DNA of 64,000 nt from contig KV908682.1 of assembly GCA_002005505.1 (NCBI GenBank), positions 38,672-102,671 of the forward strand, read 5' to 3'. The notes beneath the pieces are model-generated. The model saw only the letters and a program-made list of their open reading frames with translations. It did not search any database and was not told where the DNA came from. The translations under genes were made by a program, and so were the position numbers. This document shows positions 1 to 64,000 of the stretch, in pieces; position 1 is the stretch's first letter; each line of letters starts with the position of its first letter. This DNA comes from Botryococcus braunii (taxonomy: Eukaryota > Chlorophyta > Trebouxiophyceae).

Positions 1-1686
1 TGCCGTGTAAGAAAGGTCGAAATTTCTCACACGCCCAAACAAGTGCAAAGCATTCCCCCTCTGTGGGAGAGTAGTTCCTCTCGGCCTGTTTTAGTGTTTT
101 TGAAGCAAAGGCTATGGGGTGGTCAAAATTAGTCACAGGGTCAGGCTGACTAAGTATGGCACCTATGGCTGTTTTTGACCAATCAGTTGTTAAAGCAAAA
201 GGTAAGCTAAAATTGGGTGCACGCAAGATGGGCTCAGAGGCTAAACAACCTTTCACTTTGTCATAGGCATATTGACACTCTGGGGTCCACGCAAAGGTAG
301 AAGTCTTCTTCAACAAACGAGACAAGGGCTCAGTAATGCCAGCAAAATTCTCAACATATTCACGATAATATCCCGCAGCCCCAAAGACAGATCTGGTAGT
401 GGAAACATCCCGGGGTGTAGGCAAGTAAAGAATAAAGAATAAAGAAGCGGCTACATTGTCAGGATCAGGACGCAGACATCCATCTCCAACCACATGTCCA
501 AGAGTTCTTAAGTATCGTGCCCCAAATATGCATTTTGGCCTCTTGAGTTTTATCTTATGCAATGAAAGTTTAGTGAAGGTGTCTCGCAAGTGTCTCACGT
601 GTTCTTCCCAGGTTTGTGAAAGTACATGAACATCATCAAGATAAGCATGAGAAAACAGTGCAGCACCAAGCTTTCCATGAGTCTTTGAAAAGTGCTGGAG
701 GCATTTTTCAATCCAAAGGGCATCCTCAACCACTCATATTTTCCTTCATGTGTCATAAATGCAGTGTATTTGGAATGATCAGGGTACATCTTTACTTGCC
801 AAAATGCTGACGCTATGTCCATTGCTGAAAAGTATTTAGCGGGGCCCATTTTACGTAGCATCGATTCAATCAAAGGCAAGGGATACGGATCAGTAACTGT
901 ACGTGCATTCAGAGGACGGAAATCAATGCACAATCGTAAAGTGCCATCTTGTTTCTTAACAATCACGGGTGCTGAAATCCATGGGGAAGTGGACTGACGG
1001 ATAATCCCAAGTTCAAGCAACATCTTAATTTCTCCAGACAAGAAATCTTTCTCCTTCTCAGAATAGGTCGACATATTACTGTATTTAGAGGGTGGATAGG
1101 AATCTGGCTTGAGGTGTATTTGGTGACAAATCTCAGGATCAGAAATACATCCAAGATCATCCTTTCCAGTGCTAAACAAGTCAGCAAACTCCTTTAACAA
1201 GTTCTCAACATCCCTCCTCTTGTCATCATCCAGCTCAGAAGTGGGTGGCATAACTTTCACCTCACCCAAAGGTAGGGACAAGAATCAAGCAAAACATCAT
1301 CAGGTTCAATTTCATAAGAGGCAGCTAGAGTGGCAGATAGAGGGGACAAAGCAGGGTCACCCATAAATGTGGCGGAATTTCTTAGCTGCAATGAAAAAGG
1401 CAAAATAGCTGTCTCGGCCTTACATGCTCTCATGATTTGCGTAATTTCATCGAAGTCAAATAACTCATCCGGTACCCGGTGCTCGTAGCTCCGGTCTTCA
1501 AAGATGCAATGAAAATAAAGTTCTGACATAAAATAATCAAAGTCTGGTGATGAAGAAAAATCCTGTGCAAGTAGACACACTACGAAGAGACCACTAAGGT
1601 CATGTTTTTAGTCTTAAACGCTAACTCAAGCATTTGATACGTGCGCTTCTCAGATACATTTTGCATGAGTTGATTGCGAGGGAGAC
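1..1686 (-). pseudogene. TE-A pol fragment: RT and RNase H of an old Gypsy element
   Basis: Minus-strand Gypsy pol, frame-broken and running off the left edge. From right to left: the C-terminal end of the gag-protease frame ending in a TAG near 1589, an N-terminal pol stretch (ILPFSL), then RT with SPWISAPVIVKKQDGT, LRLCIDFRPLN and MPFGLKNASSTFQR. A one-base shift near 640-660 precedes the YLDD box. The frame is then open to position 1 through the RT connection (LGHVVGDG) and RNase H (LTTDWSK, SPTEGECFALVWA). Another one-base shift lies near 1260-1280. The order and residues match the pol of TE-D (21790-25243), so the two are one family. The right edge is the TE-B insertion site with TSD GAGAC at 1682-1686. 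It is non-functional. Confidence 0.9.
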
Positions 1687-2416
1687 TGAACAATTCTGGG
1701 CGTAATGTTCCCTGTATGTCCCGGCACGAAGGGTGTTAAGCTCGGTCGGGTCTCTTGCTGTGTGTCGGAGAGCAAGCAGAGCCCGACTATGTGTTGGCAC
1801 TTGTGGCAACTGATCAGAGATAAGCACCCGGAGTGCTCTTTCAGTCCCAAACAAGTCATTACATTGCTTCTTGCTCTCTCTCAACGCCAAGGAATTCAAA
1901 CTACCTCTTCTAAGCATTGACAGATAGTTCGCATTACCATTGTTCGATGAGCCAAGCATTAGCAACATTCTAATACTCTTATCTAGACCTCTTCCTAATC
2001 AATTTGTCCATGCAAGTTACACTAAGATGCAGCACTTCACCTGTATGTCCCGGCACGAAGGGTGTTAAGCTCGGTCGGGTCTCTTGCTGTGTGTCGGAGA
2101 GCAAGCAGAGCCCGACTATGTGTTGGCACTTGTGGCAACTGATCAGAGATAAGCACCCGGAGTGCTCTTTCAGTCCCAAACAAGTGCCTTGCCCTTCATG
2201 CCTGCTGCCTATATCCTTTCTCGCAAGGACGCGTCAAATTGCATTACTCTCTCTCTCCAAAATGGAATCGGTCCAGAGCAATTATGGCAGAACTCTAGAG
2301 TTCTGCCATCCATTACTCTACCTCTAAGATTGTTCACATTGATTGCTATAGGGAAGCCTAGCCACTATTACTCTTCTGAGGGAAAGTCACTAATCTGTTC
2401 CTTCACTATTATAACA
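1687..2416 (-). repeat. TE-B 3' LTR (730 bp)
   Basis: Direct repeat of 15298-16027. It holds two copies of a module of about 145 bp (about 1712-1856 and 2042-2186), start-to-start distance 330 bp. Each copy contains a long imperfect hairpin (GGGTCTCTTGCT paired with AGCAAGCAGAGCCC). Reading frames through it are repeat shadows. Confidence 0.95.
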
Positions 2417-2426
2417 CTTCCCCTTG
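2417..2426 (-). other. TE-B polypurine tract
   Basis: On the minus strand CAAGGGGAAG abuts the 3' LTR start TGTT. TE-C has the same ten bases abutting its 3' LTR, so the two Copia families share a plus-strand priming site. Confidence 0.8.
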
Positions 2427-2434
2427 ACTTTTCC

Positions 2435-4386
2435 TCACAAAAACTTGGCTAGTCCTAGAGCCTCACGATGGCCCTGAAATACCTGCCTTGTCAACGGCTT
2501 GGTAAATATATCTGCCACATTCCTAGCAGAAGGAACGTATTTCACATCCACCTGTCCCAATGCAATAGCTTCCCGAGCAAAATGAAAGCTGATTGCAATG
2601 TGCTTGGTATGTTTTGAGAACACTGGATTTCTGAGATGATTGATGCATCCCTGATTATCACAGTGGATCTTCACAATCCAAGGAGAAATACCAATTTCTT
2701 CCAGGAATCCCTTCATCCAATTTGCCTCTTTGACAGCTGCACTTGCCGCCATAAACTCAGCCTCTACAGTGGATGTGGCCACTGCAGACTGCTTCTTGCT
2801 TCCCCAAACTACAGCTCCTCCAAACACACGAATTACGTAACCAGTAGTGGAGAACCTGTGATCCTGATCACCACCATAATCTGCATCCACAAAGCCCTCC
2901 AGCTCTGTGTCCTTCCCCCCAAGTACTAACACAAGATCCCTGGTAGCCATCAGATACTTCAACACTCTGATGGCTTCATTCCAGTGAGCAGTGGTGGGAG
3001 TAATCCTGTACCTGGAAAGCACTCCCACAGCCTGGGAAATATCAGGCCTTGTGGTGTTTGCAATGTACAACAGTGACCCAACCAGCTCACAATATCTGTG
3101 CCCTGGTGGTAAGGGACTCCCAGCTCCAATGCTGGCACTGTTGTCCTTGGACATCGGTCGCTGTGTGGCCACAAAATCCTTAGTCATAGGGGTGTCAGGC
3201 CCCACAGACTCCAGATCCAGCCCAAATTTCTCAACTAGGGCATCAATCTTTGGTATGCAACTCAAAGAAATCAACCCTTTCTCTCTATCTCTCATCACTT
3301 GGCAGCCCAAGAAATCTTTCACCTCTCCTAGATCATGAATGGTGAACTCCTGCTTCAACAACCCTTTCACTCTCTCAATCTCACTCATGCCCTTCGAGAC
3401 TATCAACAGATCATCAACATAAATCAGCACAAAGGATTTCCCTCCATCCACAGAACATTTCACATAGACCCCAGCATCACTCTTGCACACCTCATACCCC
3501 ATGGTATGTAGCTTCTCATTAAGGGTCTTATGCCATGCCCTTGGAGCTTGCTTCAGGCCATACAGTGCCTTCTTCAAGCGACACACAGTGTTCCCATCCC
3601 CATTCTCAAACCCAGGAGGTTGTGTGACATAGACCTCCTCCTCTAATTCACCATTTAAAAACGCAGTCTTGACATCCACCTGGTGAATTTCAAGACCCTC
3701 CTGTGCAGCCACTGACAGTAAAGCTCTTCTAGACCCATAACTGCTGGTGGGAGCAAATACCTCCATCACATCCACTCCTGGAATTTGCCTACACCCTTGA
3801 GCCACCAGCCTGGCCTTGAACCTAAGGACATTGCCATGAGAATCCATTTTCACTGAGAAAATCGAGTGAACTGGGATTACTTTGTGCCCACGAGGTCTAG
3901 GAACAAACTCCATCACCTCATGAGCATCTAAGGAGTTTTGCTCCTCCTGCATTGCAGCCTTCCAGTATTCCCACTGTGGGGACTGCTGGGCCTCCTTTAG
4001 ACTTGAAGGCACACTAATCTTCCCAAAACGCACCCCAGTGTGCTTCCCCTGATCTTGCTTACTCTTACTCTCACTCTCATCCACTACTCTTTCGCTGAAT
4101 GTCGCCGCACTGCATGTGGGGACTGTGGGTAAAGATCCAGATCTCTCCCTCTGCTCCTTCTCTCTCTTAGACTCACAGCTTGCCCTCTCAAGCTTGCTGC
4201 CAGCCACTCTCACATCATCCTCCCAAACACAGGTACCTCTCGGAAAGCTCTTGTAATTGGGGGAGTTCTCACACTGTCTTGGCTTCCGATTCACCTCCTC
4301 AGACACACTCTCACATGGCTGACGGTTTGCAGTCCCGTCAGGACTCTCACAGACATGTGTACCATTCTGCCTTGCATGAGCTCTTG
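2435..4386 (-). CDS. TE-B Copia reverse transcriptase and RNase H (3' part of the gag-pol frame)
   Basis: C-terminal part of a Copia polyprotein. A hydrophilic linker rich in S, R and E is followed by RT_2-type RT with WKAAMQEEQNSLDAHEV, VARLVAQGCRQ-like text, QVDVKTAFLNGELEEEVY, ALYGLKQAPRAWHKTL and the catalytic YVDD (codons at 3410-3421). RNase H follows with FVDADYGGD, STVEAEFMAA and CDNQGC, ending in a stop at 2435. The open frame continues upstream of the first ATG to 4386, where TE-C is inserted, and matches the linker of the upstream half (11404-14704). The RT and RNase H motifs look intact, so this half was coding until TE-C arrived. Closest relative in the window is TE-C. Confidence 0.93.
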
Positions 4387-5080
4387 TGTTGAGTTCTGAA
4401 CATTATTATTGAATGCCTTGTGCTTTAAGTGATCTTCATGTGTGCACTATTAGGATATGGGTCCATTGAGAACATAAGGTACCTTGAGACACGGCAGATT
4501 CTGGACGTTTTCGAACATAAGGTACAATCCTATCTAGATCACACGTTTGTCGGATGAACTCTTAAGGCTGCCCCACCGGAGTGAATACCAACTGGTTGTG
4601 AAAGATGCTGGGCATCACCAGATGCTAGTCTTGTCCGACAGTTGTGTGTGGCACTCAGCAGACAGTCGTACGGACTGTAGCTGGAGTAACTTCGTCTATT
4701 GACGACCTGTCTGCTTTGTACAGGTACGGTGCGGCAGTGTGTGTTGTATCATTGTTGCTATTGTGAGAGTGAACAAGCTTAGTGTACCCTGTAGTCACTC
4801 AAACAGATAAGGGACAGTGACTTCAGGGAGTATAGGCATGTACTTGAACGTAGCCGTCTAGAGCCTTATCTAGTGATTGCTTGATCGGTGCTTGTGTACA
4901 AGATAATGATGTAACGGAACTGGTTGTGAAAGATGCTGGGCATCACCAGATGCTAGTCTTGTCCGACAGTTGTGTGTGGCACTCAGCAGACAGTCGTACG
5001 GACTGTAGCTGGAGTAACTTCGTCTATTGACGACCTGTCTGCTTTGTACAGGGAAAGCCGATTGCCCATAACCTTTCACA
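4387..5080 (+). repeat. TE-C 5' LTR (694 bp)
   Basis: Contains two copies of a module of about 135 bp (about 4587-4722 and 4918-5052), about 331 bp apart. ATAAGGTAC occurs at 4474 and 4517. The 3' end carries GCCCATAACC, the exact inverted complement of the adjacent PBS, so the U5 end and PBS could pair as a hairpin with a 7-nt loop. Confidence 0.96.
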
Positions 5081-5094
5081 GGTTATGGGCCCAC
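5081..5094 (+). other. TE-C primer-binding site, initiator tRNA-Met anticodon arm
   Basis: GGTTATGGGCCCAC directly follows the LTR. From memory of plant initiator tRNA-Met this complements the anticodon stem-loop, not the 3' acceptor end. That is the half-tRNA priming known for Drosophila copia. Confidence 0.75.
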
Positions 5095-5470
5095 GCCCTT
5101 CCAGCTGAGCCAAGTAAAAGCAGGAGTGAAGGTCGTCTACGGATGGGTCAGACGTAAGCGTCAACAAAGGAGCTCGAGCATGGCGCAGCGGCGCAAGGGA
5201 ACTCGAGTGTACCAGGACCATTATCTTACTCACAGTTTACCTTTCTGGGAAATTCATAATTGAAGTTTTAGCTGTGCTTTATCATTCATAGACGTTGTCT
5301 AGAAGCACTGAGTGAGTCGGGCCGGACTCCGGCGCAAACTTCTGAGGGGAACATATCTGCTACTACTGTGCAAGACTGGCTGGTAAATTTCCATGACATG
5401 GAGGGAATTGTAGGGTATTGCTGCATTCCAGAAGTTTATGAGTAAGTTTGGCTGGTGAAGTGACAATAGT
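5095..5470 (+). other. TE-C untranslated leader
   Basis: 376 bp between the PBS and the gag start. I see only short upstream ORFs, for example an ATG at 5180 opening 27 codons. There is no counterpart of the extra ORF that TE-B has in this position. Confidence 0.6.
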
Positions 5471-8400
5471 ATGACAAAAAGGGGCAAAGAAAAGGAAAGT
5501 AGCAGTGAAACAGCAATGTCTCAACCTGGAGAAGTCAGTGGGGCCACTCCAGGGCAGTCTATGACCGGGACACAATCAGCCACTGCAGAACCAAAGGTGG
5601 AGATTGACAAGGCAGCCTACATCCCCAATACCTCTAATCCAAAGATGACTGTCATGCTTGATGATGGAGGGCGCAATTTTGAATTTTGGTATGAAAATTT
5701 GGAGGCGTGCGCAAACACCAAGGGGGTCAGAGCGGCTTTGGAGAGGCCAATGCCAGGGTCGGTGGAGAACTCAGCCATCAAGCAGTGGCTGATCCAGTCA
5801 GTTCCAGTCATCTGGCATTCTCAGATCTCATGCCACAAAGCAGCGTTCGACTTCATCGCGTGGGTGAAGAACAGTCACACTGGAGGGAGCAACCAAGACA
5901 TCAACCTTGAGTGGTACAAGGAAATGGAGCAGGGCATCAAGACAGGGGAGACACTCAAGGTCTACCTCTACAGAATGATGGATCTGGCTACAAGTCTCAG
6001 AAACAACGCGTTCATCCTCTTGGACCACAATGTTGGGGAGCTGATGGTGAAGGGCCTCCCTCCTGTGCTGAGGCTCGAGTCCCTGGAGGTTATGGCAACC
6101 GACAAGCCGCCATTGGAGCTGATTCAAAGAATCCTGCGCGCCGCAGCCAGCCGTGGGTACAAGGACCCACCTGCAGAGCGAACACCTCAGGCCATGGCAG
6201 CTGCAGCAGTGGCTGGTCCCTCTGGGGGGGTAGCTGGAGCGTCATCAAGCGCTGGAGCTGCACCAGGAGTGGGAGCAGTACCGGGAGTTGGAGCAGCACT
6301 ACCAGCAAACGAACAGCCTCCCGCTGGCCCCTCTGCAACGACTTTTGGTGGCAGGGGGCGTGGACCTGGCAGGGCAAGAAGGCCCAGAGAGGAGCTTACA
6401 TGCCACTTCTGCAAGGCAAAGGGCCACTTCATGACTGACTGCGGACCGCTCAGGCAGCTGCAGGCTCTGCATCAAAACATGCAAGCGGCAAGCGTTGGGC
6501 CTGCAGCTTACTGGGGCTTGGGAGGCCCACAGTCGTCTCCTCAAGCCTGGTGGGACCATGGATCTGGCCGGGGTGGCCCGCCTTCATCCGCTTCCAGCCC
6601 TGGACCTCCTTCAGCATATAACTATCCAACAAGTCAACACACGTTTCCGGGGTGGCATTTACCACCTCCACCCCCTCCTTCTGGTGAGGCGATGTTTATC
6701 TCTCTCAATGTGCTTGCCCCAACTTCGCATGGAGCTAGCAGCACATCTTGGTTAATAGATAGTGGTGCCTCTGTGCATATAGTCAATGATCTCTCATTGC
6801 TCCATAATCCAGTTATGCATAGACAGCCTCTTCCTCTGCACTTGGCAACCTCAGACGCCAAGGGAGGAATCATTGCATCTGGGTCTGTATGCCTTGTGAA
6901 TGCAAGGCACGAAGTATTCTGGCTACACAATGTGCAGTGTGTTCCTTCTGCGCATACCAACCTCATTTCAGTCACTGGTGCAATTCAGGATGGAGCATCT
7001 TTCCTGACTGACACTGCAGGTGGTTACACAGCCATGAAGGGACCTGAAGGGTGGTGTGGAGATATCACCCGCGCACGAGGTCTGTTTTTTTTGGAGTTTG
7101 TTAGTCCTGTCAGAGGGCAGCAAGTTGGCTGCAGACATATTGATCACATGGCTGAGGCGTCTCATCTTAGGAAAGGACACGTGTGTAGCGAGAGATCTCT
7201 GTGGCATGCTAGGTTAGGTCATCCTGGTGCCAGCAGCATGCAGAGGTTCTCCAAGGAAGATCTGGTTACAGGAATCAATATCTCCCTTGCTCCCTGCTCT
7301 GAGTGCCCCAAGCACTGTGAATCGTGTATACAAGGGAAACACTCCAGACCTCCTTTCCCGGTATCTTCCAGGCCTGCACATCACCCACTCGATAGAGTCC
7401 ATGTGGATACTGTGGGTCCCATATCACCTCCTGCCATCACAGGTGAACGATATTGGGTCACTGTAGTGGATGAAAGTTCACACCAAGTTGCCTCCCTGCC
7501 TGTGAAGTCAAAGGATTGCATCCCAAAGGCTGTGATAGACCTGCTCCGTTTTTGGCAGACCCAACGAGGCACGGTTGTGAAGTGTGTGAGGACTGACAGG
7601 GGTTCAGAGTTCCTGAACCAGCAATTCAAAGAGTTTTGTGCTCAGCAGGGCACTAAGATGGAGTCCTCAGCGCCCTACACGCCTCAGCAGAATGGGGTGG
7701 CGGAGAGGATGAATAGGACCCTGAAGGAGCGAACAAGGACTCTGTTGGTCCATGCTGCAGCAGACCCCTCCCTTTGGAAGGAGGCGCTTGAGACAGCTAC
7801 CCTCCTCTACAATGTGGGTCCTACTTCAGGCAGGTCCCTGACCCCCATGGAATTATTCTTTGGTGTCAAACCTGATGTGTCTGTGCTGCGCACGTTTGGC
7901 TGTGTAGCCCATGTGCACATTCCCAGTGGCCAAAGGTCTGTTTTTGGGCCCAAGACCATCCCTGGGATGTTTACTGGTTATTGTCCCCAGTCTAAAGCGT
8001 ATCGTGTGTACGTGGGGAATGGAGTGTGGAAGGAGAGTAGGGACGTCAGCTTTATCGAGCACTTGAGGGGGGCTGAGAGAGTGGGTCTATCAAAGGTCCA
8101 GCCTGGGTCTGTCTATGATTCTAGGATATCACCCCCCCTTGGCAGTGAGAATCTGGCAACGCCTCAAGCAATTCCCTCTGCTGCTCCACCCACGTTCTGG
8201 GATGAGGAGGATGACCATGGAGTGGAGACGCTTTCCACTGGGGCTCCTGGGACCTCTGGACTTTGTGCTGGGGATCAGTCTGGAGACGGGACCACAGCAG
8301 CACATGACCAAGGAAACCCCACCAGCCTGGATTCTACTGTTGGGACCCCAGAATCATCTCAGCACTCGTGGTCGGTGCTTGAGCATATGCAGAATCTGGC

Positions 8401-10684
8401 CAGGGGGGGTGTAGAAACTCAATCCCAGGTAGAAAAAATGCAGAAGGTACAAGAGGGGTTGCGAATGCAGGGGAAGTCACAAATTCCCCTTCCTCCAGGG
8501 ACCACCCTTACAAGGGAGCAGCGTTATGTACAGCGCGTGGCTAGGAGAGAGCATTCTGACATCCCATTGCATGCCCCTGACCCAGGTCAGGCAATTGTGA
8601 GTGAGCCAAACATGGTTGGTCTCCCTGATATGCAGGGGCAGGTTGAGACAGTCGAGGCTATGTTCGGTGCAGATGTAAGAGATGAGAGCAGTGGGTTAGA
8701 CATGCCAGCAGTAGGGGAAGCTGGTGCCCAATCCCAGTCACTGGCTAGTCATGCTTATGGTGTGCAGGCTGACATTGTAGGCGCAGCTCAGGCAAGTCTG
8801 GGTAGTGTGCCCAAGTGTGAGTCCAGGAGAGAGAGAGAGCTGCTGCTCCCCTCTGCATTGCGGAAGGTGCGAGAATGTAAGGGTGCTGCACATGAGTCCA
8901 GTAGTCAAGGAGAGAGAGAGAGACTTGAGAAGGAATCAGATAATCCCGGCAGTACTGCCCAGTCCCAGCATAAGGTACATAATGTACCTTATTCTGGCAA
9001 CCAGGGAGAGAGAGAGAGAGAAGGGAACAGCATCAGTAAGGCTGACAGCCCTGCTGCACCACAGCATAAGGTACATAGTGTACCTTCTGTCACGTTGGGA
9101 AAAGTTCACGTGCCCTCAAACTTGAGGGAAGCCCAGCGCTCACCTCAGTGGGAGTTTTGGCAGCAGGCAATGCAAGAGGAGATGGAGTCTTTAGACACCC
9201 ATGAGGTTATGCAGTATGTGGAAAGACCCCATGGGCAGAAAGTTATCCCTGTTCATTGGATTTTTTCTACAAAAAACGATGCACATGGGAATGTCACTCG
9301 GTTTAAAGCAAGATTGGTTGCCCAGGGTTGCAGACAGATTCCTGGTATAGATGTTGGTGAGGTTTTTGCACCTACCAGCAGCTATGGTGCTAGGAGAGCT
9401 GTGTTGGCAGTGGCTGCCACACAAAATCTTGAGATCCACCAAGTGGATATCAAGACAGCTTTTCTCAATGGGGAGTTGGAGGAAGAGGTCTATGTGACCC
9501 AACCACCAGGATTTGAGAATGGCAACACGAGAGTTGTGTGCAAGCTCAGGAAGGCACTCTACGGTCTTAAGCAAGCCCCACGGGCTTGGCACAAGACCTT
9601 GAGCGACAAGTTGAGCGTGATGGGGTATAGTGTGTGCAAGAGCGACGCTGGGGTATACATCAGGAGGGCCCCTGATGGTAATCTGTCGTTTATTCTTGTT
9701 TATGTCGATGATCTTCTCATAGTTGCTAGAGTGGTTGCAGAGATTGAGTGGGGGAAAGAGTTATTGAAGAAGGACTTCACCATCCATGATTTGGGAGAGG
9801 TGAATGATTTCCTGGGGTGTCAGGTCCTACGCAATAGAGTTCAGGGCACTATTTCCATGAGTTGCACTCCCAAGATTGATGCTCTTGTGGAGAAGTTTGG
9901 CGTTGCTGATGATGGACGTGGGGTTGATACCCCCATGTCCAAGGACTTCGTGGCTAGCAGCAGACCCGAGTCCTCAGATGGTATGTCACATGGGGCTGGT
10001 ACCCCTCTGCCACCTGGTCATCGATACTGCGAGTTAATTGGATCGTTACTGTACATAGCCAATACGACCCGGCCTGACATTTCTCAGGCTGTTGGAGTGT
10101 TGTCAAGGTATAGAATGACACCCACTACCTCACACTGGAATGAGGCCATTCGAGTGCTGAAGTACTTGAGAGATACCAGAGAGTTAGCTCTTACTCTGGG
10201 TGGAAAGGGCCCTGAGCTAGAAGGCTATGTTGATGCCGACTATGCTGGGGACCTGGACCACAGGTATTCCACCACTGGCTATGTTCTATCAGTCTATGGT
10301 AGTGCCGTGGTTTGGGGAAGCAAGAAGCAGAGCTCAGTTGCTACCTCAACTGTGCAAGCTGAGTTTATGGCAGCTGGCCATATTGTGAAGGAAGCCAACT
10401 GGCTAAGGGGCTTCTTGGAAGAGATAGGGGCTGCACCTTGGAGGGTCAAAATTTTCTGTGACAACCAAGGATGCATTTCTAATTTACGGAACCCCCTGTA
10501 TTCCAAATTCACAAAGCACGTTGCAGTAAGCTTCCACTACGCTAGGGAAGCTATGGCACTTGGGCAGGTAGATATCCTCTATGTGGAATCTGCACGCAAT
10601 GTGGCTGACATTATGACCAAGCCACTTGCCAAGCCCGTGTTTGTTGGTCATCGTGATTCACTAGGTTTGAGAAGATACACTTAA
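5471..10684 (+). CDS. TE-C Copia Gag-Pol polyprotein (1,737 aa)
   Basis: Single uninterrupted frame. The N-terminal Gag ends with the zinc knuckle CHFCKAKGHFMTDC at about residue 311. The aspartic protease is WLIDSGASVHIV (about 427). The GAG-pre-integrase motif is WHARLGHPG (about 577). The integrase has VHVDTVGPI, RTDRGSEFLNQQF and PYTPQQNGVAERMNRTLKER (about 643-757). A linker of about 300 residues holds three RERE-type tracts encoded by (GA)n. RT_2 has DIKTAFLNGELEEEVY and YVDD (about 1411). RNase H has YVDADYAGD and CDNQGC (about 1583-1680). RNase H reads VQAEF where TE-B has VEAEF, so one acidic residue next to the catalytic motif is changed. Length and order are typical for Copia. It should make the virus-like particle, process itself, copy the RNA and integrate. 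The ATG at 5471 is the first in this frame and opens a Gag-like N-terminus. Confidence 0.96.
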   Translation: MTKRGKEKESSSETAMSQPGEVSGATPGQSMTGTQSATAEPKVEIDKAAYIPNTSNPKMTVMLDDGGRNFEFWYENLEACANTKGVRAALERPMPGSVENSAIKQWLIQSVPVIWHSQISCHKAAFDFIAWVKNSHTGGSNQDINLEWYKEMEQGIKTGETLKVYLYRMMDLATSLRNNAFILLDHNVGELMVKGLPPVLRLESLEVMATDKPPLELIQRILRAAASRGYKDPPAERTPQAMAAAAVAGPSGGVAGASSSAGAAPGVGAVPGVGAALPANEQPPAGPSATTFGGRGRGPGRARRPREELTCHFCKAKGHFMTDCGPLRQLQALHQNMQAASVGPAAYWGLGGPQSSPQAWWDHGSGRGGPPSSASSPGPPSAYNYPTSQHTFPGWHLPPPPPPSGEAMFISLNVLAPTSHGASSTSWLIDSGASVHIVNDLSLLHNPVMHRQPLPLHLATSDAKGGIIASGSVCLVNARHEVFWLHNVQCVPSAHTNLISVTGAIQDGASFLTDTAGGYTAMKGPEGWCGDITRARGLFFLEFVSPVRGQQVGCRHIDHMAEASHLRKGHVCSERSLWHARLGHPGASSMQRFSKEDLVTGINISLAPCSECPKHCESCIQGKHSRPPFPVSSRPAHHPLDRVHVDTVGPISPPAITGERYWVTVVDESSHQVASLPVKSKDCIPKAVIDLLRFWQTQRGTVVKCVRTDRGSEFLNQQFKEFCAQQGTKMESSAPYTPQQNGVAERMNRTLKERTRTLLVHAAADPSLWKEALETATLLYNVGPTSGRSLTPMELFFGVKPDVSVLRTFGCVAHVHIPSGQRSVFGPKTIPGMFTGYCPQSKAYRVYVGNGVWKESRDVSFIEHLRGAERVGLSKVQPGSVYDSRISPPLGSENLATPQAIPSAAPPTFWDEEDDHGVETLSTGAPGTSGLCAGDQSGDGTTAAHDQGNPTSLDSTVGTPESSQHSWSVLEHMQNLARGGVETQSQVEKMQKVQEGLRMQGKSQIPLPPGTTLTREQRYVQRVARREHSDIPLHAPDPGQAIVSEPNMVGLPDMQGQVETVEAMFGADVRDESSGLDMPAVGEAGAQSQSLASHAYGVQADIVGAAQASLGSVPKCESRRERELLLPSALRKVRECKGAAHESSSQGERERLEKESDNPGSTAQSQHKVHNVPYSGNQGEREREGNSISKADSPAAPQHKVHSVPSVTLGKVHVPSNLREAQRSPQWEFWQQAMQEEMESLDTHEVMQYVERPHGQKVIPVHWIFSTKNDAHGNVTRFKARLVAQGCRQIPGIDVGEVFAPTSSYGARRAVLAVAATQNLEIHQVDIKTAFLNGELEEEVYVTQPPGFENGNTRVVCKLRKALYGLKQAPRAWHKTLSDKLSVMGYSVCKSDAGVYIRRAPDGNLSFILVYVDDLLIVARVVAEIEWGKELLKKDFTIHDLGEVNDFLGCQVLRNRVQGTISMSCTPKIDALVEKFGVADDGRGVDTPMSKDFVASSRPESSDGMSHGAGTPLPPGHRYCELIGSLLYIANTTRPDISQAVGVLSRYRMTPTTSHWNEAIRVLKYLRDTRELALTLGGKGPELEGYVDADYAGDLDHRYSTTGYVLSVYGSAVVWGSKKQSSVATSTVQAEFMAAGHIVKEANWLRGFLEEIGAAPWRVKIFCDNQGCISNLRNPLYSKFTKHVAVSFHYAREAMALGQVDILYVESARNVADIMTKPLAKPVFVGHRDSLGLRRYT

Positions 10685-10694
10685 AGCATGCAGG

Positions 10695-10704
10695 CAAGGG
10701 GAAG
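10695..10704 (+). other. TE-C polypurine tract
   Basis: CAAGGGGAAG ends exactly at the base before the 3' LTR and is identical to the TE-B tract. Confidence 0.85.
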
Positions 10705-11398
10705 TGTTGAGTTCTGAACATTATTATTGAATGCCTTGTGCTTTAAGTGATCTTCATGTGTGCACTATTAGGATATGGGTCCATTGAGAACATAAGGTAC
10801 CTTGAGACACGGCAGATTCTGGACGTTTTCGAACATAAGGTACAATCCTATCTAGATCACACGTTTGTCGGATGAACTCTTAAGGCTGCCCCACCGGAGT
10901 GAATACCAACTGGTTGTGAAAGATGCTGGGCATCACCAGATGCTAGTCTTGTCCGACAGTTGTGTGTGGCACTCAGCAGACAGTCGTACGGACTGTAGCT
11001 GGAGTAACTTCGTCTATTGACGACCTGTCTGCTTTGTACAGGTACGGTGCGGCAGTGTGTGTTGTATCATTGTTGCTATTGTGAGAGTGAACAAGCTTAG
11101 TGTACCCTGTAGTCACTCAAACAGATAAGGGACAGTGACTTCAGGGAGTATAGGCATGTACTTGAACGTAGCCGTCTAGAGCCTTATCTAGTGATTGCTT
11201 GATCGGTGCTTGTGTACAAGATAATGATGTAACGGAACTGGTTGTGAAAGATGCTGGGCATCACCAGATGCTAGTCTTGTCCGACAGTTGTGTGTGGCAC
11301 TCAGCAGACAGTCGTACGGACTGTAGCTGGAGTAACTTCGTCTATTGACGACCTGTCTGCTTTGTACAGGGAAAGCCGATTGCCCATAACCTTTCACA
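10705..11398 (+). repeat. TE-C 3' LTR (694 bp)
   Basis: Same sequence as 4387-5080 by eye, including both internal modules (about 10908 and 11238) and both ATAAGGTAC sites (10792, 10835). TSD TCTTG follows at 11399. Confidence 0.96.
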
Positions 11399-11403
11399 TC
11401 TTG

Positions 11404-14400
11404 GTCTATCTTGCTGCTGTGCCCATGTCTCTCTCTCTCTCTGTCTGCTCCCTACTAGACATGAGCGCTGGGGCGCAGGCCCAGCAGCACACTCCCATGC
11501 ATGGCCCACACTTGCGTGGCTGGCACCACATTGTCCTTGGGCATCACTGATAGAGTTCTCACCGCTAACATTTCTCTCAGGCACTGAGCAGGTCCCACCC
11601 ATACAGCTCAACTCACTTGGACCATCTGCAGTCTGATCAGAGACTGCCCCCCTCTCATCTCTTACAAGTGAAGCAGGTCTCTCGGTGTCCTGCCCCAATT
11701 CCTGCACTTCCCCTGGTCCCTGTGACTCTGTGTCACCTTCAGTCATCCCCTCTCGCTCACAGCTCTCTCCCTTATCCTGTGCCAGCAGGATGTCTCGAGC
11801 CGCAGTTCGTTGCTCATAGCGTTGAGCCCGCGACAGTCCGTCCGGAGGCGGGATGGTAGTAGCCGGATGCGTGTTACGCAGTGATTGCTGTACTCGCTCT
11901 AATATCTGATGGTGTTGTCCTTTGTCCGCACTTCCTCGCGCCAGTCGTTGAATAGCGTCCAGAGCCCCGGACTGATCCAGGTCCGGCTGCTGCTCTCCCG
12001 TGCTTGCTTCGGGAGACACACTGAGAATGCCCTCCTCTTGAGAAGGCTTCCCCTGACTATCAGGCTCAGTTGCAGCCTGGTCAGGGGGTACCGGGAAGGA
12101 GCTGTCAGGTCTACTGCTGGAGCATGGGCTGCTGACAGTCTGATTCTGCATACTGCGCTGTGACAATGGCACCACTGGGTTGCTGCTGTGCAATGGCTCT
12201 GCTAAGTCTTCAGGGTACGAGAACTGCTGAGGCTGGTCAGGGAGAACAGCCATTCCCACCCGAGTAGCTCCTCGAATGTGTTCCACAAATTGAACATCTC
12301 TGCTCTCTCTCCAGATCCCCCCTCCCATATAGATACGATATGCCTTTGATACTGGAGAGTAACCAGTGAACATCCCAGCCACAGCCTTTGGTGCAAAGGC
12401 TCCCCTCTGCTGGTCAGGAACGTGCACAAATGCAAGGCATCCCCATGTGCGCAGCAAGGATACATCTGGCTTATATCCCATGAACATTTCGCAGGGAGAT
12501 AGGGGCCTGCCTGTGCTGGGTCCCATGTTTAGGAGGGTGCAGGCTGTCTCCAGGGCTTCCTTCCACATAAGAGGGCTTGCTGCAGCAAAATTGAGGAGGG
12601 TCCTGGTGCGCTCCTTGAGGGTTCTGTTGGCTCTCTCAGCAACTCCATTCTGCTGAGGGGTATATGGGGCAGATGTCTCCAGCTTAGTGCCCTGGGATGC
12701 ACAAAATTCTTTGAACTTGGCATTTAAGAACTCTGTCCCTCTGTCACTGCGGATGCACTTCACTGTAGTTTCCTTCTCAGTTTGCCAATACAGAATTAGG
12801 TCTCTGACAACAGCTCCAATTACATCTTTTGACTTCACTGGCAGCACTGCCTTCCACCCAGATGCCTCATCAGTTACAGTTACCCAAAAGCGTTCCCCAG
12901 TAATGGCTGCTGGTGATATGGGACCCACAGTGTCAATGTGGATTCTGTCAAGGGGTTTCTCAGCAGGTCTAGAGCTTTCTCCAAATGGGGGACGTGCATG
13001 CTTCCCCTCAATGCATGCTTCACAGTACTTAGGACACTTTTCACAGGGGGACATCAAGGTGTCTAGGCCAGTAACCAGTTGCTCACTGCTCAGGCGTTTC
13101 ATCCAGGGGTCTCCTGGGTGTCCCAATCTGCTGTGCCACAGGAAACGTTTGGCACAGTCGTGGCTTAGACCTTTGGAGCATTTCTTCTTCAAGGCAGCTG
13201 TCACTGAATAATGAACCTTCACTGGTGCTACTGGGAGACAGTTGTGGATATAATAGAGACCATTCTCTGGTTTCACAGGCATCTGCCAACCACTCGGTCC
13301 TGAGACAGCAGTGAAGGCTCCCAGTCTATCTGTACTGAACCAGATTCCATCACGCAGAGCAGCAGATACTGAGAGAATATTGGTGGTGGCTGAGGGAACA
13401 CACTGGACATGATGCAGCCACACTGGAATATGCTGAGAGGACATGAGACATACTGACCCAGTAGCAACAATACCCCCAGTGGCATCAGAGGTAGCAAGCA
13501 GCAGTGGAATAGGATGGTCATGTACTGTAGGGGCATGCAGCAGGGAAAGGTTGTTCACGAGATGTACAGACGCTCCACTGTCCACAAGCCACGACTGTTT
13601 GGACAGTTGGTGTTTACTGCCATCCAGCACATTATAAGATACCACATATGGCATACCTTCTGAGGGAGGAGAAGGTGGGCCTGGAGGAGGGTGCAGTAGT
13701 GGGAACGCTCCAGTGCCTGGGAATGCATGCTGTACGCTTGGAGGTGGCTGGGGTGCACTAGGAAACGGTCCTTGGGGCCACATGGCAGCAAGTTGCTGTA
13801 CAGCTGCCACCACATTGCGTTGTGTCTCTGCATCCCTTTTACGTTTGCGGCAGTCTCTCCAAAAATGGCCTTTCCTGTGGCAGTAGTTGCACGTGCCTCT
13901 CACTTCTCCCCTTGATTCTGAGTCTGCTGGCTGTTTGGAGGGATTGGCCCCGCTAGTGGACAGGGCTGGAGCAGTCTCTCGTAGATCAGGCATTGCCTTC
14001 ATCACCATGGCAGGCTGTTCTCCATCATCATTGTAGCCAGAGGCCTCTGCAGTGGTGGAAATGAGAGCTGCCAGATCATCCAGGGGGTAAGCTACTGCAG
14101 TGGGCAACAGCCCGGGAGGATTAGCTGCTGCTGGCAGTCCCTGCACGATCTGGGTGGCCACATGACCATCCAAGAGGTCATGTCCATTGCGTTTCAGGCA
14201 GCTTTTGAGATTTATCATTCTAGACACATACTGAGAGATCGTTTCTCCACGTCTCATCCCTTTTGACATTTCCTTCAGCCAGTCTGCATTCGCTTGAGTG
14301 TTGTAACCACCAACAAATTTCTTGCAAATAAACAGATATGCATCATATGCTGACGGCTTACTTGACACTTCTCCTAACCATTCCTCTGGAACTGACTCAT

Positions 14401-14704
14401 ACAGCAGAAGCATTGCAGCCGCATTATGGATAGTTCCAGGCATGGCTGACTGAATGGCAGGAAAGGAACCCTTGGCACTATTGGCAGCAGTGAAAGCATT
14501 GTCCCATACCACAAAATTTGTGCCATGACGGTCCAGTTTAATATGCACTTTGACTTGAGTGGCTATGACCTTGGGAAGTACATCTCCCTCGCCCTTTGAT
14601 GTGCTGGGTGTACACGGCTGTCGTGTGGGAGACGATGTAGATGCTTCCTCTGTTGTGGGCTCCTCCTCAGATGGCTCTCTTGATTTAGATCTCTTTCTCG
14701 CCAT
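11404..14704 (-). CDS. TE-B Copia Gag, protease and integrase (5' part of the gag-pol frame)
   Basis: Starts with the ATG at 14702-14704 (MARKRSKSRE). Gag ends with zinc knuckle CNYCHRKGHFWRDC (about residues 272-285). The protease is WLVDSGASVHLV (about 373). GAG-pre-integrase HSRLGHPG (about 521) is followed by integrase IHIDTVGPI (about 583), RSDRGTEFL (about 649) and PYTPQQNGVAERANRTLKER. A hydrophilic linker follows, with a CT-rich tract at about 11427-11445 that encodes RQRERE. The native frame stops at the TE-C insertion. The remaining codons to 11342 come from the TE-C LTR. The catalytic motifs look intact. It lies 11 nt downstream of the stop of the upstream ORF (14716-15240). Confidence 0.94.
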
Positions 14705-14715
14705 GCTGATGTTAC

Positions 14716-15240
14716 TCAGTCTGCGTTAGGTTCTGACCGCTGCGAGTCCCCGTCCTCGTCTCCGTTGTCTGTGTCCGTGCACCACTCCTCTGGGCTGAAT
14801 CCTTTTCTGCTGCCCAGAAAGGAAAGTAGGAAGTCCTCGTCAAGAGTGGCGAGAGCACACTCCACTGCTGTGTAGGCTGCCCTTTCTTCCCAATACTCGG
14901 GTTTGCTGGGTCCTCCGAGCTGTTGTAGGTGTCGTTCAAATAATGCTCGCGTGACGAAGCCTGGGTCCGCGTTGATGAATGAACACTCCCACGCAGTTAC
15001 TTTGTAGGCTGGGTAAACAGAGAATCGTCGTCTGAACCACAGAGGCTGTTCGACTTTGCCCAGTCCGTACGCGCGGCTAACAAAATCCTTCACTAGAAAT
15101 GCTCGTTCTTCTGGTGTCCTCGGTCCCGTATCTCCTCCAGCTCTCCTCAGGCTATCATATGTAGGTGGTGAAGGAGTTGGGGGAATAAAAGGTCTTTTAC
15201 TGCCGGTCAACATCCTCCCGCTCTGCTTCGTTCGTCCCAT
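14716..15240 (-). CDS. TE-B extra upstream ORF (174 aa), function unknown
   Basis: ATG at 15238-15240, just inside the 5' LTR and PBS. The stop is at 14716-14718 and the gag ATG follows after 11 nt. The product is basic at the N-terminus (MGRTKQSGRMLTGSKRPF), proline-rich around residues 20-27, then has a compact-looking middle rich in aromatic residues. The C-terminus is acidic (TDTDNGDEDGD). I see no signal peptide, membrane segment, zinc knuckle or catalytic motif and do not recognise a family. TE-C has no equivalent between PBS and gag. It could be a captured host exon, an extra Gag-like or regulatory ORF, or chance. The length, clean ATG and position argue against chance. Confidence 0.6.
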   Translation of the reverse strand: MGRTKQSGRMLTGSKRPFIPPTPSPPTYDSLRRAGGDTGPRTPEERAFLVKDFVSRAYGLGKVEQPLWFRRRFSVYPAYKVTAWECSFINADPGFVTRALFERHLQQLGGPSKPEYWEERAAYTAVECALATLDEDFLLSFLGSRKGFSPEEWCTDTDNGDEDGDSQRSEPNAD

Positions 15241-15282
15241 CGTAGGCTCGGAACATACTTTCAGTTGCCCAGCTCAAGAGTT

Positions 15283-15297
15283 GGTGGGCCCATAACC
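15283..15297 (-). other. TE-B primer-binding site
   Basis: Plus-strand GGTGGGCCCATAACC abuts the 5' LTR. It equals the anticodon arm of plant-type initiator tRNA-Met as I recall it, so the minus-strand RNA would pair with that arm. This is the same priming logic as TE-C. Confidence 0.75.
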
Positions 15298-16027
15298 TGA
15301 ACAATTCTGGGCGTAATGTTCCCTGTATGTCCCGGCACGAAGGGTGTTAAGCTCGGTCGGGTCTCTTGCTGTGTGTCGGAGAGCAAGCAGAGCCCGACTA
15401 TGTGTTGGCACTTGTGGCAACTGATCAGAGATAAGCACCCGGAGTGCTCTTTCAGTCCCAAACAAGTCATTACATTGCTTCTTGCTCTCTCTCAACGCCA
15501 AGGAATTCAAACTACCTCTTCTAAGCATTGACAGATAGTTCGCATTACCATTGTTCGATGAGCCAAGCATTAGCAACATTCTAATACTCTTATCTAGACC
15601 TCTTCCTAATCAATTTGTCCATGCAAGTTACACTAAGATGCAGCACTTCACCGGTATGTCCCGGCACGAAGGGTGTTAAGCTCGGTCGGGTCTCTTGCTG
15701 TGTGTCGGAGAGCAAGCAGAGCCCGACTATGTGTTGGCACTTGTGGCAACTGATCAGAGATAAGCACCCGGAGTGCTCTTTCAGTCCCAAACAAGTGCCT
15801 TGCCCTTCATGCCTGCTGCCTATATCCTTTCTCGCAAGGACGCGTCAAATTGCATTACTCTCTCTCTCCAAAATGGAATCGGTCCAGAGCAATTATGGCA
15901 GAACTCTAGAGTTCTGCCATCCATTACTCTACCTCTAAGATTGTTCACATTGATTGCTATAGGGAAGCCTAGCCACTATTACTCTTCTGAGGGAAAGTCA
16001 CTAATCTGTTCCTTCACTATTATAACA
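15298..16027 (-). repeat. TE-B 5' LTR (730 bp)
   Basis: Direct repeat of 1687-2416. The internal module copies are at about 15323-15467 and 15653-15797. The right edge abuts TSD GAGAC at 16028-16032. Confidence 0.95.
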
Positions 16028-16032
16028 GAGAC

Positions 16033-16180
16033 CAATGGCATGTTTGGAAAGCTGAGGCTTGAGTTGAGCATCATATTGAACCATGAATGCCCAACCGATC
16101 AGAAAATCAATAGCCAAGTTGTCTATGATGAGGAAGGTAGCAATGTAGTACGCATCTTGCATGCATATCACAAGGTCTTC
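16033..16180 (-). pseudogene. TE-A protease fragment between two insertions
   Basis: About 49 codons of TE-A between TE-B and TE-D: EDLVICMQDAYYIATFLI, then IDNLAIDFLIGWAF. They align with the IVENLATDYLIGWPF region of TE-D's protease. It joins in frame to 27163 onward on the right and to 1681 downward on the left once TE-D, TE-B and one copy of each TSD are removed. Confidence 0.9.
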
Positions 16181-16338
16181 TGTAGTGAGCATTTGACCTT
16201 ACGTTCGAAAATTCAAATTCGAACTCGTTAGGGTGTTTAATAAGGCTTCTTGTATGGATTACGTTACGTAACGAATCCGTGCCTGATCCAGATTGGGTGG
16301 ACTACTTGAGGCACCCACCATCTTTGTCTAGCCAGAAT
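16181..16338 (+). repeat. TE-D left terminal direct repeat (A1, 158 bp)
   Basis: Matches 26101-26258 with one difference (16334 A, 26254 G). Similarity ends abruptly after that, apart from a short CAGGC(A)TTGAGAG stretch. It contains the palindrome CGTTACGTAACG. Confidence 0.9.
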
Positions 16339-17748
16339 TCCAGGCTTGAGAGTTTTTGTTCAACTTAAACATGGTGATTTACCTTTATGACTCCTTGTAG
16401 AAGCTCAGGCGTAAGAAGCCTAGGCGTAAGAAGCCTTATTGTTTACATGAGCACGCTAGAAAGGAGATCTTAACTAGACAGGCCAGGTGCTAGGGGCAGT
16501 GCAGCCGACTTCAAGCAGCAAGCCGCCGACCAACACCCAGCGTCGTCACCTCAGTAGGAAGGTAATAGCCGACAGTGAGCTTAGGAAGCCCTGTCTCTCC
16601 CGAATGTAGCTTCGAGGTGTAGCTTTTTAGGGGACGCCCATAAGGCCCACTTCTCCTTAGGATTAAGCTCATTCCGGCGTGTAGTAGGTTGTTATAACCA
16701 CACACATTTGTAAAATGAACAGTTATCTCGCCTAATTCTCGTGGTCTTCCCTGTATGCTGTCTCAAGATCGTAAAGGACTGTGTCGCGCATAGCATCCGA
16801 ACGCTGCCGTTTGAGATAATTAGCACGGGAAACTTTGCTCATTCGCTAGGGAGCCTTCGTTTTGTACTCACCAGTAGATAAAGTGATGTTCTCTGTTTGG
16901 TTTGCAAGTATGTGCAGAGGAACACTCGCATAAGGCTTACCTAGGATCGACCGAGTTGCACGGAACCCAACCTTGTTCGCACTTAACGGAGTCAGTACCA
17001 CACGTTCAAGTCTCATAGTGCATTTCAAAATTGTTTTGATCACTTCGACCCCAGAAGCAGAGCTAGGCGTGCACGGACCGAGGTCGACACCGAGTTTTAT
17101 GTCGCTTGTCCGAGTTGTGAACACGTATTGCATGTGGGTGATATTGGCTTAAAAAAAAGAGGATTTTTGAAACAATTTGCATGTTGGGTTGGCACTAGAA
17201 GAATGATTCCACCATAATCGATCGCCATAGATAAGGTCGACGTGTGTGAAGTGATAAGTGCCGTTGTCGTCGAAAAGCCACACCCCTGCGTTCTGTTCAT
17301 GCTTGAGACAGTAAAAGAAAATAATTCGAACAGAGAAGCTTGACTAAATCTCGTGTGTTTGATTCCGTCAGGATTCCGTGCACCCCGAGCCTGTGATCTG
17401 ATCGAAACTTTGAAATGCATGCGCACTGAGTCGTTTGAGCTGTGGTCACTCTAAAAAACAACAAGGAAGGCAATTAAAGAAAGGTTAAAACTGTAAGAAT
17501 CGGTCACTGGTAGCCTGATCGGTGTTTAATTCCTTTGGTACATGTCTTGTATGCTTTGAAAATAAATCCAATGGTTCCTATGAGAAAATATTTGTAAATT
17601 ATCACGACTATCTGACTGTGTGAAGGATTGTTTTGGGGGGACAACCGGGAAGGCTCTGGTTCCCGTTGGGTTTTCCACTAGCGTCTGAGTGAGCTAATCC
17701 TGTTGCATTCAAATTCCATTAAGTAGCTTAGTAAGGGCTATTGCGCAC
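16339..17748 (+). other. TE-D long untranslated leader
   Basis: About 1.4 kb with no supported gene before the gag ATG. It has a short tandem repeat of GGCGTAAGAAGCCT around 16407-16438 and a G-rich run near 17635. TE-A has a similarly long stretch upstream of its gag, so the long leader may be a family trait. Confidence 0.6.
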
Positions 17749-20700
17749 ATGGATCCTTTAAATGATTCTGAAACTAGCCATCAGGGTACCACTCCTCCCA
17801 GGAGACCTAGAGCTCCTTTACCAACCACACCTACTCTGCCTCCCCGGGCGGAGCTTTTGCCTATTGTGAATAATGATGAGGCTTACCACGCATTTAAATC
17901 AGTACTTGGTCTTGTTGAATTAAACTGTGGGGTGCGAGAAGCAAATCGTTTTTCAGAAGCACTTAGCAATGTTGATCTTCCAGAAGGTTCATTGGGTATT
18001 GATAAAATAGCTCATGCGTTTGAACGTGTCTTGAGGAAGTGTCTTCGAGCTAGGAATGAGGAAGTGAGTGAAACAATAACTACAGCAACTGAGTCAGCAT
18101 TGAGGGCAGCGCTACAACACCAGCAAAATACAGCACAATCAGCGCAGCCAAGGACAGCAACTCCAGGCGACATTCACAACTTAAGACGAGTCGTTTCGGA
18201 CAGACTGCCTCCACTTATCAGAGGCATTTCAGCCATGAATTGGAGCAGACATGTCAGAGACGTACTAGCACGCGATGGAGCAAATCTTACAGAGGACGTT
18301 AAGCTGGATTTGGTCAAAAAGGCTGCGTATCTACATAAGGAGGTAGCCACCCTCCTCGATGCACACTTAGCAGGTAAGACCCTCGTAACTGTCACTGATT
18401 TCTTGCACGAAGTTCAACAACATTTTAAACCAGATCCAATAGGGTACATCGAGTGTATTCGAGCCAAAGCACAAAAAGATAATCAAACTGCCTCATCCTA
18501 TGTCAAGGAGTTGGAGGATATTGGTTTGTCTTTTTGGATTGGATACCCTACTTCTGAAGAGCAATTTGATGTGATTATTAACACCTTCTCGAAGCATCAC
18601 TACACGTATATTCGGCAGCAATTTGATGTGGCAAGGAGTACAGTGAGGAGGACGGCTGGAGCCAATTCAATCACATTTAGGGGTCTGATCACTTGGGCTA
18701 ACTCATCTGATTCTGCTTTCACCACTAACAAAATGCAGAAGAATTATGATAGAGGTGCAGGCAAAGCAGCTGGAGCACAAGGCCAGAATCAGCCCGGACA
18801 TGATAACCAAGGTAAGGGCCGGCGTGGCAGAAAGAACAAGGACAAGGGACAGGCCAATTTGGGCCAGGCAGCCAACGAGCAAGGCTTTGAAGAATATAAA
18901 TCATTCGTGTGTCAGCTGGACATTGACTGCAGCTCAGAAGATATCGAGATGGATTGTGCACTCTCCGAATTGGCAAACCAACATAAGGTACAATCACCCT
19001 CGGTACAAGTTCGCACTCCCTCTCGAGCAGATCAAAATGTTGTGGGATTCAGAGAGGTAATTCCTGTGTCTCGTGCTAATGCTCCTTACACTCCCATACC
19101 TAAACTCAGGGCAAGGAGTCGTGTGCATGCAACACTTGACGACGCAATGCAAGAACCTCAGGTTCCCCTGGTGCACTCAACTGCAGTCCATGTTCCCATT
19201 GATCAGGATGGCTTTATTGTTGTGAATAATAGTAAGAGGAAGCGTTTAGCTGTTCCTCCCTTGCCTGTAAGCAATGCCAAGTCACCTTCTTCAAAAGCTC
19301 TACCACCATCTTCAGCTCATGTATTTCCAGTGACACCAGTTGCGTGTGTAAATCCTCAATCACCCCTTCGGACACCGTTAGGTACAACACCGCTGCACAG
19401 AATAGCCCCTCAGGTAGGCTCGTCAATTCGTCCTAGACGAGAGGCGTGTAAGCCTTCAGCCCCAGCTGTAGCATCATCGCAAGTGAGGGTTGCGCATTCA
19501 CGGGCATTTTCTCCATCAGTCAGCGCACCAATGGCCTACCGTCCTCCCGGGTATTCACAAGAAGCACCTCCAAACCAGTCTGCAATTGCTGCAGCAGGGC
19601 AGTCATTACACCATGTACAGCCCATCTCAAATTTCAACTCTACGCCAGCTAATGCAGCGGCATTGCATGAGCCTGCAAGACAGCCTCCTCGTGCACCCAG
19701 AGATCCCAGGCCTAGGCCGCAGCTAGCAGCTTCCATAGCGCAGCAGCAGCCAGCCGTCACAGTTGAGCCACCTGTTGCATCAACCCCATTCGTCGCCGCG
19801 AGACGAGCTGTCAGCACTTCAGCTGCAGCACCGGATGCACCAATGCAGGCGAGCCCTTTATTATCTACACCATTAGGGAGAGCAGATGTGAATCCTCCCA
19901 TTGATTATTCAAACCCTAGGTATTTGAATGTTGACCCAACAGTGCCTCCTTTGCCTTATGAGCCTAGCAAACCCAAGGACAATAGACAACCACACTGGCC
20001 CCGTGAATTGCCTGATCCTATGGAATATGCTGGTTGGCACTGTGGACCACATCTCACACCTTCACTTGTGCGTGGTGAAAATAATCCTCCACGAGTTTCG
20101 AAGCCGTTTGTCCCTGTTTTAGAACATCCACCAAACATTGAGAATGAGGTCAACATGGCACGGTTTAACTCCACCTTGGACACCAAACTCGAACCCATAT
20201 GGAAAATAGAGAAGGGTGTTTTTAAGGCTGCCTCTGAGTCACCATTGCCAACTCATAGAATGCTTACCACTATGGATGTCGTGAATAACAAGCCCTATGT
20301 GAGAATGGTATCTCCTCAAGTACAATTGGCTGGAGACAATCTAGTAATTACTACTCTCACTCAAGGCCCTGGACAAATGCGCCCTGAATTATCTGCTTAC
20401 ACGGTGGACATTTCTGATTTACTTAACAGAAGGCCCCAGGAGCCTGTCTCCAGTACCGTGGGCGCAGGTGATGTTTCTACTCCATTGGAGAGCATGTTCC
20501 GTGAGGCACGCACGGCACAGCGGAATCGTGCGAATCGATATTACGATCTCTCATTTCAAGCACGCGCTGAAGATGCCGAGCTCTATTCTTTTCAGAAGTT
20601 CAAAAAGGGGGAGTGCAATTCTCTTTTATTACCTATACCTCCTCCTATGGAACCTCACCATCAGGTAAACATACCCCCTCCAATGCCACCTGCAGACTCA

Positions 20701-21789
20701 TCGGATATTTCTATTAATATGATGCAAGCACTGGGCCCCATGTCTGGGACCCCTTCTCCTGAAGAAGTTCAAGCCAATGCTGCTGGTAATCGTAGGCCTT
20801 ATAATGCTGAACCCTACAGACGTGATGACAGAAATCCTCACCCTGTAGCGCCTGCTCCCTACTTTAATTCACCTGAACACCGATTGGGACAGTGCATGTT
20901 AACCATCTCGTTGGCCGGTCTTGCGCAATTGAATCGAAACCCGGACTATGCACCTTTTATAGATTCTTTGGAAAAACTAGTGCGTCCGATGAATAAGGAT
21001 CTTCAACCTGTTGTATCTCAGCTTGCTCAGTGCATCAATAATATGGCTCTTGAACAGAACCTGCCTTTGCGTTGCGTAGTGCCCGATCAGGACCAGGCAC
21101 AGGGGGGTGGGGCACCAGCTTTTGTTTCTAACTTTGATGCAGGCCCTTCGGCCACTATTCTAGTTGGAGATGTACATGAGATCCCCATCTGCACTTTGCT
21201 CACTCCAGCCATGCAGCTAGCGGAGCCCCTGCCTCTGGAACAACAGATTCCGTACTTACAAGCAGCACTAATGCGGGCGGAAATCTTCAACATGCCTACG
21301 GCATCTATGCCGTCGTTCGAGTTCAGCCACATGGATAAGACTGGCAAGCCTCTTTCTCAAAAACTCATTGCTCACTTTGACACTGGTTGCAATGTCAATT
21401 TGATGAGTATGAGGGCGTTCAAGAGAGATAGACATGCATTCAAACCAAGTCAAATTAAAAAGATCAAACCATTTCGTGTAAACCTTGCAGATGGTAAAAC
21501 GCAAACCATGACTTGTGAAGCACTGCAAGATGTTCCTTTTTGCATTGATCTTGCTTGGTATAGTGCATCTTTGTTCATTGTTGAAAATTTAGCAACCGAC
21601 TATTTGATAGGTTGGCCCTTCATGCTCAGATATGATGTGCAGTTGAAACCACAACAAGCTGCTTTTGCAATTGGCATCCCCAGGTCAAATGTCTTTAATC
21701 CTGATCAGTTGCACCCCAAAAGGCTTTATCAAGTTAGGGATTTGGAGTTCACTACGAAACAAGTAGCTCTAGGTGTAGTCTCCGACTAA
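17749..21789 (+). CDS. TE-D Gag-protease polyprotein (1,346 aa)
   Basis: ATG at 17749 and an open frame to TAA at 21787. The gag helical region is at about residues 10-310, with the FKPDPIGYIECIRAKAQK stretch conserved in TE-A. A basic stretch (GRRGRKNKDKG, about 360) replaces a zinc knuckle; I see no CCHC. A proline/alanine/glutamine-rich region of about 500 residues follows. The aspartic protease has HFDTGCNVNLM (D at about 1211) and ATDYLIGWPFMLRYD. It is much longer than the usual 400-500 aa Gypsy Gag because of the low-complexity middle. Pol follows in the same frame after the TAA, so pol was expressed by stop readthrough or the stop is a later mutation. In TE-A the corresponding junction is a TAG with pol shifted by -1. 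Confidence 0.88.
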   Translation: MDPLNDSETSHQGTTPPRRPRAPLPTTPTLPPRAELLPIVNNDEAYHAFKSVLGLVELNCGVREANRFSEALSNVDLPEGSLGIDKIAHAFERVLRKCLRARNEEVSETITTATESALRAALQHQQNTAQSAQPRTATPGDIHNLRRVVSDRLPPLIRGISAMNWSRHVRDVLARDGANLTEDVKLDLVKKAAYLHKEVATLLDAHLAGKTLVTVTDFLHEVQQHFKPDPIGYIECIRAKAQKDNQTASSYVKELEDIGLSFWIGYPTSEEQFDVIINTFSKHHYTYIRQQFDVARSTVRRTAGANSITFRGLITWANSSDSAFTTNKMQKNYDRGAGKAAGAQGQNQPGHDNQGKGRRGRKNKDKGQANLGQAANEQGFEEYKSFVCQLDIDCSSEDIEMDCALSELANQHKVQSPSVQVRTPSRADQNVVGFREVIPVSRANAPYTPIPKLRARSRVHATLDDAMQEPQVPLVHSTAVHVPIDQDGFIVVNNSKRKRLAVPPLPVSNAKSPSSKALPPSSAHVFPVTPVACVNPQSPLRTPLGTTPLHRIAPQVGSSIRPRREACKPSAPAVASSQVRVAHSRAFSPSVSAPMAYRPPGYSQEAPPNQSAIAAAGQSLHHVQPISNFNSTPANAAALHEPARQPPRAPRDPRPRPQLAASIAQQQPAVTVEPPVASTPFVAARRAVSTSAAAPDAPMQASPLLSTPLGRADVNPPIDYSNPRYLNVDPTVPPLPYEPSKPKDNRQPHWPRELPDPMEYAGWHCGPHLTPSLVRGENNPPRVSKPFVPVLEHPPNIENEVNMARFNSTLDTKLEPIWKIEKGVFKAASESPLPTHRMLTTMDVVNNKPYVRMVSPQVQLAGDNLVITTLTQGPGQMRPELSAYTVDISDLLNRRPQEPVSSTVGAGDVSTPLESMFREARTAQRNRANRYYDLSFQARAEDAELYSFQKFKKGECNSLLLPIPPPMEPHHQVNIPPPMPPADSSDISINMMQALGPMSGTPSPEEVQANAAGNRRPYNAEPYRRDDRNPHPVAPAPYFNSPEHRLGQCMLTISLAGLAQLNRNPDYAPFIDSLEKLVRPMNKDLQPVVSQLAQCINNMALEQNLPLRCVVPDQDQAQGGGAPAFVSNFDAGPSATILVGDVHEIPICTLLTPAMQLAEPLPLEQQIPYLQAALMRAEIFNMPTASMPSFEFSHMDKTGKPLSQKLIAHFDTGCNVNLMSMRAFKRDRHAFKPSQIKKIKPFRVNLADGKTQTMTCEALQDVPFCIDLAWYSASLFIVENLATDYLIGWPFMLRYDVQLKPQQAAFAIGIPRSNVFNPDQLHPKRLYQVRDLEFTTKQVALGVVSD

Positions 21790-24700
21790 TTGTGCGCAGA
21801 TACATCCGAATCGCCCATGAGAATAATCTTCGAGTGCTTGTGGAGTGATCCTGAGTATCAGCACCGGTTGCCAGCAACCCTCTGGACTTTTGATGAAGCA
21901 CAACAGCTAATCCGGAGCAGTAAATGTGATTCAGCCTTGCTCCCCTTTAGCCTCTTATATAGAGACCAGACGGCAAGCCTGGGTAACCCCGGTCCATCTT
22001 CTGACTCACCTATTTCTAACTTGATCTCCATGCATGAAATTGATGTAACTGATCTCTCTCTTTTTGAAGATGAAATTCCTTGTTTATGTGAAGTTGAAGC
22101 ACACCCGCAACAATTACCCGAAGATGAAGACAAACGCAAAGATATTGAGAAGTTGCTGTCTGAGTTTTCACATTTATTTAGCACAAGCAAGGAAGATTTG
22201 GGATTAATCAAAGACCCACACATTAGCCACAAAATAGAAGTGAAACCGGATTCAGAACCTCCAACTAGATTTCGCAGTATGTCTTCATATTCGGAAAGAG
22301 AGAGAGAGTTCATGTTGAAAGAAGTAGAAATGCTCTTAAAACTTGGTATAATTAAAGAATCTACTTCTCCTTGGATCTCAGCTCCAGTGATTGTTCGTAA
22401 ACATGATTCAAGTCTAAGGCTTTGCATAGATTTTAGACCCCTGAACCTGTGCACTGTACCTGATCCGTATCCTCTACCTTTGATTGAAAACATGTTGCGT
22501 TGAATGACCAATGCAAAATATTTTTCTAGTGTAGATGTTAAATCTGCATTCTGGCAAGTCCCCATGCATCCTGATAGTACGAAATATACAGCTTTCATGA
22601 CTCCTGAAGGTAAATATGAGTGGCTTAGGATGCCCTTTGGTCTTAAAAACGCTTCATCCACCTTTCAGAGGATTATTGATCATGTACTGGGGCAAACTTG
22701 CTTTTCTGCACAGTACCTTGACGACATTTACATTTTTTCAGATTCATGGGAAGATCATCTAATGCACATTAGACTTGTGTTCCAAAAGCTATCTGACAAC
22801 AATATTAAACTTGGCAGACCAAAATGTATTTTTGGTGCCTCTTCTGTCAAAGCGCTTGGACATGTTGTGGGCGGGGGTGTGATGAAACCTGATCCCGAAA
22901 ACGTAGCTGCCATTTTAAATTTGCCCATACCGAGGGATGTTACTATGGTAAGATCAGTATTGAGCGCGGCAAGCTACTATCGAACTTATGTTGATAAGTT
23001 TGCTTTGATTTCTGAACCTATGGCTAATCTGCTCAAAAAGAATGTGAAGTTTGAGTGGACCCCTGAATGCCAGGAAGCCTTTCATAAACTTAAATCTTGC
23101 TTAACCAAAGAACCTTTACTCCGTTTGCCTAATTTTCGTAAGCCCTTCATCTTAACCACGGATTGGTCAAAAGTAGCAATCGGTGCCGTACTTAGTCAAA
23201 TCGATGAGGCGACCGAGTTTGATCATCCTGTTGCCTTTGCATCACGTTTGTTAAATTCGGCAGAGCGTAACTATGCGCCAACTGAAGGTGAGTGCTTGGC
23301 TTTGGTTTGGGCTATCGAAAAATTTAGACACTTCTTAGATGGGAGACATTTTATTGTGTACACTGATCATGCGGCATTACAGTGGCTGAACACTAAAAGG
23401 CATGCCAATTCTAAATTAGAAAGATGGGCTCTTAGGCTTCAAGAATACACCTTTACTGTTATACATAAAAAGGGGGAAGAAAATCTAGTAGCCGACTGCC
23501 TTTCACGTTGTGTTTATGCCGAGGCCCTGTATGCTTTTGCTATTGATCCCGTGTGGCCTGCTGGAGCTAAGACTCAGAAGGACTTGGACGAAATTCCATG
23601 TGTTGTCTGTGGTTATCCTCAGGGCGACGATAATATCGTCATCTGCGATGGGTGTCAACGGTGTTTCCATCTTAGATGTCTGCTGCCCCCTAGGTCTTTG
23701 CCCCCTAGTGGTGCTTGGTACTGTCCTGCATGTACACCTTATTTTGGCATGGAAGGTGAGTTGAAATTGGAGGAGCTAAGGGACAAGGAGACTCCTTTAT
23801 GCTTAAACAGGTATGACCCTTATAGGATTCCTGAATTTTTAGATTATGTACACTCCGGACATCAACTCGACCTCCTTAAGCCATTGCCACCGCGGACAGC
23901 AGCTGACTTTCGAAGAAGGGGCTCCTATTTCACCTCTCACCCGAGCATACCTGGATGGATCATGGTCTTCAAAAAGGTTCGTGGTAAGACAGCTCGCTGG
24001 CTTGTTTGTCCCCCTCTCTCTTATAGATGGGATATAATTCGAATGATTCATGATGTGCTAGTACACCCTGGAATTTCTCAAACCTTGGCAGTACTGCATA
24101 ACCATTTCCATTGGCCCGGAATTAAGGAAGATGTTGCTTTGTTTGTAAAAACTTGCGATGCGTGTCAGAAAATAAAGGCAGCATCCCCGCAACCTCCTCC
24201 TTATCAGAACCCGCTTTGTTTGGCCCACTTGATCATGTTCACATTGACCTGTTTGGCCCTTACCCTGAAAAGATCCTTAAGAATAACAAAGACAAAAATG
24301 TGAAAAAAGTCTGGGTTGTAGTTATGATAGATTATTTTACCAAAGCTGCAGAATTAACACTAATCTATAATAAAACACCCATGACTGTTGCACGTTCATT
24401 TTACTACTCATGGATCTGCAGGTATGGTGTCCCAGCAGTAGTAACCTCTGATAATGGTGCTGAATTTTTAGCTGATTTTAAACACATGCTTTCCCGTCTT
24501 AACATCTATCACATCACTATTTCCCCGAATCACCCTTCTTCTAATGGTGTTGTGGAACGCTTGGTGAAAACTATCAAAACTATGCTTATTGCACATTATA
24601 ATGACAATCCGGTTGAAGGACCCTTTCTTTACCCATCATGCTTAATGCATACATGTCACGTCCTCATACTGCTCTTCGTGGACTTTCTCCTTTCCAGATG

Positions 24701-25243
24701 ATATATGGGTATGCACCAAAATTGCCCGTTGCGGTCCGCGATGTGCTCGCTAATGCCGCTCAGCTATTCAGCCCTTCAGAGCATGTAATTAATCTTCGGG
24801 ACAGATTGCAAGAGCAGTATCAGCGCATAGCACTGGAGCTTTGTGACAGAATGCAGCAGCAGCTTGAGGGTCATCACAGGCGTGCACAAAGGCGTAAGCG
24901 TAAACAGACAGAGTTACAAGTCGGAGATCTGGTATTGGAAGCTGCACCTGGAAGAGGACCCTTGCAGAACAGTCTCAGAGGACCGTACCGCATTATTGCG
25001 TTGAATCCAGCTAAGACAATTGCAGTCCTTCACACGGGGTCCACTTTATTGAAAGGAGCGAGAGTTTTCAAGCGGCATACTTCCCATCTGGTTAGATATT
25101 ATGAACCGTCAGCCGTCTCGGGGGAGGGAGCCATAGAAACTTCTCATACTTATTCAGTTACAGTGTACCAGCAGTACATACCAATCAGACGGCCAGCGTT
25201 CCATCACCTTCTACAGATTTTTCATGACTTACAGTGGCAGTGA
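21790..25243 (+). pseudogene. TE-D pol: RT, RNase H, PHD finger, integrase
   Basis: Begins in frame after the gag TAA. RT (IDFRPLN, MPFGLKNASSTFQR, QYLDDIYIFSD) is interrupted by TGA at 22501-22503, where TE-A reads a lysine. RNase H (LTTDWSK, PTEGECLALVWAIEKF, VADCLSR) is followed by the PHD finger (23599-23733). The HHCC integrase zinc finger is HPGISQTLAVLHNHFHWPG, then CDACQ. The catalytic core has HIDLFGP, SDNGAEFL and NGVVERLVK. Single-base shifts near 24190-24220 and 24640-24660 break the frame. The last piece (24638-25243) has the LxVGDLVLE-type C-terminal domain and no chromodomain. The DDE residues are present, but the frame breaks make it inactive as it stands. Confidence 0.9.
23599..23733 (+). 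other. PHD finger domain inside TE-D pol
   Basis: C4HC3 pattern: CVVC, then CDGC, FHLRC and WYCPAC give all eight zinc ligands in PHD order with normal spacing. It lies between RNase H and the integrase zinc finger. PHD fingers usually read histone H3 tail methylation state, so a targeting role like that of chromodomains is a reasonable inference. Confidence 0.9.
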
Positions 25244-25803
25244 ACTCAGCGTATTCGTTACAGCGCAGCTGTTATGCCACATGCAGCACTTCTCACAGTT
25301 AGCCCACATAGCTTGGAGGCTGGACCAGTACCTAAATTTATCCACTTGCAGCTGCCCTTCTCCACTAAATGGATCAGGACAATACAAGGATCGGATCGTG
25401 TGTCTGGGAGGTCTTGTACAAGAAGCTTGGAGCGTTAGCGTGGGAATTCCCTGATTTTGCCTCTGCATTTACATGCATTGAGCAGCTTTTGAATCTCACA
25501 AACTTGATGCACTTGAAATTATTCTCACTATGAGCAATTATCAGCTTTTTGGGTACGTGGCAACTGATAACTCATCATCCAGTCAGAAACTAGGGAATCC
25601 AATCAGTGATGATAATGCTTGAATTATCTCCCTTGTATATGTTCTATTCAGGCAACCCCGGCAGGTCATAAATTTTGAAGTACTTATAGGGGTCTGATCA
25701 GACATTTCTCTCACAATTCAAGGATTTGTTTTCTTTCGAGTCAAGTCGGAGCCGTTAGCCCGACCACCGACAAGTGTTCGACTTCGCTGTTTTTGTTTTC
25801 ACA
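25244..25803 (+). other. Spacer between TE-D pol and the next ORF
   Basis: About 560 bp without a supported gene. ACTTATAGGGG near 25680 could be a TATA-like element for the ORF that starts at 25804. Nothing else recognised. Confidence 0.4.
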
Positions 25804-26700
25804 ATGGCAGATAGGAAAGTGTTTCGTTTCACAAATGAGCTCAACCTAACAACAACGGTTAAGCTTATTGATGCATTTGTAGAAAAGTCAAGTACTATGA
25901 CTGACTTTGAGTTAACCGACTATTACAATGATCATATGAGTGAGATGACGCAATTGATCAGTGCAACGCAGCATGTTTCAGCAGCAATAACAATGTTTGA
26001 GAAGATTCAGTCAAATATTAATTTGACATTCTCCAATCCAGCAGTAGCTGCAGGAATTCCCGACATACCGGTAGGAATCGCCTTTCGTTCATTACATATA
26101 TGTAGTGAGCATTTGACCTTACGTTCGAAAATTCAAATTCGAACTCGTTAGGGTGTTTAATAAGGCTTCTTGTATGGATTACGTTACGTAACGAATCCGT
26201 GCCTGATCCAGATTGGGTGGACTACTTGAGGCACCCACCATCTTTGTCTAGCCGGAATATACAGGCATTGAGAGTAAAGTAGATTTCATAGGCCTAGAGA
26301 GATGGCAATTTGGATCTTTTGAGCAAGTCTTATCAGACATTAAGCATAAGAAAGGTGATTACTACAGGCAACAGCACTTATTGATTTTCTGAGGAGCGCT
26401 TCTTCACCATCTCACCATCGTCACGCTCAGCACCAGCGGCAGCGTCAACCCAACCGACAGCAGTCAGGATACAAGGGCAATAAACGCAGCAGGAGTGAAG
26501 AACAAGTATGGACACAGCTACCACCTGCCATTGCCTGCCAACAATATTTACCGCAACCGGCAGTTAAGTCTACAATGGAGGAGGATATGAGAGATGCGAC
26601 ATCAAAAATGTCAGACCAAGCTACCCCACCTGTAGATGAAGAAGGCGGCATTTCCAGGCAAATGGCAGAATGTTTCAACTTGGACTCTTCAGAAGTCTAA
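25804..26700 (+). pseudogene. Unrecognised Gag-like gene split by the TE-D internal junction
   Basis: ATG at 25804 opens about 97 codons (MADRKVFRFTNELNLTTTVK onward), helical and charged, ending in the junction at 26082-26100. After the 158-bp repeat, frames from about 26265 continue with SKVDFIGLERWQFGSFEQVL, then a one-base shift near 26380. A basic, glutamine/histidine-rich stretch follows (HHRHAQHQRQRQPNRQQSG, KGNKRSRSEE), and the frame ends SSEV at 26700. The order, a helical N-terminus and a basic C-terminus, resembles a retroelement Gag or nucleocapsid protein, but I do not recognise the family. It may be a third TE-D ORF or the remnant of another element. Confidence 0.45.
26082..26258 (+). 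repeat. TE-D internal end-to-end junction (B1, TATA, A2)
   Basis: CTTTCGTTCATTACA (26082-26096) equals the element's right end (27144-27158). It is followed by TATA and then by a copy of the element's left end (26101-26258 equals 16181-16338). This looks like a right end joined to a left end through 4 bp, as in a circle junction or split direct repeats. TATA also occurs at 26258-26261, so a separate insertion of the 158-bp repeat with a TATA duplication is an alternative. Confidence 0.7.
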
Positions 26701-27158
26701 AAGCATTATTGATTTTTGAATCAATACGTGTAGCTTGCAAGTGTTGGGCATGGTATCTTTGGCAGCAAATCTGCACGAGGGACTTGTATCTCATTTGACA
26801 ATTTCAAGGTTTATCCATCAACTCATGCTTGGGTGTTTTTGGCTAAAAACCCATAGAGCTCTGTCAAGCCTAAGCTCTACGAACAATATAGTAATAGGAA
26901 TTGTTTTGCTTCCTAAGACTAACACTGAGAACAATGGTAGAATCTTAGCGATGAATGAAGCATGTCAGTCAGACTTGACAGTATCGCGGACGAATGCCAG
27001 AACTTTTCAGAACCGGATCAACGGCAAAATGTATGGAGCAATGAGCATATCTATGCATGGTCTTGATCTTTAGACTTTAATTAGCATGAACTGTATATAA
27101 TGTTTGTGCAACACCCCTTTCTCAAAGAAAGGCTCAATGTAATCTTTCGTTCATTACA
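26701..27158 (+). other. TE-D right-end noncoding segment
   Basis: No supported gene. The last 15 bases repeat 26082-26096 and abut the TSD CTTC. Confidence 0.6.
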
Positions 27159-27162
27159 CTTC

Positions 27163-30100
27163 AACTACCCTCAAAGACATGGTGTGTGAAGTGCCATCAG
27201 CCATGTTTATTCTGAAGGGTTTAATACCTTTGATCTGAGCAGGTGTGAACAAATGTTTGTTAGCCTCATATGCTTTTCCACTCATCAAGTTCGTCTTACA
27301 GCCTGAGTCAAAATGTCCAGTGCGGATGGCCATAGGGTTAAAGTGTGAAGGCCTTGCATCCTTAGAAACAGCAGGTTTAAGAAATGCAAACTTAAATGCC
27401 GGCATTGAAGCCGTGGGAGTGAAGATTGTTGGCACCTGATTTATTGCGACTTGAGCAAAATCAGTGTCCAATGGCAATGGAATGGCTTCCGCAATCTGCA
27501 TTGCTGGCGTGAGTAAAGAAATCAATGGAATATCATCTTCATTAAAATTCTTCCTGGAAATAAAATATGCCTGCTCTATGTGTAGAGCGTGGCCAGCATT
27601 CCCTGCCTGATTAGAAGTTCCTGCATGATAGTCATGGAAGTCCCTGCTTGACAAGGAAAGGCCTCCCCCCATTGCAGAGGAAGCTCTTTGCCATTGAGAT
27701 AGCAACAAAATGCAAGCTTCTCCTCTGCAGCCATATTATTTAGTGCTGTGCCCAACTCTACAAGGACATTCTGAGCATCAGCAGCAGAGGGAGTATGCAA
27801 AGAATCACACGCATCAACAAAAGCAGGAAACAAAGGGTTCTTGTTGATTCGCACAAGACCCGACAGTGTGGTTGTTATAACGGCTGAAGCAATACGACTC
27901 TCAGGGTTGTGAAAATAAGGTGCGGGATGGTGCGCGGGGCACACATCCTCTCGGTCAGATTGTCTAAAATTCTCAGCCCTGTGGGGTCTCCTATTGTTCA
28001 AAGCCTACACATTTGCTGGACTAACTTGATAGGAGGTACCAGACATGGGACCAACGCCTTGCAGCATATTGCAAAAGATTTGGTTAAGTTCAGGGCAGTC
28101 ACTAGTGATAATATCAGACTCAAGTGCAGGTGCAACAGCAGTGGAGTGAGAGGGATCAGCATCACCGTGTACTGATGTGTCAGTCACCTCCCTTGCATGT
28201 CGTAACAAGCCATCTGCATGAACATGCCGAAGAACGAGTGCGTGATTTGCAATATCCCTGCGGGTCTCCATGGGAGACATCTGTGCACCAAGATGCTCGC
28301 GCGAAGGCGGGTTACTCTGCTTTTTGCTCAATAAGTCGTTGATATAAATAGACCAATTAGCAAAGCGAGGATTCGCGTCTCGTGAGTCTTGAAATAATGC
28401 AACAATGTCAAGGTGATCATGTGTCAGCTGTACTTGAGGACATACAGTAGTTACTACACTCCTATCATGTACCACAGTCCTAGTTGTTATCATGCGGTGA
28501 GTGGGTAAATTAGTAGCATCCACTGCAAAATAGTTATCCGTGTTCGGGGTACGCTGCCAGATAGGTTCTAACGTGCATCTAAACTCAGTGTTGAACCTAG
28601 CCATGTACAACTCATTAGGCTCTTCTGGTGGGTGCTTCAAAACAGATGTAAATCAAATGAAGGTTTGACTCTGCCACTTTCATAATACACATCCGCTGGT
28701 TCAATGTTCTGGCCACTAGGCCATCCGGTGTGTGCGGCAGGTTTCGGAAAATGTTCAGGCCAATATGGTGGTTTTTCGAAACAATGAATGGTGGGATCAA
28801 AAAGAGCAAATTTCCATGGCCAAGTAGTATTCTTCTGTTTCTTGGCCAAGTTGGTAGGATTCGGTAAAGGCATTCTCCAACAATCATCTGAATACAAGGG
28901 CACATGTCGAAACGCAGATTCATGTTCCGGAAGTGGAGGCACTGGTAAGTTAGATTGCCCAGGAATATCATAAGGCTGTGGCTTACCTGAAGCCTGCTGC
29001 TGTAAATCAAATATGTGTCTTTCTTCAGCAGTCATCAGCCTTTTTCCTCTTTCAACGGCTGGAACATCTGAGGTAACTGCTTGCTTGAAAGAGAAAGGCC
29101 CGGCTGAATTTGGTGCAGCAATACTCGGCGAATTATTTTGCTGTGCCGTATGTGCCGAGACATTCTTTTTCTGGGTAGAGGGTAAAGATGGAATGCCTGC
29201 AGGAGTCTTGACTGCTGATGCTGACTTCCTGCACTTGCCTTAGGCTTGCGAATGATCTTCCTCACTGGTGGAGACTTCGCTACATTCCTGGATTTTGTGC
29301 TTGAAAGATAATCTTAAGGCAACTTGGGAGATTGTTTTATCCACAGGAGTGGGAGGACAAGGTAGAATTTGGTCAGTAGTTGCTGCAGCATGCTCAATAG
29401 ACGGAGAAGACACAGTTCTCTTGCGTTTATTGGTAGCAGCACTGGCAGGCACATAAGTAGTAAACTTGCGAGTCTCAATTGGCATAGGCGTAAAAGAAGA
29501 CTCAGGGTTACCTTCACCATCAGTATCTTCACAATCTTCTTCATGTTTGCTGCCAGATGTGAGATCACAAATATTAACATCTAGATCCGAATCCTCATCA
29601 CCTGAGAAGTGTAGCTGCATCATGAATGAGAATGGCAATTTCTCTTCAAAACCCTGGTTATAATTTGCGTAGCCTCTGCCGTATCCGCGTCCTCTGCCCC
29701 TCTAATTAGTGTTGCGGTTATCCGTGAAGTTCCCTTGGTTCTGCTCACTCTCTCCCTGCGAATTGTTCACTTTTCCTGCCTGCATGTTGTTAGCCCTCTT
29801 GTTCTGCAGACTCATTACATATTCGGCATCCGAGTCTAATGCCCAAATTTGCAAATGTGAAAAAGTGATTGGGTTTGGGTTATCAGTGGCCTGCATTGCC
29901 ACATGCATGGTGGACAGCTTCTCCCTCATGAATCCACGGTGAAATTTATCAGACATTGAGTTGATGATAATCTCAAACGTTTCTGCTTTTTCGGGCAACC
30001 CAACCCAATGCTTATATCCTAGATCCTTGATCTCAGTGATATACTCACATGCAGGTTGATTTTCCCTCTGACGTTTTGCTCTCAATGCAGCAAGATACCC

Positions 30101-30230
30101 AATATGATCAGGTTTAAACAAACGGGTTAGTATCACAAAGAACTCTTTGACATCAGGTATGTTCTTACCCATGGTTGCTGAATCAATGCTTAATGCCACT
30201 TCAGTATTCGCTCGCGCAGCCTTCTTGACT
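27163..30230 (-). pseudogene. TE-A gag-protease, middle portion, frame-broken
   Basis: Reading down from 30230: a gag core (PDHIGYLAALRAKRQRENQ, equivalent to PDPIGYIECIRAKAQKDNQ in TE-D), an arginine/glycine-rich stretch near 29660-29700, a long low-complexity region, then YMARFNTEFRCTLEPIW, GPMSGTSYQV, APYFHNPESR, ISLLTPAMQIAEAIPL and the protease start GHFDSGCKTNLMSGKAYE. The order is that of TE-D's 1,346-aa frame. At least five frame changes (near 27650, 28003, 28630, 29035 and 29700) show it is dead. Both edges are insertion sites with TSDs, CTTC on the left and TGCA on the right. Confidence 0.9.
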
Positions 30231-30234
30231 GCAT

Positions 30235-31750
30235 GTCACGTCCTGATATAGGGTACCCGATACCCAAGGTAGACAAATTTTTTTCTGATTGAAATCGGAG
30301 ATTATGCAACTACGGTTAGTAATAGCTGGGCTGCGGCTTCTGTATCAAGGTAAATTATGCGGATCGCCACTCAAGGATTCGGCCTTGAGACCTGGATTAC
30401 CGGAATACTGGATTACTGGTACTTACGAACCGTAAGTTACGATAGGGCCAATCGAGGGCTGGAGGTTACAATCGGAGACTGCTGCGGTTCAAGTCTCGGA
30501 TGTTTTAGTCGGGGATCTGTAGTCGGGGTCACCGGCTTACGGCCTATCGCAGGCCGGACTATCGGACTTTGGGGTTGACGTCTGGAGTATGAGTTCAACT
30601 GATGTGATAGGTCGTGCGTTTCACTTCCAAGGGTACTAAATTGAATTATTATTACTCTGTTATTAGGTTTTGTAGCTCCCTTTTAGGATTCGGGCTGGTC
30701 CACGTTCGGTGTTGTTGCGGCTTGGATGGAGCGGACTGGAAAGCACCTTGCGGCACTGGTAAACGGAATTATGAATGATGTTATAGTGATCAAATAATTA
30801 TCGAAAGTATTACGTCGGGTCAAATTGTAGTATCTCTATGTATAACGTGCGGTTATATCTCTGATCAAAACTTAAGTTCAACCACGTAGAGTATTATCGT
30901 TCGGAAACTATCAGGGTTTGGGTATTATTTAGTAAGACAATACTGATAATCTGACACTTAGGGGTGTTGCTTCACGAATACGACAAGTCAGGTCGAGTAA
31001 ATCGAGTACGATGATGCAAGTAGGCAAACAGACAGGCACATTAACGCAGGCGAGACGGACGTGGCTGGTAGGAATCTTGGGGTTCAACTTGTGCTTACAA
31101 AGAGACTTGCGACAGAGGTTTCCCTCTCCTAACACCTAGCACAGCGTGGTTTAGAAGACGGCTGGACGCCCTTATATAGTCGTCCCCGAACTTACGCGGA
31201 GATTCTGGAAGATTCTGGACCCTTCTAACCGAAAGGTCCAGAAGGGCTTAGAACCTTCTGGAGGAATCCAGAGAAGCTCTTACAATCAGCCACGCACTTC
31301 AAATGCATGACAAACTGACACGTATACGAAATCTAGAGAGTTCTAGACTGATGGAGAAAGTTCTGGACACGAAGTTCACAATGAAGAGACGCTAAACATT
31401 ACACGTCACCCCTGTTCTAGAAAGTACGAGCTGATTCCTGAAACATCAAGGAACTGTTTAGCAGCTGCTTATGAACTGCACATTAAAACTGGCCTTCAAC
31501 GTGCGGGCCAACAACGTGTCAAACAACAAATTTCCCTCCAAGTCCCACTCCAGACCAACACGTGCGGGGCTGGGACTTAAAAGGGCACAAGATTGAGGGT
31601 TTTATCAAGCAGTACAAAATCCTCTCGAGCCGTGCAAGTCCCGACTCGAGGGCGCAGTCTTCCCGGTCTCCAGGGCACCCGGAAAGGACATATTCTGTTC
31701 GAAATCCATAATGGCTACTTAGTATAACAGGCACTTGCTATATCGTCACA
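30235..31750 (-). repeat. TE-E 3' LTR with extra terminal 10-mer
   Basis: 30247-31750 matches 38023-39527. The outer end carries TGTCACGTCC (plus strand, 30235-30244), which is missing from the equivalent position of the other repeat. The same ten bases recur at 31753-31762, just inside this repeat and separated from it by TA. Confidence 0.9.
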
Positions 31751-32251
31751 TATGTCACGTCCTTTCCCCCCCTAAAAGGAAGGAAAAGACTGGGTACGTC
31801 TTTTCGAGAAGCAGCCTTTTGGCCTGCATAAGGTACAGCTTGTTAGGTAAAATAAGGTACGATTTGATGTTGCATGAGATGTTAAGTCTAACTCAGGGGC
31901 CAACTTCTCATATACGTGGAAATCCTGACTCCCAAAGAGGGTTTTGCTTGCATTGAGGTGGTCACAATATATTCTTGTACTGCAATGAATGGGTCAATAA
32001 GGTACAACCTATGTACTGCGTGCGGATGCGTAACTTTGCCAATATGGTGGCATATCAGATACCACTTGTAGAAACGCATAATTACCATAGACGAATATTT
32101 ATTTTCCTCCACCAGAGTTCGAATGCGTCAGATCGCTTCCACCATGAAGGTGTACATGGTTGATTAAAGCCAGTCTTTCGGGACTAAAAGCCTGTGTGAT
32201 ATTATTGCTCCCACTTCGGGAATCCAAACCCTTCCAAATATGCTGCTCCAT
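31751..32251 (-). other. TE-E 3' untranslated region with polypurine tract
   Basis: The minus-strand purine run (plus TTTCCCCCCCTA, 31763-31774) is the likely PPT. It is separated from the LTR by the 10-mer GGACGTGACA plus TA instead of abutting it. ATAAGGTAC occurs at 31828, 31852 and 31997. No gene seen. Confidence 0.65.
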
Positions 32252-35200
32252 TTAGATTGATGCTCGGATGCGCTGACGTGTTGCATATTTCTCGTTGAGA
32301 TATCCATGATAGCAGAATGACCCAAGTTGTGACGGCGGCATGCGGCACACCTGATCCTTGGTCATTGACCCCGGAATAAGTTCTTGTACTTCGCCCTTGC
32401 TGCAAGGTACTTTGTAGGTGTTGTTGTCGGTTGCTGCGTGTTGGGGAGGTGATTCAGAATGCACCGCATTTGCGGCATCACCGTTGTTGATCAGGGACCC
32501 TTGGTCCATGAGTATAGTTGCGCAGGGCTGAATTGCTCGTGCCGCGGCTCCTTGCTTACGTATTCCTTCCAAATCCAAACTCCGACATGCCAACATGATA
32601 CTGCTTTGGCTGAAGTCCTTTAGAGCAGGCTTCTTATCATGCATGGTCTTCCTTCGTAGGGAGGTTGCATCCTTTAGCATTCTACCGGTGGTGATATAAG
32701 CTACTTTAAACCTTTTCAATGCGGGCAATACTATTCCTTTTCTAAATATTTCAACAAGTCTTGTGGGAATTCCAAACACTCTAGGTAAAACACTACAACA
32801 ATTGTGCGTCCAGCCTAAAGAAGGCATGGCACTCCCAGTACTATCATGTGGGGCACTTTTAAAGTGAACTGGTTCTAACATAGAACACATTACTTTTGCT
32901 GACGCGAACAGTGGGCTGAAGTGGTCTGAGTCTTTTATGTTGCATGAGTTCGCTGGGGCAACGCACAAGCGAGGGCTCGTGGGGGTACTTAATACATTGT
33001 GACTACGGTCAATCTGAGGCTTCTGCGTACTATTTACTGCGTGTTGAAGGTGATCCGGGGAATGCGCATCCCGGGGTTGCGTCGGTAGACGTAAATTAAC
33101 TACTTCTGATTGTATTGCGGCAGACTTAGGCTGCATGGGGACTCCCGTTAGACTGTTGTCATGGTGTACCACTGCTTCTGCAGGGACAGCGATAAGGTGC
33201 GGCAAACCGGGGTCTATCCTATGATGAATTAAAGTAGTACGTTGCTGCGTATTGCCAGGGGAAAACACATCCCTGCACTCCATGACAAGTCCAAGGGCGC
33301 GCTCGCGCTCCTCGGGTAAAATTTTGGTCCCCAGGGGAACCTCTTCCGGCTCAAGGTGGTATGTATCTTCTTCAATTATTTGGATGTCTGGCAGTTTCTG
33401 TAGGACGTGGTCTTCTGTCAAGTTGGGAGCAGGCGTCTTCACAATCATCACCGGCCAACGGGTAGGCCCCACACGCATGCGAGAAAAGCTTGGGGATCGT
33501 CCCGGGGCTGTAAACAGTTGCACTCCTAGAGGATATTGTCGAACGATTTGGAATTTCTCCGTTACTATCGGAAACCATGTGGCTTCAGGCCACCATGGTA
33601 AAACAAGGACGGCTGACGTTGTGGTTGGGCTGCTGTCATAACATGTGATGCAGTGCTGCACAATCTCCATGGCTTTTGAAAAAGGTGGGTTGCAGTAAAT
33701 GTTCTTGTGGGTCCAATCTTGCTTCAAACAGTCTTGCTGGGGTGTCCAAAAGTGAGGCAATTGAGAGTTGCGGCCTTCCTGATCGCAGCAAGCGTCAAGA
33801 TCAAATTGGCCGAACTGCTCCTCAATGTCTTTGAATATATTCTTTTCTAGCATCCAATCTTCGGTGTTACTCGTTGAAGGCGGCGAGAGAGATGGTCCCT
33901 CTGCAAGGGTGATGTCAGCGGTGGTGGAATTTAAAAAGTCTACTTGCATTGCTTGTGGCTCCTCAATAAGGTCAGGGTATTCTTCAACAGATGATGAACT
34001 GGCAGTCTCTCCACTACTGACTTCTTCTTCGCTTGTATCCTCGGGCGCGGAGGTGTCAGAGGCGCTCTCGTCAAAATAAATTACTTCCGGCAGTGCTGGT
34101 ACCTCCGGTACCTCCGGGTCTCCCAGGTTCTCAACGGGAGCCCGCATGACACAATAACGATTAAAAGTCTTATCAGATGGCAATACTGTTATAGGGACTT
34201 TCCCAATGAGGTTAGGGTCTATTTTATATGACATTTCTGACTTTGCAAAGCTGATATCTGCGTGGGCTTGCGTGAGCCAATCGGTACCCAGCAGTACATC
34301 GTAGTTCGTCGCTCCACTTACAAAAACGTCAATTGGGAATATCAATCCATCAACACCTACTGGTAGCTTTCTAATTATGCCCCAAGGGGCAGACATGTTG
34401 CCATCAGCACATGAGTACTTAAGTCTACAAGGCTCGATCTGGTTAAGCATGCCCAATTGTCTAGCTGCAGATTGAGATATCATGGTATTTGTTGCTCCAG
34501 TGTCGATAATTCCTTCCTCAAAAATAGTATTGTTAAGAATAATAGGGACTATGGCTACAGTGGTGCTGATCGGGTTGCGTTGCAGATGCTGTTGGACTCG
34601 CGGCGCCTCGGGCGTATCGCTGGCTGAGGGGCTCTCGGAAGTGTCACTAGAGATTACTACAAGCTCTGCCTCCGCAGCTCTTGGCGGGGTTGAAGTGGTT
34701 TGCTTGCTTCGCTGGAATTGTTGGCGGGACGCATGTAGCTCTTGGATGGATCTTTGAAATTCCTCCTCACTAATATGATTCAAGTAGGATTGTACTGTCA
34801 GCTTCATAGGTAGCCCTTTAATTTGTTGGATTGGCTCGCTAGAAGAGGCTGGCACAACTGGGGGTCTTCGGTACGCCGGCCGGGGAGGATCTGGAAGTGG
34901 TGGCAGTCCCCCTAAGTCGACTTGCGGGCGCGGCGCAGGTGCCCTCCTAGGAAAAGCAGGTACTGGGGCTGGCGTAGGTGGTGCAGCAGCTGAAGGATTA
35001 TTTACTGGTGCTGAAGGTCCATTAGGCCCTGAGGTAGCTGGCCTATTTGAAGATCTGGGGTCCACAGTGGTGTTTTGCACATTATTAGGCCGGCGGCGTA
35101 GCAGTGGCTGGTCCAATTCAGGTGGATTTTCGGCTGGTCTTTTGGTGGCGTAGACGGGGAACGGGTCAGTAAACCCATCATACATCATCCTTACTTGGGG

Positions 35201-36103
35201 CTGTTCTTCTTCGGCTGGGTCCTTATGAAACTGAGTAAAATTAGCGGCGGGCATGGGCCTCTGTAACTCTGCAATTTGGATTCTGAGTCTCTCCATTTCT
35301 CTGGTAAGCGTATCTATATCGGTTGTGGGTGGCGGAAGAGGTGCCTCCCTAAGTGGATTAGCTGGTGCAATCTGTCTTGGCGGTGCTGCTGGTTGCGGCT
35401 GATTACGCCTTTCGGGGAAATCTCGCTGACGCGGCCAGTTTCTATTTTCTCTGTTATCTCTGTTGTTCTCCCTTTGATTTTGCTGCTGCGGCGCGCGTGG
35501 CGCTCGCTGATCCACATTGTCAATCGGGCGGCGAGTCCAAGGCTCACTTCTCTCGCGTGCTGGTACTTCTGTGTTTTGATTAACGTACATACCTCCTAAT
35601 GGTGCATGCCCAAAGGTCTGTTCATAGTTTGCAGCCAAACGTATTATGTCGGCTAACGCTCCATTGCCGGGGTAGGTCATCTGTACTCGCTCCCTAAGAT
35701 GGGGCACTAAGCCTTTCACAAATAACTGGGTCACCATCCTGGGTGGCAGAGAGTTCTGCAAATAACCCACTAATTTCCTGTATCTGTCAGCGTAGCTGCG
35801 AACGGTCTCATTTGACAATTGTGCACATGTGTCTAACTTTAACATAAGGGTGTCTTCATCAAGGCCAAATCGTTCAAGGAAGGCCTCTTTACAGTCATCC
35901 CAGTCATGTATATCATCTTGATTTGCGCGGAACCATGTGTAAGCCTCCTCGCGCATGGCATGCTTAACAAAACGTAAAACCCGATCACCCACTACTTGGT
36001 TGATCTCAATAAAAAGTTCGAAAGACTCTAACCACTGAAAAGGGTCCTCTGTAGGCTTTCCATAGAAAAATTCCAAACGTACTGGGGCTTGTATGTCTGC
36101 CAT
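32252..36103 (-). CDS. TE-E Gag, protease and N6-adenine methyltransferase-like polyprotein (1,283 aa)
   Basis: ATG at 36101-36103. A Ty3/Gypsy-type Gag lies at residues 1-170 (DPFQWLESFELFIEINQ, TWFRANQDDIHDW, YADRYRKLVGYLQ). It lacks a zinc knuckle and continues as an R/N/Q/P-rich stretch. The aspartic protease is at about 525-615 (IIDTGATNTMIS with D at about 534, YDVLLGTDWL). An acidic serine-rich linker (670-715) leads to a methyltransferase-like domain at about 750-895. Residues 925-971 resemble the start of Gypsy RT (MECRDVFSPGNTQQRTTLIH). Homology then stops and about 310 residues of unrecognised sequence follow to the stop. With no RT or integrase the element must depend on a helper. 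The open 1,283-codon frame suggests selection or recent loss. Confidence 0.9.
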   Translation of the reverse strand: MADIQAPVRLEFFYGKPTEDPFQWLESFELFIEINQVVGDRVLRFVKHAMREEAYTWFRANQDDIHDWDDCKEAFLERFGLDEDTLMLKLDTCAQLSNETVRSYADRYRKLVGYLQNSLPPRMVTQLFVKGLVPHLRERVQMTYPGNGALADIIRLAANYEQTFGHAPLGGMYVNQNTEVPARERSEPWTRRPIDNVDQRAPRAPQQQNQRENNRDNRENRNWPRQRDFPERRNQPQPAAPPRQIAPANPLREAPLPPPTTDIDTLTREMERLRIQIAELQRPMPAANFTQFHKDPAEEEQPQVRMMYDGFTDPFPVYATKRPAENPPELDQPLLRRRPNNVQNTTVDPRSSNRPATSGPNGPSAPVNNPSAAAPPTPAPVPAFPRRAPAPRPQVDLGGLPPLPDPPRPAYRRPPVVPASSSEPIQQIKGLPMKLTVQSYLNHISEEEFQRSIQELHASRQQFQRSKQTTSTPPRAAEAELVVISSDTSESPSASDTPEAPRVQQHLQRNPISTTVAIVPIILNNTIFEEGIIDTGATNTMISQSAARQLGMLNQIEPCRLKYSCADGNMSAPWGIIRKLPVGVDGLIFPIDVFVSGATNYDVLLGTDWLTQAHADISFAKSEMSYKIDPNLIGKVPITVLPSDKTFNRYCVMRAPVENLGDPEVPEVPALPEVIYFDESASDTSAPEDTSEEEVSSGETASSSSVEEYPDLIEEPQAMQVDFLNSTTADITLAEGPSLSPPSTSNTEDWMLEKNIFKDIEEQFGQFDLDACCDQEGRNSQLPHFWTPQQDCLKQDWTHKNIYCNPPFSKAMEIVQHCITCYDSSPTTTSAVLVLPWWPEATWFPIVTEKFQIVRQYPLGVQLFTAPGRSPSFSRMRVGPTRWPVMIVKTPAPNLTEDHVLQKLPDIQIIEEDTYHLEPEEVPLGTKILPEERERALGLVMECRDVFSPGNTQQRTTLIHHRIDPGLPHLIAVPAEAVVHHDNSLTGVPMQPKSAAIQSEVVNLRLPTQPRDAHSPDHLQHAVNSTQKPQIDRSHNVLSTPTSPRLCVAPANSCNIKDSDHFSPLFASAKVMCSMLEPVHFKSAPHDSTGSAMPSLGWTHNCCSVLPRVFGIPTRLVEIFRKGIVLPALKRFKVAYITTGRMLKDATSLRRKTMHDKKPALKDFSQSSIMLACRSLDLEGIRKQGAAARAIQPCATILMDQGSLINNGDAANAVHSESPPQHAATDNNTYKVPCSKGEVQELIPGSMTKDQVCRMPPSQLGSFCYHGYLNEKYATRQRIRASI
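33421..33856 (-). other. DNA N6-adenine methyltransferase-like domain in TE-E
   Basis: Residues about 750-895: DWMLEK start, FGQFDLDACCD (the acidic pocket expected near the methyl donor), HFWTPQQDCLKQDW, then the NPPF catalytic motif at 805-808 (IYCNPPFSKAMEIV) and SAVLVLPWWPEATWF. This order fits the phage and DIRS-element Dam-like family (known as DNA N-6-adenine-methyltransferase, PF05869). The family name is from memory, not a search. Confidence 0.8.
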
Positions 36104-38010
36104 GATAATTGTTCAATCAAACAAGGTCTTATGCTCTAGATTGCCTAACACACTATTAGAGATTACGCTCGAGTGTTCACAATACTAGTTAATGTCAGAT
36201 AATGTATATACTGCTATATACTTAAATGCTGATTCTGCCTATTATAGCTGGCTGTAGCAAACGGAGTGTAATCAGACCCCTCCTAAAGGGGCATCTCACT
36301 AACTCTGATAATGGAGTTGCAGATAAGTCTTCCTTCAAATCAGGGTACTCTGAAGCTTCTTAATAATTTTAATTCTCCAACAAACGATAAAACAAACTAT
36401 AAGAATTTCAGGATTTGCAGAAGCTCGAGTCTCAATTCAGCTAGTTACGCCAACCTCGGACCTTCAACTCATAAATGCAAACAGTGCAGATGAACTCTGG
36501 AAGTACTTTTCATGTGAAATCAGACCTCTCTTCTACAGAGGAGATCGAAATATTATGTATTTCCACAGATGCGTATCACGAAACCGCGATCTTTGATGTT
36601 GCTGAAATTTCGAAAAAGAAACAAATATGCAAACGCAATTCCAAAAGTATAGTCTTTACTATTTCTCAAATGTATTCAAACAGAAAACAAGTGCTCAAAG
36701 CTATCAAATTGTCTCAACTTCTGCAGTACAATGATGGGGTAAAATTTTTCTTTCCTTTCCTTTCCCTTCCCACGTGCCTACATACGCCCCGTACCCTAGG
36801 CAGCTAGTAATCAACCTGAGATTGATATATTTAGTATTAAGAGTGAAGCTTATCCTAACTAAATCCACATTCGCCCCGCCCTTTACCCCCTTCGGCACGT
36901 GCACGGATCCGCTCGCCAGCCCCACCCTACTTCCACTGCTCGCGGCTCGTGGACCTCCCAGTCCCACGCAGACCGCTGACCAGGAGCTCTGTCCGGTGCA
37001 GGTGTGGGCCCTATTGAATTTTCGTCGTCTCTCGTAACCTCGACTCAGATTGTTTATGCTGCTGTGACTGGCGAGCGAGGACATGCTGGCATGGTCCGCA
37101 ACACCAAACCTCCACATTGAATCAGCGCGCCTGCCTCAGTTTTTTCCTCATTTTTGGGGTTTTTTACATCATACTTATTTCTGGGATTCTGTACGGGTAC
37201 TGCGATGGGATTTCGGGTGGTATATGGGGACCATCGGTGGTCCATTGGCAGATCCTGATTCGCACACTTACTCACCACCCACAATCATTAATCCTTTCTG
37301 GTTTATAATGAGCAGCATCTGTTTAGCCGTCTTTTGACGGTGCTTTTACTGGTTGTCCTCCTTGGTAGCACCTCTCACATAGCCACTAGTTGTTTTCAAT
37401 CTGCTGCGCAACGCGTGGACTTGCTATGCATAATCACTTGCAGCCATATCACTATGCACTGTTTATATGACCCCATCACACCACAGCCCACTGTATGCAT
37501 GTACACGGACCTTCTGGGGTATGATGCTGGCCACATCTGCCAGCTGGGGTCCCACCCAAACTTTCAGTTACAGGTACGGGAACTAATGGTATGCACATTG
37601 GTCTGTCTGTGCTTTTCTTAAGGGCTTGGTTATGCTGGGTGGAGGCTACGGCACTTCGTGTATGTATGGGGGCCACGGGGAGTAGTGGTGGTGCTTACAT
37701 AATCTCATCTCAGCGTGTGCCGGGTCATGCACACTTTCACTTTTTCTAATGATGGGGTGCTTCAAACTGAACTTTCCTAATATATGGTTTCGCTGCAAAC
37801 GGTCGTTTCTGATGTCTTTGCTGTCGTTCCTGCGACACACGGAATGTAATCAAGCCCCTCCTAAAGTTGTATACCCAGTTCTATAAGCGGACAAAGCTCA
37901 ACTGATTCCAAATACGGTACTCACGTGGTGCTATAAACACGGCAAATCTGCGCAGAAGGCCAGATTCGGAGAGCTCAGGCGCTGACTAATTCAACGCGCT
38001 AAAACTCCCT
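36104..38010 (-). other. TE-E long untranslated leader
   Basis: About 1.9 kb between PBS and gag ATG with no supported gene. There is a pyrimidine run (CTTTCC repeats) near 36748-36771. The leader is unusually long, as in TE-D. Confidence 0.55.
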
Positions 38011-38023
38011 GGACGAATCGCCA
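38011..38023 (-). other. TE-E candidate primer-binding site
   Basis: Minus-strand TGGCGATTCGTCC begins where the two terminal repeats stop matching. It starts with TGG, the complement of tRNA CCA. I cannot assign the tRNA. Confidence 0.45.
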
Positions 38024-39527
38024 TATAGGGTACCCGATACCCAAGGTAGACAATTTTTTTTCTGATTGAAATCGGAGATTATGCAACTACGGTTAGTAAT
38101 AGCTGGGCTGCGGCTTCTGTATCAAGGTAAATTATGCGGATGGCCACTCAAGGATTCGGCCTTGAGACCTGGATTACCGGAATACTGGATTACTGGTACT
38201 TACGAATCGTAAGTTACGATAGGGCCAATCGAGTGCTGGAGGTTACAATCGGAGACTGCTGCGGTTCAAGTCTCGGATGTTTTAGTCGGGGATCTGTAGT
38301 CGGGGTCACCGGCTTACGGCCTATCGCAGGCCGGACTATCGGACTTTGGGGTTGACGTCTGGAGTATGAGTTCAACTGATGTGATAGGTCGTGCGTTTCA
38401 CTTCCAAGGGTACTAAATGGAATTATTATTACTCTGTTATTAGGTTTTGTAGCTCCCTTTTAGGATTCGGGCTGGTCCACGTTCGGTGTTGTTGCGGCTT
38501 GGATGGAGCGGACTGGAAAGCACCTTGCGGCACTGGTAAACGGAATTATGAATGATGTTATAGTGATCAAATGATTATCGAAAGTATTACGTCGGGTCAA
38601 ATTGTTGTATCTCTATGGATAACGTGCGGTTATATCTCTGATCAAAACTTAAGTTCAACCACATAGAGTATTATCGTTCGGAAACTATCAGGGTTTGGGT
38701 ATTATTTAGTAAGACAATACTGATAATCTGACACTTAGGGGTGTTGCTTCACGAATGCGACAAGTCAGGTCGAGTGAATCGAGTACGATGATGCAAGTAG
38801 GCAAACAGACAGGCACATTAACGCAGGCGAGACGGACGTGGCTGGTAGGAATCTTGGGGTTCAACTTGTGCTTACAAAGAGACTTGCGACAGAGGTTTCC
38901 CTCTCCTAACACCTAGCACAGCGTGGTTTAGAGGACGGCTGGACGCCCTTATATAGTCGTCCCCGAACTTACGCGGAGATTCTGGAAGATTCTGGACCCT
39001 TCTAACCGAAAGGTCCAGAAGGACTTAGAACCTTCTGGAGGAATCCAAAGAAGCTCTTACAATCAGCCACGCACTTCCAATGCATGACAAACTGACACGT
39101 ATACGAAATCTAGAGAGTTCTAGACTGATGGAGAAAGTTCTGGACACGAAGTTCACAATGAAGAGACGCTAAACATTACACGTCACCCCTGTTCTAGAAA
39201 GTACGAGCTGATTCCTGAAACATCAAGGAACTGTTTAGCAGCTGCTTATGAACTGCACATTAAAACTGGCCTTCAACGTACGGGCCAACAACGTGTCAAA
39301 CAACAAATTTCCCTCTAAGTCCCACTCCAGACCAACACGTGCGGGGCTGGGACTTAAAAGGGCACAAGATTGAGGGTTTTATCAAGCAGTACAAAATCCT
39401 CTCGAGCCGCGCAAGTCCCGACTCGAGGGCGCAGTCTTCCCGGTCTTCAGGGCACCCGGAAAGGACATATTCTGTTCGAAATCCATAATGGCTACTTAGT
39501 ATAACAGGCACTTGCTATATCGTCACA
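38023..39527 (-). repeat. TE-E 5' LTR
   Basis: About 1,505 bp matching 30247-31750 at roughly 98.7% by eye. The outer end TGTGACG (minus strand) abuts TSD TGCA. Confidence 0.92.
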
Positions 39528-39531
39528 TGCA

Positions 39532-40079
39532 TCCAAGATTTCTGCCTCTGACCAACGTGTGCCATCCTGTCGTATGATGGCCTTGACGTGATCAATCCAA
39601 AATGTAATGGCACTGCCCTTGACGAGTGCGGGAAGACGCTCTGATAACATCTTCCTTCGAGTAGACTTTTCTTGCGGAGTCGGGACGTTGCTGGCTGGCA
39701 TAGATCTCTGATTTCTGACGGCTGCCGTGACTGCCGATGTAATCTGAGTCGTCATCTCACTATCCTTTAAGTTCAAAGACTTGTGTATGGCCCTAACAAG
39801 ACCCTTCATCATGTGAACAGCTTCATTGCCAACGTCTATCCCACCCCTAAGCGAATGTGCAAAACGCTGGGCTTCTGCCTGACCACATCCTCTTTCGATG
39901 TTCTGTAACATGGCTGGAATTAACGCAGCTAACTCAGGCTCATCCTGAATGATTTGCAAAGACTGGTTAATAGGTGGTGGTTCGGGTGTACCTAATACGA
40001 TAGGTGGTTGTCGGGAACGACGTCTGGGTGGACTAAATTCCTCCGTAACCTCAACATCACAAAAAGGATCAGCTTCCAT
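39532..40079 (-). pseudogene. TE-A gag N-terminus
   Basis: ATG at 40077-40079 (MEADPFCDVEVTEEF), then PPRRRSRQPP, RGCGQAEAQRFAHSL (compare NCGVREANRFSEAL in TE-D) and KMLSERLPALVKGSAITFWI (compare VVSDRLPPLIRGISAMNW). The frame is open until the TE-E insertion and continues at 30230. This is the 5' end of TE-A coding sequence. Confidence 0.9.
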
Positions 40080-41621
40080 ACCTCGACGCCAATGTGTTAT
40101 ACGTGTATAGACGGCTAACACACTTCCAGTGGTGGGCTCGAAAACTCTTCGCTAAGGCGATGCCGGACTTCCCGGTTGTCCCCTCAAATCAAGCTCTACC
40201 ACACTCGATTCCTCCTGTGACAATGACACGTGTTCTCTCACAAATAAAACGCTCAGGTGTAACAATGTTCTGTCTTACGAATCCTCAGTCTGCGTGAACG
40301 ACGATCACTCGGGTACTCGACTTATCGGTGCAAAGCTGCCTTTCCTATGCCTTATGTTGCCTGCAATCCAGTCAATCAATCCTCCTGGCTTTCAGCAAAT
40401 GTTAAAAATGTGAGGTGGAACACGGCCTAACCGGGAGATCAAGTGCTTAGGCGGCATGCCTGAACGTTCGGAAAATGAACATAGATTTGCATAATAATTC
40501 ACTGTCCTACTAGAACACACTTTATCGACCTCTACCTCAAGGACTTATGTGCCACTGTTCGGATGTAAAATTAAAGAGCGCGAAGCTTCCTCGGCCACGC
40601 AAGCTTACTCACACCGGAAGAGATAACTGGACTCAAAATATGACGCGAGGCAACACAGGGTTTCAGAATATGGCAGTCTAATCCCCAACAAACTCAAAAA
40701 GCGACCCAAATATCTCAGCCGAAGCACAACAAGACGAAGACAGCAGACCTCGGAAACTCCGAGAAGAGTCTCACGAGGTGGAATTCAAAAAGAAAACACA
40801 CAACCACAGTTGATGAATGCGTAGGTATTTTAAATGGGAAATCCTTATCACACTTAACTCGAGCGCGAGGCACTCCTGGAACGTGGCGCCTAACACGATC
40901 TAAACACGTTGGCGTCCGAAACAGGCAGATCCCCTCACGATATCAACGGGAAAATGAGATAATGGCCTTTGATGGGAATATATATAAAATTTGAGTGTAA
41001 TAACTCAAGCACACAGGTACCTATCCAAAAGTGTGACACTCCCCTGGTGGGCGTCCCCTACGCAGGATCTACGCTATCACAGGCTCCCCATGGCAAATGT
41101 GAGGCTCTCTTGGCTCTCACTTCCTAGGCTTACCTCCTGTATATCGCTGGTGCTGGCTGTCGGCTTGTCGACTAAGGGATGCAACGAATCCCGCCTCTGC
41201 CACCTAACGGAAGGAAAGGATACGATAAACAAAGGGACTGTTCCTATTGCGCATTCACAGTCAAAGCTGCTTCAAGGCAGATAGATAACGTCTGTATCCA
41301 CGGTAATGCAGGAAACAGTTAGAAAAGTATCCCAGGCATCAAGAATACAGCAGACGGCGTGTAGCTGTAACTGAGCGGAAGAGATTTGGATGAGACAGTG
41401 AGACAGTTCGTGGTGTGCACGGAAAGAGTGTTACATGATTGATTCACAGGCTCGCCCTTAATCCCATCCAGGGTCGGATGTACACCGTACTGCCACGGAC
41501 GTATAGTCGGGCAACCGAGCGACTACCTGAGCGAGGTTGTACCGTGAATCTAGATCACATGGCAAGTCATAGAGCAATGCCAAGGACCATACTAGAGCAT
41601 TATACCCCAGGAAATGCTACA
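40080..41621 (-). other. TE-A leader/5' end and probable TE-F 3' LTR, boundary unresolved
   Basis: About 1.5 kb without supported coding sequence. A TATA-rich stretch lies at about 40977-40990. On the minus strand a purine run (AAGGGGGAGGG, about 41624-41634) is followed by TGTAGCATTTCC at 41621. This looks like a PPT and LTR start for TE-F, whose coding region lies upstream. The inner end of that LTR and the outer end of TE-A cannot be fixed because the partner repeats are outside the window. Confidence 0.4.
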
Positions 41622-42227
41622 TGCCCTCCCCCTTGGCATAAGCTATGAGATGGTGTTTATTGCAATGGGGCCACAAACGTAAGACAGGGGTATCACGAAC
41701 CCTGCTTACTGTAACTATAGATAATCACACCTCCTATAGTTACCAAATCAGCAAGTCAGAGGATGAAGTCCACAAAGCAAGTTAGCACGACACAGACGAG
41801 GGACTCATCTGCTCAATGCTCGAATACCTTAACATTCTAAGGACTATCGTCTGCAAGGCGGATCCTCTAACTTAGGGGACGAACTCTCTAGACAGCACTC
41901 ACACCAGTGATGAAACAATTAGGTTGAGTCATTAGACTAGCACTTGTCCAAACCTTAGGTCCAGTTACCCTGCACTGCAGTGTAACCTTCGCTTGAGGTG
42001 GCTTTCCAGCACAGGCATAAGGCATATTGTCTAGAGCAGCAAGCCATACACAGCTAACTACCACATAGTGTATCTCATGGGTAAGATACTAAAGCAAGTC
42101 ATGCAGACACGGAACTACAATTTGCAGCTACACTGCCACAGCAAGTGCATCACAAAATGGAGCCGTGGGTCAAGGAAAACATAACCCATGCAAAGCATAT
42201 AAATAAGAGACATGCATGCAACCCAAT

Positions 42228-44291
42228 TCATGATCCCTCTCCCTCCCAGACCCTTCCACCCTCCCTCCCTCCCAGATCCAAGCTGGTTGGCGAAGTCCAA
42301 GGGTCATCAGCCGCAAATGGCTGGAAAAGTCTCAAGGCCGCAAGTGGCTCAACCAGGGATGCCCGCAAGTGCGACTTAAGAAAGGACTGGGCAGCTGCCA
42401 CGTCGTCTGCCAAGTGGCGAACATGGGCAAGGGGCTCCCAAGTATTCTCAGTCTCATCATAGCCCATCCATTTGACCAAGTACCGCCAAGACTTTCCAAC
42501 TCTCGTTTTAGCAATGATGGCCTCAACTTCATAAACGCCGCCACGCTTATCTGCATACAAAGGAGGAGGTGAAGTAACGGTAACTGGTGAAGATGAAGAC
42601 ACATAAGGCTTCAGCTGGGAAACATGAAACACAGGATGGATGTTCACAGTCTCAGGCAAGATAAGTCTAAAAGCACGAGTACCAACTGCTGCAGCAATAG
42701 TAAAGGGCCCAAAATACTTAGCTGATAGTTTTGACGAGAGCCCAGGTGAAAGCTGGTTCTTCCTTGCAGCCAACAACACCTGGTCCCCCACCTTGAAAGG
42801 GTGGTCTCGTCTCTTTCTATCTGCAAAAGACTTCTGCCGTTGCTGTGCAGAGGCAAGATTAGACTTGGCACTTTTCAAGGCAGTCTGCAGCCCCTCAACC
42901 CATTCAGAAACAGCAGGATTTGCAGAACGTGAAGGAACAGCAGAAGACAAAGGAGTAAGGGGATGGCGCCCGTGATTCAGGAAGAAGGGTGTCTGCAGTG
43001 TGGAAGCCTGGAGAGAGTTATTGTAAGCAAACTCCACCATGCTTAAATACTTGCACCAGTCATCCTGTCTCGGCCCCACAAACCCTCTTAACATGTCTTC
43101 CATGGTCCGATTCATTCTCTCTGTCTGCCCGTCTGTCTGAGGGTGGTAAGCAGTAGACATAGCAATCTCAGTACCCAATAATTTAACAAAGGCCTTCCAG
43201 AATTGACTAGTAAACCTAGGATCTCTATCACTAACAATGGATGTAGGCATACCAAACCTAACAAAGACCTTGTCAATAAACAGTTGTGCAAGTTCAGGTG
43301 CAGTGATGGTTTTCATGCATGCAGCTAAGACACACAACTTCGAGAACCTATCAACAAATACCACAATAGAATCAAAACCACAACAGACAGGTAAATCAGT
43401 CACTAAATCAAGGGAAATGCTTTGCCAAGGTCCATCCGGAATGGGCAGTGGCTGAAGCAAACCATAAGGTACGGCTCCAGTCCCTTTAGTGCGCTGGCAG
43501 GTGTCACAAGACCTGCAAAAGTCCCTGACTGATGAGCTGAGACGTGGCCACCAAAACTCCCTGCACACTAGCTCATACATCTTGTTAATACCAAGATGTT
43601 TAGAAAAGGGTGTGGCATGGCACTCTCTCAGCACCTTCTCTCTCAATGCATCAGGCACATAGACCTTCCCTGACTGCACAGAATAAGGTACAAAGTCTCT
43701 CAATACCAAAACACCTTCATCCACAAGTTTAGCAACTGTGGGATCAGAAACACAAAGCAAGGCAATCTCTTGTAGGAGAGAAGAGACAGAAACAGAGGAG
43801 ACATGCATCACTGCAAGGTCAACACGCCTAGACAAAGCATCTGCAACCACATTATCAGTGCCCTTAACATACTTTATATCAGGCATAAACCTGATAATCT
43901 CAGTGAGCCATCGTTCCTGCCTACTAGTCCTAACAGGAGCAGTCAACAAATACTTTAAAGCCTGCTGGTCAGTGTGAACTGTAAATTTAGCACCCAACAG
44001 CAAATGTTTCCATTTAAGCAAAGCATGAACAAGAGCCAAAAATTCTCTGTCATAAGGGGCTTATTTCCTCTCAGGGGGCTGGAGTATCCTGGACTCAAAA
44101 GCGACAGGCTGCAGACCCTGTCCTTGATCCTGCTGCAAAACAGCTTCCACAGCAAAGCCTGAGGCATCTACATGTATCACAAACGGTTTGTCTAAGTCTG
44201 GCATTAACAAACATGGAGGAGAGGACACAAGATCTTTCAATGCAATGAAGGCTTGGGCTTGAGGTCCCTCCCAAGCCCAGGGCACATCCTT
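42228..44291 (-). pseudogene. TE-F RNase H, integrase, chromodomain
   Basis: Starts at the TE-G insertion: the tail of the RT connection, then RNase H (HVDASGFAVEAVLQQDQG, QPPERK). A TAA at 44061-44063 replaces the expected tyrosine of the ERKYAPYDRE motif. The same frame continues with DREFLALVHALLKWKHLL, the HHCC finger (HLGINKMYELVCREFWWP, CDTCQ), the integrase core ([39 protein letters not shown]) and a C-terminal chromodomain (YEVEAIIAKTR, YLVKWMGYDETENTWEP). The chromodomain marks it as a chromovirus and should direct integration to marked chromatin. One stop separates it from a complete frame. Confidence 0.92.
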
Positions 44292-44588
44292 TGATACAGT
44301 AGAAACGGCCAAAGGATGCGGGAACAATGGTTACAACTTGTTTGGGCTCCACCTCAGTACCCGTCCAGTCCGGCCCGGTCCTTCCTCTGCCAAAGCCTGA
44401 TTCTATCCTGTTCTAAGTGTCCCTGTCTCCATCGCCAATGCGCCTTGTCAAGTAAGGGGTCACTCCCTTGGCGCGTGAAGCAGCCACTTCTTGGCGTGGA
44501 GGACCATAACTCACGAAGGGACCTTTATGGAGGTCCAAATCCTCGTGGTCCGGTCATTTTCCTATAACACGCGACTATTCCTGTTACA
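44292..44588 (-). repeat. TE-G 3' LTR (297 bp)
   Basis: Direct repeat of 50609-50905. Differences seen: CCTGATTC versus CCTTATTC and ACTATTC versus ACTGTTC. A PPT (minus TAAGGGGGGCAGGG, 44589-44602) abuts it. Confidence 0.95.
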
Positions 44589-45178
44589 CCCTGCCCCCCT
44601 TAGCTTGGACGTCACGGCCAAGAGGGAGACTCACTCTAAACAACTACACTACGCACCTAACACACTTGGCAGAGGTACGGTCGTGTCACGTTCTGTCCGC
44701 GGGTACTAGTCTGGCGTCCCCAGCCCAATGCCAGACCCCTGTCCTGTCCTGTCTTGTCCAGCCCTGTCCGTCTAACAATGTAAAGTCTGTCCCGTCCATA
44801 CATGAATTCGCCCGTCCTGTCCAATAGGAATTCTACCCAACGGCAGTGGGGCCACCCATCTGCGTCGGGCGTTACGCTACAGCGCGAGCTAGCACCGATG
44901 TCGCGACATTACATGATTGACGTCCGAAACCTGACAAGGGTGAGCAGTCAGCACCGCACGCACCCGAGGTAGACGACACCCTACCTCGACGAGTCCTGTC
45001 CAGGGTGAGCGGTCATCACCGCTTGCACCCGAGGTAGACATTCTACCCCGCTTACGTCCTATTCATCCGAGTGCGCTCTAGTATTGGGATACCCCCAGGG
45101 TACACTCTAAGGGCCAAGCTTAGAGCTTCCAAGGTGGCCCAAGGACGCACCGAGGGGCCGACCCGACCTGCCAGAGCA
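44589..45178 (-). other. TE-G 3' untranslated region
   Basis: PPT at the left end. CTGTC-rich simple sequence at about 44744-44775. An imperfect tandem repeat of about 50 bp (GGGTGAGC, then CACCGC, then GCACCCGAGGTAGAC) at about 44938 and 45003. No gene. Confidence 0.6.
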
Positions 45179-47545
45179 CTAAGCGCGCCTAGCGCGCTTC
45201 CGCTGCTTCTCAGCATTTTTACCACGTCCTTTACGTTTCTTGTCCACCTTTTCTTTTTGTTCCGGCGTGTGCTCCGTGGTTAAATCCCAGTACCGCTGTA
45301 ACGCCTCCCTGGCGTGTTCTAAGTTATCCTCTGGCTCCCAAGTATTATGAATATCCTGATACCCGGTCCACTTTACAAGATATTCTCGCGCAGTTTTTCG
45401 ACCTCGTAACTTTCGTTCCCTATGAGCTAGCACAGCCTCGACCTCATACTCCTCTTCTCCATCAATAATCTCAGGTAGAGGAGGAGGTTGTACCGTCCCA
45501 CCTTCCTTATAAGGCTTAAGCATAGAAACATGGAAGACATCATGAACCCTCAGAGTTTTTGGAAGCCTAATTCTGAAAGCTACCGATGATACCTCCTGGA
45601 CGATGGGAAAAGGCCCAATAAACCGAGGTAAGAGTTTTCTTGTCCGAGTACGCTTGAATTTCAGATTCTTTGTTGAGAGGAGGACAGGTTGGCCTATTTT
45701 TAAAATAGGAGCATCTTTTCTCCTCGCGTCCGCATATGCCTTCATGCGGTCCTGCGCAGCTTTGAGACATGTCCGCGCTCTTTCTAGATCCCATCTCATC
45801 CTTCGTACAAACTCTGCTGCTGCTGGTACATACTCACGTACAGAAGATGTCACACCTTCATAGACTTCCTGGAAGGGAATCGTGGGATCCTGACCGAAGG
45901 TCAATCTAAAGGGAGTAGTGTTGATTGATTGCTGAAAAGTGTTGTTGTAAGAAAATTCAGCCTCACACAAATGTTTATCCCAGTCGTTGTGTCTTCCAGT
46001 GACGTAATGACGCAAGTAGTCCTCCAAGATCCTATTAATTCGTTCCGTTTGACCGTCGGTCTGCAGATGAAACGCTGTAGATAGCGCAGAGCGACAACCG
46101 GTCAACCGAAAGAGCTCTTGACAGAAGCGACCCACCCATCTAGGATCTCTGTCTGACACAATGTGAGTGGGAAACCCATGCAAGGTGAAGACACGGGTCC
46201 GCAACAGTTGAGCTATCACTTCTGCACTTGCGTCAGTGGTCGTCGGAGCAAAGTGCGCATACTTTGACAACCTATCAACAGCAACCCAGATAGCGTCATA
46301 CCCTTCCTTAGTTCTTGGCAGTCCAGTGATTAGGTCCATAGACATTGATTGCCACTTTCTGTCAGGTATTTCTAGAGGGTGTAGTAACCCTACAGCTAAG
46401 TGTGCTGGGGCTTTGACACGTTGACACGAGTCACATTGGGCCACAAAGTCAGCCACATCTGAGGCCATCCCTGGCCACCACCAGGAACGTTGCACTAATT
46501 CGAGGGTCCTGTCCCTGCCTGGATGACCAACTATAGGTGGTCCATGCAAATATTCCAGGATTTCTCTACGAAGGTTACGTTCGTCACCGTCAGAACTCAT
46601 ATGGTGGGAGGGAACGTAAATGCGCGCACCGCGCTTCCACAAGCCACTATGGAAGCTTAACTTGCGGCGATTTTGTTTACGATGGAGCCAATCATCTATC
46701 TCATATGCCTCACTTAAAACCCTTCCCCATCCCCTCAACCCGTCCATCGGCGTGGGTAGGGTGGTGGAGTCTGCAGCCTCCCCATTCCCCATCGCTCCTA
46801 CTCCGACAGGGGGAAAGTGCTCCCCCAGGGGCCCTGCCCTAGCCTGAACCGACGCCTGAACCCCAGCCTGGGCCCGAGCTAGGGCTCGGACGTGGGCCCC
46901 GGCTAAGTGAGGACTCCTAGACAATGGGTCAGCAGGGTTAGTGGATCCCGGTGCATATTCCCATTGGATGTCGAATAACTGTAGAAACTTCGCCCAGCGC
47001 GCCCGTCTGGGTGAGAGTAGGGTTTGGGTTTGCAAAAAACTATTCGCGCGATGGTCCGTAACAACTGTGAAAGTTTGCCCTAATAAGTAACACCTCCACT
47101 CCTTGAGGGCATACAACACACCTGCAAGCTCTTTCTCAGTTGTGGAATAATTGCGTTCGGCATTACTAAGCTTTTTACTGAAGTATGCTACAGGTCTACC
47201 TTCTTGCAATAGTACTGCACCCACCCCAAGGTCACTGGCATCTGAGATCACTTTGAAAGGCTTGCTACTGTCTGGGAGTGCTAGTACAGGAGCATTGGAC
47301 AAAGTTTCTTTTAAACTTTGAAACGCGTGCTCTTCAGCTTCTCCCCACGTCCAAGGAACTTTGCCAGTGAGCCGGGTTAAGGGGGCCGCAAGCGTACTGT
47401 AACCCGGGACGAACTTGCGGAAGTAGTTGGCTAGTCCCAAGAATTGTCGTACGTGCGTGCTCCCCGTGGGTGTTGGCCAGTCCACAAGAGTCCGAACTTT
47501 GGCAGGTTCAACTTTGATGCCGTCGCGCCCCACGACATGTCCCAA
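45179..47545 (-). CDS. TE-G RT connection, RNase H, integrase, chromodomain
   Basis: 788 open codons. They start in the RT connection (LGHVVGRDGIKVEPAKV, QFLGLANYFRKFVPGY), then RNase H (ISDASDLGVGAVLLQEG, NYSTTEKELAGVLYALKEW, TDHRANSFL). The HHCC finger is HPGRDRTLELVQRSWWWPGM with CDSCQ. The core has SMDLITGLP, SDRDPRWVGRF and [18 protein letters not shown], where the usual HPQTDGQ reads HLQTDGQ. The chromodomain (YEVEAVLAHRERKLRG, YLVKWTGYQDIHNTWEPEDN) is followed by a lysine/arginine-rich tail. Upstream sequence is open only in another frame because of the RT deletion. Confidence 0.9.
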   Translation of the reverse strand: MGHVVGRDGIKVEPAKVRTLVDWPTPTGSTHVRQFLGLANYFRKFVPGYSTLAAPLTRLTGKVPWTWGEAEEHAFQSLKETLSNAPVLALPDSSKPFKVISDASDLGVGAVLLQEGRPVAYFSKKLSNAERNYSTTEKELAGVLYALKEWRCYLLGQTFTVVTDHRANSFLQTQTLLSPRRARWAKFLQLFDIQWEYAPGSTNPADPLSRSPHLAGAHVRALARAQAGVQASVQARAGPLGEHFPPVGVGAMGNGEAADSTTLPTPMDGLRGWGRVLSEAYEIDDWLHRKQNRRKLSFHSGLWKRGARIYVPSHHMSSDGDERNLRREILEYLHGPPIVGHPGRDRTLELVQRSWWWPGMASDVADFVAQCDSCQRVKAPAHLAVGLLHPLEIPDRKWQSMSMDLITGLPRTKEGYDAIWVAVDRLSKYAHFAPTTTDASAEVIAQLLRTRVFTLHGFPTHIVSDRDPRWVGRFCQELFRLTGCRSALSTAFHLQTDGQTERINRILEDYLRHYVTGRHNDWDKHLCEAEFSYNNTFQQSINTTPFRLTFGQDPTIPFQEVYEGVTSSVREYVPAAAEFVRRMRWDLERARTCLKAAQDRMKAYADARRKDAPILKIGQPVLLSTKNLKFKRTRTRKLLPRFIGPFPIVQEVSSVAFRIRLPKTLRVHDVFHVSMLKPYKEGGTVQPPPLPEIIDGEEEYEVEAVLAHRERKLRGRKTAREYLVKWTGYQDIHNTWEPEDNLEHAREALQRYWDLTTEHTPEQKEKVDKKRKGRGKNAEKQRKRARRA

Positions 47546-47628
47546 ATACCGCGACTCGTCAGCAAAAAACTCACACTTGGATAATTTTGCATAAAGTTTT
47601 TCCTCTCTCAGCCGAGTAAGGATGCGAG

Positions 47629-48400
47629 TTAAGTGCTCAAAGTGCTGTTCCCTGGACTTGCTGTATACCGTGGCAACGGATATTTGTCCTTCCTTGTTAA
47701 GTTATTAACTGCCCTGTAATCTATAACCATTCGGAATGTTCCGTCTTTCTTTCTCACAAACAATATGGGGCTACCATACGGTGATGCACTCGGCCTGATG
47801 AAACCCTGTGCCAGTAATTCCTCAACCTGCCTCCGACACTCCGCCACTTCTGGTTCAGCCAACCTATAAGTGGGGCGACAGGGCGGCGTATGGCCGGGTG
47901 TCATAGGTATAGTGTGCAAGATGCCCCTGACTGGAGGTAAATCTGGCAATTTCTCTGGAAAAACATCCAAAAACTCTAACAACAATTGCTTCAAGTCCTG
48001 TGGCTTGTCTTTCATACCCTCAATAACACGCCGGGAGTTTTCATTTAAATTTAGGCCGGTGGCTCCGCTGTCTTCGTCCCAAGGATTATCCCCCTCTGTA
48101 GTTGCCACTGCAACCCTATGGAGATAGTGTGTTGCACAAACTGAGTCCTGTCCACTCCTTGCCTCTCGCACAACCCCCCAAAACCCTGGACAACCCTTTC
48201 GCATAGCCCGCCTAGCTTGACCCTCACTCATAACATTCACTTTTTGCGCCCGTAAGGTACCTCTTTCACTAGGGGGCAGCGGGTTGAGGAGTGTAATGTA
48301 GTGTGAGGAATGAGGCGGTTTAAGATGAACTGCGCCATGATTGTAGTCAATTAACGCTTTTCTTTCTTTCAGAAAATCCTCACCAAGGATTAGTCCACCC
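47629..48400 (-). pseudogene. TE-G RT N-terminal part, palm deleted
   Basis: The frame is open from about 48400 ([17 protein letters not shown]) through [21 protein letters not shown]. It then jumps to [12 protein letters not shown] in another frame. In related elements these motifs are separated by about 85-90 residues including YLDD, so the catalytic palm is gone with a net frame change. The junction reads CCACGGTATACAGCAAG near 47661. The stop at 47629 is a consequence. RT activity is not possible. Confidence 0.88.
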
Positions 48401-49151
48401 CATCCAACAGAGTTTCGCAGACAATGAAATCCCTCTGTTCCACATATGTTTGAGATAAGTGCACCCTGAGCTTAGCTGTCCCCGCCGAGCGCATGGTCTG
48501 CCCATCTGCAAGCTGGACATCCACACACTTCTTTGACAGCCTCACTCCGAGAGTAGCTAGGAAGTCATGTCTGACGAACGAGTGCGTCGCCCCGGTATCG
48601 ACTAAAGCGACGCCCTTCACACCAGTACAGTTAACATGAAAAAGCATTGCTAAATGCCTATTTGAAAAAGCTTGAGCAAAAGATACGCTAAATTTGGGTC
48701 CGGCATGGTAAACTACATAGGAGTAGGGGACATCAGGTCCCTTGGTACCTTGCAGGATAACTCTCATGCCTTTTAGCCATGTGTACACTGCCTTGGATTT
48801 CGCCACTTTACTACCCATTAGAAAACAAGCACTTAAGTGTTTATTTGCTTGTTGCTCACGAGCGAAAGTGGATAAGGTGTCCTCAGCTTTACCTATAGGT
48901 ACTGCAACAAATGTCGGTTTAGACCTTCCATCGGGTAGGGTATTGTCAAAGGGGCCTCTAGAAAAAGAACAATGCAAAAACTCAGAACAACGTTGCTCGA
49001 TAGAAGAATGAAAAGATTCCCAAGGAACAAAAGTGTGGAGGTTTCCTTCTCTAACTCCACTCATGGCCAACCGCGTCCCCTTGCCCGGCCCCGTCCACGG
49101 CCCCGTCCTCTGATTCTCCTCCCCCGTCCGGCCCCACCCTGTGCTGTCCAC
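48390..49151 (-). CDS. TE-G aspartic protease
   Basis: The frame overlaps the end of gag (49061-49151) and is shifted by -1 relative to it, typical of retroelement gag/pro frameshifting. Catalytic [16 protein letters not shown] and the flap-side [13 protein letters not shown] are present. The frame ends at 48390 (ETLLDGVD). The expected continuation [11 protein letters not shown] is open in the next frame at a GGGG run, so a one-base change probably separated protease from RT. Confidence 0.8.
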
Positions 49152-50392
49152 CCTTGCATAGGGGCTGCTCCCACACCGAGGGACCTAAAGTTGTTGTGGC
49201 CCCCTCCTACCCGTCGCCGCAGCAAATCACCAGCCAGACCTGGAATTGGTGGAGCAGGCTGGTTTACCTCCTGTCTGGCCTTCACAATGTGTTGCAAGAT
49301 GTCCCACTGTTGTTGATTAAGATAGGCGTTAGGGTCCTCTCTAAGTTTTTTGAGTGGGCAAAACCAAGATTCATGGCCAGGGGTATTGCACGCGTAACAG
49401 CTTCTGTTGAGGGGAAAGGCAACTCTAGTGTCCCTCCGATACTCGGGAGGTAAACCATCCCTGCGGGGATAAGGAGTCGCGCCTTCGATCGCGGCGACCG
49501 TGGCGAGCGGCGCAGGGTAACCATGGGCCATCTGGATTTGCGCTGCCACCATCGGTGCATCTGCCATCATCCCAAATTCATGACTGTAGTAGGGGATTGT
49601 CCAGTCCTGTCCGACGCCAGCAACGTGCGGTGCTGGGCCAACGGTGGCGGTTGCAATGCTTGAGTTAGGGCCCCCGGGGCCGGTTCTCAGTCTCTTTGCC
49701 TGTAAGGGCCCGCCCACCGCGGCATCGTACCGTGTGAGTAAACTTATCAAGGCATCCAAATCATCAAAACCTTTGCCTGTTGTAGGGTTAATTGCTGAAT
49801 ATTTCTTTAAATCCTCACGTAGGCCTTTACGAAACCTATGGATTTTCTCCCCCATGGATAGGTCCCCACTGACTTCTACCTCTGCTAGCAAGGTTGTAAA
49901 GCGCTCAACATACTTCTCAACTGATTCGTTGCCCTGATATACGGAATCAAGTTTATCCCTTGCCTTTGCAACCTTATCAGTGTTATCATAGACAGAAGAC
50001 AACAGATCCCCAAAGAGAGCTAAATCCACGACAGCACCTGGATTTTGCCTCACGTAAGCTGCTTTTTTGGTTAACCACACCTTTTTCACGCTCTTTCCTA
50101 AGCAGCGCACTGCGTAGTCAACCCTGAGGTTCGCGGGCACACCGGTGAGTTCACAATATGACCTCACATCGTCTAGGAATTGTTCGAGATCGTCCCTGCG
50201 TCCCTCGAATTTTTCCGGTAAGTGGGTTCGAACGGTCGGGATTCTTGCCTGTGGGTTCGCGGGGTTTTGAGCCGCAACTTCAGCGTTTTCTGCCTGTTGT
50301 CGTAACTCAGCCAGTTCGGCAGCCATTGCCGCTTCACGCCCCTCGGCCTGTGCCAAAGCAGCCTGCAGCTCTTCGACTTGTCGTCTAGCCAT
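49061..50392 (-). CDS. TE-G Gag
   Basis: The ATG at 50390-50392 (MARRQVEELQAALAQAEGRE) is preferred; the longer open stretch to 50518 lacks an ATG. An N-terminal coiled coil of about 45 residues (heptad-like A, E, L) is followed by the retrotransposon gag core (PEKFEGRRDDLEQFLDDVRS, LLAEVEVSGDLSMGEKIHRF). The zinc knuckle CYACNTPGHESWFCP follows, then NQQQWDILQHIV, and an arginine/glycine-rich C-terminus that ends in the overlap with protease. It should assemble the particle and bind RNA. It looks intact. Confidence 0.88.
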   Translation of the reverse strand: MARRQVEELQAALAQAEGREAAMAAELAELRQQAENAEVAAQNPANPQARIPTVRTHLPEKFEGRRDDLEQFLDDVRSYCELTGVPANLRVDYAVRCLGKSVKKVWLTKKAAYVRQNPGAVVDLALFGDLLSSVYDNTDKVAKARDKLDSVYQGNESVEKYVERFTTLLAEVEVSGDLSMGEKIHRFRKGLREDLKKYSAINPTTGKGFDDLDALISLLTRYDAAVGGPLQAKRLRTGPGGPNSSIATATVGPAPHVAGVGQDWTIPYYSHEFGMMADAPMVAAQIQMAHGYPAPLATVAAIEGATPYPRRDGLPPEYRRDTRVAFPLNRSCYACNTPGHESWFCPLKKLREDPNAYLNQQQWDILQHIVKARQEVNQPAPPIPGLAGDLLRRRVGGGHNNFRSLGVGAAPMQGWTAQGGAGRGRRIRGRGRGRGRARGRGWP

Positions 50393-50594
50393 ATCTGAGC
50401 TGTCAGTGCTGGCGAGGCTCGGTGACACAGGAAATCGAGAAAGTCCGGGTGGGGGCCCTAAACTCGGTGACCCGAGTCGTAGGCCCCTAAAAGCGCCACA
50501 CACACCACAACTAACCAAATCCGAATCTATAGAATTCTCTGAAAAACTTCTTTGGGAAATTTTTTCAACGAGAGGAGCTCAAAATTTGGCCCCT

Positions 50595-50607
50595 CTCGCC
50601 GATACCA
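50595..50607 (-). other. TE-G primer-binding site
   Basis: Minus-strand TGGTATCGGCGAG one base after the 5' LTR. The same core is used by TE-H and TE-I. Confidence 0.8.
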
Positions 50608-50608
50608 G

Positions 50609-50905
50609 TGATACAGTAGAAACGGCCAAAGGATGCGGGAACAATGGTTACAACTTGTTTGGGCTCCACCTCAGTACCCGTCCAGTCCGGCCCGGTCCTT
50701 CCTCTGCCAAAGCCTTATTCTATCCTGTTCTAAGTGTCCCTGTCTCCATCGCCAATGCGCCTTGTCAAGTAAGGGGTCACTCCCTTGGCGCGTGAAGCAG
50801 CCACTTCTTGGCGTGGAGGACCATAACTCACGAAGGGACCTTTATGGAGGTCCAAATCCTCGTGGTCCGGTCATTTTCCTATAACACGCGACTGTTCCTG
50901 TTACA
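50609..50905 (-). repeat. TE-G 5' LTR (297 bp)
   Basis: Direct repeat of 44292-44588, followed by TSD TCCTT at 50906-50910. Confidence 0.95.
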
Positions 50906-51487
50906 TCCTTCTTCAATAGCTCAGTAAGGGGAAATGCAACATCTGCAAAATGATCTATAAATGTATCATAGTATTGAGTCAAGCCTAAGAAACCTCTCAA
51001 CTGTGACAGATTCAAGGGAGTGGGCCAGTCCCGGATGGCTGCAACCTTCCTCGGATCCACCATAATCCCTTGGGGTGTCAATAAGTGTCCCAAGTATTCC
51101 ACCTGCTTAGAAACAAACTCACATTTACATCTTTTACAATAGAATTTATGTTCCCTAAGCACTGACAGGATAATACGTAAGTGCTCCATGTGTTCTTCAA
51201 CAGACTTAGAATATATCAGGGTGTCATCCAGGTAAACCAACACAAACCTATCCAGAAAGGGAGCCAGGATAGTATTCATAACAGATTGAAAAGTGGCAGG
51301 AGCATTAGTTAACCCAAAAGGCATAACAGTGAACTCATAATGACCATAACGGGTTTTAAGAGCAGTCTTTTCTATGCTATCCTCATGCATACGAATCTGG
51401 TGGTAGCCAGAGGCAAGGTCAAGCTTAGAAAACACACAACTTCCATGCAGTTGCTCAAACATTTCATCAATCCTAGGTAAAGGGTGT
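50906..51487 (-). pseudogene. TE-F RT core
   Basis: Between the TE-H and TE-G insertions: [74 protein letters not shown] and RGFLGLTQYYDTFI. The catalytic YLDD is intact and the frame is open. It joins on the right to 63761 (NRITVRNQ/HPLPR) and on the left to 44291 (LLKKD/VPWAWE), which confirms that both neighbours are insertions in one RT gene. Confidence 0.93.
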
Positions 51488-51492
51488 TGATT

Positions 51493-51690
51493 TATAGTGG
51501 CAAAGGAAGAGAGAGAGAGACGAGACACCAGTCAGGTTAGAGCATTCAGCGGAATCTGTTACAAGCCGGTCAGCACCGGGACTTCCTTCGACGCCAAGAC
51601 GCGTGCCACTTTCCAGAGCCTTCATTTCAGGACCCGGCAGCTTCCTGCCTGAAATCCTGGCATTGGACCTGGCAGCTTCCTGCCGTTACA
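51493..51690 (-). repeat. TE-H 3' LTR (198 bp)
   Basis: Two copies of the hairpin GGCAG-CTTC-CTGCC lie near 51641-51655 and 51671-51685. The GA-rich end is at about 51500-51523. Copy of 63558-63755. Confidence 0.95.
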
Positions 51691-52267
51691 ACTTCCCCCT
51701 CCCCTACATGGGAGCGTCCTCGCTCACATCAGAGCAGTCATCACGAGCAAGACTCTGTAAGGTAAGAGTTCTTCAAGCAATGTACATGCCGTCTACACTC
51801 AAGCAACAATATTTTTTTACACATATAGCTTAGGCGACAAATTTGTTGAGCCTCCAATGGTGAGGTACGCCAGGGTACGTCAGTGAGCTTTGTTCATCAT
51901 CATTCATTGCTTGAAATTGTCATGGCGGGCTTCAAAGTGGATCGATGATCTACACTTAACATCATGCGCGCGCTATACAGCTCACCGTACTGAACTTCCC
52001 ACTTGTATAACAACGGGGTGACACGCGGGGAGCAACTAAGCCCTTCTCCCTCCCCCCGGCGGGCAGCCATGCTGTACCCGCAACAAACAAGTGCAGGAAA
52101 AGATCGCCCCTCCGTGTCTAAGTCCGCCTCTTCTTAGGCGCAGTATTCGTAGTTGCTGAGGCATGCGCATTACTTCGCTTCTTAGTACCGTTGCCTGCAG
52201 CCGCGACACCTTGCGTGCGCTTCCTTGTTCCCACCTTCTCATTGAGAGCGCGACCAGCCCAGTACTC
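51691..52267 (-). other. TE-H 3' untranslated region with PPT
   Basis: Minus-strand TAGGGGAGGGGGAAGT (51691-51706) abuts the LTR. No gene recognised in the rest. Confidence 0.65.
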
Positions 52268-54457
52268 CTAGACAACCTCTTGGGCATGTTCTATTAATCC
52301 TGCTTCTGGTTCCCATGAGTTTCGCTCAGGCCCGTAGCCTTCCCATTTTACCAAGTATTCTTTCTTCGGCGCATGGTGCGCAGCCTTCTTCTCTCGATGC
52401 ATCAAAATACACTCCACCTCGTATTCCCAATCACCATCAATCCAATCTGGCGGAGGTGAGGGAGCCACATTGACACCCTTATGATATGGCTTCAACAGCG
52501 ACACATGAAACACATTGTGAATGGTGTACTCATCAGGCAACTCCAGCCTATATGCAACAGCGCCAATCCTAGCCAAAATCTTGAATGGCCCAATGAAACG
52601 AGGCAAAAACTTCTTGGTGCCAGGATGCTTCCAACGAATATTCTTAGTGGACAAGAGTACTTCTTGCCCAACTTCATACTCAACATGTCTGCGCCCCTGG
52701 TTAGCATAAGTGCGCTGCCTATCTTGTGCCTCAATCAGGTTGCGCTTCGCTAACGCGAGATCATCATGCAACTTTATAGCAAATCTTTTAGCCGACGGAA
52801 AAGTGGTCCCAGAAATCACTGCAAAAGGCTCAATAGGATCCTCCCCATACACCAACCGGAATGGAGTTGTGCGAACGGATTCTTGATAAGCATTGTTATA
52901 AGCGAATTGTGCGGCTGGCACATGCACATCCCAATCATGTTGTGTAGGACTAACATAATGCCGCAACTTGTCTTCCACAATGCGATTCACACGCTCAGTT
53001 TGGCCATCAGTCTATGGATGATAAGCCGTTGAAAAGACAGACCTCGTGCCCAAAATTTTAAACAACGCTTTAGTGAAGGCACTCGTGAACACCGTTCCGC
53101 GATCAGTCAACACCTCTTTAGGCATACCGTGCAGCTTAAACACACGATCCACAAACACATCAGCAAGACCTTCAGCAGACAGCTGATCAGTTGTTGGGAT
53201 GAAATGCGCATATTTAGACAGTCTGTCCACAACCACAAGGATAGCATCATTCCCGTTCACCGTTTTGGGTAAGTCAGTAATAAAATCCATGGAGATGCTT
53301 TCCCACCTTCGTGAAGGAATTGGTAGAGGCTGCAGCAGACCAGCTGGCAGTGAGGTATCCACCTTGTTGCGCTGGCACGCATCGCAAACGCGAAGAAAAT
53401 CTTCAACACCTTCCCTCAGCTTCGGCCACCAAAAATACCGTTGTATTTTCTCCAACATTTTAGTCCGGCCCACATGGCCTGCCTGTGGCACTTCATGGTT
53501 TTCTTTGAGAATGGCTTCTTTGAGCTCTTTATCTTTACCATCTGCCATTTCGGGAACATACATTGCTTTTCCACGGAACCAGTAACCATCTTTAGCGACC
53601 AACTTCGCTCTTTGTCTTTTACGCCCATCCCTTAGAAGATGATCCTTCTCATACGCGGTCCGTATGCGGTGCAACCAGTCTTCCCCCTCGGGGCACCACA
53701 TGGTGAACCCATCCGGGCCCGCGTCGCCCGAGTCACTCGCTGCTCCAGGGACCACCCCACCTAATGGCGGGGCCGTACCGCCTCCAGTGGAACGCGCCTC
53801 CTTGCGCGTAAGTACAGCACACCTAATACGATGACCTATGCCGCGCCCCCCCATCGCGGCCCTATGCTGAACAGAGCCCCTAGGAGTGTGCACCAAAGAA
53901 CTAACGACGAACGCTGGATTCCTACTCAAAGGGTCCGCAACATTAGTACGACCGGGCTCATACTTCCACTCTATAGAGTACATCTGGAGCAACTCCGACC
54001 ACCTGGCTTGCCGAGGGCTCAAAACCGATTGGGACGGCAAAAACGTGTTTGCTGCATGATCAGTGACCACTTCAAAGGGTTTCCCAAGGAGATAACATCG
54101 CCAATCAGTCAATGCCATACACACTGCAGCCAACTCTTGCTCGGTGACATGATAATTTCTCTCAGCATCAGAACATTTCCGGCTCATATAGGCACATGGG
54201 CGTCCATTTTGCTCAAGCACAGCACCAACACCATTCTTTGAGGCATCACACACGACCCGAAACTTAGGCGCATCCGGGGAGAGATCAGGGATTGCCAACA
54301 CTGGGGCATTTGTGATGGCCCACTTCAACCCATCAAAGGCTTTTTGACATGCATCAGTCCACAGCCAAGGGACACCTTTTCGCAATAAGTGATTCAACGG
54401 GGCAGCAAGTTGACTATACCCTTGCACAAATTTCCGCGAAAAATTGCAGAGGCCCAA
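52268..54457 (-). pseudogene. TE-H RT connection, RNase H, integrase, chromodomain
   Basis: FLGLCNFSRKFVQGY-type connection, RNase H (VVCDASKNGVGAVLEQNG, NYHVTEQELAAVCMAL), HHCC finger (QAGHVGRTKMLEKIQRYFWWP, CDACQ) and integrase (SMDFITDLP, TDRGTVFTSAF). A TAG at 53012-53014 falls where the conserved [10 protein letters not shown] motif needs a glutamine. The same frame continues with TDGQTERVNRIVEDKLRHY and the chromodomain (YEVECILMHREKKAA, YLVKWEGYGPERNSWEP) to 52268. The single stop truncates integrase before its catalytic glutamate. Confidence 0.9.
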
Positions 54458-54470
54458 AAACTGTCGTACC

Positions 54471-56078
54471 TCAGTGGGCCGTCGTCGGTACGACCCACTT
54501 CATCACTGCTGCGACTTTATCCGGATCAATCTTGATTCCATGCTTCCCCACAATAAAGCCAAGATAGCGTAGTTCAGGCTGACAAAAAGAACACTTCTTT
54601 AGCTTCACAAACAATTTCTCTTCACGTAGGCGCTCGAACACTTTTTGCAAATGCTCTTTATGCTCTTCTTCGGTTCTAGAGAAGATCAAAACATTATCAA
54701 GGTACACTACCACAAAGCCTTCAGCCACAAAGTCATGGAATACGCGATTCATCATACGTTGAAAAGTAGCTGGGGCATTTGTCAAACCGAAGGGTAGAAC
54801 TTTGAACTCATAATGGCCAAAAGGGACACGGAAAGCAGTTTTGGGAACATCTTCCTCTTGCAAGCGAATTTGGTGATAGCCAGAGAGTAAATCAAGACTT
54901 GTAAAGCACACAGCACCTTGTAGTTTATCAAGCAACTCATCAATCCGCGGGAGAGGATAACGATCAGGGACAGTAATGCGGTTTAACGCACGATAGTCGA
55001 TAACCATACGCAACGTGTCATCCTTTTTCTTCACAAACAGAACAGGGCTGCTAAACGGACTGCAACTTGGTTGAATCAATCCCTGCTCAAGAAGTTCAGC
55101 AACCTGTCTCTGTGCTTCTTGCAACTCAGGCAAAGCTAAACGGTAACCAGGTCGGGATGGAGGAACATGTTCACTATACAATGGGATAGTGTGGAACAGA
55201 TGTCTGTCAGGAGGTAGGCCTTCTAATTTCTCAGAAAAGACATCACTGAACTCAGCACGAAGATGTTGACAAATGGGGTGATTCAATCCACTTTTATCAG
55301 AAGGGACATCGGCCTTGTTTGTAGGCCCAAAAGCAGGTTCGAACTCTTTAACATCATGATCATAATCGCTATGCCCTTCGTTACGTGCTTCGTTGCCCTC
55401 TTGCCTATCAACATGTTCATGCCCTTGCTCATCCGAGCGTGTCTCGTTATCATGCCCTTCATTCTTGCTTACCATGCCCACAAACACTGGACAGCCTTGC
55501 TTCATACAGCGCGCCAAATGCCTCGCAGAGATGACAGGGGACTTCTTTCTAGCGCTCTTAGCAGTAGCAGAAATGGACTTAACAATCACGCCTCGCCCTC
55601 TGTTCCAAAATGTACACGTATCTTCCGCTACATCAATCTTGGCCTTATAGCGCTTAAGGAAATCCATGCCCAACAAGACATCACAGTCACCAGCCAATTT
55701 TGGTAGCACATAGTAAGTATGCACACAAGGCAAAGACTTGAAAACTGTTCTCAACTTCACTTGATGCACCACTTTTGCAATGTCACCCGTGGCGACTTCC
55801 ACTTCCAATTCATCCACTTGTTGCGGGGTTATGTTCACTCGCTTAAGGAATTCTGCCGAGATGAATGAGAGTTCTCCCCCGGTATCAACTGCACAATCAG
55901 CGGTTGCCCCTGCAACCATACCGCGCAAGACCATTTGCGCTTCGGGGTGTTCTTTTCTCACCATTGATATACTGGGCCTCTTCTTGTCATACCACACTTC
56001 AAAAGACCACGGGGCCACAATTCTCTCTTCCCCATGCGCACTTTTCAAAGCTACACTTTCGTTGCGCCTCCCCTCCAT
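54471..56078 (-). pseudogene. TE-H protease and RT with YLDN active site
   Basis: The frame overlaps gag by about 28 nt in the -1 direction. The protease is CAVDTGGELSFISAEFL, DCDVLLGMDFLKRY. A histidine/glutamate-rich linker leads to [86 protein letters not shown]. The second catalytic aspartate of YLDD is asparagine, which should abolish polymerase activity. The frame breaks at about 54471-54490 after KVAAVMKWVVPT, a one-base shift before the connection region. Confidence 0.9.
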
Positions 56079-56597
56079 AATTCTCTCTTTAGGGGAGCAA
56101 CACTTACTGCCTTAGCAACTCGTTTGGGCAAAACAAAATAAGCGCCAATCTGACGGGCATTCTTTTTCAGGGCATTATACTCGGAGAGCACTTCATGGGC
56201 GTTTTGGGGCTTAAGCACGAACGCATACACATGACCATCTTGCAGGTTCACTTTGGGGATATCTTCACAAACAAGGATTTCAATTCCAGGTCCCCATTCC
56301 AAACAAACATGAGCAGCCACAAGTTTTGAGAAAGATAAGTCTTCATACCAGCCAAAGCGTCCACGCCCACGAGATGATCCACGCCCACTCGGTGCATTGC
56401 CGCGACCAGAATTTGGGGGACCGCCGTGATGTGCTGGGGCTTGGGGTACCTGCGCAGATCCTTGCGAGAACCCGGGAGTCATAGGGCACTCGGACTGTTT
56501 GTGGCCAGGGAGGCCACACCCATAACAAGTGAGCGGCATGGACTGGGATGGAAAAGACCCATGATGAAAACCGGGGACATGGCGATGATGCGAGCGA
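56051..56597 (-). CDS. TE-H Gag C-terminus with zinc knuckle
   Basis: Continues the Gag frame from 62488 once TE-I is removed (RGFDRGDR/SHHRHVPGF). It contains the zinc knuckle CYGCGLPGHKQSECP, a glycine/arginine-rich stretch (GRGSSRGRGRFG), then LVAAHVCLEWGPGIEILVCED and ALKKNARQIGAYFVLPKRVAK before stopping in the overlap with the protease frame. Sequence upstream of 56597 in the same frame is TE-I LTR and not native. Confidence 0.85.
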
Positions 56598-56767
56598 TGT
56601 AACGTACTTCCGGATACGTCCACCCGTCGGATACGGGTCTCACGTGGTCTTCGACCACGAGGGTGCATACGACTCGGTATGCACCTGTGTGAGGTCATTC
56701 TCACACGAGCCTTTGTCTTAGATCTTGCATCTAGCCTTTGTCTTCGTGAATTTCCTAGATCATTACA
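56598..56767 (+). repeat. TE-I 5' LTR (170 bp) with three hairpins
   Basis: TGTAACG to CATTACA. It contains CGTGGTC-TTC-GACCACG, GGTGCATAC-6 nt-GTATGCACC and GTGTGAG-6 nt-CTCACAC in a row. It is very short for a Gypsy LTR. Confidence 0.96.
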
Positions 56768-56774
56768 TTTGTTT

Positions 56775-56785
56775 TGGTATCGGCG
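56775..56785 (+). other. TE-I primer-binding site
   Basis: TGGTATCGGCG, seven bases after the LTR and the same core as in TE-G and TE-H. Confidence 0.75.
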
Positions 56786-56820
56786 AAAATCTATTCTCTG
56801 TACTTTGTCCGTGCTCCACT

Positions 56821-58299
56821 ATGGCCGAGCTCGTTTTGCCTCGCGAGTCTACAATCGAATTCATCTTGACGAACGAGCCATCTTTCACGAAATCGGAATA
56901 TGTGCCTACATCAACTCTCGCGACTGTACCAGATTTTCTTCGGAAGGAATTCCGTGTACCTGTGGTTGCGGGGACGAGTTCGTCTACGGCTTTTTGGTTG
57001 TGCGTGCAGGAATACGAAACCTATGATGATCTTTCTGTTGTCATATCTGATGTACAGGCAAAACTCTCAGAGGCCACTGCCTCTCTCCGTCAGCGCCACG
57101 CCTCCTGGCTGGCTGCTCACGCGAGCTCCTACATGGTCGCACCCACGGCCTTTGGCGCAAACACAGCGTTTGCCGCCCATCAAATTGCCATAAGGGACCT
57201 CCAGTCCGCAACGAACACTTATTGGGATTATAAGTTTCTGTTGCGTGACTTGGAGGGGCCAATTCCCTCCTACGCAGGGGACCTCACGGTGGCGCTTGAA
57301 ACCCATCGTGAAGAAACCAATGCCCGGCTTACGGTAGTCGAGGGCGACGTCCGATCCATGAAGGACACCCTCTCAGAGCTCCGCGACTTGTTGCTGAAGG
57401 GTACGCCTCCGCTTACCCCGACTACCGAGCTTCCTCTCAATCCGGAATTCCCTCTCGATTACGACCAAATCAATCGGAGTTCCTTCCCTTCCAAGCCTAT
57501 TCGTGTTCCACCACCCAAATTCGATGGGTCCAAGGAAGGTACCAAGGTCACCACCTGGTTTGAGCAATTTGACGACTATGCCTCTCTCATGCACATTGCA
57601 CCGGGTGACTTAGTCGCAAATGCTTCACTTTGCTTGTCGGGACGTGCAGCCGAGCAATGGGCCTTAATGAAAAAGTCTCTCACTCAGCGGGGACGTGATC
57701 CTAGGGACTTTTCCACCTTCAAAACTGAAATGCTTGCTCAGTTTGTGGAGGGTAAGGTCGAACACACTGTTCGAGTTCGTCTCGCACGCTTACGACACAT
57801 TCACTCTGTTGCTTCCTATCATGCAGCTTTCAGAGCAATCATGGTAGAGGCAGTTCAACACCCCATCTCGGGGCCAGAGGCTTGCTCAGCTTTTCGCAAT
57901 GGTCTCAAGCCAGCTGTCTACCAGTTGGTCATGAGGGATGCCATGGCCAAGGATGAGTTCGAGCACCTTGACGTGGTGGTCAAGGCTGCCAAGGAAGCTG
58001 AGGATCTTCTCACTGTCCTTGCAGGGGGCTCTCACACTGACCACCGCAAGGAGGGTGGTTCACGTGCGGACAAGCGTGTCGCGCCACCCTTGGCCACCAA
58101 GCCTGCTAAGAAGCCTGCCCTCAACCTGCCTCCCAAGGCACTCGCTGAGGAGGTGGCCAAGTGGGCCAAGAAGGGCCTCGCTGAAGCCCTCTTCCACAGG
58201 CGCAACTCTGACGGGCGCTGCATCAATTGCGGCGTCCACGAGCACGACACCGCGTCTTGCCCGCATCCTAACGTTGTCTTGCCACCTGCTAAACGCTGA
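56821..58299 (+). CDS. TE-I Gag (492 aa)
   Basis: ATG at 56821 (MAELVLPRESTIEF); the open stretch before it lies in the leader. A helical N-terminal half with a heptad-like segment (HREETNARLTVVEGDVRSMK, then DTLSELRDLL) is followed by the retrotransposon gag core (PPPKFDGSKEGTKVTTWFEQ, CLSGRAAEQWALMK, MLAQFVEGKVEHTVRVRLAR). After a basic linker (KPAKKPALNLPPKA) comes the zinc knuckle CINCGVHEHDTASCP. It ends LPPAKR then UGA at 58297. The frame stays open past the UGA into protease. It should form the particle and package RNA. Confidence 0.92.
   Translation: MAELVLPRESTIEFILTNEPSFTKSEYVPTSTLATVPDFLRKEFRVPVVAGTSSSTAFWLCVQEYETYDDLSVVISDVQAKLSEATASLRQRHASWLAAHASSYMVAPTAFGANTAFAAHQIAIRDLQSATNTYWDYKFLLRDLEGPIPSYAGDLTVALETHREETNARLTVVEGDVRSMKDTLSELRDLLLKGTPPLTPTTELPLNPEFPLDYDQINRSSFPSKPIRVPPPKFDGSKEGTKVTTWFEQFDDYASLMHIAPGDLVANASLCLSGRAAEQWALMKKSLTQRGRDPRDFSTFKTEMLAQFVEGKVEHTVRVRLARLRHIHSVASYHAAFRAIMVEAVQHPISGPEACSAFRNGLKPAVYQLVMRDAMAKDEFEHLDVVVKAAKEAEDLLTVLAGGSHTDHRKEGGSRADKRVAPPLATKPAKKPALNLPPKALAEEVAKWAKKGLAEALFHRRNSDGRCINCGVHEHDTASCPHPNVVLPPAKR
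58288..58299 (+). promoter_or_regulatory. Candidate UGA readthrough site, gag/pro
   Basis: GCTAAACGCTGA: the same 12 nt ends both Gag and protease. Only single UGA codons separate the three frames, which suggests programmed readthrough. Next base is A. Confidence 0.6.
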
Positions 58300-58908
58300 A
58301 GGTCTGGGCCTTCAGTCTCTCCTGCACCTCCTGCAGATGTAGCTGGAATAAGTCCGGTTCCTCCTACGCCCAATTCACACTCAGATGAATTGCCTGCACC
58401 ACCACTTCTAGCTGCCCATGCTTTTCATCCAGACCCTGCTGTACAAGACCTCACCATGGTCTTTGCTGGGCAGGTGTTGGACCAGCATGGCCACATCCTC
58501 TTCGACTCCGGAGCGGCGTGTAACGTCATCAGCTCCGCCTTCGTGAAGAAGCATGCATTGGAAGTGTCCCCACGGGGAAACGTGCACCCACAGCTACAAC
58601 TAGCCAATGGGACGCGCGTCAACCATATGGGCCAAGTCACAGTGTCCGTTACCGTCCAGGGTCAACGTTTCACAAGGGTTCCTTGTGTTGTGTTAGACTT
58701 AGCTATGGATTGGACTCTTATCTTGGGCAACCCGTGGTTACGTCGTTGTCGTGCTCAGTTGGACTTCGATGAGCTGACCATCAGAGGTTACACGAACAAA
58801 GCAAAGCCATTTGTTTTACGGTGTGCACCTTTGGACAAGCCTTGCCCTGGCAGCTGGTGTCAGGATACTAAGGTGTTGGTCATCTCTGCAGTGAAGGCTA
58901 AACGCTGA
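58300..58908 (+). CDS. TE-I aspartic protease
   Basis: Same frame as gag, open from the codon after the UGA. A proline/serine-rich linker (PSVSPAPPADVAGISPVPPT) precedes the protease core: HILFDSGAACNVISSAFVKK (catalytic DSG), QLANGTRVNHMGQVTVSV and LAMDWTLILGNPWLRR. It ends VKAKR then UGA at 58906 in the same 12-nt context as the gag stop. An internal ATG at 58390 exists, but readthrough from gag is more likely than fresh initiation. Confidence 0.88.
   Translation, partial: RSGPSVSPAPPADVAGISPVPPTPNSHSDELPAPPLLAAHAFHPDPAVQDLTMVFAGQVLDQHGHILFDSGAACNVISSAFVKKHALEVSPRGNVHPQLQLANGTRVNHMGQVTVSVTVQGQRFTRVPCVVLDLAMDWTLILGNPWLRRCRAQLDFDELTIRGYTNKAKPFVLRCAPLDKPCPGSWCQDTKVLVISAVKAKR
58897..58908 (+). 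promoter_or_regulatory. Candidate UGA readthrough site, pro/pol
   Basis: GCTAAACGCTGA again, with next base G. The pol frame is open from 58909 with no frame change. Confidence 0.6.
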
Positions 58909-58965
58909 GTCCGTTCAGGATGTAAGTCTTTCCTTTCCACTGTAACCAAAGTCGACGAGTCTGCC

Positions 58966-61920
58966 ATGTCTGGACCATCCCTGGTCGATGATATACTCAA
59001 GGGGTATGCTGATGTCTTTCCGGACGAGGTACCTGGGTTACCCCCAGACCGTCCTGGAATCTCTCACACAATCCCTCTGATTGATCCACATGGCAAACCT
59101 CCTTCTCGACCACTCTACCGTCTCTCTCGCGCTGAATTCCTTGAAGCCGAGAGACAGACCAAACTGCTTTTGGAAAAGGGATCCATAGAGCCCTCCACGT
59201 CACCATATGGAGCACCTATCCTCTTTGTCCAAAAGAAAGACGGGAGCTTGCGCATGGTCATCGACTATCGCGCACTTAACAAACTCACTGTCAAGAACAA
59301 GTACCCTATGCCACGCATAGATGATACTCTTGACCAACTCCAAGGCTCCACTGTCTTCACCAGTCTGGATCTCACCTCTGGGTACCACCAGATCCGGATC
59401 ACTGAGGAGGATGTTCCGAAAACTGCTTTCAGGACTCCTATGGGCTTGTATCAATGGAAAGTCTTACCCTTCGGTCTCACCAATGCACCAGCCACTTTCC
59501 AAACTGCTATGAATACAATCTTCCGCCCATACCTCCACAGGTTTGTCTTGGTTTACTTGGATGACATCCTCATCTATAGTAAAACCCCTGAGGAGCATCG
59601 TGAACACCTCCAAAAGGTTCTGGACCTTTTGCGAGAGCATCAGCTCTATGCCAATCTCAAGAAATGCTCCTTCGCCCAGCCCGAAGTCACGTACTTGGGT
59701 CATGTGGTGTCTGCGGATGGAATCAAAGTGGATCCCCGTAAGACAGCTGCCGTAGCTGATTTTCCTACTCCTAGGAATCTCAGTCACCTACGGTCCTTCC
59801 TGGGCTTAGCCACCTACTTCCGCAAGTTCATTCGTAACTTTGCGATGCTGGCTTCCCCTCTCCACCGCCTTTCTCGTAAAGGTGTGGCTTGGGTCTGGTC
59901 TCCTGCTTGCGCTGCTGCTTTCCAAGCAATCAAGCAAGCCTTGACCACTGCTCCCTGCTTAGCTTTCCCTGATTTCTCTCAACCATTTGAAGTGCACACT
60001 GATGCCTCCCTTCATGGGCTCGGGGCCGTGCTCTATCAAAATGGTCGTCCAGTGGCCTTCGAAAGCCGAGGTCTTACACCTGCGGAAATCAACTATGCCA
60101 CTGGGGAACAAGAGCTCCTGGCTGTGGTGCACGCCCTCACTGTCTGGCGCTGCTACCTTGAAGGTGCTCCTGAGTTCCGGGTCGTCACAGACCACAAAGC
60201 CATCACCTACTTGGACTCGCTTCCTACCCTTAGCCGACGTCAAACACGTTGGGCTGAGTTCCTTTCCAGGTTCCACTTCCGTTGGGATCACGTTGCTGGC
60301 AAGTCCAATGTGGTAGCTGATGCCCTCAGTCGTCACCCTGCCCTCGGCAGTGATTACACTCCACCGTGTGGCTTTGTCAATGCCATTGTGGCATCTGGGG
60401 TCTTAGCACCCCCTGACTCTCCCTGTCTACCGAGTCCATCCCTATCTGCCGTCCTCCGTTCCGGTGTGACTTCAGGGGGGGGAGAGCCCACGAGCCTGTC
60501 ATGGAAAGACAAGTTCGTGCAAGGTTATTCTGTGGACCCATGGTTCCAGGATGCTGACAACTTGAAGGGTCTCCTCTCACACGAGGGTCTCTTCCTACAC
60601 GACGGCAAAGTTGCCGTACCCGATGCATTTGGGTTGCGAACCCTTCTCCTTAAGGAAATGCATGACAGCCCTTACGCTGGACACCAAGGTGTTCGGAAGA
60701 CCCTGAAGCTCATAACCCGCCATTACTGGTGGCCTTCTATGACTCAGGAAGTGGAGAGGTATGTCACCACATGCCATCTGTGCCAAAAGAACAAAGCCAG
60801 GAACCTCAAACCAGCTGGTCTCCTGCAACCTCTGGGCTTACCCTTGGCTCCTTGGCATACAGTCACGATGGACTTCATCAAGCAACTACCGTCCACAGAG
60901 CGCGGCCACGATGCCATCTTCGTCATCGTGGACAAACTCTCCAAGATGGTCCATCTGGTGCCAACCACGTCGCGAGCGACAGCGGAGCAAACGGCACGCC
61001 TGTACGTTGACAACGTATGGAAGTTGCATGGGGTCCCCCAAGTGATAGTGTCTGACAGAGATCCACTCTTCACCAGCCACTTCACCAAGGCTTTGTGCGA
61101 GATACTCGGTACCAAACAGGCCATGTCCACTGCCTACCACCCTCAAACGGATGGTCAGACAGAAAGGACCAACCGGGTACTGGAAGACATGCTACGCATG
61201 TACGTGTCGTCCAGCCAAACTGACTGGGACACCAAGTTGTCCTGCGCCGAGTTTGCTATCAACAACGCAGACCATGAAAGCACAGGAACTACTCCATTCA
61301 TGCTCAACTACGGGCATCATCCATACCTCCCAGCCACGCTCCTACCCAACCTACGGGTTCCGAGCGCAGCCGGCTTCGTTCAGCGCATGCAGCGTTTGAT
61401 CAATGAAGCTCGGATGGTACACCGAGTAGCCACCAACCGACAAGCACAGGCAGCCAACACAAAACGTAGGGATCTCCAGTTCTCACCAGGGGATTGGGTC
61501 CTTCTGTCCTCCAAGGACCTACGTTTTAAGCAAGGCACTCCAAAACTCCTCCCTCGCTGGGTAGGTCCATTCCAAGTCCACAAGCGCATTGGCAAACAAG
61601 CTTATGAGCTAGTTCTGCCTGCACGCTGGAGAATACATGATGTCTTTCATGTATCCAAGTTGGAACCCTACCGTAGGGATGGATCAGTTCAACCACCGCC
61701 TCCAGCGGAACTTCTCCTTGGAGAAGAGGAATACGAGGTGGACTCCATCGTAGCCCACCGTCGTGTCAATTCTCGAAATCCCGCCAAGTACGAGTACCTC
61801 GTCCAGTGGACAGGTCACTCTCCGGAACACAATACTTGGGAACCACAAGGGAATTTGACCAATGCTCCTGAAGTGCTCAAGAGGTACTGGGACACAGTCG
61901 GTCGCAACGCACCGACATAG
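58966..61920 (+). CDS. TE-I Pol: RT, RNase H, integrase, chromodomain (984 aa from the first ATG)
   Basis: Open from 58909; first ATG at 58966. RT has [65 protein letters not shown] and [16 protein letters not shown] (YLDD at about residue 197). RNase H has [18 protein letters not shown] (about 344), [16 protein letters not shown] and TDHKAITYL. The integrase finger has [18 protein letters not shown] with CHLCQ (about 570-607). The DDE core has [20 protein letters not shown] and [19 protein letters not shown] (about 634-740). The chromodomain is [33 protein letters not shown] (about 920-975). All catalytic motifs are intact and no frame is broken, so this is a plausible autonomous Pol. Confidence 0.96.
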
Positions 61921-62312
61921 GAGGTTCACCAGCGGCCTTGAGCCCCCGCGCCTGCGGGAGGGTCGTGGTTATTTAGCCGCATACTCGAGTGCACCGAGTA
62001 TCCTTCCGACTTGCAGGTCAAGTGCTAGCCTTCCTACGCCCACTCCCTCGGGTCCCAGCATAAGCTGTGTCTTACCGCTGTAGTGACTTAGCTCTTCGAA
62101 TCAGTGGCGTTTGGCCTGTGGCCGGCGTTACCCCGTTCACTGCGGGCTTATTACTCAGTACACCCAAGGCAAGTTCGAACCCAAGTCCTCGGGCTTGGTG
62201 TCTTCGGGTCGTCGCTCATCAGCTCACCATCTTGTGGATGTGTTACAGTGAGCCTTCCACACTCACCCTTTGTTAGCCTCCCAGGAGCTCGGCTAGCTAA
62301 GAGGGGGAGAAA
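61921..62312 (+). other. TE-I 3' untranslated region and PPT
   Basis: No gene. The purine run AGAGGGGGAGAAA (about 62300-62312) abuts the 3' LTR. Confidence 0.75.
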
Positions 62313-62482
62313 TGTAACGTACTTCCGGATACGTCCACCCGTCGGATACGGGTCTCACGTGGTCTTCGACCACGAGGGTGCATACGACTCGGTATGCACC
62401 TGTGTGAGGTCATTCTCACACGAGCCTTTGTCTTAGATCTTGCATCTAGCCTTTGTCTTCGTGAATTTCCTAGATCATTACA
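62313..62482 (+). repeat. TE-I 3' LTR (170 bp)
   Basis: Looks identical to 56598-56767 over its full length, including the three hairpins. TSD AGCGA follows at 62483. Confidence 0.96.
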
Positions 62483-62487
62483 AGCGA

Positions 62488-63194
62488 TCACCGCGATCAA
62501 AACCGCGACCACGAGCACGAAACCCACGAGCCTTAAACACACCGCGCGGACGACCAAACCCACGATCGAAACGACCAAACCCACGATAAGCATGGTGATT
62601 CGACGGAAACATATCGGAACCGCGCGAACGAAACCCTTCAGCGACAGTATCATCGAGCCCATGAGCGATCTGGTAGAGCTCCATATACGAATCGAAAGCA
62701 CGACCAGTTTTGTGGTTAATTCGACACTGAGAATGCAACGATGCACGCAACCCATTCAGAAAATTCGTAACCTTCTCATTCTCCGTGACCTCCCCACCAG
62801 GCATGGAATTCAGGTCGGCAAGAGCGGAGTTAAACGCCAAGGCATACTCCTGAACAGACTTCGAACCTTGACGAACCCCCTGCCAGTGGCGGCGGGCCTC
62901 CGTCACCCCTACATTCTTGTCATAAAAATCAAACAGGAATTGCTGAAAATCTTCGAAAGTAGGGGAAGGATGGGTTACGACATACGAGGACCAGTGACCC
63001 TGAATGCTTGTAGAGAGAAATGAGACGCCAACGCGAAGCTTTTGCTGGTCATCGTTGATTCCCTGTGCCTCAACATAATTCTTAACAATAGCAACCCAGT
63101 GCCTAGTGTTATTTCCCGTGAACACCGGCGGCTTGCCTAACGCATTAGACGGAAGCTTGTGCGACACCGCAGGATCACGAGCAACCTCCGTCAT
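62488..63194 (-). CDS. TE-H Gag core
   Basis: ATG at 63192-63194 overlaps the stop of the preceding small ORF (ATGA). Gag core: KPPVFTGNNTRHWVAIVKNYV, GHWSSYVVTHPSPTFEDFQQF, GVRQGSKSVQEYALAFNSAL and EKVTNFLNGLRASLHSQC. It ends in an arginine/glycine-rich stretch of repeated GFGR/RGFGRP units cut by TE-I. The frame continues at 56597 with the zinc knuckle. Reading past 62488 toward 62478 is TE-I sequence. Confidence 0.85.
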
Positions 63195-63505
63195 AAAAAC
63201 CTTTCGCGCATAGCCCAGACAGGACGAAAAGCAGCAAGAGCACCTATCTTTAGAAATTTAACAGTAGCGACATAAAACTGGGCAATCGAACTAATGATCA
63301 GATCCGTATGATCGCCGACATCGTAGTTATCGCGCGCCACCTCGACCTTACACTTCGCCATCAGTTCATCAAAATCCTTCCTACGAAACCTTGGGTAGTC
63401 ACTATCAAGCGTGAGATCAAGTGCATCAAGCTCGGCAACATCGCTGGGCGCCCCCAACTTCTCACAATACGACGTAACCAACGTGGTGAAAGTAGCTGCC
63501 GACAT
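63191..63505 (-). CDS. TE-H small ORF before Gag
   Basis: ATG at 63503-63505 (MSAATFTTLVTSYCEKLGAP), about 104 codons, acidic and helical: SDVAELDALDLTLDSDYPRF, then DELMAKCKVEVARDNYDVGD. Its stop overlaps the ATG of the Gag core as ATGA. It may be the native N-terminus of Gag separated by a one-base change (a T5 run is at the junction), or a separate ORF linked by termination-reinitiation. I do not recognise a domain. Confidence 0.6.
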   Translation of the reverse strand: MSAATFTTLVTSYCEKLGAPSDVAELDALDLTLDSDYPRFRRKDFDELMAKCKVEVARDNYDVGDHTDLIISSIAQFYVATVKFLKIGALAAFRPVWAMRERFL

Positions 63506-63540
63506 TATACCCAACAGGTAGATTAGCAAAACCTTGCTTT

Positions 63541-63554
63541 ACTCGCCGATACCA
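63541..63554 (-). other. TE-H primer-binding site
   Basis: Minus-strand TGGTATCGGCGAGT, three bases after the 5' LTR. Shared with TE-G and TE-I. Confidence 0.8.
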
Positions 63555-63557
63555 CCT

Positions 63558-63755
63558 TATAGTGGCAAAGGAAGAGAGAGAGAGACGAGACACCAGTCAG
63601 GTTAGAGCATTCAGCGGAATCTGTTACAAGCCGGTCAGCACCGGGACTTCCTTCGACGCCAAGACGCGTGCCACTTCCCAGAGCCTTCATTTCAGGACCC
63701 GGCAGCTTCCTGCCTGAAATCCTGGCATTGGACCTGGCAGCTTCCTGCCGTTACA
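63558..63755 (-). repeat. TE-H 5' LTR (198 bp)
   Basis: Direct repeat of 51493-51690 with one visible difference. TSD TGATT follows at 63756. Confidence 0.95.
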
Positions 63756-63760
63756 TGATT

Positions 63761-64000
63761 CCTCACTGTAATTCTGTTCAAGGCTCTATAGTCAATACAC
63801 AAACGCCAACCACCATCCTTCTTTGGGACAAAGAGGATAGGTGCACCGAAAGGGGAAGTCGATGGGCGGATGAAGCCCTTCTCTAGGAGCTCCTGCAACT
63901 GTGCACGAAGCTCAGCAAGCTAAGCTCCGGACAGTGGATAAATGCGGGAGGCTGGAGGAACTGCGCCCAGCTCCAATCTATTATAGTGGTCTCCAGCACG
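63761..64000 (-). pseudogene. TE-F RT N-terminal part, runs off the window
   Basis: Minus-strand RT start: LELGAVPPASRIYPLSGA, then a TAG at 63920-63922 where LAELR-type Gypsy RT normally has glutamate. It continues with [40 protein letters not shown] and [12 protein letters not shown]. It continues in frame at 51487 after removal of TE-H. The upstream protease and gag must lie beyond 64000. Confidence 0.9.

Follow-up and report, generated by a model that had tools for sequence, protein, structure and literature searches.

A predicted Dam-type adenine methyltransferase domain within a Ty3/Gypsy Gag-Pol of the green alga Botryococcus braunii

The stretch of Botryococcus braunii DNA analysed here (below, the window: 64,000 nucleotides of contig KV908682.1, assembly GCA_002005505.1, positions 38,672 to 102,671) carries on its minus strand an LTR element whose one long frame joins Gag, an aspartic protease and a Dam-type methyltransferase domain. 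Its parts are as follows.

30234..39527, minus strand: whole non-autonomous LTR element with TG...CA ends, between 4-bp TGCA repeats at 30230-30233 and 39528-39531
38023..39527, minus strand: 5' LTR (repeat A1), about 1.5 kb, without the terminal 12-base B block (self-BLAST, junction letters)
Following the 5' LTR: possible primer site TGGCGATTCGTCCAGGG, matched to no tRNA (junction letters)
32252..36103, minus strand: open frame of 1283 codons, Gag - protease - Dam - tail
35708..35971, minus strand: Gag, Retrotrans_gag, codons 45-132 (Pfam E=7.7e-11)
34268..34513, minus strand: aspartic protease, codons 531-612, with DTGATNT at its start (gag-asp_proteas E=1.9e-9)
33554..33865, minus strand: core of the predicted Dam domain, PF05869, codons 747-850 (Pfam E=1.1e-16; AF2 model for codons 733-894)
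32255..33208, minus strand: tail past the deletion junction, codons 966-1283, without a Pfam match
31765..31772, minus strand: polypurine tract GGGGGGGA (sequence)
31753..31764, minus strand: internal B1 block AAGGACGTGACA, flanked by the polypurine tract and the 3' LTR
30246..31750, minus strand: main part of the 3' LTR (A2) (self-BLAST)
30234..30245, minus strand: terminal B2 block CAGGACGTGACA, which closes the element in CA

The two LTRs are 98.7% identical over 1506 bases (self-BLAST, 30246-31751 against 38023-39528). Eight Pfam families were matched in the frame at E<=0.01, with RT, RNase H and integrase absent from them. Among the other long frames of the window 12 of the 14 scanned match LTR-retrotransposon families in Pfam, the scan having covered 15 of the window's 18 long frames. 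A Copia element with 99.9% identical repeats occupies 1686-16027 and houses a nested Copia at 4386-11398, whose identical 695-bp repeats indicate a recent insertion; a Gypsy with 99.5% identical repeats at 51492-63755 is likewise interrupted by a chromodomain Gypsy at 56597-62482, with identical 171-bp repeats.

The motifs FDLDACCD, IYCNPPFSK and AVLVLPWWPEATWF, on which the initial annotation had based an adenine methyltransferase, are all present in the minus-strand frame 32252-36103, as is the protease motif DTGATNT, where the gag-asp_proteas match begins, and the frame is indeed open over 1283 codons. The range proposed for the domain, 33421..33856, begins out of step with the codons by a single base, 33422 being in frame. 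The supposed residual RT start has to be given up: the match with the autonomous relative L039 ends at L039 codon 969 and the RT of L039 starts at codon 1016, so that this stretch is linker 5' of the RT.

The Dam-type assignment itself is borne out by Pfam, PHROGs and the predicted fold. The PF05869 match, to the DNA N-6-adenine-methyltransferase family, scores 61.4 bits against a curated cut-off of 28.1, and PHROG 111, 'DNA methyltransferase', matches the window frame at 5.7e-21. The NPPF letters lie at 33680-33691 (minus strand), and the conserved block around the core extends to about 33434. The AF2 model (pLDDT 82.8, pTM 0.80) takes a Rossmann-like methyltransferase fold, and both features, this fold and the NPP[YF] motif, are present in the domain. 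The model was matched at E<=1e-3 by 19 entries of a viral structure library, and 8 of these carry the name N-6-adenine-methyltransferase; no phage PF05869 structure is among the 50 structural matches (VIA) listed. Motif order and predicted fold are like those of the adenine-methylating phage Dams (PF05869/PHROG 111), which, unlike the domain described here, are stand-alone genes, 25-34% identical among the 30 of 294 records listed and with NPPY in the eight compared. Taking the profile matches and the predicted model together, we consider it confirmed that a Dam-type adenine-N6 methyltransferase domain sits in a Ty3/Gypsy Gag-Pol.

The solved structures nearest to the model are those of PCIF1, an RNA methyltransferase, which counts against the explanation that we prefer, in which the element's own cDNA would be methylated. 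PCIF1 is a host mRNA-cap adenosine methyltransferase, 14-17% identical in structural alignments, and its sequence match is not significant. The main rival explanation, possible though in our opinion rather unlikely, is that the domain methylates not DNA but the packaged RNA of the element, either internally (m6A) or at the adenosine next to the cap; such methylation would hide the RNA from host RNA surveillance or adjust how it is translated and packaged. However, the domain belongs by sequence to PF05869 and PHROG 111, both named for DNA methyltransferases, and the Pfam matches of the window frame include no RNA-binding or cap-binding model. A sequence search of the PDB returned no relative of the Dam domain, and the one phage PF05869 protein tried there found at best a galactosidase at E=0.039, which is not credible. 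PF05869 is perhaps without a solved structure, and the top rank of PCIF1 may reflect only that.

In the host genome (176 Mb in 989 contigs) Dam gave 72 Pfam rows, all over the cut-off, and 85 protein rows, from which 62 nearly full copies were read and 23 partial or weak ones, including L027 and L083, were excluded. Such numbers exceed what chance would give. The genome also gave 35 rows of chlorophyll a/b-binding proteins, which point to an alga of the green lineage, and one exon resembles a photosystem I antenna protein. There are two families, A, which includes the window copy, and B; most rows are 92-97% identical to the window's in A and 62-66% in B. Within its families the Dam domain is conserved, at pN/pS of about 0.2: pooled over 153 pairs it is 0.208 in A, and over 780 pairs 0.205 in B, synonymous changes between A and B being saturated. 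The dN/dS analysis used those 58 of the 62 copies that are full length and stop-free; between the window and the autonomous copy C164 it gave 0.10 for Dam and 0.05 for the protease. Synonymous distance between truncated copies is uneven from one part of the frame to another, at 0.04-0.05 in Gag, 0.10-0.19 in Dam and 0.01-0.03 in the tail, which points to recombination, and a low dN/dS is therefore no proof of selection on Dam within the truncated copies.

These values bear on a further rival, that the domain is no longer enzymatic and acts as a nucleic-acid-binding part or a structural spacer in the polyprotein. Such a fate would agree with the 12 of 62 copies in which the exact CNPPF is missing, with HPPF in the database protein P0001 and with the difference between NPPF in the elements and NPPY in the eight phage proteins. 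We find it improbable: exact CNPPF stands in 50 of the 62 copies (16/18 in A, 34/44 in B), the motif residues vary hardly or not at all although some rows are just 33-35% identical to the window's, the C164 copy with its nearly identical LTRs retains them, and the pN/pS of about 0.2 argues in the same direction.

Autonomous relatives with the same domain order were found in the host genome, and they bear out the Ty3/Gypsy context that had been proposed, as their single frame includes Gypsy RT, RNase H and a DDE integrase. The order Gag-PR-Dam-RT-RNaseH-PHD-H2C2-integrase runs through one frame in L039 (2001 aa), L042 (2017 aa) and L043 (1912 aa); in these three and in the database protein P0002 RT and RNase H stand before the DDE integrase, and in the L044 frame (1557 aa) nothing was matched in Pfam beyond RNase H. 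The cytosine Dnmt3-type family PF00145 has no match at E<=0.01 in these four frames or in that of the window. Of 2248 candidates the best 103 were scored in an RT comparison, 58 of them related and 45 sister RTs. Dam lies within 2.5 kb upstream of 50 of the 58 related RTs (at least 71% identity), at about 320 bases in 39 of them, and within 6 kb of none of the 45 sister Gypsy RTs (43-46% identity) among the matches listed.

Judged by its sequence, the window copy derives from such elements and is non-autonomous, having lost everything from RT through integrase by internal replacement; against the autonomous relatives Gag, protease and Dam are retained besides LTRs and polypurine tract, in line with the earlier suggestion that the domain was kept when RT, RNase H and integrase went. 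Over 2892 bases its internal sequence agrees at 96.9% with that of the autonomous C164 copy (LTRs of 1511 bases, 99.87% identical), and thereafter only over the last 53, with the polypurine tract. The window LTR matches that of C164 at 97.7% over 752 bases and at 89% over 359, with no match between. The window copy has company in this: no RT of the clade follows within 2.5 kb downstream in 15 of the 18 nearly full family A Dam copies, and four places, namely the window, C340, C379 and C640, carry a frame of about 1286 aa; three of these frames, compared in full, align end to end. At C379 a second Dam copy lies 6.8 kb upstream and the intervening LTR is preceded by an element's 3' end; the two truncated Gag-PR-Dam copies, L040 (C379:112300-121299) and C379:110226, look like a tandem with a common LTR. 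From the several like copies and the shared LTR stretches we infer copying with enzymes supplied in trans, which is probably how the window copy was propagated.

The tail frame stays open, and tails related to it are found in the database proteins P0001 and P0003. At the DNA level the second half of the window tail shares 81% identity with a frame of 227 aa that follows pol in the family B copy C100, where RNase H and PHD letters are kept and the integrase stretch is reduced to its first 33 residues. One and the same sequence replaces RT to integrase in family A (window 32255-33208) and follows pol in a family B copy (L086) with most of the integrase gone. The tail was considered as a conserved accessory protein and dropped as such: dN/dS against C100 is 1.23, with no protein constraint, it ranges from 0.15 to 1.17 between truncated copies, where changes are few, and Pfam has no match.

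In the window and in C164 the 5' LTR starts with TGTGACG and is without the 12-base B block AAGGACGTGACA, one copy of which lies between the polypurine tract and the 3' LTR and a second beyond that LTR, where the element terminates in CA. The usual Ty3/Gypsy layout, with the 3' LTR directly after the polypurine tract, was not found, as the B block intervenes, and the repeats follow the A-internal-B-A-B scheme of the DIRS/PAT-type split direct repeats. A pattern of LTR end plus B was found at 33 genome places and its reversed control at none; at the 30 of these 33 that were read the flank is unrelated directly after B in all, the pattern presupposing B and leaving 3' ends without B uncounted. 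L103 and L124 were read as solo LTRs with A and B. By eye, all four insertions seen at both ends have 4-bp duplications, TGCA in the window, CTGA in C164, CGGA in L103 and GGCA in L124. Family B has a different block, AAAGAATGCCACA, identical before and after the LTR in C100; in C523, also of family B, B1 was seen and B2 lies within a 301-base stretch picked by the C100 LTR length, and the family B LTR end plus B occurs at 7 genome places (reversed-pattern control 0).

A Dam-less sister Gypsy is present in the window itself at 16181-26275 (frames 17698-21786, 21790-22500 and 22504-24300), with a PHD finger before the integrase and LTR-like repeats of about 175 bp. Its 3' repeat is preceded by ACATATATGTAG, a CA...TG border with some resemblance to the one in the Dam elements, and given this border the split repeats may be older than the acquisition of Dam.

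Split repeats and a Dam domain are both features of the DIRS group, according to the available text of two DIRS papers (PMC3783388, PMC4157794), which makes the DIRS comparison of the initial annotation a sound precedent and raises a question whether the element is really a DIRS/PAT element or a chimera with one, the Gypsy label being wrong. We hold this to be very improbable. Retrotrans_gag Gag, aspartic protease, TG...CA ends and a short target duplication are Ty3/Gypsy features, all of them present here; an aspartic protease, Gypsy-type RT and RNase H, and the zinc-binding and DDE integrase domains share one frame in the relatives, and the TG...CA ends come with 4-bp duplications. No tyrosine recombinase is among the Pfam matches of the window frame or of the autonomous frames, and the host genome has 0 matches to PF00589, an all-recombinase profile that may miss the DIRS ones. 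As those papers describe them, DIRS elements with Dam resemble ours in having a PF05869-type domain in a polyprotein and, in the PAT branch, split repeats, whereas they possess a tyrosine recombinase and are without aspartic protease and DDE integrase, the reverse of the elements here.

For a Ty3/Gypsy element the split LTRs, TG...CA ends and 4-bp duplications suggest an integrase that works on a joined LTR-LTR junction. The best explanation overall, to which we give a fair measure of confidence, is a Ty3/Gypsy element with Dam between protease and RT, a non-autonomous copy of it in the window, methylation of cDNA and integration from the joined junction. The protease would free the Dam domain within the virus-like particle, and the freed domain would methylate adenines of the element's new cDNA. 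By analogy to what has been proposed for the cytosine methylases of other retrotransposons, this may mark or protect the cDNA before or at integration. cDNA primed at the polypurine tract would have the form B-A-internal-B-A, its ends would then be joined, and the integrase would act at the LTR-LTR junction CA-TA-TG and not at ordinary linear LTR ends. We infer the circular intermediate from the element ends only.

Relatives are found outside the alga's own genome. Among database proteins P0001 and P0003 are Gag-PR-Dam with a tail, P0002 has the full order with PHD, and P0004 is a distant Gypsy of the order PR-Dam-RT. In P0006 (1900 aa), a polyprotein of the Copia type, integrase and RT are separated by a Dam-like stretch that scores 26.9 bits against the cut-off of 28.1. 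P0007 (2289 aa), a chromodomain Gypsy, has such a stretch (20.8 bits, also below 28.1) after RNase H and before integrase and, besides it, a C5 cytosine methylase domain near the end; NPPF and DACC motifs are present in both proteins despite these scores. Viral contigs gave no relative, and genome contigs gave two weak relatives, which were excluded. In an 18-row tree a 100/100 branch splits ten LTR-element Dam domains from eight phage Dams (8 proteins of 294 records), with a long branch for P0007; by eye, the two groups share D, N, W, NPP[FY] and P..WF positions. The RT tree puts P0007 among Dam-less chromoviruses (100/98). A grouping of P0004 with the window clade by RT was not accepted as established, at a support of 77/81. 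The Dam tree and the RT placement of P0007 together require at least two gains, or else losses or an exchange among elements.

The nearest described system is KnitGypsy-Dnmt3 of Klebsormidium nitens (de Mendoza et al. 2018, PMC5890265), which, in the available portion of that paper, has a Dnmt3 in Pol and DIRS-like repeats, the DIRS Dam being mentioned there as well. It shares with our elements the Gypsy domains, a methyltransferase in Pol under purifying selection and the DIRS-like repeats. Going by that description, they differ in that its methyltransferase is a cytosine Dnmt3, while here a PF05869 adenine-type domain lies between protease and RT, and in that the Dam elements have a PHD finger before the integrase and a mobile truncated form. 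An orchid Gypsy with an AlkB m6A demethylase (PMC9289625, as far as its available text goes) is a comparable capture of a methyl-adenine enzyme by Gypsy, but there it is an eraser in a separate ORF, and the Dam described here is a putative writer inside Gag-Pol. An algal DNA transposon is also reported, in the available part of its source, to encode a ParB and methyltransferase protein (PMC12477816). In the literature searched, as far as its available texts go, the retrotransposons described as having methyltransferases of the adenine type are DIRS elements; no report was found in it of a Ty3/Gypsy or Copia polyprotein with a Dam domain, subscription papers and Repbase lying outside its scope.

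Taking these systems together, we may tentatively suggest, while holding it on balance unlikely, that there is an algal LTR group which combines a methyltransferase (Dam here, Dnmt3 in Klebsormidium) with DIRS-like split repeats despite a DDE integrase, which would replicate via joined LTR-LTR DNA reopened by the integrase, with the methyltransferase marking unintegrated DNA as self, and whose Dam modules would have been passed on repeatedly among Gypsy, chromovirus-type Gypsy and Copia elements. The split LTRs, combined with a DDE integrase, raise the question of the form of the integrating DNA. The occurrence of Dam in Ty3/Gypsy, and of Dam-like stretches in Copia and in one polyprotein together with a cytosine methylase, suggests that methyltransferase capture recurs across superfamilies, and the Dam elements offer a putative source of algal 6mA that can be put to the test.
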